From: Pomacea canaliculata
Taxonomy: Eukaryota > Mollusca > Gastropoda > Architaenioglossa > Ampullariidae
Direction of reading: 5' to 3'
Assembly: GCF_003073045.1 (NCBI RefSeq)
Contig: NC_037597.1
Span: 28,697,927-28,761,926 of the forward strand
Length of the DNA: 64,000 bases
A model generated the notes under the pieces. It was given only the letters and a program-made list of their open reading frames with translations. It searched no databases and was not told where the DNA came from. Positions 1-64,000 of the stretch are shown here, piece by piece; position 1 is the stretch's first letter, and each line of letters begins with the position of its first letter. The translations under genes were made by a program, and so were the position numbers.

Positions 1-273
1 GCAACAGCAACTTCACCGGTGTTTGCCAGACGATGCCTGATGACACTCATCTTACAACGGTTCTGGTCGTCATAGAGACGAGGTGGACGAGTTGATGATG
101 ATGATGATGTAGTTTTGTAGCGCGCTAGTTATCACCCGATTCTCACTTTAGCACAAACAGGTTGCTGTAGTTACCAACGGAGTTTTACAGCAGCAGCAAC
201 ATGTCGCCGCGCTGCAAGGACCGCTGTGGTGGTCACGCTGTGATGGGGATGTCGTTAGGGGACGAACACAAAG

Positions 274-396
274 ACAGGACAGAAAGACAGACGCTGGTAG
301 TAGGACAGGAAGACAGACGCTGGTAGTAGGACAGGAAGACAGACGCTGGTAGTAGGACAGGAAGACAGACGATGGTAGTAGGACAGGAAGACCAGG
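274..396. repeat. minisatellite, about 26-bp unit
   Basis: Four to five tandem copies of a unit built on gacaggaagacagacgctgg. It gives short open frames on the minus strand that are repeat artefacts. Confidence 0.85.
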
Positions 397-1263
397 ACAA
401 TCATGAGACGTGAAGGCAGTTTGGTGTCTCTCCTCACCCTCCTTAACCACCCTTCCCCCAACCTGTCCTCACCTGCCCCTCCTCGACAAGTGCTGGCTAA
501 CTTGCATGACGAACACTTTTCATGTTTCTTGTCACACAAGTATGAGAAAATGGAAGTAACTGTAGACTAAAAACTCAAACTGCGCCCCTCCTGCTGATGG
601 GTCAGTGACCCTTGACACGAGGACCAGTGCCTCCCCTTGTCCCCTGTTTTTGTCTACTTGCACCTCCACACACATCACAGTGACGGGCAGTGAGATACGC
701 ACCTCTTGATGAGGAAATAAATTGTACTTATCACATCCATGCGAGCCTCTTGAGCTATTTTAAGCCACTCACTTGAAGCTAGTGCGTCACCAAAGGTCAA
801 AGGTGAGCCCCACATAGACCAACAGCATGGTTTGACAACCGGGTACCCGACTGCCACCCCAGTACCCGGTGTCCTGACTATGGCCATGAGGAGTATTTCT
901 GGAGCTCTCGACGCTGTGCTAAGTACCTGGCCTGGCGTCAACAGACGTCATCAAAGGGACGCCGACAGGTGACATGGATATGACAAGACTGGAACCACAA
1001 CTCTACGGGAAGGTGAAGGACACTAGCTATGACGGGTAGACATGGCGGCGCCGTATATTACATCAGCGTGTGCAGTGAGCATGTTGCTACATGTCTGGGT
1101 GTGGCCACAGGACAGGCTCTTCTCTTTCACTCCGCTGCCCTGTCCTCGTCCTCGCCATCAGATCGCAGTTCAGGACGTAGTCATACACTGTCATAGGAAC
1201 TAAACGTAGCACGTAATGATATCACAGAAGCACTAATGTAGCACTAATGCACGTCATACAGTA
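397..1263. other. unassigned non-repetitive DNA
   Basis: There is no recognised gene here. An 88-codon minus-strand frame at 675-941 resembles no family I know and has no clear splice borders. Purine/pyrimidine composition is ordinary. The stretch lies downstream of the calmodulin-like gene that ends at 7394. Confidence 0.4.
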
Positions 1264-1700
1264 AAAGTAGTGCTCTAGACGTAGTCACGTCACACAGTGA
1301 ACAGTCCTCTAGACGTAGTCACGTCACACAGTGAACAGTCCTCTAGACGTAGTCACGTCACACAGTGAACAGTCCTCTAGACGTAGTCACGTCATACAGT
1401 GAACAGTCCTCTAGACGTAGTCACGTCATACAGTAAAAGTAGTGCTCTAGACGTAGTCACGTCATACAGTAAAAGTAGTGCTCTAGACGTAGTCACGTCA
1501 TACAGTAAAAGTAGTGCTCTAGACGTAGTCACGTCATACAGTAAAAGTAGTGCTCTAGACGTAGTCACGTCATACAGTAAAAGTAGTGCTCTAGACGTAG
1601 TCACGTCATACAGTAAAAGTAGTGCTCTAGACGTAGTCACGTCATACAGTGAACAGTCCTCTAGACGTAGTCACGTCATACAGTGAACAGTCCTCTAGAC
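1264..1700. repeat. minisatellite, 34/36-bp unit
   Basis: About twelve copies of a unit starting ctctagacgtagtcacgtca. Outer copies have a 34-bp form ending gaacagtc and inner copies a 36-bp form ending aaaagtagtg. The 36-bp period is a multiple of three, which keeps false frames open on both strands. Central homogeneity with a different edge form suggests recent expansion of one variant. Confidence 0.9.
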
Positions 1701-1731
1701 GATCTAGTGTCGATCTAGAGTCTAATATATA

Positions 1732-3735
1732 GTCCTTCACACAGTCCAGTATGTAGTCCTTCACACAGTCCAGTGCATAGTCCTTCACACAGTCCAGTAT
1801 GTAGTCCTTCACACAGTCCAGTACATAGTCCTTCACACAGTCCAGTATACAGTCCTTCACACAGTCCAGTACATAGTCCTTCACACAGTCCAGTACATAG
1901 TCCTTCACACAGTCCAGTATGTAGTCCTTCACACAGTCCAGTACATAGTCCTTCACACAGTCCAGTATATAGTCCTTCACACAGTCCAGTATATACAGTA
2001 GTCCTTCACACAGTCCAGTATATGTAGTCCTTCACACAGTCCAGTATATAGTCCTTCACACAGTCCAGTATATACAGTAGTCCTTCACACAGTCCAGTAT
2101 ATAGTCCTTCACACAGTCTAGTACATAGTCCTTCACACAGTCCAGTATATAGTCCTTCACACAGTCCAGTATATAGTCCTTCACACAGTCCAGTATATAG
2201 TCCTTCACACAGTCTAGTACATAGTCCTTCACACAGTCCAGTATATAGTCCTTCACACAGTCCAGTATATACAGTAGTCCTTCACACAGTCCAGTATGTA
2301 GTCCTTCACACAGTCCAGTATACAGGTACAGTCCTTCACACAGTCCCTTCAGTATATATAGTCCAGTAGTATATGTCCTTCACACAGTATATACAGTAGT
2401 CCTTCACACCGTATATACAATAGTAGTCCTTCACACAGTCCACAGTCCATATATAGTCCTTCACACAGTCCAGTATTACAGTAGTCCTGTCACACAGTCC
2501 AGTATATACAGTACATAGTCCTCCACACAGTCTAGTACATAGTCCTTCACACAGTCCAGTATATAGTCCTTCACACAGTCCAGTATATACAGTAGTCCTT
2601 CACACAGTCCAGTATGTAGTCCTTCACACAGTACATAGTACATAACAGTACATAGTCCTTCACACAGTCTAGTACATAGTCCTTCACACAGTCCAGTATA
2701 TAGTCCTTCACACAGTCCAGTATATACAGTAGTCCTTCACACAGTCCAGTATGTAGTCCTTCACACAGTACATAGTACATTACAGTACATAGTCCTTCAC
2801 ACAGTCCAGTATGTAGTCCTTCACACAGTAATAGTACCAGTACATAGTCCCACACAGTCAGTATGTCCTTCACACAGTCCATATACATAGTCTTCACACA
2901 GTCCAGTATATAGTCCTTCAACAGTCTATATACAGTAGTCCTTCACACAGTCAGTATGTAGTCCTTCACACAGTACCAGTACAATAGTACACACAGTCCA
3001 GTTATAGTCTCACACAGTACAGTACATTAGTCCTTCACACAGTTCCTTCACACAGTCTAGTATGTAGTCCTTCACACAGTACATAGTAGTCGTCTTCACA
3101 CAGTCTAGTACTAGTCCTTCACAGTCAGTATATAGTCCTTACACAAGTACACACACAGTCTAGTACATAGTCCTTCACACAGTCAGTAATAGTCCTTCAC
3201 ACAGTACACAGTCAGTAGTCCTTCACACAGTCTAGTACATAAGTCCTTCACACAGTCCATAGTATAGTCCTTCACACAGTCCAGTTAGTCCTTCACACAG
3301 TCAGTATAGTCCTTCACACAGTCCAGTATACAGTACATAGTACCTTCACACACAAACACACAGTAGTCTTCAATACCAGTAGTCCTTCACACAGTCCAGT
3401 ATATAGTCATAGTTCTTCACACAGTCCAGTATATGTCCTTCACACATCCAGTATATTCACACAGTCTAGTACATAGTCCTTCACACAGTCCAATATAAGT
3501 CCTTCACACAGTCCAGTATATAGTCCTTCACACAGTAGGTACTAGTCCTTCACACAGTCCAGTATATAGTCCTTCACACAGTCCAGTATGTAGTCCTTCA
3601 CACAGTCTAGTACATAGTCCTTCACACAGTCTAGTATATAGTCCTTCACACAGTCCAGTATATAGTCCTTCACACAGTCCAGTATATAGCCCTTCACACA
3701 GTTCAGTATATACAGTAGTCCTTCACACAAGTGAA
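1732..3735. repeat. 2-kb minisatellite, 24-bp unit
   Basis: A long array of agtccttcacacagtccagt plus a variable four-base end (atat, acat, atgt). The left third (to about 2330) and the right end (about 3540-3735) are regular. The middle (about 2340-3540) has many one- to few-base insertions and deletions. Interspersed longer variants add atacagta. Confidence 0.92.
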
Positions 3736-4299
3736 GTATCATTCACACAGTTCACCATGGTCATCAACATGGCGACTGTTTGTTCTGTAATTTATTTCTC
3801 AGTTTATCTTTAAAAGCGTGGTTTCCGTAGCTGCGTGCGCATCTCGCGCCGCTGTAGCCAGTCATGCTGTAGGTGGATTCGGGAGGATGTCAATCAGATG
3901 CGTTTCCATTTAGGCAGTCGACGTCAGGGGTCGGGAGTCAAGAGGTCATAAGGCCATCATTTAAGGCTGAGGTCAGCAGCTGAAGTGACAAGGGGTGGGG
4001 GTGGTGGAGTTTCTTAGAGCTTGCTAAGGTGGACCACTCACATCCGTTGTTCACAAAGTTGTCAAAGGGAAGCCAGCAGTGGACCTCACTGCCGATCTGA
4101 TGCCGTCTCGTGTGGCTGTCTGTCTCTGTCTCTGTCTCCTTTCACGTCAAGTGACGATTGTTGACAAAGAGTTAAGAACTGTTTGGCTGTTGTCGAAGGC
4201 ACGTGACTCACGTGTGTCTTGGTGTGACACCAATGGTTCCATGATCAGACAGAGTTAGCTTGAGACCGCGGGCTGTCAACAAGCACTTTCATGCAATTC
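3736..4299. other. non-repetitive spacer
   Basis: Ordinary mixed sequence with no open frame of note and no recognised gene or RNA. It separates the 24-bp array from the next repeats. Confidence 0.4.
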
Positions 4300-4362
4300 T
4301 GTCTCGTCATCATCTGTCCTCTTGTCATCATCTGTCCTCTTGTCATCATCTGTCCTCTCTAG
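4300..4362. repeat. short tandem triplet, about 19-bp unit
   Basis: Three copies of catcatctgtcctcttgt. Confidence 0.75.
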
Positions 4363-4589
4363 TTCTGTGGATGTGCGTTACTGTCCACTCCCAGCGTGCT
4401 GTGCTTGCCTTAACATCAGTAACTCACTAAACCAAATATAGATAGTGCCAGTTGTTAGCTGGTAAGAATACTGTACTGTTGTATATGGCAAGAATAATAA
4501 TAGATTGCAATCAATGATTGAATGAAGGAGCCGGGAGAGGTGTCTGTCTCAGGGCCTATGTTGACTTTTGGCGGCCTGGTCTGTAGATT

Positions 4590-5815
4590 ATTTCTATGGT
4601 AGTGTGTAAATGTTGATATGGGAGTGTGTATATGTTGATATGTGTGATGTTGATGGGAGTGTGTTTGTTATGTGTGATTATGGGATATGTGTGTGTTATA
4701 TGTGATATGGGAGTGTGTTTATGTTGATATGGGAGTGTGTTATGTATGTATATGGGAGTGTGTTTGTATATATGGGAGTGTGTTTATCGTTGAATGATGG
4801 ATGGTTATTGATATGGGAGGTGTGTTGTATGTTGTATATGGGAGTGTGTTTATGTTGATATGGGTTGAGGGAGTGTGTTTATGTTGAGTATGTGTTGTAT
4901 GTTGATGGGAGTGTGTTTGTGATATGTTGATATGGGATGTGTGTTTAATGTTGATATGGGAGTGTGTATGTTGATATGGGAGTGGTTTATGTTGATATGG
5001 GAGTGTGTTTTGATATGGAGTGTGTTTTGATATGGGAGTGTGTATGTTGATATGGGGAGTGTGTTATGTGATATGGGAGTGTGTTTATGTTGATATGGGA
5101 GTGTGTTTGTAAATGTTGATATGGGAGTGTGTAAATGTTGATATGGGAGTGTGTTTATGTTGATATGGGAGTGTGTAATGTTGATATGGGAGTGTGTTTA
5201 TGTTGATATGGGAGTGTGTATATGTTGATATGGGAGTGTGTTAAATGTTGATATGGGAGTGTGTATATGTTGATATGGGAGTGTGTAATGTTGATATGGG
5301 AGTGTGTTTGTTGATATGGGAGTGTGTTTATGTTGATATGGGAGTGTGTATTGTTGTGATATGGAGTGTGTTGTGAAATGTTGATATGGGAGTGTGTTAT
5401 ATGTTGATATGGGAGTGTGTAAATATGTTGATATGGGAGTGTGTTTGTATGTTGATGATGGAGTGTGTATATGTTGATATGGGAGTGTGTTTGTATGTTG
5501 ATATGATATGGAGTGTGTAAAGTGTTGATATGGAGTGTGTATATGTTGATATGGGAGTGTGTTTGTATGTGTTGATATGGGAGTGTGTAATGTTGTGATA
5601 TGGGAGTGTGTATATGTTGATATGGAGTGTGTTTGTAAATGTGATATGGGAGTGTGATATGTTGATATGGGAGTGTGTATGATATGGAGTGTGTATGTTG
5701 ATATGTGAGTGATGTTGTAGTGTGAATGTGGGAGTGTGTATATGTGTATGTGTTGATATGTGAGTGTGTTTGTATGTGTTGATATGTGGGTGTGCTTGTA
5801 TATGTTGATAGGTTG
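4590..5815. repeat. 1.2-kb minisatellite, 22-bp unit
   Basis: Array of tgttgatatgggagtgtgtt with variable two- to four-base ends. Many copies have small indels, mostly loss of single bases, especially at 4620-5100 and 5340-5750. The reverse strand gives false frames rich in His, Ser and Thr. Confidence 0.92.
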
Positions 5816-6384
5816 TGGCTGTCATCAATACTTGTAAATTGTTTAGACGTCCACACAGTCTCACCACACCCTGGGTTCAAGGGCTGCAACACACTCCACA
5901 CACTGATGTCCTTTCAGAAGCTTTGTAGAGACTGACACAATTATTTTTAATTTAATGAACTTCCATGACACTGACAAGTTTCATACTTAGTTTGAAATCA
6001 TATACAAGAATACTCCGTGAGCTAAAAAATGGTCTACAAAAATTAAGCAAAGCAAAATTTTTAAAATACTTGAAGCATGACAGGACATCATTATTCACAG
6101 ACAATTACTAGTCTTTATAACATTTTATCATAATAATATTCATAATAAACATTGCAATACTACGGAGACATTGTGACCTTCACCTTGCAATCAACCAAGT
6201 TCATCTCTATTTGGTCATTCCGCTCTTTTCTAAAAATAATCTGACCTCCTCTTTCCCTCTGGTTCCTCCTCCCCCGCCTCCTACAAACCTTACTCAGCGT
6301 GTTTTGTCCTCCCTCTCCCTAACAGGTAAGTCACCTGACTGTGACGTCAGCAAAACGATTAGTGTAGACAATAAAGGTGAGAAA
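5816..6384. other. AT-rich spacer
   Basis: Mostly A+T-rich, with no gene recognised. A pyrimidine-rich stretch at about 6240-6325 ends in a splice-acceptor-like ctaacag, but no exon follows. Confidence 0.35.
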
Positions 6385-6697
6385 CAAACTACCTGTAGTA
6401 TGTTCTGTAGACAATGTAGACTGTAGTCTAGACAATGTAGACTGTAGTATGTTCTGTAGACAATGTAGACTGTAGTATGTATACAGGTATATAGACAATG
6501 TAGACTGTAGTATGTTCTGTAGACAATATAGACTGTAGTGTAGACAATGTAGACTGTAGTATGTTCTGTAGACAATATAGACTGTAGTGTAGACAATGTA
6601 GACTGTAGTATGCTCTGTAGACAATATAGACTGTAGTCTAGACAATGTAGACTGTAGTGTAGACAATGTAGACTGTAGTATGTTCTGTAGACAATAA
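6385..6697. repeat. minisatellite, about 28-bp unit
   Basis: About eleven copies or half-copies of gtagacaatgtagactgtag followed or not by tatgttct. The short form without the last eight bases alternates with the long one, giving a two-level structure. Confidence 0.88.
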
Positions 6698-6929
6698 AGC
6701 ATGTCTCTAGCCTGTGTACTACTACAGTGTACTACCAGACGATGCTGACCCCACTTAACCCTGACCCTAGTACTGAGGGCACTCACACGAGCAAGTCTGT
6801 AGCGCTGTCTGCCAGGCTCAGTTTTTAAGGACTGCGGCCAAAAAGAGAATTTGAACAAAGGTATTGAGTGCTGTGGCCAGTAGATGTCAGTAGGCTTGTG
6901 TCTAGCTACAACTGGCAGTAATCGTGTTA

Positions 6930-7056
6930 CATAATACACCGTGTGTTACATAATACATGACGTGTTACACAATACACCATGTGTTACATATAATACACGA
7001 TGTGTTACATAATACACCCTGTGTTACATAATACACTGTGTGTTACATGATACAGT
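6930..7056. repeat. short array, 17-21-bp unit
   Basis: About six copies of gtgttacataatacac with variable joints. Confidence 0.8.
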
Positions 7057-7177
7057 TGTGTAAAGCAAGCTCTGGTTTACAAGAGTGAATAACCCTGAGT
7101 AAGTACTCAGAAATAAAATTTCTGTTCAAGTGAAAGGAGGAGAGCAGCAGTCGACTGTTGATGTGGCGGGCGGCTGG

Positions 7178-7252
7178 AGGTCAGCCAGGAGGTCAGCCAG
7201 GAGGTCAGCCAGGTGCTCAGCCAGGAGGTCAGCCAGGAGGTCAGCCAGGTGG
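7178..7252. repeat. 12-bp minisatellite
   Basis: About six copies of aggaggtcagcc, one with aggtgctcagcc. The unit is a multiple of three, so it keeps a false Trp/Leu/Thr-rich frame open on the minus strand. Confidence 0.85.
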
Positions 7253-7393
7253 CAGCTGTGGCCGTTGACTGGCTGATGGCCAAAACAAGGTTGACAAGGT
7301 GAAGGCCACTTGCTACGGTGGAGAAGAAAGGTGCGTGAGATGGCTGACATGACACACCACAACTGTGTCAGTGCCGGGGTGTCACTGCTACAA

Positions 7394-10300
7394 TTAACTG
7401 CGACCTTCGCTTAGCAGCCGAACGAACTCTGTAACAAGCAAAGGGAGAGAACAAGCTATTGAGGGCCACCCGGAAACCCAGCTGAGATGTGACGGCTACA
7501 AATATGTCTGTAGAAATAAATATGATGGCCCGACATCAGCAGCATGTAATACATCAAGTTATAGATATCATGATATCAGTAGTGACATAATATAAATATA
7601 TCTAACATTGAGCTGAGTGATGTCCCTTGGCCTTACAGGCTACAGTGGACGAGTGTTGCATCTTGTGCGCTGTTCTGTCTTCAGCTTCCCTCTCGTGTCC
7701 GTGCTTTCACCTGCGCATGTCTGATGTGACTGTGTGATTGTGCTGGATTGTGTGTGATTGTGCTGGATTGTGTTGTGGTAACAGGCGGTCAGCGTGACGT
7801 CACACCTACCCTGGTAGTTCACCCGTCCGTCACCGTCGGTATCGGCTTCGCTGATCATGTCGTTGACCTCCTTGTCGCTCAGATTCTCGCCCAGGCTGGC
7901 CATGACCTGCCGAATCTCGGCTGGGGAGATGGAACCGTTCTTGTCCTTGTCGAAGACCTTGAAAGCCTCCAGCATGTCATCGCAGGGTTGGTTCATCTTG
8001 GGCCCGACCACCTTCACGAATTCTTGGAAGTCCACCGTGCCGCTACCTGCACACCGCCCGCAACATGACGTCACGCCTGGCCTTCCACAGGGGCGGCCAT
8101 TCCTACCACAGCATTTAACTTGCGTCTGTCACCACTGTCACCTTGCGTTACTCACCACTGTCACCTGCATCTCTCACCACCACCTACTTCCCTGACTAAC
8201 TGCCAACAACTGACGAGCATGAGGTCAGGGAGTTGAAACTAACCTCCTGTCCCCTTGACCCCCTGACCTCGCTATGTACTTGATGCTGTGTCGTTGTCTG
8301 TCTTACTGTCTCTGTGTGTATTACAGCATTACAGGCGAAGATGCGCCACCATTATCATTACAGCGACATTCATCGGTTACTGTACGCACTGCTTGTTGCA
8401 AGCATTTCTTACACCTGGTGGTAACCTGCCTGTTACACACCCTGGTGTTAACCTGCCTGTTACACACCCTGGTGTTAACCTGCCTGTTACACACCCTGGT
8501 GTTAACCTGCCTGTTACACACCCTGATGTTAACCTGCCTGTTACACACCCTGATATTAGCCTGCCTGTTACACACCCTGATATTAACCTGCCTGTTACAC
8601 ACCCTGATATTAACCTGCCTGTTACACACCCTGATGTTAGCCTGCCTGTTACACACCCTGATGTTAGCCTGCCTGTTACACACCTGATGTTAACCTGCCT
8701 GTTACACACCCCGGTGGTAACTTGCTGTTACATAACCTGCTGTTACACACCTGATGTTAACCTGCCTGTTACCACCCCGGTGGTAACCTGCCTGTTACAC
8801 ACCCTGATGTTAACCTGCCTGTTACACACCCTGATGTTAGCCTGCCTGTTACACACCCTGATGTTAGCCTGCCTGTTACACACCTGATGTTAACCTGCCT
8901 GTTACACACCCCGGTGGTAACTTGCCTGTTACATAACCTGCCTGTTACACACCTGATGTTAACCTGCCTGTTACACACCCCGGTGGTAACCTGCCTGTTA
9001 CACACCCTGATGTTAACCTGCCTGTTACACACCTGATGTTAACCTGCCTGTTACACACCCCGGTGGTAACCTGCCTGTTACACACTCTGATATTAGCCTG
9101 CCTGTTACACACTCTGATATTAACCTGCCTGTTACACACCCTGATGTTAACCTGCCTGTTACACACCCCGGTGGTAACCTGCCTGTTACACACCCTGATG
9201 TTAACCTGCCTGTTACACACCCTGATGTTAACCTGCCTGTTACACACCCTGATGTTAGCCTGCCTGTTACACACCCCGGTGGTAACTTGCCTGTTACACA
9301 CCTGATGTTAACCTGCCTGTTACACACCCTGGTTAACCTGCCTGTTACACACCCCGGTGGTAACCTGCCTGTTACACACCCTGATGTTAACCTGCCTGTT
9401 ACACACCCTGATATTAGCCTGCCATTTACACACCTGATGTTAACCTGCCTGTTACACACCCTGGTGCTAACCTGCCTGTTACACACCTGATGTTAACCTG
9501 TTCGTTACACACGTTAAACTGCCTGATATTAGCCTCCCTCTGATGTATCTCTTCCACTCATCCCTCCTCTGGCATCGCCTCCTGCCGATTCGCTTACCTG
9601 TCCCCCCAGCCCACAAGGTACAACCCTCCGGCAGACTGTGACGTAAGCTATGCATGTGGCCGGCTTAATGGAAGGACACGTACCGTCAGAGTCCAGCTCT
9701 CTAATCATGTCTTTGAGCTCCTTGTCCGTGGGTTTCTGTCCCAGGGTGCACATGGCTTCCCCCAGCTCCTTGGTGGTGATGGTGCCGCTGCCGTCCTTGT
9801 CGAAGAGATCGAAGGCCTCCTTCATTTCTGTCACAATCATCATCAGTATCATCACTGTCGTCGTCATGTTCAACGTCACGTACATACAACAGGTCATCAG
9901 AGAAAGAAGAGGTTGTGATAAAGGGCCGTAACTCACCGTCCATCTGTTTCTTTGTGTTCTGAGATGCCTGAGGAGACAGAGACAAACACATGCATCAATG
10001 GCAGCAACATCATGTCATCATGTTATCAGTCTCATTATGTTTTGAGTCTGTGTCCTAATGCTCTCAGAGTGACACGTCTCATGTTATCAGTCTCATAGCG
10101 TGTTATTATGTTATCAGTCTGTCCTACTGCTATCAGTGTGACACAGTGTGACACAGTGTGACATGTCTCGCGTTATCAGTCTCATAGCGTGTTATTATGT
10201 TATCAGTCTGTCCTACTGCTATCAGTGTGACACAGTGTGACACAGTGTGACATGTCTCGCGTTATCAGTCTCATAGCGTGTTATTATGTTATTAGTCTGT

Positions 10301-13300
10301 CCTACTGCTATCAGTGTGACACAGTGTGACACAGTGTGACATGTCTCGCGTTATCAGTCTCATAGCGTGTTATTATGTTATCAGTCTGTCCTACTGCTAT
10401 CAGTGTGACACAGTGTGACACAGTGTGACATGTCTCGTGTTATCAGTCTCATAGCGTGTTATTATGTTATCAGTCTGTCCTACTGCTATCAGTGTGACAC
10501 AGTGTGACATGTCTCGTGTTATCAGTCTCATAGCATGTTATTATGTTATCAGTCTGTCCTAATGCTATCAGTGTGACACAGTGTGACATGTCTCGTGTTA
10601 TCAGTCTCATAGCATGTTATTATGTTACCAGTCTGTGTCCTAATGCTCTCAGAGTGACATGTCTCGTGTTATCACCCCAATAACATGTCTCATCGTGTTA
10701 TTAGCGCAACATGTCATTTCTCTACCAGCATTAGCGTTGTCAGTACACTAGTTAGTGCACACTAATGTCAGTGGCATGTAAAATTGAGTCTCTGTCACTG
10801 ACAGCATTTGAAGTCTTGTATTGTCCCGACTGTGGCGCTACAAGTCTTGCCACCCACGCCATTTGTCAGGATGAGCAGGATGAGCAGGATGAGCAGGGTG
10901 TAAGGCAAGGCCGAGTTCTAAACACTTTTCTTTCAGTTCCCTACAGTCAGCCTGCACAGCACGGTGTCCTCGTGTTTACCTTCGCAATTATGACACATGA
11001 CAAGTACACGTGATTTTAGCAGTATGACAAAAGACAGGTGGACACGTCGCTTCTGGATTGTGCCAGGTGACAAGTACACACAGTTTTATGACAGATGACA
11101 AGTACACATAGTATTTATGACAGGTGACAAGTACACATAGTATGTATGACAAGTGACAAGTACACATAGTATTTATGACAAGTGACAAGTACACATAGTG
11201 TTTATGACAGATGACAAGTACACATAGTGTTTATGACAGATGACAAGTACACATAGTATTTATGACAGATGACAAGTACACATAGTATTTATGACAGATG
11301 ACAAGTACACATAGTATGTATGACAAGTGACAAGTACACATAGTGTTTATGACAAGTGACAAGTACACATAGTATGTATGACAAGTGACAAGTACACATA
11401 GTATGTATGACAGATGACAAGTACACATAGTATTTATGACAAGTGACAAGTACACATAGTATGTATGACAGATGACAAGTACACATAGTGTTTATGACAA
11501 GTGACAAGTACACATAGTGTTTATGACAAGTGACAAGTACACATAGTATGTATGACAAGTGACAAGTACACATAGTATTATGACAAGTGACAAGTACACA
11601 GTTTCTGCATTATGACAAATCACAGGTACACACATAATTTTGTATTTATATGAGATGATGTCCGCCAGACTTCATCAGACATTTGTCCAGACGCAGACGT
11701 TGCTATAGTTACGGTGACAGCTTCCAAGGAAGCTCTGTGGATGGAGTGAGATGAGACCTTTGAACACAAGACTGCACTGCTGTCATCATCGCCATTATCA
11801 TCACCAATATCATCGCCATTATCATCACCATCATCAGTTCAATGTGACAGCCCGCCAGCTGTGTAGCTGTGAAGGAGCCCAAAGCTAAGCCCTCCACACA
11901 GCATCCGCCACTCACATGCTCCTCACCAGGGGTCGCTAGGGTCAGGGACAGAACAATTTCACCGACTGAGCGGAAGCTGATGTTTGTTTGTTCTCGTGTG
12001 TGTGCAAGCTGTGACCTGTGGCCTTGACTGCACCAGTCAGGTGACCATGTCTGAGCTAGTGACAGGGTGTGTCAGCTTGTCGTGTGTACAAATGTCGGAC
12101 AATCGTTGTGGCACAAGCTAAGTGTCAGTCGTGTAGCACGCGCTGCAAGTGACAAAGTGCTTATGTAGCGCTCAGCTCATGTCAGTCGTCTGTCGTTGAA
12201 GTTTTTTGACAAGTTGGTTATGACACATCCACGGCTTGACTTCTGGCAGCTCCGCAGTCACGTGGCTCCAGCGAGACCCCTCCCCACGCCCCCTTATCAA
12301 AAAGATCACGTGATGATGCGTTAACATTCCAACAGAATTCATGACGTCACCCACTGACACGTCATCTCCTGACACCTGGCAGCATCTCGGCAAAACCCAG
12401 ACACGAGCCACTGACTCCAGGTGCTCGCCACCCGGCGCCTGCATCCACGCGTCATCCGACGCACCGCATGCGACAGACTGGGACTGCTTCCGGTTTACGA
12501 TACGCGTGGATGAAAAGCCCTCCGTGACCCAGGAGCTGGGGTGAAGGTCAGGGTCATTCTGGTCCTGGTGTCTCTGAGGACTCCTTTCCCTCCCCTCCCA
12601 CAACTCGCGCGCTGCTCCTGGACTTACGTCAGACTTACATCCACCTGCTGGGACCTCGGCTATGTGCGTACAGCAAGGGGAAGAGGGAAACCATCTAGCA
12701 CCTGTGAACTGTGGCTAGTCGTGTGAACAAGTGTCCGGCCAGAGAGAAGTACATGTGAACAAGTGTCCCGTCAGACACATGTACATGTGAACAAGTGTGC
12801 GGTCAGCGAGAAGCACGTGTGAACAAGTGCCCGGTCAGACAGAGGTACATGTGAGCAAGTGCCCGGTGAGAGAGTTGAAATGCGTGCCGAGACGAGAGGT
12901 GAAGTGAGAACATCACGAGCCCGACTGTCAGGTGACAAGCGCCGCCATACCACTGCCCCCGCCCGCCTGTGCCCCCTCACCTGCAGGTTAAAGCTCGTTG
13001 GATGTGCAGGTGAAAACGACCGTTCGACAAGTAGACTTGCTGGATGCTAATTTTAGCTGTGGCCTGGCCGTCTGCAAACACCAAGACGTGCAGCGCAGGT
13101 TGTGGCGGATCCCGCACGGCAGCCAGACTTGCGCCATTCCTACCCCGGGTGGGTGTAGCGGAAACTGGGCGGGTAGGGGATACCCGGCTACAGGTGTGGC
13201 CGCACTGTCACCAACAACACTGACCTCCTCCGGCTTTCTATAGAGTCGACTCTATATATATATATGTATATAGTAGTATCTAGACACGCAGCTGTACCAC

Positions 13301-14932
13301 TATATATATAGTTATAGTCTAGACATGCAGATGTACCACTATATATATAGTTATAGTCTAGACATGCAGCTGTACCACTGTATATATAGAGTTATAGTCT
13401 AGACATGCAGCTGTACCACTATATATATAGTTATAGTCTAGACATGCAGATGTACCACTATATATATAGTTATAGTCTAGACATGCAGATGTACCACTAT
13501 ATATATAGTTATAGTCTAGACATGCAGCTGTACCACTCTATATATAGTCAGACTCTATACATACAGCTGTACCACTCCATATCTTTAGTCAGACTCTATA
13601 CATACAGCTGTACCACTCTATATCTTTAGTCCAACTCTATACATACAGCTGTACCACTATCTATAGTCAGACTCTATACATACAGCTGTACCACTCCATA
13701 TCTTTAGTCAGACTCTATACATACAGCTGTACCACTCTATATATAAAGTCAGACTCTATGCTTACAGCTGTACCACTCTATATCTATAGTCAGACTCTAT
13801 ACATACAGCTGTTCCACTCTATATCTATAGTCAGACTCTATACATACAGCTGTACCACTCTATATCTATAGTCAGACTCTATACATACAGCTGTACCACT
13901 CCATATCTTTAGTCAGACTCTATACATACAGCTGTACCACTCTATATATATAGTCAGACTCTATACATACAGCTGTACCACTCTATATCTATAGTCAGAC
14001 TCTATACATACAGCTGTACCACTCTATATCTATAGTCAGACTCTATACATACAGCTGTACCACTCTATATATATAGTCAGACTCTATACATACAGCTGTA
14101 CCACTCTATATCTATAGTCAGACTACTACATAGCTACCAGTCTATCAATACGTAGGGCTGGGCCCAGCATCAGGTGCAGCGTGTGCAAACAAAAATGCGG
14201 GGTGGGTTGGTGGGGTAGGGTGAGACCAGTAACGAAGGAGCATTACACTCAAACCGCCGGGACAGTGTGACTGCTCCAGCGACTGCGCACACGGCAGCCA
14301 TTATGATTAACGACTTGCTTCCGGGGACTGGCTGGTAGGGTTTAAACAGTTGGTCACGTGGCCCATGTGTCACTGCACCTCCACAGCTAGGCGGCCCAGC
14401 TTGTGCAACACTTGTACTGCTGCAGCTGCTGCGCAGTCAGTTTGCAACCGCATTACATTAGCTACAAACATTACATTGTACAAGTTACAGCTTCAAACAT
14501 CCAGCGTGTACGACTTCCAGTAAGTACAAGTAACCGACGAGCAGGAAACATTACAACCACAAGCTACAAACATGACGTTACACAAACATTACAAGCACAA
14601 TTAGCTACAAACATGACATTACACAAACATTACAAGCACAATTAGCTACAAACATGACATTACACAAACATTACAAGCACAATTAGCTACAAACATGACA
14701 TTACACAAACAAGTGTAAGTGTGTGACATGCCAAGAGTGCGTGACATGGCAAGTGTAAGTGTAGACATGTCAAGTGCAAGTGTGCGACATGCCAAGTGCA
14801 AGTGTAGACATGTCAAGTGTAAGTGTGTGACATGCCAAGTGTATGACATGTCAAGTGCAAGTGTGACATGTCAAGTGCTAGTGTGTGACATGGCAAGTGT
14901 AAGTGTCACTGTCAGAGGCGTGTACTCACCAT
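7394..14932 (-). CDS. calmodulin-like protein 1, four intact EF-hands
   Basis: Calcium-sensor protein of the calmodulin family, presumably cytosolic and acting by Ca2+-dependent binding to target proteins. Five coding exons, read on the minus strand, join in phase: ATG alone at 14930-14932 (donor gtgagt), 9937-9967, 9684-9827, 7810-8046 and 7394-7428 (stop TAA). The joined protein is 149 residues, the same as calmodulin, and starts [22 protein letters not shown] loops lie at 21-32, 57-68, 92-103 and 128-139. Each has acidic residues at 1 and 3, Gly at 6 and Glu at 12 ([48 protein letters not shown]). The linker between lobes is two residues shorter than in calmodulin and reads [11 protein letters not shown], unlike the usual ARKMKDTDSEE. 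Introns after the ATG, after codon 11, in loop 2 and in loop 4 match the classic metazoan calmodulin pattern. It is a divergent paralogue rather than orthodox calmodulin. No clear polyadenylation signal was found. Confidence 0.85.
8408..9535. repeat. 27-bp minisatellite inside CaM-like 1 intron 3
   Basis: About forty copies of aacctgcctgttacacaccc followed by tgatgtt, ccggtgg or similar. Several copies lose one C (cacctgatg), which shifts the frame between blocks. Variants tgat and ccggtggt recur in blocks, a sign of block duplication. The array separates exons 9684-9827 and 7810-8046. Confidence 0.92.
10020..10672. repeat. 89-bp tandem repeat in CaM-like 1 intron 1
   Basis: About seven copies of an 89-bp unit containing gttatcagtctcatagcg and tandem gtgacaca. 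Each unit carries two or three internal gtgacacagt copies, so it is a higher-order repeat. Copies toward the right end have lost one internal copy. Confidence 0.9.
11045..11622. repeat. 29-bp minisatellite in CaM-like 1 intron 1
   Basis: About nineteen copies of gacaagtacacatagtattt followed by atgacaagt or atgacagat. Confidence 0.92.
11623..12721. other. intron 1 sequence without recognised features
   Basis: Mixed-composition intronic DNA. A 143-codon minus-strand frame (12172-12603) resembles no known family and is not spliced into the calmodulin-like gene. A perfect tgacgtca palindrome lies near 12342. Confidence 0.4.
12722..12866. repeat. 32-bp minisatellite
   Basis: Four to five copies of gtgaacaagtgtccggtcag followed by about twelve more bases, in CaM-like 1 intron 1. 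Confidence 0.85.
13240..14135. repeat. two-phase satellite, 37 to 41-bp units
   Basis: The left part repeats gttatagtctagacatgcag with a run of ta dinucleotides. The right part repeats a related 41-bp unit, gtcagactctatacatacag. Both share ctgtaccact, so the second unit is a derivative of the first. The array lies in CaM-like 1 intron 1. Confidence 0.92.
14545..14712. repeat. 41-bp minisatellite
   Basis: Four copies of aacattacaagcacaattag plus ctacaaacatgacattacaca, close to the start codon of CaM-like 1 in its first intron. Confidence 0.88.
14713..14912. repeat. about 22-bp minisatellite next to the CaM-like 1 donor
   Basis: Irregular copies of aagtgcaagtgtgacatg-type units. The array ends about 20 bp from the splice donor that follows the ATG of CaM-like 1. 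Confidence 0.8.
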
Positions 14933-15458
14933 TGTGACACTGGTGGCGCTGTGACTGGCGGAGATGTGCGGTGGGTGAGGTGTGCAGCGTCGACTGAGGG
15001 CGGGATGCAGCCAAGCAGCGCTATAAGCCGCGCAGGACGGAGGGAGGGGGGAGTGTCAGAGGGTTGTGGGGGGGACCTCAGCGCCCTGCACGCAGCCATC
15101 ACCAGGTGCCGCGCGGGCAGCCAGCGACTTGAACACAGTCCCTGCCCCTTCCCGCAAGTCAAGGCGTGTTGCTGTTGTTATTGTTGTTGTTGTCAGCTAG
15201 CCATGTCCATCACATCGCCAGCGCTGCAGCCTCCTTGCTTGTTCGCTGCACAACTGACCCCTGACCCCCGCCAAACAGTCATGCACGCGCACCTTTGCGA
15301 GAGAGCGGGGCGAAGGGCAGGAGGGGGAGTTAAAAGGGAGAGGGAGGGAGCGCGAGATCGAGGCTGTATCAAAGCTTGCTTCATGCTCCAGTGAAGATTT
15401 CGCAAGAGCGCCTGAAGCTCGCGGCCACAAGCCCGAGGGTCGCCAGTGTGAGGAAGCC
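14933..15458 (-). promoter_or_regulatory. putative 5' flank of CaM-like 1
   Basis: GC-richer, CpG-containing sequence directly upstream of the minus-strand ATG at 14932. No TATA box was found in the proper orientation. The promoter assignment rests on position and composition only. Confidence 0.35.
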
Positions 15459-15957
15459 ACACTGGTGGGGTGGGTTGGGTGGGTTGAGGTGGTGTGGTTG
15501 GGTTGAGGTGTGGTGGGGTGGGTTGAGGTGTGGTGGGGTGGGTTGAGGTGTGATGGGTGGGTTGAGGTGTGGTGTGGTGGGTTGAGGTGTGGTGGGGTGG
15601 GTTGAGGTGTGGTGGGGTGGGTTGAGGTGTGATGGGTGGGTTGAGGTGTGGTGTGGTGGGTTGAGGTGTGGTGGGTGGGTTGAGGTGTGATGGGGTGGGT
15701 TGAGGTGTGATGGGTGGGTTGAGGTGTGGTGTGGTGGGTTGAGTTGGGGTGGGTTGGGTTGAGGTGGGGTGGGGTGGGTTGAGGTGGTGTGGTGGGTTGA
15801 GGTGTGGTGGGGTGGGTTGAGGTGTGATGGGTGGGTTGAGGTGTGGTGTGGTGGGTTGAGGTGTGGTGGGGTGGGTTGAGGTATGATGGTGGGTTGAGGT
15901 GTGGTGGGTGGGTTGAGGTGTGGTGGGTGGGTTGAGGTGGTTTGAGGTGGGGTGGGC
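15459..15957. repeat. G-rich minisatellite, 17-20-bp unit
   Basis: About twenty-five copies of ggtgggttgaggtgtggtg with GGGG variants. The plus strand has runs of three to four G separated by short loops, enough for G-quadruplexes. It lies 530-1020 bp upstream of the CaM-like 1 start codon. Confidence 0.9.
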
Positions 15958-16234
15958 TCAGGCTACACCAACAGCAATGAGAAAACTTTCACAGGGAGCA
16001 CAGCAGACAGGATAAGTAGGGGAGGGACTATAATCTCATTGCGGTTCACTGAGAATGCTGGGAGGTACAACCGAGGAATGTAGTCCTTAAAATCTCATGC
16101 ATGCATGCACACCTACGCGTATGCGCGCGCACAGACACTGACATACACGTCTGTAATCAATGTCAAGGAGCGTGGAGTGTCAACTTGTAGGTGGACATCC
16201 GCCAACTGTGGCCGGACCATCCGTTAGTAAAAGT

Positions 16235-16470
16235 ATCGTCCCCTGACTTGTTGAGGGTTAGTGGGGTCAGTGAGGGTCAGTGTGATTAACGTCGTTAGTG
16301 AGGGCTAGCAAGGTTAGCGAGGGTTAGTGTGGTTAGCGAGGGTTAGTGTGGTTAGTGTGGTTAGTGAGGGTTAGTGTGGCGTTAGTGTGGTTAGCGAGGG
16401 TTAGTGTGGTTAGGGTTAGGGTTAGTGTGGGTCAGTTAGTGAGGGTCAGTGTGGTTAGTGAGGTTACATC
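16235..16470. repeat. irregular gttagtgagg / gttagtgtg repeat
   Basis: Short, impure tandem units. Near 16408-16425 they include gttagggttagggttag, a three-unit match to the TTAGGG telomere repeat. Confidence 0.8.
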
Positions 16471-16744
16471 AAGAAACACTAGAATACATGCAACACACTT
16501 CATACTAGAATTGTTCGTTCATTGCAGTTCTCGCCCCTCCGCTCCCGTGACGTGTGTCCTGCACGTGACAGTCACAAACAACAGGACACGTTGCTGTGAA
16601 AACAAACATCCCTCCTTGTGTTTCGATCTCTGGAGAAGGTGGTCAGACCAGTTGGACATGTTACAGCCAAGCAGACGACAAAGCGGTGACACACAGACAC
16701 ATCATCACCAAAGCTACTCTTGTATTTTGACACAACTCAAGGTT

Positions 16745-17165
16745 CTGACACAATCATTAGTCACATAGTCTACAGTCACTTAGCCACACTATCAACACTA
16801 CACACTCGCATACAATCATTAGTCACACAGTCTACAGTCACTTAGCCACACTATCAACACTACACACTCGCATACCATCATCTATCCCAGTAGTTCTTAA
16901 CCTTGTTTGATGCACCGAACCAACAAGTATCATCTGCACATTAACCAAACCCTTCTTTAGTGTCATCACTAATTTACATAATCAGTCAGGTGTGTCTTGA
17001 CCTCCATGGTGGAGGCTCCGCCGAACCCCTGAGACCGACTCACCGAACCCCTAGGGTTCGATCGAACCCCGGTTAAGAACCACTGGTTTAGACACAATCC
17101 TTAGTCACATAGTTTACAGTTTACCACACTATCAACACTACACACTCGCATACAATTATTTCCAA
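16745..17165. repeat. 62-bp tandem repeat interrupted by a MITE
   Basis: Two full copies and one split copy of a 62-bp unit containing ttagccacactatcaacact. The third copy is broken by the element at 16888-17085 and continues on the far side. Confidence 0.82.
16888..17085. mobile_element. hAT-like MITE, 198 bp
   Basis: The ends are inverted: the left begins cagtagttcttaacc and the right ends ggttaagaaccactg. Inside the right end there is a palindrome around gggttcgatcgaacccc. A CAGTGGTTCT-type terminus is known from hAT elements. The flanking 8-mers match only in part, so the insertion is old or the class uncertain. There is no coding capacity. Confidence 0.6.
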
Positions 17166-17439
17166 ACCAAACCTTGCTCACCGGTTTCTGTCGGCCAAAG
17201 CTACACGTGGTCGTGACAACCTCTAAGTATGTATTCTCGTGACAATCGCTAGCTACACATGTCGTGACAATCGATAGCTAGATGTTGTCATCACAATAGC
17301 GAGTTGTGTGTTCTTGTGACAACTGCTAGCTACACGTGACTATTTTTTGAGGTAGACTGCTGTACCTGTCTGATATTGTCTCCCGATGTTTTTCACTGCG
17401 CATGCCCGACGGAAGATCAAAGTTTTGATGTAAACAGTT

Positions 17440-17645
17440 ATCATGCGTGAGTACACAAACTATTTGCTGCAGCTACCCGACATTGTACAGTCAGCATGCA
17501 GTGAGTACACAGACTATTTGCTGCAGCTACCCGACATTGTACAGTCAGCATGCCGTGAGTACACAGACTACTGCAGCTACCCGACATTGTACAGTCAGTA
17601 TGCCGTGAGTAGACAGACTATTTACTGCAGCTACCCGACATTTAA
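17440..17645. repeat. 54-bp tandem repeat
   Basis: Four copies of a unit containing ctgcagctacccgacattgt; the third lacks ten bases. Confidence 0.88.
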
Positions 17646-17737
17646 TGAAACTGCTGTCTCACCTGTCCACCTCCCTCTCCTCCCCTGACTGAGATATTGT
17701 GTCAAAGGCCAGTTGACTTCGGTGCTTTGTTGTTCCT

Positions 17738-18165
17738 GTGAACATGGACAGCCAGATGCACCCGGCCAGTGGACATGAACAGCCAGATGCACCCGGCCAG
17801 TGAACATGGACAGCCAGATGCACCCGGCCAGTGGACATGGACAGCCAGATGCACCCGGCCAGTGGACATGGACAGCCAGATGCACCCGGCCAGTGGACAT
17901 GAACAGCCAGATGCACCCGGCCAGTGGACATGAACAGCCAGATGCACCGGCCAGTGAACATGGACAGCCAGATGCACCCGGCCAGTGGACATGGACAGCC
18001 AGATGCACCCGGCCAGTGAACATGGACAGCCAGATGCACCCGGCCAGTGGACATGGACAGCAAGATTCACCCGGCCAGTGAACATGGACAGCCAGATGCA
18101 CCCGGCCAGTGGACATGGACAGCCAGATGCACCCGGCCAGTGGACATGGACAGCGAGATGCACCC
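17738..18165. repeat. 31-bp minisatellite
   Basis: About fourteen copies of gccagatgcacccggccagt plus ggacatggaca, with tgaacatg and ggacatgaac variants. Frames stay open in several phases on both strands because the unit has few stop triplets. Confidence 0.92.
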
Positions 18166-18364
18166 GCAAGTGAGGCGGAACTGCTGGATGGCAGCGAACC
18201 TTGTCTGCAGACAGTTGCACCTGTCCGCAAGGGTTCTATGGAGTGTTCTTGCTGTCGTCCTTCTGATGCAGTCCTCTGATGACATAAACTCTGAAGTACA
18301 AACCTCGGACTGTCAGCTGTTTCTCGTCTGTCTGCAGGATTTCTTTCCTTGATGTACTTTCAAC

Positions 18365-19815
18365 TTCGTGACATTTGTGCACTTGACTTCATAGACAGCA
18401 GTACACGTACACTATACAGTACACACTATACACTATACACTATAGACAGTACTGTTTGTTCACTTGTTTATCAGACAGCAGTACAAGTACACTACACACT
18501 ACACACTATACACTATACTCTATACACTACACACTATACACTATACACTACAGACAGTACTGTTTGTTCACTTGTTTATCAGACAGCAGTACACGTACAC
18601 TATACACTACACACTATACACTATACAGTACACACTACACACTATACACTACAGACAGTACTGTTTGTTCACTTGTTTATCAGACAGCAGTACACGTACA
18701 CTACACACTATACACTATACACTATACACTACAGACAGTACTGTTTGTTCACTTGTTTATCAGATAGCAGTACATGTACACTACACACTATACACTATAC
18801 AGTACAAACTATACACTATACAGTATACACTACAGTTTGTTCACTTGTTTATCAGACAGCAGTACATGTACACTACACACTACACACTACACACTATACA
18901 CTACAGACAGTACTGTTTGTTCACTTGTTTATCAGACAGCAGTACACGTACACTACACACTATACACTATACACTATACACTACAGACAGTACTGTTTGT
19001 TCACTTGTTTATCAGATAGCAGTACATGTACACTACACACTACACACTACACACTATACACTACAGACAGTACTGTTTGTTCACTTGTTTATCAGACAGC
19101 AGTACATGTACACTACACACTACACACTATACACTACAGACAGTACTGTTTGTTCACTTGTTTATCAGATAGCAGTACATGTACACTACACACTATACAC
19201 TATACAGTATACACTACAGTTTGTTCACTTGTTTATCAGACAGCAGTACATGTACACTACACACTACACACTATACACTACAGACAGTACTGTTTGTTCA
19301 CTTGTTTATCAGATAGCAGTACATGTACACTACACACTATACACTATACAGTACAAACTATACACTATACAGTATACACTACAGTTTGTTCACTTGTTTA
19401 TCAGACAGCAGTACATGTACACTACACACTACACACTACACACTATACACTACAGACAGTACTGTTTGTTCACTTGTTTATCAGACAGCAGTACACGTAC
19501 ACTACACACTATACACTATACACTACAGACAGTACTGTTTGTTCACTTGTTTATCAGATAGCAGTACATGTACACTACACACTATACACTATACAGTACA
19601 CACTATACACTATACAGTATACACTACAGTTTGTTCACTTGTTTATCAGACAGCAGTACATGTACACTATACACTGCACACTATACACTATACACTACAG
19701 ACAGTACTGTTTGTTCACTTGTTTATCAGACAGCAGTACATGTACACTATACACTACACACTACTCACTATACACTACAGACAGTACTGTTTGTTCACTT
19801 GTTTATCAGACAGCA
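18365..19815. repeat. 1.45-kb compound satellite
   Basis: About fifteen copies of a unit of roughly 75-130 bp: a constant part tttgttcacttgtttatcag, then cagcagtac, then a variable run of acactatac/acactacac pieces. Unit length changes through the number of nine-base pieces. The long false frame across it (553 codons at 18349-20010) is repeat translation. Confidence 0.92.
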
Positions 19816-20164
19816 CCACACTTTCTTTCTTTCTCTTTGCCTGTGATTTTAGTTGTTTTCATTTTCTCCCTATTAGTAGCAGTAAGGTGTCGTCAGCTTG
19901 CCTCAACAGTCGGGATATGGCGCTGTGTCAGTGGACGTTATGATTATGATTATGATTATGATGATTATGATTATGATGATTATTATTATTTATTAAATGG
20001 CGACGAATGAAGGGTTGTGAGCTACAGTCGTCGTGCTTGTCTACAAGCGGGTCAGGCCAGGCCCAGTGTCCAGATGAAGGCGGGCGGGTCATCACAAGCG
20101 TCAGACGTCGTCAGTCGCGACACCCGACATGTTGTCGTCAGCAGCACAGTCATCTGGGGTCATC
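19816..20164. other. spacer with an (attatg)n stretch
   Basis: Non-coding spacer. A run of gattat/gattatgat triplet-like units lies at about 19938-19992. Confidence 0.5.
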
Positions 20165-20998
20165 ATCAGGCAGACTGACGGCACTGTCATCTTTTGTTTC
20201 ATCAGACAGACAGACGGCAATGTCATCTTCTGTTTCATCAGACAGACGGCACTGTCATCTTCTGTTTCATCAGACAGACGGCACTGTCATCTTCTGTTTC
20301 ATCAGACAGACAGACAAACGGCACTGTCATCTTCTGTTTCATCAGACAGACGGCACTGTCATCTTTTGCTTCATCAGACAGACAGACGGCAATGTCATCT
20401 TCTGTTTCATCAGACAGACGGCACTGTCATCTTCTGTTTCATCAGACAGACGGCACTGTCATCTTTTGCTTCATCAGACAGACAGACGGCACTGTCATCT
20501 TCTGTTTCATCAGACAGACGGCACTGTCATCTTCTGTTTCATCAGACAGACGGCAATGTCATCTTCTGTTTCATCAGACAGACGGCACTGTCATCTTCTG
20601 TTTCATCAGACAGACGGCACTGTCATCTTCTGTTTCATCAGACAGACGGCACTGTCATCTTTTGCTTCATCAGACAGACAGACGGCACTGTCATCTTCTG
20701 TTTCATCAGACAGACGGCAATGTCATCTTCTGTTTCATCAGACAGACGGCACTGTCATCTTCTGTTTCATCAGACAGACAGACGGCAATGTCATCTTCTG
20801 TTTCATCAGACAGACAGACGGCACTGTCATCTTCTGTTTCATCAGACAGACAGACGGCACTGTCATCTTCTGTTTCATCAGACAGACGGACGGCACTGTC
20901 ATCTTCTGTTTCATCAGACAGACAGACTGCACTGTCATCTTCTGTTTCATCAGACAGACGGCAATGTCATCTTCTGTTTCATCATCAGACAGACGGCA
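20165..20998. repeat. 32/36-bp minisatellite
   Basis: About twenty-five copies of cactgtcatcttctgtttca followed by tcagacagacgg, with an optional extra four bases (acag). The tttgc variant recurs at intervals, a sign of block duplication. All three plus frames remain open, giving false proteins of 300-400 residues. Confidence 0.92.
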
Positions 20999-21214
20999 TG
21001 GTGCACGACAAAGAACTGCGTTCAGTGCGCCCACCGCCCGCAACAATCAGCAGGCGGGCCTCTGTTGCCAAGGTGACGGGAGCCCAACACAAAGCTGTGT
21101 ATCGATTGGTCGGTTAGACGGGTGGCTTTTCCTGCTCTCTTCCGTCTCTGCACACAGCGTCGCCTTCACAGACATGTCAGGGAGGTGGAGGGGGCTGCTA
21201 AGTTAAATGTCATA

Positions 21215-21530
21215 TGAGGCAAGCTGCTAGGGTGACAGACATGTGACAACATGCCTTAGTGACAGGACTACAGTGCCAGGGTGACAGACATGTGACATTA
21301 TCAGTGCCAGGGGGACAGACAGGTGACATTATCAGTGCCATGGTGACAGACAGGTGACAACATGCTTTAGTGACAGGACTACAGTGCCAGGGTGACAGAC
21401 ATGTGACATTATCAGTGCCAGGGGGACAGACAGGTGACATTATCAGTGCCAGGGGGACAGACAGGTGACAACATGCCTTAGTGACAAGACTACAGTTCAG
21501 AGTGGCAGACAGGATAGGTCAGGACAGGAC
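21215..21530. repeat. about 31-bp minisatellite with higher-order structure
   Basis: Copies of cagtgccagggtgacagaca plus tgtgacattat alternate with a longer piece containing acatgccttagtgacagg. Confidence 0.85.
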
Positions 21531-21601
21531 TACAGTGCCATAGCGTACCTGCGAATGTACCGAAAACATCTTTATAATCTTGAACACGACAGTCGTAATA
21601 T

Positions 21602-21607
21602 TTTATT
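21602..21607 (-). terminator. candidate polyadenylation signal of CaM-like 2
   Basis: AATAAA on the minus strand about 256 bp past the stop codon of CaM-like 2. The hexamer and its distance are the only evidence. Confidence 0.4.
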
Positions 21608-21862
21608 GGTAACAGCTGTAAGATGACATGCGAGAGACAAAACTACTCGTGACAGTTGCCAATGACACTTGTAGCTGTTGTCAGTGGCCATAACATGACA
21701 CTCAATCCTCTAACATGACAGGCCTCTAGTGGAAGTAATGCCGTGTGGAGGCAAGTCCACCCCGGTGACGTTCGTGTGACATGGCAGTGTCCTTCAGGCT
21801 TGTGTCACACTCGAGATGGTGTTTCCGGGACAACTGCCAGGACCAGCGGTGTCGTCACGAGT

Positions 21863-24800
21863 TCAGGACATGATCATCTTCACGAATTCTGAAACAATCG
21901 TCAGCTGAGGTGGGCGTGCGTGACGTCTGTCTATGATGCTGGCCGTCATGCCACTCTAAACTGTGTTTCAGACACGACTGAGGTCAACAACACTCTGTTA
22001 GTCCGCTCTGTACAAATGTTAACATGCCGACACTGGCATGAGCGATGAAGTCAATAAAATAATGAACTCAATAAAATAATGAATTCAATAAAATAATTCG
22101 GGGATAATTTCTAGAGCATCACATGATGCGTACGGCTTACTGCTGACTTTCATAGAAAACATCTTTGTAACTACATCGCCATGGATACCTTAGTCAGTAG
22201 CCCGCGCACGCGCACCAACACACACACATACCTTTGTAATCAATCTGTCCAGTGCCGTCGATGTTGGCCTCGCGGATCATCTCATCGACTTCGTCGTCAG
22301 TCAGCTTCTCGCCCAGGTTGGTCATCACGTGACGCAGCTCGGCGGCGCTGATGAAGCCGTTGCCCTCCTTATCAAAGACGGCGAACACCTCCAACAATTC
22401 CTCCTCGGACTCTTTTCTACCCAGCGTGCGCGCCATCATCGTCAGGAACTCGGGGAAATCCACCAGGCCCTCATCTGGTCCCAACGTCAAATTCACGTCA
22501 TCATTACGTCCTCGATACGTCAAGAACACGGAAGAGAGGAACCTAAATGTTGACAGTCAGTCTCTATGTCATTACGTCGACAGTGAGTCACCATATCAAC
22601 ATTACGTTGACAGTCACCATATCAACATTACGTCGACAGTGAGTCACTATATCAACATTACGTCGACAGTGAGTCACGTATTACGTCGACAGTGAGTCAC
22701 CATATCAACATTACGTCGACAGTGAGTCACCATATCAACATTACCTTGACAGTCCCCATATCAACATTACGTCAAGAGCTCGGGAACATGAACCAAGATT
22801 AACAATCTGTTGCCCTGTGAACAACACAATAAACCATCTGCAAGCCAGTAGCACTTCCTAACCAGCAGCAACTGACATACCAGCCAGCAGCAACTGACAT
22901 ACCAACCAGCAGCAACTGACATACCAGCCAGCAGCAACTGACATACCAACCAGCAGCAACTGACATACCAACCAGCAGCAACTGACATACCAGCCAGCAG
23001 CAACTGACATACCAGCCAGCAGCAACTGACATACCAGCCAGCAGCAACTGACATACCAACCAGCAGCAACTGACATACCAACCAGCAGCAACTGACATAC
23101 CAGCCAGCAGCAACTGACATACCAGCCAGCAGCAACTGACATACCAGCCAGCAGCAACTGACATACCAACCAGCAGCAACTGACATACCAGCCAGCAGCA
23201 ACTGACATACCAACCAGCAGCAACTGACATACCAACCAGCAGCAACTGACATACCAAGCTCAAACCGTTTCACAGATCAATCTCCAGGCAGTGACTCAAA
23301 TAATTTAATGAGAACTTTTCACGTGCTTGTAACGCGTTACGTCCTGATGTAACTCATGATTGTAAACAGGTTCTGATACTCATTCTCTCATTCTGATACT
23401 CATTCTCCCATTCTGTTACTCATTCTCTCATGCTCTGATACTCATTCTCTCATTCTGTTACTCATTCTCTCATGCTCTGATACTCATTCTCTCATTCTGT
23501 TACTCATTCTCTCATGCTCTGATACTCATTCTCTCATTCTGTTACTCATTCTCTCATTCTGTTACTCATTCTCTCATGCTCTGATACTCATTCTCTCATG
23601 CTTTATTGCTCATTTCAGCATCTTGGCGCCATTTGTTGCTGAAAGCAGAGAGCCGGGTGGCTATGGTATTCCACCCCAATGTGCACCCCTTTGATAGCCG
23701 CGTGGCGCAGCGAACTTGCCCCGATACCCAGCTGTCGACACTGGGTGTGGAGAAGAGGGAGTGTAGATAGTGGGGTGGATGGAGAAGTGAAATCTTGCTC
23801 ACGCTTCTCGTCAACCTCCTGTACCATGGCGCGGATCTCGGCGTCGGTCACCGTGCCACCCAGCGAGCGGATAGCCACGCCCACATCACCCGTGTGGATG
23901 TACCCGTCGCCATCTTTGTCGAACAGCGAAAAAGCTTCTTGGAACTCTGCAAATATCGGCAGCAGTATGTGTTACATCACCACCACCAGCAACAGCAAGT
24001 GAGCGGCCATCACTACCAGCAAACTATCTATCCGTGCAATCATCACTACAGGCGACCTTCACATCAACAAGACTGTTGATGTCACCACAAACTGTTGTCT
24101 TCCTTGGTGGTGTCTTGCTTTGTGATACGACACCTAATGACATGATATCACACCTCTCTTTTTGTTGTCAATGTTGTGAGTTTCAGTGTCATGATACTAA
24201 TGTGCTGTTTGATACGCAGGGACATGTTGACATGTTGATGTCTGCTTTTGTACTCTTTGCTTTTTCCCTTTGCTGCGGCGTGTATTGATGTTGTTTGTGT
24301 ATTCCTGTATAACAACCTGAATGTAACTGATGTGTTCATGCATACCTAATAAACACTGACAGACTGGCACACAGCATGTTGACACATAGTCACTGATAAA
24401 CACTGATAGTACATAGCATGTTGACACATAGTCACTGATAAACACTGATAGTTCATAGCATGTTGACACATAGTCACTGATAAACACTGATAGTTCATAG
24501 TATGTTGACACATAGTCACTGATAAACACTGATAGTTCATAGCATGTTGACACATAGTCACTGATAAACACTGACAGACTGGTACACAGCATGTTGACAC
24601 ATAGTCACTGATAAACACTGATAGTACATAGCATGTTGACACATAGTCACTGATAAACACTGACAGACTGGTACACAGCATGTTGACACATAGTCACTGA
24701 TAAACACTGACAGACTGGTACACAGCATGTTAACACATAGTCACTGATAAACACTGATAGTTCATAGCATGTTGACACATAGTCACTGATAAACACTGAT

Positions 24801-26330
24801 AGTTCATAGCATGTTGACACATAGTCACTGATAAACACTGACAGACTGGTACACAGCATGTTGACACATAGTCACTGATAAACACTGATAGTTCATAGCA
24901 TGTTGACACATAGTCACTGATAAACACTGATAGTTCATAGCATGTTGACACATAGTCACTGATAAACACTGATAGTTCATAGTATGTTGACACATAGTCA
25001 CTGATAAACACTGACAGACTGGTACACAGCATGATGACACATAGTCACTGATAAACACTGATAATTCATAGTATGTTGACACATAGTCACTGATAAACAC
25101 TGATAGTTCATAGCATGTTGACACATAGTCACTGATAAAACACATGCTATATACCAATCTATTGGAGAGAAGCATCAGCATTTGTCAACTGATAGATTGG
25201 TACATAGAATGTGTTTATCAGTGACTATGTGTTAACATGCTGTGTACCATCAGTGTTTATCAGTGACTATGTGTCAACATGCTGTGTACTAGTCTGTCAG
25301 TGACTATGTGTCAACATGCTGTGTACTAGTCTGTCAGTGTTTATCAGTGACTATGTGTCAACATGCTGTGTACTAGTCTGTCAGTGACTATGTGTCAACA
25401 TGTTGTGTACCTATCTGTCAGTGTTTATCAGTGACTATGTGTCAACATGCTGTGTACTAGTCTGTCAGTGACTATGTGTCAACATGCTGTGTACTAGTCT
25501 GTCAGTGACTATGTGTCAACATGTTGTGTACCTATCTGTCAGTGTTTATCAGTGACTATGTGTCAACATGCTGTGTACTAGTCTGTCAGTGTTTATCAGT
25601 GACTATGTGTCAACATGCTGTGTATCTGTCAGTTGACACATGCTGAAGCTTGACCAACATGCTGTCAACAGCTGATAAACTGACAATGAGCATAGAGGTC
25701 TATTTTCTGTCAGGCCAGTTGTTCTGAAAGCTATTACCTTGTCTTGCAATAAACTATCATCGGCAATGGCGTCAGGGTAATAACATGTCTTGTCATCATT
25801 ATCGTCGTCGTCTGTATCGCCGCCATTGTCGTCACAGTTAAGGTTCGTCTGGCACGTGTGCGACTAAGGGTGTTGGGGGGTCCCAAGCAGTCTTCACTGT
25901 TGTACCTGCAATCTGCTCCTCCTGGAACTGGGCCTGCACAGCACAAACAACATCAATCATCGCCAGAACCCGGCAACTTACAGATTATGGCCTACAGGTC
26001 AAGGTGAGAGGTGAGGGTAGGCACGAGCTTCAGAAAATAGTTCAGGCAGATGTAAGTGTAGACACAATAGTTGATATTAATAATAAAACATAAAAACAAT
26101 AAAGTATGTGTCATTATATAATTAGCATGCTGAGATGTCACAGTGAACAAGAAATTAGTGGCGTTACAGCGCACTGTTCCGATGATAACAGATGAAAACT
26201 GGAAAAAAATGCGAAAACAACGATGAAGCATCTCTTTATTTGTTTTTAAGGAGTTTCTAATTTTGTTCAGATGGAAACAGATTTAAAATTAAAGCATGCA
26301 CAAACTCATTTCCTTGAAACAACCCACCAT
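21863..26330 (-). CDS. calmodulin-like protein 2, calmodulin-like C-lobe
   Basis: Calmodulin-family calcium sensor. Exons on the minus strand: candidate ATG exon 26328-26330 (donor gtgggt, the least certain part), 25906-25933, 23803-23946, 22232-22474, 21863-21888 (stop TGA). All junctions join in phase and give 147 residues starting [20 protein letters not shown]. Loop 1 (20-31) is [12 protein letters not shown], with Asp in place of Glu at position 12. Loop 2 (56-67) is [12 protein letters not shown], with Lys at position 3, so it probably binds poorly. Loop 3 (93-104) is [12 protein letters not shown]. Loop 4 (129-140) is [12 protein letters not shown], starting with Asn. Residues 99-128 ([18 protein letters not shown] onward) are almost identical to calmodulin. 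The last residues, EFVKMIMS, replace EEFVTMMTSK. Intron positions and phases equal those of CaM-like 1, and the 144-nt third exon has the same length. It lies tandem to CaM-like 1 and head-to-head with CaM-like 3. Confidence 0.8.
22555..22775. repeat. 30-bp minisatellite in CaM-like 2 intron 3
   Basis: About seven copies of cgtcgacagtgagtcaccat plus atcaacatta. Confidence 0.88.
22855..23258. repeat. 22-bp minisatellite in CaM-like 2 intron 3
   Basis: About eighteen copies of caactgacataccagccagc plus ag, alternating with an accaacc variant. The array is very homogeneous, so it is probably young. False Cys/Trp/Leu frames on the minus strand are repeat translation. Confidence 0.93.
23365..23605. 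repeat. about 42-bp two-part repeat in CaM-like 2 intron 3
   Basis: Alternation of ctcattctctcattctgtta with ctcattctctcatgctctga. A pyrimidine-rich transcript is expected only on the plus strand, opposite to the gene. Confidence 0.85.
24345..25150 (+). repeat. 42-bp minisatellite, left arm of an inverted array
   Basis: About nineteen copies of catagtcactgataaacact followed by gatagttcatagcatgttgaca, with a longer variant containing gacagactggtacacag. It lies in CaM-like 2 intron 2 and is reverse-complementary to the array at 25170-25650. Confidence 0.93.
25170..25650 (-). repeat. 42-bp minisatellite, right arm in inverted orientation
   Basis: Copies of gtttatcagtgactatgtgt plus caacatgctgtgtact, the exact reverse complement of the left-arm unit including its gacagactagtacacag variant. 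The arms meet around 25138-25200, where gataaaacacatgc and gaatgtgtttatc close a hairpin with a spacer of about 30 bp. Confidence 0.92.
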
Positions 26331-27206
26331 GTCTGGGGTGGTGCCGACACTCGAGGCTGTCCGACCGTCCACCTGCTCTCAGAAATCACACGTCCACCTC
26401 GAGTACAGAGAGGATACCTGTTGACCTACCCGGACTCCGGCCTGTTCTAACAGATTTCTCACTCAGTACAAGTCCCACTAGGAAGCAGAACAGCACAGAC
26501 TCCGATAGATGATACCCGTCTGTGCAGAGAAGCTACAGCTATGTAGGAGTGTGATAGACAGGGTCAGACGCACTTATCATCCAGTGATGTACTGTCATTG
26601 TTGTTATCTACATACTTGACTGTCACATCATGGCTGTGTGAGACAAGTTCGTGGTCACATGTCTTGATACACACACCCCCCCCCTCTCTCTCTCAAAGAA
26701 CATATAGATATTGAGATCAGCCCTGACAAACTAAGGTTCTGTAAGTTGATACACTAAATGCATTCGCTTACATTTCCTTGCTTTAAAAAAAAATGAAACC
26801 TCGAAACTTGGTGTTTGTGAATCTGATTTGTTTCAAGTCAGCGACCGCAACACGTGTTTGCTTGATGCTTTATAAATAAAAGCCAATAAATAATAAATGT
26901 AACAACTGTCAGCGCTTCTCGCTCGTCTTGCCACCTGTTGCACGTGGTGTGTGCACGGACGTGTATGTGGGTGTCGGTGTGTGTGTGTGTTGCTCTACCT
27001 GCCGTGTCGCCCTGTCGACGTCAGCACGCGCATGTACTCGCGGGTGTTCATCAACAAACTTTCGCTCCTGCAAGCATTGACCATTATTTTCTAGACGAGT
27101 CTGCCATGGTCATTTTTAGTTCCCAGCCCGTGCACTGAGTACTCAATTATATAGAATTAACCTTTAACCTTTCTTAACAAGAAAAAGAGGCGTTGTGATT
27201 GTTGCT
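26331..27206. other. 5' flank of CaM-like 2
   Basis: No gene recognised. A short C/CT-rich microsatellite lies at 26672-26694. Part of the promoter of CaM-like 2 may lie here, but no motif supports a definite call. Confidence 0.35.
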
Positions 27207-27268
27207 GTCGACTACATTGACGTGTACATGTATACTAGAGTTCGTGGTCGACTACATTGACGTGTACA
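27207..27268. repeat. 40-bp tandem repeat split by the hAT element
   Basis: A 40-bp unit beginning gtcgactacattgacgtgta occurs one and a half times before the hAT element. The unit continues at 28889-28927 after it, so the element inserted into a pre-existing repeat of about 2.4 copies. Confidence 0.85.
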
Positions 27269-28888
27269 CAGGGATGGGGAGTAGCTGTAGCCTAGCTACA
27301 GCTACTGTAGCCGGCTACAAATTTTGTAGCTTGTAGCTTAGCCGGCTACAAATTAAAAAAAAGTAGCTTGCAGCCGTAGCTACATTTTAGAAAGTAGCTG
27401 TAGCTTGGCTACATGTTGGCTACTTTCACGACTGTAGCACTCTAGTAGTGTACAAAGTATAATGTCTTTGGGTTGTAGATTTGCATCTATATTCCAGAAT
27501 GTTCAGCACGGCAGCAATGTAAACGATAGAATGTCTTTGTGCGAGGGCGGAAATGATATTCAACAAAGTAGCAATGTTCAAAGTAAAAATGTCTTGTCTT
27601 TGCGCGAGGGAGGAAATGATGTTCAACAATGTAGCGATGTTCAAAAATGTCTTTATTGCGACGAAATAGAATGTCTGTGCTAGAATGTTCGAGGGGAGGG
27701 AGAATAAATAGCAGGGCTGACAGTGGTGTGAGATATAAAAAATCAGACATGGTACCCCCGACTCAGTGTGAATGTGGCAATTAAATATTTAGAAAATATT
27801 TAGAAAAATGTTAATTTTATCAAATGTAATGTTTATATCATATTCTCAAATGCATCACTTTGTAGCTTATGCATTTCTAAAAAAAAATTGCAAAATTGTA
27901 CTGCTGTAGCACAAGCCAATCTTGAGAAATATGTTTTATAGTTTAGGACTGGATGTCAAAAACGACAAACAGAGAAATTCAAGCTTAAAGATTTAAAATA
28001 AATATATCTTGTATCAGATCATTTTTGAAAAATATATTTCAGTGTTTATATGCTACATTTGACATCCTACTATATAATTAAAGTCTATTCTAGTATGCCA
28101 GGACTATACTTTTCACCCTATCAGCTTTTGGAAACAATTAGTTTGTGTTCCTTTCTTTGTTTTCAGTGTCAGTGTTAGAAAAAAATGCCTTATGATCTGC
28201 TTGCCTAAATTAGATTAAGCAGTGTTTTACTTATATTCCATGCAAACTCATTTATTTCAATGGTCTGTTGTTCATTGTCACAGTATTGATAAGAGGTTGA
28301 CATTTTTCATCACCACATAACCTAACTTATTGAAAATTCCACCAGGTACCTGATACTTAAGCATCTGTTTAGTTTTTCATTTCTAAGTAATAGGGAACAA
28401 ATAGTTATAGAAAACAAATGTTTATCGGAAAACTTATATAATTTCTTTTGTCACTAAAACAGGATGAGGAAAAAGATCCAGAAATGTTTAATATAATCGT
28501 AAAATACGTGTACTTATTGTGTGAAAAAGGCCGGGGGAGGAAGGGTGCAAGGAATGAATGAAAGCATTTAGGATTCACTAAATAAAATTGTCGGTATATC
28601 GCAGTTCTCCGTTTCATTATTATAATAAAAACTTTGTAAAGCAAGTAATAGTGTTTTGTGTGTATGTTTGATGTTTGTGTATGTTGCTACAGCCAGCTGG
28701 CTACAGCTAACTTGTTATAACATCACGCTTTTAAAAGAAGCCAAAAGAAGCTGGCTACATTTTAAAAGTAGCCCAAAGTAGCTGGCTACTTTTTGCAAAA
28801 TTGTAGCTGTAGTGTAGCCGGCTACATTTTGAAAAAAAGTAGCTGTAGCCTAGCCGGCTACAAATTAAAAGTAGCTTGCCCATCCCTG
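27269..28888. mobile_element. non-autonomous hAT transposon, 1620 bp
   Basis: The ends are cagggatggg and cccatccctg, a hAT-type terminal inverted repeat. They are flanked by a perfect 8-bp target duplication cgtgtaca (27261-27268 and 28889-28896). Subterminal zones of about 150 bp at each end are packed with copies of tagccggctaca and gtagctgtag in both orientations, the kind of transposase-binding clusters hAT elements carry. The middle is AT-rich with no transposase-like frame, so movement would need a transposase from elsewhere. The perfect duplication suggests a fairly recent insertion. Confidence 0.85.
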
Positions 28889-28966
28889 CGTGTACATGTA
28901 TACTAGAGTTCGTGGTCGACTACATTGACGGTCTGCGCTCAAGGCCGCAGACGGCTTCGTGCCCAT

Positions 28967-29016
28967 GTAGCGAGACAGTTTTTCCACCCAAGAAACTTTT
29001 TCCAAGCGAGGAATGC
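28967..29016 (+). repeat. 50-bp inverted repeat, left arm
   Basis: Begins gtagcgagacagtttttcca. It matches the reverse complement of 29361-29410 at 49 of 50 bases, and similarity stops sharply on both sides. Confidence 0.85.
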
Positions 29017-29360
29017 AGAAGCTGGGTTTTCTAGTGTTGCTGAATGATTTAGCAAACATTCTCTTGGTATTTTTTTATCATAACCAAAAATAAATTTTTA
29101 GTTGTATGTGTTTAGCTTTTTCATGTTATTTTTATTTAAATTTGACTTGTAGTTACTTGTAGTTACTCTTTAGCAGACGATCAAACACCCACTCGCGCAG
29201 TGATATCAAAAGAAAATAGTCCGCTATCCACATCTCTTTGTAAGCTGTAATAATTTGAACCTAAAAGTTTCACGTGTTTCTCAACTGTTAAATTTCATTT
29301 TGTAGTATCCTCAGACCATTGGCTCTCGCTGAGAGTTCGGTTCTGTCCTTACAACAAGAC

Positions 29361-29410
29361 GCATACCTCGCTTGGAAAAAGTTTCTTGGGTGGAAAAACT
29401 GTCTCGCTAC
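29361..29410 (-). repeat. 50-bp inverted repeat, right arm
   Basis: Partner of 28967-29016, separated by 344 bp. No target duplication or transposon terminus is evident. Confidence 0.85.
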
Positions 29411-30054
29411 ACCCAGACTTGAAGGTAAACACGTTGTGATGACGTTAGTGATAGGCAGTGACGTGTCCACAATATGCACATCATGTGACCTCGTGACCAC
29501 ACCCACTTACCTCGTTGTGAAAATCTCGTCTGCTTTTCTTCCGCTTCCTTTTAGTTTCGGAAAAAGTCATTTGAACACCTGCTGCTAACGTCATTTAGTT
29601 ATGGTAATCACTTCTTTTTTTTTACACAGTTCTGAGACTGAATAGATGTGATTCATATTTACAAAGATTAGCTTTCTCGAATAATGCATGAGAGTATATT
29701 AGACAACTATCGAGTAACTTTTTTTTCTGTGGAAGTCTCCTCTCCACCTAACCCCTAATCTTAACTACGGAAACTCGAAACTTTCTTAAACCCTAAGCAT
29801 TTTCTTACATTGCTTTTCCATTTGTCATTTATACCCGTTATTTTCTATTGTAAACCTGGTAAGTTTATTGTGTGCCTGGGTGGGGGGAGGTTCACATACA
29901 TTGCAGACAAATGGTGGTGGTGCTCAATGTTTTATTAACCGGATGTTATTTTAATTCCCATTTATTGCAAAGTGCAGTTTGTGTATAAAGTCTTCAGTGA
30001 ACTAGGATCACATTTTAAGCACCCCTATCAACTGACGAATATCTGCTGTTGCAG
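29411..30054. other. 5' region of CaM-like 3
   Basis: The initiator exon of CaM-like 3 should lie at or upstream of here. ATG followed by GT occurs at 29601 (gtaatc, a poor donor) and 29909 (gtggtg). Neither is convincing. Confidence 0.3.
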
Positions 30055-33000
30055 GCCACCGCTAAGGATTCAGTTGCAGGTAAGCCCAAAATTTTATTAG
30101 AAACTGAAGGCATCAGTGCTGTTGTCCCAGATTATAATTAGAATTTTTCAGATTGTTTTTAATGATTCAACGATATAGATTTTAATGAGTGGTGTAGTCA
30201 CAGTACTAAATTATTTCAGTAACGGAAATCATCAGAGAAGGGCTATAATGTCAGCAGTAAGATATGACTTTATTTATCTCAGAGGGCAATGAGTAAAAGC
30301 TCTGTAAGGATGCAAACATTGGATCCACACAGCACATCAACAATCAAAAGTACCATCACACATTCATACCTGCCACACAAAACAAGATCCCCTACAATCA
30401 AACTTCAGACCTGCAAATGGTCACAATTCATTTATGCACAATTGCATAGTGGAAACAACAAAGAACAGCCTGGATCTCTTGGTGCTGCATGCGGTAAACA
30501 CAGAATCAACAGCCAGGTGGGATCTGATGGAACTGTCCTGATAGGACACACTTATCATTATAAAGAACTGCTGACACATGGAATAGTCTCCCTGTTACAC
30601 AGAGTCTGAAGGACACTATGGGTTATCCCAATAACTTTTGAGCAACTGCATGCCACACAATTCAAACTATTCTTGTCCTTGAATAGTAAATTGTTGTAAT
30701 ATCAAATGAATAAGATGACCAGCACATTTTCCGTATGGCATATTTAGAATACCTGAAGAAATCTTTGGAAGACTGAGAAAGACTTCAGTTTCTAGAGAGG
30801 GAAGTTAAACCTTTTTGACAATAGCCTAAGTGTTGATATCTCAGCAAAGTCTTCTGTTGAACATGGTGCCCAGATTTGTAGATGTGTTGACACTATCCAC
30901 CTGCTTGTGATGGATGACATTAGACTTGGTGAAGAATTCCAAAGGAAATAAAAGCAATCTCTTTGGTTTTACTAAGTTTCAAGAAATTGTCACTGCACCA
31001 GGAAATAAATTCATACAGGGCTGCTAATTGGTGACTACTGTCCTTGGGGGAAAATATAATTTACTGTGAAAAGTACATTGAAAATTTAACATAGTTAATT
31101 TTTCTTAGAGAACAGTTTGTAACTGATATAAAAATGACATAGCTGATCTTCTGTTAAGAGCCAGAAAAGTCTTCTTAGATCTTGTAAAAGATGTAAATGA
31201 TGACTAAGCAAATTTGATTGCCAGTCATAAAAATTGGACAACAGAGATTGATATAGCAAAGGAAAGTTTTGGTCTAAATGAGGGTATTTCATCAATTATT
31301 CAGTGCATGCACAGTATCCACTGATCAGTGGTTAAAGCAGAAACTGGTGGGGAGGGGGAGTCAGTCATTTACTGAGACATATGATCGTAAAGAGATAGTG
31401 TGAAAAAAAATCACTGCTGTGTTATAAATTTCCACAACAAAAACATGACACATTACTAAATGTATTGATAGTAAATATTCACTGAGCTGTTACATAATTA
31501 ATATTGTTTTGGTACAGGAATGAATCGTAGTAGAAAGAAATATGCAGTGATGGTTTGCCTATTGCCTTTAAACTTCACTGTGATATGCTTGCCAGATTCC
31601 ATATATATATATAGACATAGGGCAATAAATAAGAAATACTTTTCATCACAGTTTTGAAAAATGACCCTCCTACACCCAACCACCACCACCACCACCCCAA
31701 AACACACGCACACACAAAAGAGGGGACAATTTTCCTGGCATTAGACGAGTGTCTCCCTATCATTTAAGTACATAAAATATATTATGCAAAACACACTGAA
31801 ATAATTGTTGTTTTAAGCCTGCTATTTATTAAAAGCCCATATAATTATTGTTAGGCTTATATTTGTGCTGATAATAAATATGTTGCTCATGGATAAGCTA
31901 CTGTGCATCTTTGAAGACAACGCTCCACTACTTCTGTCTAATGCTCCTCACTCGAGAAGAAAGGTGTTGAAAGTAGCAGCCAACAAATGTCCTTTCTGCC
32001 AGCACACAGCTAACGGTGGAAGTCGGACACAGGCAAACCATGCAGGACTGTTTCATGCATTTCACAGACTAAGTCATGCTTCGCTTTCATCGTTTTGCTT
32101 TGTTTCCTCTACCCACTACCTAAAATTACTACTTTGACAAGAGCAGGCAACTGTAAACATGGTTAAGAACTTCTGTTTGATTTAAATCACTCTTTCTCCA
32201 TGTTAAGGAAGCTGAAATCGTGAAGCTCGTAGAAGACACCCACAATGAAAGAATGCTACAAACCACGCCATGCACATAAGCGAACCCCTCCCTTGCAATT
32301 TTCGACTTTCACTCTGCAGTAAGAAAACTGCTAAATGCTGATTGAATGTTGCCATAGGTCACCGACCTTGACAAAATACTCTCATCGCATGTAAATCTTT
32401 AGCATGAAGTCATGTGTAATCATTCTCATTTTTTGTGTATACATGCATACTTGTGTTTGGATGTGTACGTATGTCTGATCATGCTTGTAAATGTATATGC
32501 ATGCATGCATATATGTGTTCCATGTACCTCTTATATATTTGTATGTATATTATATACTTATGTATGTTTCAGAGGCATTTGAGCTGTTTGACACAGACTC
32601 TCGGGGGCAGATCAGTGCTGCAGATGCTGGAACAGCCATTAGAGCCCTTGGTCACGTGATCACAGACAATGAACTGAGGAGTTTGTTAAACCGAGCTGGA
32701 ATTGATCGTAAGTGCTGGGTGGAGAACAAAACATAAATGCAACATGTTATTGGAAATAAATGATGAATACACAACACCTTTTGAAGGCAATAAAAGAGTG
32801 ATAGGTGAATACACAAAACATGTTGACAACTTTGCAAATGAAAACCTGCTTGACAGTGACAAGGACACACTGCATGAGGCAGAGAGTCACAATCTGGACA
32901 GCACTTTATATCCAACATTTTTTTGCAAACAACAGTCAGGGGAGTCCCATGAGCTTCCTCTCACTGTGTTGAGAGCTGTGCCTATCTTCTCTCTTTGACT

Positions 33001-35954
33001 GCTTTACCCCATCATTCATCCATATGTGCCATTTGTCCCAGGTTATTGGGGTAAATACATAGATACATGCCACAGCTGACAAGGCCTGCCACTTAGGCCC
33101 CTCTAAGGTGATGGTGAGCAGGTTCTACATGGGACAACCAGTCCACTCCTTCATGTTCATAATCCATTTCTTCCTGTGGCCACTGCTGCATTGACCTGCC
33201 TCCGAGGTGCTGTGAAAAACCGTCTTTGACAGTGTGACATGCCGGGTTACATGTCCAAACCAGACCAACGTATGCTGGTTGGCTGTTTTGAGGAGAGGTT
33301 CCTGATCTCCGACAAGTGTAGCTGCTGTGAGTAGAGGTTCCTGATAGTCTGCACGTGTGGCAACCACTTTTTTATGTTACCTCTACAAGATCTAGAGCAC
33401 TTGTTCTGGAATGCCTGGACTCTCCTCTCCATGTTGGCAAGCAGAGTCCACATTTCATGTCCGTAATCAGGATTATACAGATTGGTCCAGCCATGCCATT
33501 GCTTACCTGATCACTGGTTGTTAATAGTCTCAGAGTATTTTGTGCTGACTTTAAGATTGCAGCAGTCAGCTTTCATGACTTTTATTTAAATTGCCCATTG
33601 GGACTAATAAATTTGGTTGTTATTGTTATTAACATCCTTTATAATGTTGCTCTCCCTGCTTGTGCAACCTTCACTAATGTCAGCCTCCATGCTTCCTCTT
33701 TTCTGCTGCTGTATCTGTAGTTTCATCAGATGGAAAAAGCTTTGTGGTCAGCAGTCTACATGCACTGGGCCTTCATGGTCAGCCATCAGTATGCACTGGC
33801 TTTATGGTCAGCAGTCAGCCTGCACCATGCCGATTATCCAAAGTACTTTCCCCTTTCCTTTCACCATTTTTACACTCCTGTTGCTTTCAAGGCTCACTTG
33901 AAAACATTCACTTCTGCTGATGTCTTCAGATGTTTGTCTTGTACAATTATAGGTACTTTGACTGCAGACCTCAGGAAGGTATGATCACAAAGCTCTTTTA
34001 GATTTTATACCACAAATACTCATCATTATTAAGAGATATTGTTTGCATAGTTTCAGACTGTTTATGCTTATGTGTATTTTGGAGATGTTTGGATACATGG
34101 TGGTTAGTGTACTTTGAAACTGAAGGTCACTGGTTTAATGCCTGCTTGGACCTTTGACTAGAAACTTCCATATGACAACCAGTCACAGTAGGGTACCTGT
34201 CCACCCATCAGAATGAGGTACCTGATTTAGCAGGGAAGGTAAAGGCAGCATAAGGAGTGTTGCACTCTGCTGTGTACATCTTGTGCTTTAGATTTTATGA
34301 ACTATGACCTAATGATATGGCTATGGGGCTTTTATTGCTATTTTGCATACATCTTTGATGCTATTAAAGTCATTTTAGGTGTATGATCACAGTTTAAGCA
34401 TCTAGGTTTGATCTTTACACTGTCTGATGTATGTTTTGATAATAGCAGTCCGCGGGCACGTGGACCTGACACGATTTCGTCAACTGGTCCAGCCCCTACA
34501 GGGCCGTAGCTACGGCAAGCAAGTGGAAGATGCGTTCAAAACCATTGACAAGGAAGGCAGTGGCTTCATCATGGTCACTGAGCTGCGCCACCTGCTGACC
34601 AACATGGGTGACAGGATCGCAGACGAAGACTTCAACCTACTCTTGCAAGAACTGGAGGTGGACAGCAATGGTCGTGTGTGTGGCAAAGGTCAGTGTCACC
34701 TGTGATAACCCTCTACAACAGGCAAGCTATGAAAAACATGAAAAACTTTTACACCAGGCAAGCTATAATAATAGTATTATTTCTGATAAATCTGTACACT
34801 AGGCAAGCTGTAATAGTAGCATTATTTCTGATTAATCTCTACACCAGGCAAGCTATAATCATAGCATCATTTATGATAAATCTCTACACAGGCAAGCTGT
34901 AATAGTAGCATTATTTCTGATTAATCTCTACACCAGGCAAGCTATAATCATAGCATCATTTATGATAAATCTCTACACAGGCAAGCTGTAATAGTAAAGT
35001 CATTTCTGATAAACCTGCTGGAGCAACCTAGCTAGTATTCGCTGTGATTAAACTAAACTTCTTCTAGATCTCACTGCTCTGATAATTCTTCTAGATCTCA
35101 CTGCTCTGGTTAATGTCCGTCTGTTATAAACTTGCTGGACCAGATAAGTTAGTATTGTCTCTGAAAAACTAGCTGCACCAAGCTGGTTAATATTGTTTGA
35201 TAACATACTTGACCACTGACCACACAAATTAACATTGTCTCCAGTAAGTTTGCTGAACCAGACTTGTTAACACTGCTGATGAAATTATTTGATTGTTTGA
35301 AATCCCCTTATTGTTATCAACCTTAAAAAGAGATGGCAAGAAGAATCACAAACTATTGTCAGAGTTATGCCTCCTTTTGCTACATCATCATTGTAAAAAG
35401 TATAAATCCTCAAGAAACTTTCTAGGCATGTTTCATAGGTCGGAGTATGTCAGCTGCTAAGATTGAAGATCATATCAGCAGAAGATTTTCTGTACAGCCT
35501 AGACTCATTATATGTCTGAAATCAAATAGAAGAAAAGAAAGACTATGAAATTAGTTTACACAAACTGCTAAAACATAGATTATAGCAAGTGCTATTTGAC
35601 AAAAGATATTCTTATCTGTTTATCTTGTCTCTCAATATTTATGTTTGCCCAACAGTAGAGCATTTTTGATCTGAGGTGTCTGTCATTGTTTCTGAGTAAA
35701 ACTTTATTACCTGTTCTAAACATTCAAGTACCAATGCACCATATCAGTTTACCTTTGTTGTGTTATGACAACTGTTCACCATATCGCATTGCCTAGCATT
35801 GTTGCTAAAGCTTCATGTATTTGATGCAGGGTCAACTTCAATATTACAATTAAAGAGTTTGTTAATTATGGCATATTATTAATGTTTTATTAATGGATTT
35901 TTTTTTTTTTTTTTTTGCATTCTTTTAGACATTGTTCGTCTGCTGTCCAGATGA
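30055..35954 (+). CDS. calmodulin-like protein 3, degenerate EF-hands (start exon missing)
   Basis: Divergent calmodulin-family protein on the plus strand. Exons 30055-30079, 32573-32707, 34449-34688 and 35929-35954 (stop TGA) join in phase to 141 residues. An ATG-only first exon, as in its neighbours, would make 142, but I could not place it. The protein reads ATAKDSVAEAFELFDTD at the start and GRVCGKDIVRLLSR at the end. Counting the missing Met as 1, loop 1 (16-27) DTDSRGQISAAD lacks Glu12. Loop 2 (52-63) GIDLRGHVDLTR lacks Asp1 and Glu12. Loop 3 (88-99) DKEGSGFIMVTE is nearly canonical. Loop 4 (124-135) EVDSNGRVCGKD lacks Asp1 and Glu12. Only one or two sites look able to bind Ca2+. Intron sites and phases equal those of CaM-like 1 and 2. 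Long introns hold LINE and SINE copies. No stop or frame break is seen, so it may be functional as a structural, largely calcium-independent light-chain-like protein; this is inference. Confidence 0.72.
30255..31050 (-). mobile_element. decayed LINE 3' fragment in CaM-like 3 intron
   Basis: Minus-strand reading gives broken stretches like the C-terminal reverse-transcriptase region of non-LTR elements. Examples are FISWCSDNFLKLSKTKE near 30950 and LFKDKNSLN near 30660. The left edge cagagggcaatgag resembles a LINE 3' end. The frame is interrupted many times. Family not assigned. Confidence 0.5.
31051..32572. other. intron of CaM-like 3, no further features
   Basis: AT-rich intronic sequence without a recognised exon. 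The 90-codon plus frame at 31865-32137 has no known family match. Confidence 0.35.
33005..33495 (-). mobile_element. LINE 3' fragment in CaM-like 3 intron
   Basis: Two overlapping minus frames carry the familiar C-terminal region of a non-LTR retrotransposon polyprotein: MERRVQAFQNKCSR, then QEPLLKTANQHTLVWFGHVT and KKWIMNMKEWT. It is 5'-truncated and frameshifted. The same family seems to supply the fragment at 53195-54060. Confidence 0.75.
34085..34268 (+). mobile_element. tRNA-derived SINE
   Basis: tRNA-like head with an A-box-like tggtggttagtgt and a B-box-like ggtttaatgcc. A body follows with acccatcagaatgaggtacc, a central motif also seen in the SINE at 57290-57552. Degenerate copy in CaM-like 3 intron 3. 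Confidence 0.5.
34715..35025. repeat. about 42-bp tandem repeat after CaM-like 3 exon
   Basis: Six to seven imperfect copies of caggcaagctataatcatag plus catcatttatgataaatct, starting about 30 bp beyond the splice donor at 34689. Confidence 0.85.
35026..35928. other. last intron of CaM-like 3
   Basis: No gene recognised. A short repeat of cttctagatctcactgctct occurs twice near 35058-35106. A run of about 18 T at 35899-35916 forms the polypyrimidine tract of the terminal-exon acceptor. Confidence 0.4.
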
Positions 35955-36043
35955 TCTGGAGGTTGGAGAAGCCTTGGTGCCTGTGACAATTACAGGAAGC
36001 TTGTACTTACAGGCTGAACAGACATAGACGAGACAGACAAATA

Positions 36044-36049
36044 ATTAAA
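36044..36049 (+). terminator. candidate polyadenylation signal of CaM-like 3
   Basis: ATTAAA about 90 bp after the stop at 35954. Hexamer only. Confidence 0.35.
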
Positions 36050-38304
36050 GTACGAACTTACAGACACAGATTGCTGAAAATTCTTCATTGTTCAGTCATA
36101 CACTTCACTTTTTTGTGTGATCCAAGAAATCTACTTTAGGAACATTCTCAAAGTTTATTTATTTACAGCTGCTGTCTTGTCTCACTGCTAACACCCATAA
36201 ATGACATTTCTCTTAATCTGGGCATATGGTCAGTTATTCCCCTTTAGCATTCTTGTTAATGGGTTATGGTTGTGGTCTAACACCATACGCCAGAATATTA
36301 TCATCTAATATTATTATCTAACTCTAAAGCATGTTAACCCCAGCTTTTACCCCAGCAAATGATATACATTAGCTCCAAACATTAAAGTTACCAGGACTCG
36401 TGACTACGACTAAGAAAAGTGTATAGCCACTTTCCTCTTTCCCTCCAAAGGCCATGTATTGAGATAATATTGCATATTATGTGCCAACATTAACAACAAA
36501 TGATGCCACTGTACTTTGGTCAGCACTGCATGCCATGTTGCAACATTTACAACAAACAGTACCCCATGCCATGTTGCAATATTTATAAGTGATAGTGCAT
36601 TCCATGTTGGCAACAAGTGATACCACTGTAAACATTAAACAGCAGTTGAGCATGATTATGGATGAAAGTAATAGCAACTTGTCCTGCGAATCTTACAGTA
36701 GACTTTTTAAACACGAAATAATGAATGTAGCGTTTGGATTTACCTTTTTCCAGAAATTCTAGTGGCTTTAACACTGACCAGTGAGTACAAAAATATGTAC
36801 AGATTAAACACTTGCCCTTTTCCAATTAGTAGAACAATCGAAAGCAGTATTTTAAACAGATAAAACCTTTTAGCACAGACAGATGTGTGTGTCAAATGTT
36901 TAGTGAGATAATCTCATGTTCACTAACATTTACTGTTTGTTATAGTGGCTGGCAAAAATGTCTGAAATGCATCTAAAGCAATCACTTAATCTATTCAGGC
37001 ATATAGTCCAAGACGTGCGCTAATTTTGCCTCCTCAATTTTTTACCCAAATAAATGATAGATTTTAAACTGTGAGATTTTGCCAGTCCTACACTTCTGTT
37101 AAAACATCACTTGTCAGGTGTTTCTGTATGTAGGGATCAGATGAAAGCGCCACATCAAGACAGTCATTTAAATTATCATTCTGTGCCTTTAGTATTCAGT
37201 TTAATAATATGATTGTTTAAGTCATTATGACTAGTCCACAGCAGCATTATACCACAAGTTCATGTACTGAGCTCACAGTTTGTTGATGCCTCTGGGTGTA
37301 GGTGTGGTGTTATGTATGAACACCTCAGTCCTGGCTAACTTGGGGGTGTACATGGCATTTTAACCTTAACCTTTTAACCCTTTTAAGTGACAGCTGGCTT
37401 TTTGTGATTTAATTTCTTTCATCGCTTTTGTTGATCTCACATCAGTTGCAGATTTGATGGAACTATAGCTGCTTAATGACTTTACTGGGCTATGCAAGGA
37501 TCTATGTGAACATATCATGAAATTTTCTTAAAGACATATCAAATATTGCTCAGTGCAGAGCACCGTGTGTACGTAGCATCTATTGTCTATATTTTGTAAT
37601 GTGCATTCTTTAGATGCACTTCTAGAACTTGGTTTATATCACCTGTCTTCTCTGTGTACTTTGATTTACATGAAATCAGGAAAAAGCTTTTGCTTTTAAA
37701 TGCAGATAAATTAAATATTATATCTGTTGTCAGTGTAGTGTCTGATTTTTTTATCGAGGGAGTGTCAAACGTTGAGTAAAACATCTTGAGTTGTGTACAG
37801 CAACAACTTTTTTAAAGCTTAATTGGGCTTCTGCATTATACAGTCAGTGTTTCACAGCCTACTTGCATGTGACAGGCTTCTTTTAGCAACCTTCACAAAG
37901 TTCATAAAGCAGCCTTTCAGCAGAACTCTCACGGAGCCTTTCTGCACCACGTATATTGTACTTTATACATGGAGTCTTTCTACAGAACAAACATGGCACA
38001 TACTGCAGACTCGACAAGGTGTATCCAACAGGTCACTGACAGACTGGACACTCTATCTTACACAAAACATTATAGTCTCCAGAAGTATCGCACACATTGT
38101 ACAGGGCTGGACTTGTCACCAAGCAACGTACAGGACGGTGCCACCAAACAAAAAGAACTGTTGACATGAACCATAATCCAATTGCCTGATTACTGCAGCA
38201 TCTATTGGCATCAGCTGGGGGGGTCTCAAAAGTGCCTAACCTACAGTCAGGAGTCGAAGACACTAATTAAACGATAAAGAAGAGCAGCTTACACGAAGAG
38301 TGAC
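36050..38304. other. intergenic DNA
   Basis: AT-rich, no recognised gene. Short direct repeats of catgttgcaa/acatttacaacaa occur at 36530-36615. No RNA gene seen. Confidence 0.4.
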
Positions 38305-38685
38305 ACAGCAGTCAATAAACAACAGGACACGATGTCAATAAACAACAGGACACACGGTCAATAAACAACAGGACACGCAATGTCAATAAACAACAGGACA
38401 CACGGGCCGTGCTATGCCCCCAGCAGTCAATAAACAACAGGACACATGATGTCAATAAACAACAGGACACACGGGCCGTGCGATGACCCCAGCAGTCAAT
38501 AAACAACAGGACACACGATGCCAATAAACAACAGGACACACGATGTCAATAAACAACAGGACACACGGGCCGTGCTATGCCCCCAGCAGTCAATAAACAA
38601 CAGGACACACGATGTCAATAAACAACAGGACACACGATGTCAATAAACAACAGGACACACGGGTCGTGCGATGACCCCAGCAGGG
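38305..38685. repeat. minisatellite upstream of 7B2, 23-24-bp unit in higher-order blocks
   Basis: About fourteen copies of gtcaataaacaacaggacac plus acgat. At intervals they are joined by a block containing gggccgtgctatgcccccag, making a larger repeat. The array ends about 120 bp before the first CRE of the putative 7B2 promoter. Confidence 0.9.
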
Positions 38686-38805
38686 GGCACTGGCCGCGAG
38701 GTCAGTCTGTGAGATGCCAGTGGCGGCGACAGAGTAACGACCGCCGCGCGCTGACAGTTGCCACAGCGAGGCTGGCAGGACCTGCAGGCTGACGGGCACT
38801 GGTGC

Positions 38806-38813
38806 TGACGTCA
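38806..38813. promoter_or_regulatory. perfect CRE (TGACGTCA)
   Basis: Palindromic cAMP-response element in the CpG-rich segment before a possible 7B2 leader exon. CREs are established control sites of chromogranin/secretogranin-type genes in vertebrates. Its role here is inferred from position. Confidence 0.5.
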
Positions 38814-38853
38814 CGCGACACCAACGGCTGCTGCAAGACGATCAATGGGAGGG

Positions 38854-38861
38854 TGACGTCA
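38854..38861. promoter_or_regulatory. second perfect CRE (TGACGTCA)
   Basis: Lies 48 bp after the first site, nearly five helical turns. Both lie upstream of the donor gtgagt at 38934, which could end a non-coding 7B2 exon. Confidence 0.5.
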
Positions 38862-38933
38862 GGCCGCCATTGAAGCAGCAGAAGCAGAGGCTGGTGTTAC
38901 AAGACAAGGAAACAGGCGACTGCACCAACTGCT

Positions 38934-40218
38934 GTGAGTAGAGCTTTGACTTCATTCAATGACATTGTCTTTGAGGTTATGACAGTAAATACGGGTAGGA
39001 TAACTGGCGGTTGCTGTTGTTGTTGTCGTTACTGGCAGGCAGCTGGTGTCTTTAGCACCCGTGTCTGGCACCTGGTGCGGTGCCATATAGAGATTGCGTC
39101 ACCACAAACAGCCACCCGTCATTGTAAGGAACCGCGTTTCAAGCAAATCCATCCCGGGGAGCGGGGGTCTAACGTGTGGCCACGCTTCTGTCGCTGCCTA
39201 CCCGTATTTCTGTTCCTAGCACCCGGCACCTGGCCACATCTGATTCCCTCTCCTTGCTGACATCACCATTTATTTTTAAAGGCCATTAATTGTTGGGAGG
39301 ACATTTGACGGCTGCCAATAATAGAGAAACAGCGCCACCAGACAAAGCAGCCTGTTGGTGGGGGGTGGGTGTGGCAAGTAGTGTGTGTAAGTGCGTGCGT
39401 GTGTGTTCTACGTGCTATGTACGTCTCTGTCAAGGTTCGGGGCGCTGACCCACTTTCCTCGGCTCCGTGAGACGACGTAGAGTACGTGCAGATAAAGGGA
39501 GAGAAGTGAGTGGGCAGCACTGTGAGTAGTCGTGACAGGTGAGCAGTGAGTCGCTTACACAGCCGGTAGTTGTTACAGTAGCTCAACAGTCAGTCGTCAA
39601 CACAGCTGGATGAGCTGCAGCTCCGAGGTGAAGTTTAAATGGCGGTTAGTCTACACAAGCAGACGTCACCCTACATTAGCGGTCATTGTGAGTGTAGACA
39701 TGCTAGTGGCCCCTACCATGGTGTCTCTTATAGCCATCTCTGTATTTGTCTCATATTTCCTTATTTATTGTCAGCTTTGCGTGTATAAAGGACTAAAGGT
39801 GTATACAGGTGATAACGTCATCCTCTCACAACGTGACACGTGATGGGTGGGTGGTTGCCTGCTTGGGTGGATGGGATATGTGATCAATGTATCAACTGTC
39901 GATTCGCAGTGTCACAGCCACGTAAAATGTGAATAAAAATGTAATTTTAAGGTAACTGTCGGCACTGACAGCGCGTTTTGGGTCTTGATCCCTGTATATG
40001 TATGAATGTTGAAATCTTTCTCACCGAGAGGGGACGACTGGTGATGTGTGGCTGGCCCCAGTATTGTATTGCGGTTTCTTTTTGTATTTCTTTAGAGAAC
40101 CAATGAAATAGCCATACATTCATATCCCAAAGAATGGGATATATGGTTGATGATAAATATTGTATCTTTGACCTACTTCACCTATGTATGGTCCTGGCCT
40201 CCTACCTGCGTATTGCTG
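38934..40218. other. putative 5' intron of 7B2
   Basis: Bounded by a gtgagt donor at 38934 and an acceptor at 40441, three bases before the 7B2 ATG. No coding signal inside. The exon assignment is a guess that a transcript would settle. Confidence 0.3.
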
Positions 40219-40366
40219 TCTGATGGCGCAACGGTTAGCACCTGTTAGCAATACAGTGAGGGTTGGCTGTCCTGGGTTCAGTTCTCGTCTCGGGGAACAC
40301 TGTTCTTCCTCTGCATGTGGCGTCTGTGGTGATACAGCTTTAGTTGCTGGCTCGGCATTAAAAAAC
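40219..40366 (+). mobile_element. tRNA-derived SINE
   Basis: A-box-like tggcgcaacggttagc and B-box-like gggttcagttctcgtctc sit at tRNA-like spacing, followed by a short body ending in cattaaaaaac. The stem pairing is too poor for a working tRNA. Confidence 0.6.
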
Positions 40367-40444
40367 TAATCTCCTCTCACCTCCCACCTGTATGACAATT
40401 GCCAAGCGCCGACCTCTCTTGTCTGTTGGTAGTGCGTACAGAAG

Positions 40445-42529
40445 ATGACGTGGGTACCCGTGGCGCTAGTGCTGGGCGTGTTGGTGGTGCTGGGTACGGC
40501 CAGCCTGCCGTACGGCGTGGAGCCCCTGGAGGACCTGTACCGCCTCAACCGCCTGTACGACCACGACGACCCCTACATGGCCCTCCTACCACTCGACGAC
40601 GTTGACAGCCGCAGCGACGACGGTGTGGAGGGAGTAGATGACAGCCTGTGGGCGGGCACTGACGTGGACACCTCTCTGTACAACAGTCCCCTGTACTCCG
40701 AGACACAGGTCCGCGACCAGGAGCACCTGGAGCACAGCGCTCTGCAAGGCTTGCACGCCGTGGCAGGTAGGTCACGATGGTGATGATGATACTGATTGTG
40801 GTGGCGACGACGTGACATTAAATTGACTTTTTTCTTCAGTTAATGTTAAAAGAACAGTCGCGCACACAAACAATCGTAAGAGTAAACACGAGTTACTTCT
40901 TGTTGTGCAGGTGGCACGGCAGAGGGCCAGCCCCCCCAAAAGCAGGTGAAGACTGATAAACCCTTACCTGCTTACTGCAACCCTCCAAATCCCTGCCCCG
41001 TAGGAAAAACAGGTGTGTATGACAGGGCCCTCCACGGGTGTTGCTGCTATAATATCAGTGTGTGTGTGTAGGACAATTCTTTATTGACGAGATTTAAAAT
41101 AGCAATAAAATGTTTTTTAACATTTTCCATTAAGAATAAACTAAGTAATTGAAGTAATTAAGTACTGTGAGAATAATTATTAGTAAACATAAGGTATCAA
41201 AGGAGAGTGGAAGGTACATATGTACAAAAGTGGTGGTTAAGAAAAACAGATATTTACAAGGTTTCCTGGAGTTGGGAGGAATCTCTAGAGGCTTCATCTT
41301 GTAAGTATTTAGATAGATGGTGACGAAAGCAGCTCAGGGAGTTCAATTTCTTAAGATCGAGAGGGAGGCTGTTCCATAGCATGCTCCCTGAGTATTTCAG
41401 ACGATTTAAAAAGGTGCAATCTAGGCATGGGAATATTCAGTTTTGAAGTTCTAGTGAGAGAGAGAGAGCTGGTGGGGGAGGGGGTGTGCAAAGACATGCT
41501 GGCAGACAGACAAGAGTCAAACACGGACAGAGGTTTCTACACAAGGGCTAACACTGGCGCACGTGTGTGAATCCGTTTCCTTGTTCTTACTCCCAATTCG
41601 TTTTCCATACCAGCGGCAGATAACTGTGTGGAGAACTTTGAAAACAGTATGGATAACAACAAGGAGATCCTTGCGCACCAGGATTGCCCCTGTGACACGG
41701 AGCACATGTTCCATTGCCCGGCCGGCCAGCAGACCGTCACCTCAAAGGGTGTGGGAGGTCAAGCCGCATTCTCCAAAGTCATGAGCGAGCTGGCGCAACT
41801 CAACGCTGACGACGATCTGACACTGGTCAGTGTATGAACTGAAAACTATCATGCATCTTCTGTCCAGACCTCTTATTCTACTAGCCATGTTTCACTCTCA
41901 AACCCTAACAGCCACGTTTATACCAAAATCTACAGTTGCCCCATGGGTTCTGTCCAGGCCCTGACCCCAACAAGCTTGTCATGGAGGAATCCTCACCCTA
42001 TCCAACTCTGACCCTGACGGAATACCATACTTTACCCATTGTGTCTACCTGTCTCATTGTTTGTGCAGGCCAATAACCCATACCTTGCCCAAGGTGTAAA
42101 GCGGGAAAAACTAGTTGCCAAGAAGTCACCATCACTCCTCCGCCACAAAAGAGTGAGTAGGAGTTAGTCTGGGTGACACAGTAAGGAAGATAACTATTAC
42201 TTCACCCATGAAAATGTGGCCTGGTCAGAAAAACTGAGCACTTATGCTTAACACATATACACACAGAATCACAGTAGATCTTGGGTGTGAAATAACATAT
42301 CAGTAGTGTTGTCTTAATCTCATAAATAGATAAGCGCACTAAGCAGCCTGCATATATTAGTGAGATGGACCAATGTATTCAAATATCAAGTCCATATGGC
42401 ACAACACTGATTACATTCACTTTACTGCTTTGACAGTCTCAGGAGGAGATGGACTACAACCCATACCTGCAGGGTCGCATGCTTGAGACGGCCGCCAAAA
42501 AGTCCCCAGAGATGGTTCATCCTGCATAA
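40445..42529 (+). CDS. SCG5: neuroendocrine protein 7B2 (secretogranin V) with two CT-like modules
   Basis: Secreted chaperone that binds pro-PC2 in the secretory pathway; its C-terminal peptide inhibits PC2. Exons 40445-40766, 40911-41012, 41614-41825, 42069-42152, 42437-42529 (stop TAA) join in phase to 270 residues. Residues 1-19 (MTWVPVALVLGVLVVLGTA) form a signal peptide. An acidic region follows, then the family hallmark PPNPCPVGKT at 132-141. Unlike vertebrate 7B2, the next part has extra cysteines (DCPCDTEHMFHC). Exon 4 encodes NPYLAQGVKREKLVAKKSP (215-233) and ends RHKR. Exon 5 encodes a second copy, NPYLQGRMLETAAKKSP (248-264). Vertebrate 7B2 has one such module (NPYLQG with VVAKKS). 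The RHKR at 237-240 is a likely furin-type site between the copies. A putative leader exon lies near two CREs. The gene is convergent with SMIM12. Confidence 0.9.
41070..41475 (-). mobile_element. LINE 3' fragment in 7B2 intron 2
   Basis: The minus strand reads SMLWNSLPLDLKKLNSLSCF, the usual end of reverse-transcriptase polyproteins in CR1/L2/Jockey-like LINEs. Its left edge has a caataaag-type tail on the minus strand. Only the last few hundred bases remain, with frameshifts. Confidence 0.65.
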
Positions 42530-43786
42530 ATGCTTTGGGCCTGATCTTGCTCTCCACAAATTTCCATGGAAGGCCAAAGTTTTGGCATTTTAGTGTTGAT
42601 GGTATTGTGAATTTGGGAGTTCTCACCTCTCCTGTACCAGATTTTTCTTTTATATTGCACAAGATATTAAAAATATATAGATATTAATGTGATATCAAAT
42701 ATACAGGGTAACTCATAAAGAACTGGGCACTTTCAATATTGTATTACTCAGTAATGAAATGTCTTGTGTACATACAGCCTAAATCAGAGTCAGTTTTCTC
42801 ATCCCACCATCTGCCTTTGACAGCTATTCCAGGCTTACCTGTGTCACCAGTCAGAGCTAGTGACCATTAGTGTAGCTGTGTGTGCTATAGTAAGCTGCAG
42901 ACAAATTTTAAAGGTAATTGTACAGCACAGTGCCAAAAACATGTTCACATGACAATTACTGAGTAATTATATTCAAAGTGTCCAATCCTTTTTAAGTAAC
43001 TCTTAATGGTCATATTAATCATCATTTGTCTTGAAAATCTGTAATGCTTACCTGACCATATATGTTCAGTATACTTCTTGAAATCGACAATAATCCATCA
43101 TACTTTTATAATCTGAAGGACAATGGAAAACTTTATGGGCAAATGATTTCTCCATTTGTAACAACAGTCAAGGGTGGTATAAAAATGTATAATATTATAC
43201 AGAAAGCCAAGCCTCTGTTGGTCAAGCAGTGAAAATGCCATTATAAGTGATTTTTGGATGCATCATTTGAAAATGATTTTTCAAATTTGGGTTAGGTCTA
43301 ATGTTCTTACCTTCATTTCTTCTAGTGGTTCCAATAGTCAGTAGGGAACTAAAAACCTTGATTTTTTTAAACAATTATTTATATGCCAAGCCAAGCCAAA
43401 CAGTGACTGTTCCTCATATAAGTTATTTAAGCTGTTGGGAGTGACGACAGCATGGTTCTGGGGAACAACTTTAGATTGGAAAAGTTCTCTGGCAACCTAC
43501 AGAAACTGTTGCACAGTTTTTGCTACCAGTAAAAAGACAAATGTTATCAGCTACTATCTCAAATTACAACACTTCTAGCTATTGGCTAGCTGCAATAGTG
43601 AAATAGAAATGGATACCAACTCTCTGTAATCTTTATGTCATGCTACAATTTACGATACATGCAATAATCTAATATGAAATATCTATAAATCACTTTAAAA
43701 TTTACTGTTTCATTTATTTTTTAACAAGATAGATGAAGTTAACAAATGCTGCAACCAATGCTTATTTACTGATCACTTGACAGCAT
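42530..43786 (+). other. probable long 3' UTR of 7B2
   Basis: AT-rich and without open frames. The stretch runs from the stop to the first good AATAAA at 43787. Confidence 0.4.
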
Positions 43787-43792
43787 AATAAA
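43787..43792 (+). terminator. candidate polyadenylation signal of 7B2
   Basis: AATAAA 1.26 kb past the stop. An earlier attaaa lies near 42667. Choice between them is not possible from sequence alone. Confidence 0.35.
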
Positions 43793-45343
43793 GACCGTAA
43801 CACCAAGTGCCCTGTGTATGGATCATGTTGTGCTTGGGGAAAGGATTTAAGGGAAGCACTGAGCCACACGGTGCTGACCGAATACGAGCATGTTCAATTT
43901 CAAATGCTGGCAATGCAATATTTTCGATGGTTCTTAGAAATCAAATGCAGACTGCAGGCACTGTATCAGTTTGCTAGTTTTCTAAAAGATTTTCACATCA
44001 GTAACTGAAGTGAGAGATATTCTTTTAATTCTGCAATATGGCTAGACCCAGAATTCAAAGTTCAAGTACCAAGTTTAAGTAGAGTCAGCTTTTTCCTGTA
44101 TTATAACACTGTGATGATTTACAGAAGAGGCAAATGATGATGGATCTTCATAGATGTGTCTCTTTTATTCACTCTTACAGACACACACTGTAACAAACAC
44201 TATCCAATATTTGATCATTGATAAGTAACAACAGTTTTCAAAACACTTTTCTAGGAGTCAGCTGAATACGAGAACAAGACAACAATCCAAGATATCTGGA
44301 ATCAGCATCTCAACAAGGAGATAACACAAAAGATGTCCTTAACAGCTTCCAGTGTGTATGAAAATGTAGATTGCTTACAAATACTAAACTAAGTTTCAAG
44401 ACAGCTCACTACTGACATCACCAAGCTCACAATCAGGACAATTCACAGTTTATGATGAAAAATGCACAAACATTCAAGATGGATGCACCACTGAACATGT
44501 AATAACATCAAAATATTTATATCTCCAAAAAACAAGGTCAAGACTGTATCACATACATACACACACAATGCTTTTACATCAGGTATTAAGACCTGCCTCT
44601 ACACTCTACAGTATTACTACCAACTTCAACAAAAAGGCAATGCTACTCTTAGTCATAGTGTAGCTGTGTATAAGATTATACACAAGGCTGGACATTATAA
44701 AACAGCTGCGTATAATTATGCTTCTGTGCTATGATCTTCATTCTGCTAAAGAATGTATATTATGACATAGCTGTATGCTTCTGTACATGCACAACTGTTC
44801 ACACCTCTATGGACCCTGGCTGAAAATGTTATCTTCTATTAATTTTTAACTTTTTTGAAGCAACTTCCCCTTGTGTATTACATACCCATAGTGTATTATA
44901 CAATATACTCATGCGAAGCTGCAAAAGGGTCACGATGTCTAAGGAATATCGTGTGGAAGCCTAACTCTCCTATTCCACAGCTTTTACCTCCCCTGATAAA
45001 TCTGGTACCCCGCTGGGTGGGCAGGGGAAGCGCTTGTCACAGACCAGGTTAGGGTCAGACCTCAAACTGCTGACTCAAGCTGAGCACAGTGACCCCCAGT
45101 TGAAGGCACTGCATGCCCCGCCCCACCAACCACATTTACTTGTGTGGATATACCTAATAAGCAGGAAAGGTTTTAAAACGAAAAAAATATCTAGCACTGC
45201 CAGTCCAGTACCATTAACAGTTAACATTAGGTTCCTTGTAAAATTATTTTAGTCATCAGATTTCTGCAAACACAACTCTGAGAAACGCTTTACACTTTGA
45301 GCTGAAGTCAGTGTGATCCAGCAGTCTTCTCTATAAACCACTG
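43793..45343. other. convergent intergenic space / SMIM12 3' UTR
   Basis: No gene recognised. A minus-strand AATAAA at 44164-44169 could end SMIM12, implying a 3' UTR of about 1.2 kb. Confidence 0.35.
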
Positions 45344-45619
45344 TCAAGAAGACTTGAAGTCATTCCTACCAAGAACAGTCTTGGGAATGTCCTTCTTCCC
45401 CTTAAGACTGTCCACCTCTGTGCAGTCCCGGCCCAACAGTTCATTCAACTCCCGTTCAGACCTCTCTTCTTTAATGCCTTCTGCACGAAAAGGGGTGTTC
45501 TTGTCTTGTCTGACCCAACCCTCAATGTTGTAGCCCACAAACCCAATGACTGCTGCCACTGGCCAGGTTATATACACTCCATAGGTTCTCATAGCTCCCA
45601 TAATGATCGGCCACACCAT
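45344..45619 (-). CDS. SMIM12: small integral membrane protein 12
   Basis: A 91-residue single-exon protein; the human family member has 92. It starts MVWPIIMGAMRTYGVYITWP, with one membrane segment at about residues 9-30 (tyrosine-flanked, ending FVGYNIEGW). A charged tail contains ERELNELLGRDCTEVDSLKG, which matches the family signature RKLDELLGKDHTQVVSLK, and the end reads PKTVLGRN. The molecular role is not established; the family is conserved in animals. The ATG at 45619 gives the expected N-terminus. The gene is divergent from DDHD1 (1.8 kb apart) and convergent with 7B2. A 5' untranslated exon may exist upstream. Confidence 0.9.
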   Translation of the reverse strand: MVWPIIMGAMRTYGVYITWPVAAVIGFVGYNIEGWVRQDKNTPFRAEGIKEERSERELNELLGRDCTEVDSLKGKKDIPKTVLGRNDFKSS

Positions 45620-47397
45620 TCTAGTGTACAGCTCACTTCAGTTTGGGCTTTCCTGAAGAAGTGTACACACTGGAGGGACTGGACTGCAATGCCAGACAGA
45701 CATACACAGACAGTAAGATTTCAAGATCAAACTTTCTGAAACAGAAACCCACTAATCAGATAGACATACAAAGACAGCAAGATTTCAAAATCAAACAGAA
45801 ACCCACTAATCAAGAAATACATGTAAACCAAAGCAGGGTTGTAGGGTATTACCTGGTTTGGATGGAAAAGAGGGCTGTCAGTTTGTCTTCCTCATTTCCT
45901 GACAGGCCACAGGTTGCAGGTATTTAGACATTCTAAAAATATTTGAATTATGCTTCAGGTAGACACATTTTTGTAAAATTTATGGTCAGCGCCTTATCAC
46001 CATTGGCTGCTCTGCACATCTCTCTCTCTGACATTGATTGTGTATGTGTCTTTTAATGCCAAAGAAGATGTCTGACTGATGATTGTGTTCAAGTGTGCAA
46101 AGAGTGCGTAGTTGGGAAACCAGGTGGGAATCAATCACACCTTACAGTATTTTGTGATTTTGATTTCTTCATTTGAAGATTTTAAAAAGCTGACTCATGT
46201 CTAGCAGCCTGTTATGCATAGTTGAATTGTCTCTGGTGGTGGTCAAATCAACCCAATCACAACTGTGGTCAAATTAGTCAATGGTCAAATCAACCACCCC
46301 TTTCCCCACCCTATCAGTTTGTGGACGTATGTCATGGAGTATTTAAAAATCTTTTTCATTATGATTTCTCCACAAGCCGTTAACTAATTTTATTAATTAT
46401 TATACACTGATTGATATACTTAATATATTACAGCTGCATTTTACGATGGCCCTGACCTAGTTTTAACCAATATTAAAAAAAGACTAATATTACAATACAT
46501 AAAACAAATCTATATTATCTGGTTCAATAAAGATAGTTCACTAATAGCACACCAGGCACCTCACTCTTCTGTGTTGGTCTACTCAGCTACACTTCGACCA
46601 CTTACCGGTTTGTCACATCCGACTGCACCTTGAAGTCGTTGACTGGCGGAGCGAAACCATGCGGCTTGGATTCAAACGCTGATGATGCTTACAATGTCTC
46701 CACTTCGCAGGCTGACCATATGAAGCGATTTAATGTTAAGAGCTGTCTCTGTTTGTCCTACCCTTAACACTTCTCCGCTCACCTTCGTGACGGTTTGATG
46801 ACGAATATGGTTTGATCCAGTCCCTGGTGATTTATTTTAGGTCTCAGCATCTACAAGTCCAATTCACATGCCACAAAACACACTCTTTCGCATACGATTC
46901 GTTCATGTATTATTCAGAAAACAAATGCTGCGTGTTGCGCGATGCCAGCGTCCAAAGACACGAAGTGTAGAAGTGTGTAGAAGTCGCGGTGCGAGGTCGG
47001 CGAGCGTGACCTCAGGCAAGGTCAGAGGTCAGCCAGGGGACAGCACTCTCAGCGTCGCTGTAAACTGTAGCAAATGTCGCCCGCACCCCGACCACCCCGC
47101 TGACTACACAAATCAACAGTCTATGCGTCCACACTATGGAGGATCTCATACAGTAAATATACCAGTACTTGCACAGGTTATTTGGACTTGGAATACTTTG
47201 ATGCGGCTGCTTGCCGAGTCCACTGGCAGTCACATGTCGATAAGGAAGCGCGTTGGCAGTTTGCTGCTGGCCATGATTAGCTCACGGCCGTGGTCATGAT
47301 TAGATGGGGTCCGATGCTCCCACCGGAAGAGATAACGGGTAGTGAAATGTGATGGGATCCGACAGTTAGAGACTCTGGTCAGCTGTATCATTCATTC
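45620..47397. other. SMIM12-DDHD1 divergent intergenic region
   Basis: Holds the promoters of both genes. A GC- and CpG-richer part at about 46560-47300 is the best candidate for a shared promoter. The 143-codon frame at 46868-47299 has no known match. A direct repeat built on gacatacacagacagtaagatttcaagatc occurs in pieces at 45700-45800. Confidence 0.4.
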
Positions 47398-50300
47398 ATG
47401 GCTAGTGTACCTATGGTGTCAGCAAAAACTGTGTCCAACGACAGTCGGAGCGATCAAATGTATTCCACACTTAGCACCGATCCAGATGCTGTCCAGTCGT
47501 CAGACGACGACGACAGCGTTGATGTAGATAATAGTACAGAGACCCCTTCGCCGACAGCGGACTCACCTAGACATAGGAGATATTTGTACCCAAAGAAGGA
47601 GTTTGTAGACAAGCTGCGACCAGAAGAGATTCGATGGTTTCACCGCTCAGAGAATGCGAAGAAGTGGGCAGCTTTCATCGGCTATGACTCGCTGCGCATC
47701 GAGTGTCGTTATCGAGCTCTGGAAGTTGACAGCAATGGCGACCTTGATGCCAACGAGCGAATCCTAGTACTAGGAGGACTTTACGAGGTAGATGTGGTTA
47801 AAAAAAAGTGCTTCCCGGTCTACTGGTCAGGTGAGAAAAGAGTAATGTGTGTATGTGTGAAGATTCTTCAACTTTTACAAACCACATCACCCACGAACAC
47901 AACGAAGAATTACTTAATTTGTTATTCACACACTCTTGTGCACTTGATGTAGTGTAGAAAGATCATATTCATATTTAAACTTCATAGTCAAATGCAACAG
48001 GACCATTAATCAGCCTTATTTACGATTTTGTAAGCAGTGGCATCATGTCACTTTCAATGTTGTTAGCATCACAGATCTTATACAACTATTGCTGACTTTT
48101 CCATGTTTCTTTAAAATTATTTCATTTATTTTGTGATTCATATTTCTTCAGTGATACTGGGCCAAGCAAATGAAATTAGAATCTTGACATAGCTTAGATT
48201 TTTAAAATTACATCACCTTCCTTTAGTTATGTCATCATCATATACCACCTTTCCATCCTTTGTTAGAATACAGTTTCATTTTAAATAATGATTGGCTTCA
48301 TGCTGACCGTGTTATGCTTGCAGTTATATTGTACTCAAAATACATTTTGTTTAAAAAAAACAGATCTACTACATGGCCGAATGAGAAAGCCTGATCTATA
48401 AAGAGTTACATTATGTTTAACTTCATTATAGCCTAGCAAATTTTAGTATCTATAAATGTTGTAAGGGGCAGTGTAACTGTAAGAAATTAGTCTGTATTGT
48501 GGCTACTGTCTAGTGCATGCCATGGCCATAGTGGTTCAAGCGACCAGAGTTTCTGAATAATACCCAACAAGACATTTTAATAAAGTGTAAAGGGTCCCAA
48601 ACCTCTGTAGTGGTGAAGATATGATCTCAGGCAGAGCTCTGTAGTGGTGAACATAAGATCTCAGGCAGAGCCCATTTCACTCTTTTCTCTGTGCATTTGG
48701 TGATAATAAGGTCACCATTCCTGTCACTTTGTAACCTTTGCTGATAACTAAGGAAGCCATTCCTGGATTTTAAGGAGAAAACTATCTGCAGGCCTAGAAC
48801 CAATAACCTTCAGCTTCACTGTTGATTCCAGTCACCACCAGACTACAGAGCCTTCCTGTATGATACCTATATAGCTGTAATGGTCACAGGGAGTAGCAGC
48901 AAAAGTAGCTATGGTATATCTGTGGGGGCTAAATTGGTTATAGTAACTTTAGTAACTACTGGCTAAAGCTCCTACATAGCTGACAGTGAGCATGTTAGTG
49001 TCTACCATGTTAATGGGAGTAGCACATGTTGCAGGAGATGTATCTGACATAATTCGTGGTGCCTGGTTTTATGACTGCACCTGGCAGCCACTAGAAGATC
49101 GCTATGCCATCCTTATAGAAGAGGACCATATCACCCACTTTTTGGGCCAGCGCCTGGAGAGTGAATGTACTCAAACAACCAAGGGACACAAACCTGGTAA
49201 AGATTTCTGCTTGCTTTTATATCTTGCTATGTTACACTTTTTAGTATTATGCAGACAAAGTGGAACAACGCATAATTTGCTTAGCTTTTCTCAGGAGATA
49301 AGTGCAATTCTTCATTCAAAGCTTCATATTATGCTGTATACCAATCTATGCAGTGATTCACAATATCAAGTTCCGTGAGTTTCATGTGGACTGGAATGCC
49401 ACAAATGAAGTCTACATGTTCAGTGAATCAACATCTTCAAAGTTTATGCGCAGTGTGGGAAAGTCTTTGGGCTGGCAGAAGTGTAAGTATTGATGACTTT
49501 GCGAATTAGAGCTGGCATGTAACACTGGAAGATATTTAAGTCTTGTGACCTGTTGTTGCAGATAACCTAGGGCAGTGTCAGCATCATAGTTTGGATCAGC
49601 TCGCAGACTAAGAGCTTGCACTTTGCCATTCTGACCATTATATTGATTATTCTTGTTGTTATGTGGGCTGTTGTATCACTTGTTGTTACCATGCTGGCTG
49701 TTAAATTATTTGTTGTTCTGCCAGCTGTTGCATCTATTTTTGTTGTCATGCTGGCTGTTGTATCAATTGTTCTTGTCATCATGCTGGGTGTTGTGTCAGT
49801 TGTTATAGTCATGTTTTTGTCTAGCATGTGGTTATTGCATCTTTTTAGGCTGTTGGCATGCATGTCTATTATGCTGCCATGATGTCATGAGTTAAAAATG
49901 ATTATGATTTTTAAATTTATAAAGCTGAGCAATAGTTTGATGCTGAAAGTGAAAAATGCTATCCTACTGTGGATACCATAACAGTACCTCTGTTTGAGTA
50001 AGCAAGCCACCAAAGAAACCCCAGGCATAAAAGCATGTCATACATAAGGTTTCCAGAATTTGTCATTACTGTATTTGTGTTCCATTTTTAAATAATTAAA
50101 ATTCAAATGTCACAGCTGGTACCCGTCTACACCGTGGCTATCGTGTAGAGGCTGTGATGGATGACAAGCCTGCTGACATCACTCACCTTGTCTTTGTCAT
50201 CCATGGTATTGGACAGAAAATGGATTCAGGCAGGATAGTTCGTTGTTGCAAGGAGTAAGTTTTGTTATCTTGTTTTGTTTCCTTGTCACCAGTTGTTGGT

Positions 50301-53300
50301 CTATATTTCTTTCAGGGCACTCTTTGTTAGTCTGTCAATGTTTGCTAGATTTCCTATTACAAAAGTGTGAATCTCTCTACTTCCTGTCATTAGTTTTCTG
50401 TGTTGGCTCAACTTGCTGTAACAGCGTTGTGTGTTGGCTTGATGTTTGTAACAGCACAGCATGTCAGTTCAGCTTGCTGTAACTGAACTGTGTGTTGGCT
50501 TGTCTTGCGTAAGCACTGTGTACCTGCTTGACTTGTGTAACAGCACTGTGTATGTTTGACTTGTGTAACAGCACCGTGTGTCATCTCAGCTTGTAACAGT
50601 ATTATGTGTCAGCTTCATTTTCTCATTTAGCACTATATGCCAGTCTGATTTCCTGTTGTCTGTGTGCCATCCTGACTTTCTGTGCTACTGTTGTCCATCA
50701 GTCTTTATAATATATCATGACCAGTTTCAGTTCCTTCATAATGATTTGTGGCATGCTGTTGAATATGTTCTCTGTACAAAAATCACCTATGTGTCACTGT
50801 AAATTTTCAGTTTGCGAGGCTGTGTTGTCTCCATTGAGCGCAAGCTGTTCCCCGACCTTGGGTCAAGCAATCAGAGAGCAGAGTTCTTGCCAGTGGAGTG
50901 GCGCTCATCTCTGAAACTAGACGGTGGTAAGAAATATGTATATCATAGACTGTTGTATCAAACTGTACAATCTGGATATGTGGAACTTACTGGACTCGGG
51001 CTATTTACAGAGTAATTCTAACCATTGTTATATTAACATTCAATGACAAAAGGTTTCATGTCTAGAAGTCATGATCTGGGCTTACTGTATTGACTATTTT
51101 ATATATATTGGTAGGAACTTCCACAACACTGAACACTAAAGATTAGTGTAAAAATCTATTCCAAGAATTTGCCTTGCTTACCTAGTCTAAAGGACCTGTT
51201 GTTTATGCTTGAGAGGAGGTGATGATGAAACAGATGATCATTCATAAAAGGAAATTCATTGTGCATTTTCATATCATTACATAAGAAGAAGAAGAAGAAT
51301 AGGATCTGTATAGCAACATTTCTCCATGTGAAGGTGTGTGCAATTTACTTTACAAAAGACAGGGGGCAATAGGCAGTGAGAACACATGACATCACAATCA
51401 AGCAGAACATACCTGCATGGGTAACATACGCTCACATAGATGGTTAACAATACCAGGAAGATGAAGGAATGCTTGAAGAAAGGAAATGTCAGAGTAGACC
51501 AATTACAGTTGTTATTTCTTAAGCCTAGACCATAAAGCATAGAGTGTCTTCATTGCATGGGAAGGCAGACAAAGCATACCAGATACTGGGGCAAGAGAAA
51601 GAAAATGAACAACAGTTCAACAGCTTCTCCTGACCTGCCAGGCTGGTAGGGCGACAGTCCCAGACAGATAGGGACAGAGCCAGGAATAATATGGTAGTAA
51701 AGTATAGTGATCTTAAATTTGATGCAGGCCCAAACTGGCAGCCAGAAGTGGTGTGACATGATCAGCCTTCTGCTTGCAGAATACAATGCAAGTAGCATTG
51801 TTCTGAGTTCTCTGGAGCTTGTCGAGCAGGTGGCCTGGGAGATTCATAGAGCAGAGAGCCTGGACAATACAAATCCTGACCTAAGCTTCTTGGTGGAAGT
51901 AACAGATATATCTGATGTGACTGATCCTGCACAGTTGAAGAAAAATGGATTTTCAGATGGAGTTAACTTGCGAACATGATTCTTAAAGGACAGTGACATG
52001 TCAAAAGTTATTCCAAGATTAGTGACAGACGGAAAGAGTGATCATGTATCCAGAAAAAGTGAGTAATGTGGACAGAGGCAGATGTCTAAGATAATGTTCA
52101 GAGGCTATAAGGATAACTTCAGTTTTGTTTTTTACTTCATTGACCTGTAATTTGTTCATCAACATCCAGTGTTTGACAAAATCAAAAGTTTGCTGAATGC
52201 TGGCAAACAGTCTGTGGAGATGGCAAGCTTGGCCAGATGTCAGGAGTGTCGTCCTGTGGTACTGTAAGCCAGAATGGCAAATCACAGGGTCAAGTGGCTG
52301 GACAAAGGCAGTAAACAAGAGAGGAGAAGATGAAGCCACTGGAGGAGAATGTGATGGTCTAAAGTGCCAAAAGCAGTTGACATATTGACCATATGCAGGA
52401 CTGATATACGGTTGTGACAGACAGATAGTAAGTCATTCGCCACCTGTGCCAGAGCAGTCCCATTCAAGTGGTACTGATGGGTAAGCCTGTTGGAATGGCT
52501 CAAGAATATGCATGGCAAAGTGTTCTAGCAGCTGAGGAAAGATGACTTCCTCCAGAATCTGAGATAGAAAAGGATTGTTGGAGACTGGGTGGTAGGTCAT
52601 TAGGGTCAAGGTCAGTGAAATGACAGGGACATGTTTGAAAGGACGAACAGAGCCTGCTGAGAAGGAGTGATTAATGATCTTGGTAATAACAGGAATCAAG
52701 TCAAGGGACTTAAACAAGATGGCAGTTGAACAGGATTCAGCAACAAGATTTCTTAGGCAAGTTAGTGATGTCTGTGATATGATGCTTAACTATTGACACG
52801 CAATCTGTGAATGGTGCACCAGCAAAGCTGAAAAAACTGAGACTGATTGATGGGGCTTTCTTTGATGGTGTTGGATTTTTGGAGAGAAAAACATGCAGAA
52901 TGTATCTGGCAGCTGCACGGGTGAAATGGTATTAGGCTATGATGGTGTTGGCACTCAAAATGCATCTGACAGCTGTGCAGGTAGAATATTATGAGACAAG
53001 GATGATGAGATCTTTTGCTGAAAGAACAATGGTTGGCATAATTTGAGACTATTGTTCCTACAGAACAAAAGGAATACTGAGTGCCCAGTGAACTTAAATT
53101 ATTGTAAGTGAAGCCTAACAAGAACAGTCCAAGAGGAAAGAGAGAGAAGGCTTAGTTAATAACTAGCAAGACATAATCTGCTTTTAAATTCATGAAGGTC
53201 CTCTGACATCATCATCATTATCATCATCATCCATTCTTGTGCCTGTATCCATCCATTCTTGTGTCTTGTGCCAAGACTTGTGCCTGTACTTGCTAGTGAA

Positions 53301-56300
53301 TCTTATGATGTTGCTGCACCAGGTCCTGTTCAGCTTGGCCATTGATACTGTTGCTGCTGAAAATGTCTGCCATCTTTATAAAGCATAGCACCCAAGTTTT
53401 TGAAACTGTTGACCTCCTTGAGCTGCATTGCTCATGTAGATCGCTGCTTTACTGTGCCCAATGGTGTTGATGCTGACTTTGCTCTTGTCAGGACTAGTCT
53501 CTAGCCTGGCACTGGCACTGTCCGGCAGCCTCTTTGCAAGGGTCTTTAGTTTGCTGTTGCTTCCAGCCAACAGGTCAATATTGTCTGCAAATTAAGTTGC
53601 ATAGGGGTCTCTCACTCATGGAAATGTGGTGGGATGATGTTTCTTGCAGGATGTTCTTCAGGAAGATATTGAACACCACAGATGACAGGGGAGCAAACAC
53701 CTACCTTTGAAAGAAGTCTTTCTTCTGGTTGTTGAGTACTGCTGCATTCCTTGAGTTTTTACCAAGGGCTATAGTTGTTGGAATGAGATTCTCTTTAATG
53801 TTGAATTTTCTTATCAGATGCCATATCCTCTTGTGCTAAATTTTGTCTGTCAATTTTGTCAATTTTAAAGTCTATGAAGTCCTAGTAAAACTCTCTCCAG
53901 TCTTGAAGGTTCTTTTCTGTCAGGATTTGACCCCTAAAGATCTATTCAGCTGTGCTCCTTCCCTTTTTGAAGCCAGCCTATGATGCCTTTAACAACTCCT
54001 CGGCAGTGGAGTGATGCAATTTTGGATTACCTTAGGCATGACCTTGGAGCTGATTAGGTTCATGGTTCTCTTTACCATTTCCTTTCTTCTTTTCTTTATT
54101 TGGCTAAAAGCCTAGAGGGACATTTGAAGCCATGATACAATTATACATACAAACCAGTAGTATGGCCAGGGTATGACAAGTGATCACATCCAGTTGACTT
54201 TGGTCTCCCAAAATCTTCAACACAGAGAGATAAAGGCCTTCACTGTTTCTAGCCCACAATGCTTGAGCAGATCAACTGGAATACTGTCAACCCAGATACT
54301 TTTATTGCATAACAGCTGGTGTTACAGTACAGTCCCCCAGTGTCATCACATAACAACTAGTATTTTGTTCACAGACACAGTGGAGTCTATTACACCCCAC
54401 AAGATGAAAGGTGTGCGCAATATTCTTAACAGCAGTGCTATGGATATCCTGTACTACACCAGTCCGTTGTACAGATCAGAGGTGAGTTTAAAAACATCAC
54501 TGAGGTTTGATCTGGATTTGTCACATGATTTGTGTCATTTTTATGTTCATCCCAGGCTTCATTTTGCAGCCACTTTGTCTTTTGTAATAATAGTTCTTAG
54601 AACACATTCCTACATTTCATAGATAGCTGTTATTTCTCTTCTTGGTGTATTATAATCACTTTTTATTTTTTTTTAATATCAATTAAGTTTAATACTAATA
54701 AATGGGATGAATGGAAAGAATTACTAGTTTGTTGTTTCTTTGTTTTCTTTTTCTATTTATTCTCTACTGGTTTATTTTTAGGCTTATAGTTTGCTTGTTC
54801 TAGCAATGCTTTGTTACTAATATCATAGTCATAATTGTAACCATCATTCTTGTCATTTGGCATCAATGTATGGGCAGATAACGCATAGTCTCCGAGCAGA
54901 GCTGGTGAGACTCTATCACATGTTCTGTAATCGTCATCCATACTTCGAAGCTAATGGTGGCAAAGTTTCCATTGTTGCTCATTCTCTGGGTAAGTGGGCT
55001 GTCCACTCTGACAGCAGTGGGTAGAGCAGACTTCGTACTGAACACTGTGGCTTGCATGCTGACAACAGTAGTAAGAGTAGACCTCAGACTGGAGAAGTGT
55101 TCGTTGGGTTCATTCAAAAGAGTTTAGCTGGCAACATTATAAGTGTTTAGCAGCCTACCTCATTAGAGGAACTTTTGGTTTTTAGTGCAGACGTAACCTA
55201 ATTGAATGGAAAAATGAAGATTACAAAATCGCAATATGGATCTAAAGGAAAATAAGGCATAATCAACAACATTACATAAAACTTAAATGGGAAATTTATA
55301 GAGCACAACACAAAGTCATCTTTTTCTGTTCCTACTAGACAGAGCACTCAGACACAAACCTAACAATTTTCAGTCAGCGTAAACAAAGCCCTAAATGGGC
55401 AATAACCCCAAAAGTCCTAGACAAGGCTAACAGTTTGTTGTTGACTTCAACAGATAAAACCCTAGAGAAAGCAAAGCTAACAATTTGTAGTCGACATCAA
55501 CAGCTAAAGCCCATCTCAAAGCAAAAAGTAGTTGAACATTACTCACATGTTGTATAATGGGAGTTTGGTTGATGGAAATGTGCCTTTATATGTCGATTGG
55601 AATTTTGTTTCAGTTTCATGCTAGATCTTTGTTTTAAAATGCAGCACTCTTTAATACGATTACAGGAAGTGTCATCACCTACGACATCATTACTGGTTGG
55701 GATCCCATCCGGTTGTATGACCAGTTTCTCACATCAGTCTTTGTAAGTCTTTGTTTACATTGATTCTAGTGAATTTTTCACATCAGTCTGGAGTTGTTGC
55801 ATATGTCCTAGTATGCTTTTAACTGTAAAACAATAAGTTCTTTGCATTTGTCCTAGTGAATATGTCATTCAGTTACATCAGTTCTAGTGAGTTTGCTAAA
55901 TCCATACAAGTATGGATGGATCTATCTTAGATCTATCTTCGTAATTTTTTTTGCATCAGTCCTAATGAGTTGTCACTTTAGTCCTTACCATTTTATCACA
56001 TATATTGTAGTTTGACACAATGATCAGGAGTTTTGTCACATCAGTCCCAGAGAGTTTTGTTACATGTTATTACCTTATTTTGCTCTTTTGGTTTGGTTTG
56101 GTTTGGTTTGGTTTTACAGGATTCTTTGAAACAGCTCCATCTCCTGGCATTTGGCTAGTTTTCCTATTGTATGCATCTACTTTCTGTAAAACCTGTGTGG
56201 CATACATTTCATTTTGCGTGGACTGTATTGCATATGAATTGTCACTTTCCCAATGGTTATGCAGTTGCCTTGCATAGGAACCAGTTTGCATCTTGAAGGT

Positions 56301-59300
56301 GTCACTTTTCTACTGTGTACTTATTCTGTGCACAGATGTGCATGCTTGTGTATTATTGATAGCTGTGTGCAGACCAGTCACCTGGTAAATGTTTGCTTAT
56401 TGTTTGCTTATTGCAAGTATTTTTCATGACAGGAGGGAGAGCAAGTGGATGCACAGAGCAATAACCCACAAGTTCTAGAGGAACTTGGAACCACCCACAA
56501 GCGGTAACACACACCTCTGGTTCTGACTTTCTGGCTTATTATTACAGGGTATGCTAGGTGGCATGGCCAGGCATGAATCACATTGGTGAGAAAAATCACA
56601 CAGACTTTTGCCAGCCACCTGGTTCATGCAAAGTTTATTTGTGTACCCATGATGTACAGCTGGATATTTATTTGTGGGCCTATAAAGTGCAGATGGATAT
56701 TTGTGTGCCTATAAAGTGCAGAAATGTGTATATCCTCAAAAAGTGCAGATGGATATAAGAGAACCCACAAAGTCCAGATGGATGCTTATTTATTTACTCA
56801 TTATGCATAATTGTGCTGAATGTGCTGGATATGGAGCATCATTGTAAAGACTGAAGCACAATTTGTTTTGAATCAGTTATAATTAACTGCTGAGCTAAAA
56901 ATGTGATCTCTTGCATAAATACTGACATTAGTTTTTTTATTGTTACTCATTAAGGCAGTTGCATTCAGGTGATGATACTTTTTCTATAAGGAGTTTCTGA
57001 AGTTGACCACCACTACATTAGCAGCCCACAACACTTCACTCAAACTAAGTTTAACAGCGCCAGATGGCATACAAAATGTCAGCTTGGTCTTTGCTAATTT
57101 TATATGGCATTAGAAATGGTGAGCACAAAAGGGAAGAAAGAGTGAAGGAGGAAGAAGACATAAACAAAAATGGTTGTCGTATGGCACACCATGTCATATT
57201 GCAGAGCATGTGCACAGATTAAACCTTTATGGTTTGTGTTTAAATAATGCAAAGCAAGCTGCAGAGTGTTTGAACAGAGGCATCTGTAGGTAAAAGGTAA
57301 AGGTCATCCCATTACCTTTGCCAGGTTGTTAGGGAGTGAGGCATTAGAAACCTCACTTTTCTTGAGGCCAGCATGAGGACAATTCTCATTTCCTCTCCCT
57401 TTCTGCCTTGCCTAACCATCTCTGGAGTCAGATACCCATTCCTGCCAGCTGGGTTGACTGGGGGAAGTGAGCTGCCCTACATGAGTATTGAAGCAGTGCA
57501 CCTCACAGTTTGGACACCAGTTCTCTAAGCTTTTGGCTATCCACTTCCCCTATGTTACCTGTAAGTACCCATAAAGATAAGAGATGGTAGGTGAAAGTTT
57601 CTGATCTGTTGAGAGTTAGGGAGGTGATGGTTGGCTGAAGTATTGTGGGTTTGTTTACAGGGTCATGGAACTAGAGGTTTTACGCAAACACTTAAAGGAG
57701 AAACAAGCAATTGAGGAAAGTCTGCCATTCCAGGTAGGTCTGCAAGCATGTGTTTCTGTTACCGTAGCCTTTGTAAACCACCTGTCTGATCTATCTTCAC
57801 ATTTCTTTCCTCACATTTTTTGTCTTCCCATTTTTACTGACTTTATGTAAGTTGAGTGTTCTTTTTTTATTTGGATTTTTTGTTTGGTTGATTAAATGGC
57901 TGGGTAGTATTCTTAACTATTCCATGATACTGTGCTTTTGACAGGTGGAAAACCTGTTTTGTGTGGGATCACCATTGGCAGTGTTTCTGGCATTGAGAGG
58001 AATTCGACCTCAAGGCACAGGGTCACATGCTCATCTGATGCCCACCAGCAAGTGTCGACGGCTTTTCAACATCTATCACCCATCAGATCCTGTGGTAAGC
58101 AAGCAATTCCAGGTTAAACAATCGTCTCATTTTTTTATCGCAGGTGACATTGCTAGCTTGCTTCACTATCAACTCAGTTCCCAATCTTGCAGGTGATGCT
58201 GTTAGCTTGCTTCATTTCCTCTCATGTCTTATTATTTCTCTGCCATTTTTGAGGTGTGGGTGATAGGGGGTTTGTCTTTACATACTTCATGTTGGACAAA
58301 TTTATGCCACACACTTTTACCTTTTAAGATGGAACCTTTTTCTGTTTCTTGGTGCCATAGACAATTGTCAAAAATTGTAACTTCTCATACCTTTCAGCGG
58401 CTGGGGCAATATCTAAGGTGTTTGTTGGTGGTGGCCGGTTCAGTATTTCTTTAAAATGTTCTGCCCAGCGAGATATTTGTTCTGCATCCCCGGTAATGAC
58501 GATGCCATTCTCATTCTTTGCTGGTCTACTGCATGCATTGGTGTTTTTCCTTCCTGACAGAATTCTTGTCATTTCATATAGTCTTTTTGTGTTATTTTGC
58601 CCAGCTGCTTCTTCTGCCTCTTCTGCATCCTGTGTGTAAATTGTCTCTTGCACTCTTCTTCACTTCTCAGTTCATCTCCCAGTACTTTGCTCTGAGCTCT
58701 TCTTTTTCCTGCTGGTCTTGACATCGGTTGATCTGCTTCAGCTCTTTCCTTTCCTGTATCGTTTGTCAGGTCCCTAAAGTCAGCCATTCCTTGTGCTGTT
58801 TTTCTTTCTTTCCCAGAACGTGTGTGCAGGCAGTCTTCCAGGTCTCCTGTAATCCTGTCCTGTGGTTGGCCACTGTTTCTACCCGGATTCCCTCCAGCGC
58901 TGCAAACTGTTTTTAACTTCGCAGTTGAACTCTTCTTGCTTTCTGCGGTCTCTAAGAAACTGCACGTTGAATTTATAGTGCAGTCTGTCTGATGAGTCAC
59001 GGAAGGACCTCAGCTTTTTCTTCATGGTTGCCACAAGCAGGTGGTGGTCTGTGGCTGCATCTGCGCCACGCCTTACCCTGACATCCGGCAGACTCCTAAA
59101 CTGGCGATTAATGGTAATGTGATCGATCTGGTTTTTTGTATTTCTATCTGGTGAAGTCCAGGTGGTCTTGTGAATGGTTTTGTGTGGAAAAACTGTGCCT
59201 CAGGGTCATTGAAAAAACAGAAGTCTGTGAGCAGCTCACCATTTTCATTGCACCATTTTCTAGTGATTAGTGTTTCTGAAACTAAAGAACTGTCATTGAT

Positions 59301-62300
59301 GGAAGGAAAGGAAGCATCAACCTGTCCACACACCTGTGGTTATTGACTGTGAGGTGGTAGAACATGTGCAAAGTTCTAGGTTACTTTACACAAATCTAGA
59401 TAGCAAACTATTCTTCCAAGGAAAAGATGACACTGTCTCTAGGAAAGTACATCAATACATGTTTCTGCTAAAGCAGCTGAGTTGGTATCAGTGGCCATGT
59501 CCTCAAATCAGTATATAATAGCCTGATTGAAAGCATTTCTATGCTCAGTCTGTGTGGTTTGGCATTCTCTCCATCAAAGACAATATTTCTTGGATAAAGG
59601 CCTTATAAATTGTCAGCAAGGTCATTGGCTTTCCACAAAGACCAATAGATGATCTGTATACCAGGGCTTTGAGGTTAAAAGCTGTCAGTATTAATAATAA
59701 TAATGAGGAGGAGGATTTGTATAGCACCTGTCCAAAAATGTGCTCAGGGCACTTTACATAAATCATACATTGACTAAATTGTCAACAATCATGCACCCAT
59801 ATTTGCATATAATAATGTATGATATTGCCATGATAATGTATCTTTACTCCTAACTGTGTTGCCATGATAATGTATCTTTACTCCTGTGTGTGTTAAATGT
59901 CTGTATGAGTATGTATGCCTGCCCTTGTGAGCAAAAGAAAAATTTCTGTCTTGAGTCTCCTCGACAGACAATAAAGTCTGATTTTATATAACAGACACAC
60001 TCACTTCTACAGCACACACCCACTCATACACAAAGTAAAATATAGACACACATCGTGCACGCTCATGGTCAGGAAAGGGTCACAGTGAAGTCAATCTGAA
60101 ATGATGCATCTTAAGATTAGATTTGTGACGAAGGCTGACGGGTAATTTGTTCCAAGTTGATGGGGCTTGGTAGGAGAAAGACCTCTGTCCATACACCTTT
60201 TTCTTAGTGGGACTCACAGAAGCTTGGTGTCAGAAGATCAAAAAAGTTGTGCAGGTGTATAGATGGGAATGAGTTCGGAGAGATACTGAGGACTGGTTCC
60301 AGAAACAGTAGAGTAAGTCAAAGTAGAAAGTTTGTAGGCTGTACGGTCCACGACTGGCAGCCAGTGAAGAGAGCAAATAATAGATGACATATTTTCATAT
60401 ATAGATGGTCTGATAGGTGATATATGTTCACATCTAGATGGTGTGCAGATGAGGCAAGCAGCAGTATTCTGGATCCTTTAAAGTTATCAAGAAGATACTT
60501 GGGAATTCCAGCTACAAGAGAATTACAATAGTCTGTCCTTGATAGTACAAAGGGGAACCCACAGGGGAGGCGCAGGGTTGGGAGACCCAGACAGACGTGG
60601 AGGAGATCAGTCCACAGAGAGGAGGAGGCAGCTGGCATGACATGGTCCCTACTGGAAAGGGACGCCCAGAACTGGGTCTGATGGTGTGGTGTAGTTGCAC
60701 CCCTATGCTTTTCTGGGGGCAATTAGGAACAAGAAGAAGATAGTACAAAGGCACAGATTAAAGTTTTAGTGGCATCAATGATGAATGATACTGATGCTAC
60801 AAAGTTCAAGGTAGGCATGTCTGCAGACACTCCTGTCATATGCTGATGAAAAGTCAAACTCTGATTGAGAATGACACCCAAGCTGTGGACAAAGCTAGAG
60901 AAAGCAACAGGTGATAGCCCACTGCTACCCTCTGGGTGAGGATGGAAACAATTTGTCTCCAAGAAAAGCGCTTTTGCCTCTAGTCCTTCTTACCAGCTGC
61001 AATAACGCTCTTGAACAAACAAATAACTAACAAATAAACCATGCCTGCATGTGTGTGCACCTGACAATCCTCACTTGGGGAGTGGGAGTTAAGGGTGAGT
61101 GCAAATCACTGTATGTGTGCGTGAGGTGGGACCATATTCTATGTAGTTTATTACTTGTGGAAGATTCCAACACAGGAGATTTTCTATCTCTGTTGTGAAC
61201 AGATGTGCACAGAGATGTATTGTATGGTAATATATAATAGTAATACATAGAGTGGTATACAATAGTATAGTAATATACAGTATTGCCACCATGACTCATA
61301 CAGAATGTTGCTGCTGTTAATGACTAATGTTATACTGATGATGGTTGACTTTTCGCAGGCATACAGACTGGAGCCTCTCGTCCTCAAGCACTATGCCACC
61401 ATTATGCCACTGCCTATTCATCTGCACTCTGCATCTCATCACTCCTCCTATGTAGGCATGCCACGGAAGGCTTATGCACCTTTCCAAGGAAGTGCAGATG
61501 GCATTGCCCAGAAGACTTGCACAGAGGATGGACAGGACTCCAGCGGGAAAGAAGAGTGTCTTGAGAACTTTGTCACGGCAGGAACCTCGCACAAGACAGA
61601 AGCAAAGAGTGACGGCAAAGTCAAAGGCTTTTCTTTTGGTAAGCATCCTTATTTGCATTTCTGTCCTTGCATATGATCAAACATGATATTTACCTCAAGT
61701 GGAGGGTACATGTACCTAATAAGTTCAGGTAAGAGGTGTATATACAGGTGTGTATATATAGGTGCATTATAAAGGTGTTTATATTAGAAATATACGTGCA
61801 GTATTAAAATTCTTAAAATGAGAGGCACATTACAAGAAATACTCTTAATCTGAAATGTAATTACTGCTACTGTAACATGAGATGGAGTTTCTGTGTCCAT
61901 TGTAGGGCAGTTCTACATTGTTGTGATAACAACCCCAAGCAATACCTTACACATATCAATGATCAACCCCTGACATTGCTTGCAAAACTTATGAAAACCA
62001 AACACATGACAACACATGTGCTACTCATGACAACAAATTCAAATAAACAGCTGCTGTTGCTGAAGGTGATGTCATGCTATGAAGGAAAAAAGCTTTGGTC
62101 AGTTGAAAACAGAAAACAAGTTTGCTGGGGGTCGGATGCACAGCCATGCAACCTGGAAGCTAATAGTTTAAAAGCATTTTAGCTGACTACTAAGTGTGAA
62201 CATCTAGCTGGCACAACTGAGCCTCCCACTCCCTCTCCATCACCACTAATGTCACTCATGCAGCATCCAGAAAGCTATACCTTTAGACAAACTCTGACCT

Positions 62301-63272
62301 ATGACCTTTCCCTATATTGGTGATACTTTATGTAAAGGTCATGTGAATTAACCCCACTTTATTTATTTTTATGAAAATGGGATTGGGGAAGGTTTTACAA
62401 GAAAAGGCTGAAGGTTACTTTTGAAAAGAAACCTAGTCCAAACAAGTGAGCTTACTTTGAACTCAGTTTTTAGATCTTTTATAAATTCATATAAATAATC
62501 ATAAGCATACCATGAAAGTGAGTCTTGACTTAGAACTTCATGCTGTTATAGATGATTTGTTCTGACTGTTGCCCAATTATTAAGCCTACTTGTGTATGTG
62601 TACACATTTTCAGCATTCTTGAAGGTGGCCAACAGTATTGGTTTTTCTTCCCCTGACAAGCTGACTTATGAAGTTGGTGGGTCTAGGAGCTTACAAAAAT
62701 ATAATATTGTATCATCTTTGCAGCATGCAGCCTGAAAAGATTCTTTTAACCTGCATGCCTTTGTTTTGTGTTGATTGTGTTGACAAGTAGATGTTTATTT
62801 GGGTGGGGCCAGGAATATTTAGCTCTTACAGTCTATTAATTTCAGAAATTGTGACTTGTGTAATTCAATTATTTTTGGACAGTTTTTTTCTTTACACAAA
62901 TTCTCTCCCTTTTGACACAACCATTTTAGCATATTATAATCCAAACTTCACCTTGACTTGACTATATTGCATGCAACCTTATGCTCTTATATTTTAAACG
63001 TCATCTTGACCTATGGCATGTATCTTTTGCTCTGCCTTGACCTGGCTATTGCATGCAACCCTTATTCCAGACTTGATCTTGACCTAACTGAGTGCATCTT
63101 GACCTGATCAGTATTGGTATATCTGCAGGCAGGTGGCTGGCAGATCGCAAATCCAAGAAAGATGACAATGAAATGAGCGCTGAGCTCAAGATGCTTCAGT
63201 CACTGGACCATGAAGCCCAGCACGCACAGGCTGCCATTCAGTACCCGGAGCCCAAGGACATTGACAAAACAG
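47398..63272 (+). CDS. DDHD1: phospholipase DDHD1 (PA-PLA1), 3' end beyond window
   Basis: Intracellular phospholipase A1 preferring phosphatidic acid. Exons join in phase: 47398-47830, 49035-49196, 49354-49482, 50116-50254, 50811-50926, 54375-54481, 54878-54989, 55666-55742, 56433-56503, 57661-57733, 57945-58094, 61359-61638, 63129-63272, giving 664 codons so far. Family marks in order: PEEIRWFHRSENAKKWAAFI and GYDSLRIE in exon 1; DIIRGAWFYDCTWQPLE; EFHVDWNATNEVY; SGTRLHRGY; HLVFVIHGIGQKMDSGRIV; AEFLPVEWRSSL; SSAMDILYYTSPLYRSE; GGKVSIVAHSLGSVITYDI; ENLFCVGSPLAVFLALRGIR; HPSDPVAYRLEPLV. The nucleophile is Ser398 in AHSLG (codon 54983-54985); vertebrate DDHD1 has SHSLG. The DDHD domain starts in exon 11, and its last half should lie past the window. 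Start: ATG 47398; Met at 47410 or 47458 is also possible. Transposon remnants fill introns 5 and 11. Confidence 0.92.
48575..48860 (-). mobile_element. degenerate tRNA-derived SINE in DDHD1 intron 1
   Basis: The minus strand shows an A-box-like tagtctggtggtgactgg and a B-box-like ggttattggttctaggcc, then a body with gacaggaatggtgacc. A short direct duplication of ctctgtagtggtgaa lies at its left end. Confidence 0.45.
49620..49870. repeat. imperfect tgttgtcatgctggctg repeat
   Basis: About seven degenerate copies of a 25-36-bp unit in DDHD1 intron 3. The 88-codon Val/Ile-rich plus frame is its translation, not a membrane protein. Confidence 0.6.
50395..50620. repeat. imperfect 33-bp repeat in DDHD1 intron 4
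   Basis: Five to six diverged copies built on cttgctgtaacagc and gtgtgttggcttg. Confidence 0.6.
51285..52765 (-). mobile_element. CR1/L2-type LINE remnant in DDHD1 intron 5
   Basis: Minus-strand pieces follow L2/CR1 reverse-transcriptase order. They are PVSNNPFLSQILEEVIFPQL, then HMVNMSTAFGTLDHHILLQW, HWMLMNKLQVNEVKNKTEV, FWLPVWACIKFKITILYY and GSVPICLGLSPYQPGRS. A (gaa)n-like tail lies at 51285-51300, marking the 3' end. 5'-truncated with several frameshifts. Confidence 0.8.
53195..54060 (-). mobile_element. second LINE remnant in DDHD1 intron 5
   Basis: The minus strand reads reverse-transcriptase stretches: IWHLIRKFNIKENLI near 53800, IFLKNILQE-like near 53660, then FADNIDLLAGSNSKLKTLA (YADD-box region, second Asp changed to Asn) and KSKVSINTIGHSKAAIYM. 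It is truncated at both ends and frameshifted. It seems to be the same family as 33005-33495. Confidence 0.75.
56630..56790. repeat. imperfect aaagtgcagatggatat repeat
   Basis: Four to five diverged copies in DDHD1 intron 9. Confidence 0.55.
57290..57552 (-). mobile_element. tRNA-derived SINE in DDHD1 intron 9
   Basis: The minus strand shows a tRNA-like head (gtggatagccaaaagcttag, then a B-box-like tgcttcaatactc). The body contains acccagctggcaggaatggg, close to the core in the copy at 34085-34268. Confidence 0.5.
58330..59335 (-). mobile_element. LINE endonuclease-to-RT fragment in DDHD1 intron 11
   Basis: Minus-strand frames give KWCNENGELLTDFCFF, then VRRGADAATDHHLLVATMKK (the SDHH-like motif at the end of an APE endonuclease), then KRLYEMTRILSGRK and ISRWAEHFKEILNRPPP. 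This order matches the ORF2 endonuclease and the linker before the reverse transcriptase. The RT itself is missing. Confidence 0.8.
59695..60965 (-). mobile_element. L2-type LINE 3' half in DDHD1 intron 11
   Basis: The minus strand reads SLGVILNQSLTFHQHMTG, CAFVLS, RTDYCNSLVAGIPKYLLDN, the LHWLPV-type region and YGQRSFSYQAPSTWNKLPVS. The 3' end near 59695 has ttattattaatactg and a conserved gtatagcacctgtcc block common to L2-like tails. Another element interrupts it at 60553-60738. Confidence 0.8.
60553..60738 (+). mobile_element. 186-bp LINE tail inserted in the L2 remnant
   Basis: Flanked by a perfect 12-bp target duplication gatagtacaaag (60541-60552 and 60739-60750). It ends ggaacaagaagaa, a LINE-style short-repeat tail. 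It encodes the usual last residues of a LINE polyprotein (EEEAAGMTWSLLERDAQNWV). Severely 5'-truncated. Confidence 0.75.
61639..63128. other. DDHD1 intron 12, no features recognised
   Basis: AT-rich intronic sequence. At 62935-63110 there are several loose copies of cttgaccttgac/ttgcatgcaacc. Confidence 0.4.
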
Positions 63273-64000
63273 GTGAGGCAAATTGGTATCCAGGCTAATT
63301 TATCTTGCTTGCTAGAAAGTACAGCTTGTCATTTGCAAGCAGGTTCAATCTAGGACAGGTGCAAAATAATATTAAAATATTTGCCACATGGAAAATATTT
63401 GTGGGAACTGCAGTGTGCAGCATCAGTCTGGATTACCTGTCTGGCAGCTAGAACATGATGGAGCATTGTAAGGAAAGACATTTGGGGTGACTAAAAACAG
63501 CGGCGAACATGAATGCACTGAACAGGGGGTGAACTTCACTAAACTGGACGGTTGATGTGTGTGAAAAAAAACCACGAAAGAAAGACGGCCATCATGTATT
63601 GTATACTGGTCATGTAGTCAGGAGGATTAGAGTGCATGATTAAATAAACACCTATTGTATCCTGCCTCAAGACTTGCATAGTTTCACCAAGCCATACAAG
63701 TATGTATACAGTTCTTACATAAGAAAAAGTCAGGTTAGATTACATATGAGTGTAAGAGAGAGAAAGAACTCCTAAATCTCTTGAAGTTATGATCTGTTTT
63801 ATACGGTTTTATGTGTAACTCATCTGACACTGCAATGCATTACACTTGCTCTGTTATTTGAAAACGAGGACTGTAGTATGTAGTATAGTTGATGATTAAA
63901 TAACCAATGACACATGACCTTCTACCTCATGCAGCAATGCTAAAACAAAAGAACCTTAAAGTCAGGGTAACATGCAGATGCTACTAGCTGGCCCTAATGT
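63273..64000. other. DDHD1 intron 13 (partial)
   Basis: Follows the donor gtgagg at 63273. No exon is recognised before the window end. Confidence 0.45.

Follow-up and report, generated by a model that had tools for sequence, protein, structure and literature searches.

An otherwise ordinary 7B2 gene in Pomacea canaliculata encodes two modules that resemble the PC2-inhibiting CT peptide, one on each side of a furin-type cleavage site. By comparison with mammalian 7B2 we propose, with about even confidence, that exon 5 provides the CT inhibitor that is released, and that module 1, in exon 4, serves as a second, tethered brake. The window, by which we mean the whole stretch of DNA analysed, is 64 kb long, has a GC content of 42.8% and contains no N. 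The gene occupies 40445-42529 of the + strand, and its five exons, separated by GT-AG introns, join into one open frame of 270 codons (270 aa). The splice donors of the four introns match 8, 8, 7 and 7 of the 9 consensus positions. The features of the gene are as follows.

40445-40766, + strand: 7B2 coding exon 1, with the start codon, a hydrophobic N terminus and an acidic region; open frame, donor CAG/GTAGGT.
40911-41012, + strand: 7B2 coding exon 2, within the Pfam match; it carries the PPNPCPVGKT signature, of which PPNPCP occupies 40982-40999.
41614-41825, + strand: 7B2 coding exon 3, which carries four of the six cysteines.
42069-42152, + strand: 7B2 exon 4, 84 nt, 28 codons, phase 0/0, with module 1 and the furin-type site.
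42075-42131, + strand: module 1, NPYLAQGVKREKLVAKKSP, residues 215-233; it aligns to the human CT peptide quoted in PMC3412831 with a score of 50.
42099-42104, + strand: internal dibasic KR in module 1, residues 223-224, a putative convertase cut.
42141-42152, + strand: RHKR, residues 237-240, at the end of exon 4, the only R-X-K/R-R site of the protein.
42437-42529, + strand: 7B2 exon 5, the last coding exon, 93 nt, entered in phase 0, with the canonical CT peptide and the stop.
42458-42508, + strand: module 2, NPYLQGRMLETAAKKSP, residues 248-264; score 51 against the same quoted human peptide.
43787-43792, + strand: AATAAA, a possible polyadenylation signal 1.26 kb past the stop, the sole exact AATAAA in 42530-45000.

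The N terminus of the protein, MTWVPVALVLGVLVVLGTAS, is signal-peptide-like as judged by eye rather than by a predictor. Six cysteines, at residues 130, 136, 146, 166, 168 and 176, are encoded by exons within 40911-41825, and the Pomacea protein possibly forms additional disulfides. At the start of exon 3 (41614-41620) two possible in-frame acceptors lie 6 bases apart (CAG CGGCAG), giving either GKT-AA-DNC or GKT-DNC. Human 7B2 has a one-Ala isoform difference at the equivalent place.

Judged by its sequence, the gene is an ordinary 7B2 (secretogranin V), the identity given to it in the preliminary description. The whole protein matches Pfam PF05281 (Secretogranin_V) at 134.4 bits (E 6.2e-39) against a cut-off of 25 bits, residues 84-263 aligning with positions 59-228 of the 232 in the profile, and with exons 4 and 5 removed the score is still above the cut-off, at 116.3 bits. 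The PPNPCP signature is present as CNPPNPCPVGKT, in codons from 40982, and the accessible text of PMC11521371 describes it as conserved across all aligned bilaterian 7B2s. RHKR at residues 237-240 provides a furin-type site, at which cleavage is predicted, and exon 5 provides a C-terminal peptide with NPYLQG and AKKS. A search of the PDB gave a single match, Spiderine-1a at E 2.5, which we judge to be due to chance.

Exon 4 translates as ANNPYLAQGVKREKLVAKKSPSLLRHKR, that is, NPYLAQG-x7-AKKSP with RHKR at the end, and exon 5 as SQEEMDYNPYLQGRMLETAAKKSPEMVHPA followed by the stop, that is, NPYLQG-x6-AKKSP. The two modules begin at N215 and N248, 33 residues apart. The protein as a whole has four dibasic sites, KR223, KK230, KR239 (in RHKR) and KK261, and all lie within exons 4 and 5. 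The gene model and the shuffles described below confirm what had been noted at first, namely two NPYL...AKKSP modules at this distance, each on its own phase-0 exon, and the interval then proposed, 42069-42529, runs exactly from the start of exon 4 to the stop codon. The second module does lie behind RHKR, as claimed, the sole R-X-K/R-R site being situated between the modules. The motif of exon 4, NPYLAQG, is one residue longer before QG, and 7 residues separate G and AKK there, as in the quoted human peptide, against 6 in exon 5.

Is the likeness of the modules more than a chance repeat? In a BLOSUM62 alignment module 1 and module 2 score 45, a value that none of 5000 shuffles reaches (maximum 40), and in an earlier run, in which both module sequences were shuffled, none of 2000 was as high (maximum 39). 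Against the human CT peptide sequence taken from the text of PMC3412831, exon 4 scores 50 and exon 5 scores 51, while the 5000 shuffles made for each rise no further than 45 and 48 respectively. When each module was run over the window by tblastn, the best non-self match was the other module, a weak match both times (E 0.22 and 0.24). Because the alignment scores beat all shuffles and the tblastn matches are reciprocal, the repeat is real at the protein level; a chance origin is rejected on the basis of the shuffles, and tblastn gave no convincing further copy of the module elsewhere in the window.

The DNA tells less. At this level the likeness of the modules is marginal (28, against 27 for the best of 1000 shuffles), and when the segment made up of intron 3 and exon 4 was compared by BLASTN with the one that runs from intron 4 through exon 5 into the 3' flank, there was no match below E 0.29, so that a duplication, if there was one, was not recent. 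A recent tandem duplication was rejected, the flanking introns being without homology. The earlier proposal of exon duplication stands in part: the likeness of the modules fits duplication of an exon or a motif, and duplication is a fair reading of the sequence, but a recent duplication is not. One might suppose that module 1 arose by an exon duplication specific to this lineage, and that it brought with it a true two-step control of PC2. The modules do share phase and order of motifs, with one furin-type site between them; however, unrelated flanking introns and a marginal DNA likeness speak against a young event, and we regard such an origin as quite improbable.

How does the family profile view the two modules? 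The NPYLQG...AKKS block of the Pfam profile lies at about columns 208-228, and exon 5 alone matches PF05281 over these columns, though weakly (13.7 bits, E 0.046). In the full protein, masking NPYLQG of exon 5 reduces the score from 134.4 to 118.9 (-15.5), and masking TAAKKS reduces it to 126.2 (-8.2). The core of exon 5 had been described as poorer than that of exon 4, a claim that the profile does not support: changing TAAKKS to LVAKKS in exon 5 lowers the score from 13.7 to 12.2 bits for the exon alone and from 17.9 to 16.4 behind exon 4, where a profile score is to be understood as a measure of how typical a sequence is and not of inhibitory strength. The human CT peptide alone, in the form quoted, has no match to PF05281 at E up to 10. 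The core and spacing of exon 5 are nearer the profile than the human ones, and the label of a degenerate copy is therefore unsupported here; by the same token, the model is not tuned to the vertebrate CT peptide.

Exon 4 alone has no match to Pfam, which is to say that module 1 is not recognised as a CT module by the family profile, a weak test because the human CT peptide alone is also unmatched. In the full protein, deletion of exon 4 costs 10.6 bits, masking of LVAKKS 4.0 and masking of NPYLAQG 0.2, while reversal of LVAKKS costs 1.6 bits and reversal of NPYLAQG gains 0.2 (134.6 against 134.4). Replacement of exon 4 by five shuffled versions gives 128.7-132.8, and by 28 X, 123.7; in a construct limited to the C terminus, nine shuffled exon 4s score 14.4-17.7 against 17.9 for the native one. 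At exon 4 the profile thus has a weak preference: it wants a basic stretch, with a slight liking for LVAKKS and none that is clear for NPYL. When NPYLQG is placed three residues before KLVAKKSP in the C-terminal construct the score is 22.1, against 18.6 for a scramble, and an alanine scan of N, P, Y, L, Q and G in this construct costs 1.9-2.4 bits at each position. One might think that the profile itself holds two modules. This idea was rejected, since the signal of the short construct shrinks in the full protein, where the same pair of NPYLQG and scrambled hexamer gives 137.0 and 136.4. A further full-protein probe had gained a residue by accident and is left out of the evidence. Of the 20 rows that these probes gave (alanine scan and full protein together), 3 show two matched stretches, and our own reading is that the signal in the short construct may be an additional local match, in which module 1 falls on the same CT columns. 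Taken together, the probes argue mildly against a module 1 being aligned among the majority of the sequences from which the Pfam model derives; protostomes could still have it.

If exon 4 looks to the profile largely like a basic linker, might it be no more than that? Under this reading, which we think rather unlikely, module 1 no longer inhibits; it serves the N-terminal fragment as a docking segment for PC2 or as a linker, or else is a spacer the main role of which is to carry the furin-type site. In addition to the probes, it has in its favour that exon 4 carries the only R-X-K/R-R site and that a cut at KR223 could split NPYLAQG from the KK core. It has to contend with the retention of both NPYL and the KK core of LVAKKSP, in a module that is closer to the quoted human CT peptide than all 5000 shuffles. 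A second tethered segment that binds or inhibits PC2 would be the likeliest reading of module 1.

The age of the second module is another matter. We consider it more likely that the two-module layout is old than that it is special to this species. Slightly more probable than not, in our estimation, is that protostomes (or bilaterians) had both modules from the start, that vertebrates have lost or blurred module 1, and that the present gene is an ordinary protostome 7B2, surprising only from a human-centred point of view. The decay at the DNA level between exons 4 and 5 indicates a duplication that is not recent, and the Pfam profile is closer to exon 5 (13.7 bits) than to the human CT peptide as quoted (no match). 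A further indication comes from a scallop, Patinopecten yessoensis, in which a secreted peptide named VAKKSPH has been confirmed by MS; its precursor is placed among ten new ones that resemble uncharacterised lophotrochozoan and/or ecdysozoan proteins, according to the available text of PMC5996578. This peptide gives a hint, within what that text contains, that both modules are widespread in protostomes. The profile itself pulls the other way, since no NPYL block stands out clearly in it where exon 4 aligns, as both the null result for that exon alone and the 137.0 against 136.4 in the full protein attest. Two such motifs may also occur in insect and mollusc 7B2. The likelihoods that we give to the several readings overlap with that of our best explanation because age and mechanism are separate questions.

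In mammalian 7B2 the inhibitory core is VVAKKS, and the cut is made after KK. As far as the accessible text of PMC8401130 describes it, cleavage of mammalian pro7B2 at the furin site takes place in the trans-Golgi network and yields 7B2-NT and 7B2-CT; the two remain with proPC2, and 7B2-CT inhibits PC2 in vitro and is cleaved by mature PC2. Were the Pomacea protein to behave in the same manner, a furin-like enzyme would cut after RHKR in the Golgi and free the exon 5 peptide, which would be the canonical CT inhibitor, with its KK in the active site of PC2, until PC2 cut the peptide at KK and so inactivated it. Module 1, lying before the furin-type site, would stay on the N-terminal fragment of 7B2 with a KK of its own and an extra KR; it may also offer its KK to the active site of PC2, forming the tethered second brake, and this brake might be lifted by a cut at the KK or the KR. 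Disorder is to be expected in the C-terminal region. The extra residue of module 1, NPYL(A)QG, counts against the tethered brake, as does the appearance of exon 4 in the Pfam probes as mostly basic linker. Two-step control of PC2 by the two modules, as suggested in the preliminary description, is a plausible hypothesis. The fragments SQEEMDYNPYLQGRMLETAA(KK), EKLVA(KK) or SPSLL, if found, would mark cuts at RHKR, KK and KR.

Do both modules occur in one protein? Exons 4 and 5 might be alternatives at the transcript level, so that no protein has both. Exon 4, in phase 0/0, can be skipped, and exons 3 and 5 then join in frame into a protein with one module, module 1 and the furin-type site both being lost; retention of intron 4 gives module 1, RHKR, VSRS and a stop, the protein ending four residues after RHKR. 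We regard this arrangement as very improbable indeed, for both exons have good splice sites, skipping of exon 4 leaves the protein with no R-X-K/R-R site, and among the exons found here the stop of this frame occurs in exon 5 alone. Within the scheme of a tethered brake, a doubtful elaboration is that the exon 4 brake delays PC2 until granule pH is reached and its KK or KR is cut, that the exon 5 brake is the one released, and that skipping of exon 4 is a splice switch for the timing of PC2.

Relatives of the locus were sought in collections without animal genomes, and none was confirmed among 20 pattern matches in viral contigs or among 261 in genome contigs. The PPNPCPVGK pattern had no match in these viral contigs and one in these genome contigs; in this lone match, L001 (a Micrococcales MAG), the pattern runs on into unrelated sequence that has no feature of 7B2, and we attribute it to chance. 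A 7B2 with two CT modules is not described in the literature searched, which took in a minority of the subscription journals.

The rest of the window holds several other elements. Open stretches with EF-hand matches are found on the - strand at 7643-8128 (best Pfam E 2.3e-17) and 9532-10014 (4.9e-11), and on the + strand at 32491-32736 (1.5e-05; at 24.7 slightly below the cut-off of 25 of its best model) and 34412-34705 (8.7e-09). The four lie upstream of 7B2 and resemble exons that belong to calmodulin-like genes of either strand. Downstream, a WWE_2 domain (33.7 bits), with stretches at 47353-47949, 50100-50258 and 54821-55024, all +, and the motifs VFVIHGIGQK and VSIVAHSLGK, seen by eye in the stretches after WWE_2, suggest a gene on the same strand as 7B2 of what we take to be the DDHD-type phospholipase family. 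The region 1-25700 is very rich in minisatellites, 126 of the 150 Tandem Repeats Finder rows starting before 25.7 kb (counted by eye, and the rows overlap). Before the start of 7B2, at 40225-40300 (+), there is by eye a tRNA-like SINE, gcgcaacggttagcacc ... gggttcagttc; no tRNA or Rfam match was reported within the window. Open stretches resembling LINE remnants were seen by eye at 52022-52432, 58324-59199 and 60321-60722, all on the - strand, and Pfam gave no retroelement match for the first and the last of these.

Many neuropeptides are products of PC2, an enzyme that 7B2 enables and also blocks. If both modules inhibit, a tethered and a freed copy, divided by the furin-type site, could be compared within one protein, and such a comparison would ask why a CT inhibitor exists at all and whether its release is needed for its inactivation. 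If both are common in protostomes, the single-module 7B2 of mammals would be a derived form, and the evolution of the inhibitor would have to be retold.

How does the Pomacea gene compare with known systems? Mammalian 7B2 (SCG5), as described in the accessible parts of the sources used, likewise has the PF05281 domain, PPNPCP and, ahead of its C-terminal NPYLQG...AKKS peptide, a furin-type site of basic residues; what the Pomacea gene adds is the NPYLAQG...LVAKKSP module before that site. In comparison with the quoted human CT peptide, exon 5 has a spacing of 6 instead of 7 and a shorter tail past the KK core. Human 7B2 has two cysteines, whereas the Pomacea protein has six. The scallop peptide VAKKSPH, known from the available text by name and without a precursor sequence, has a VAKKSP core of the exon 4 type and not of the exon 5 type; our guess is that it belongs to the 7B2 of the scallop, although the main text of PMC5996578, so far as accessible, does not mention 7B2 or give the peptide that name. 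Elsewhere 7B2 has been reported from annelids (PMC3890597), molluscs (PMC6425005), nemerteans, brachiopods and phoronids (PMC8557429) and Xenoturbella (PMC11521371), in texts the accessible parts of which give no CT sequence. At most, then, the present gene is a variant of the known 7B2 system. A parallel outside this family is proSAAS, a granin-like chaperone with a C-terminal dibasic peptide that inhibits another prohormone convertase, PC1/3; going by its description, it differs from 7B2 in its enzyme and is unrelated to it in sequence.
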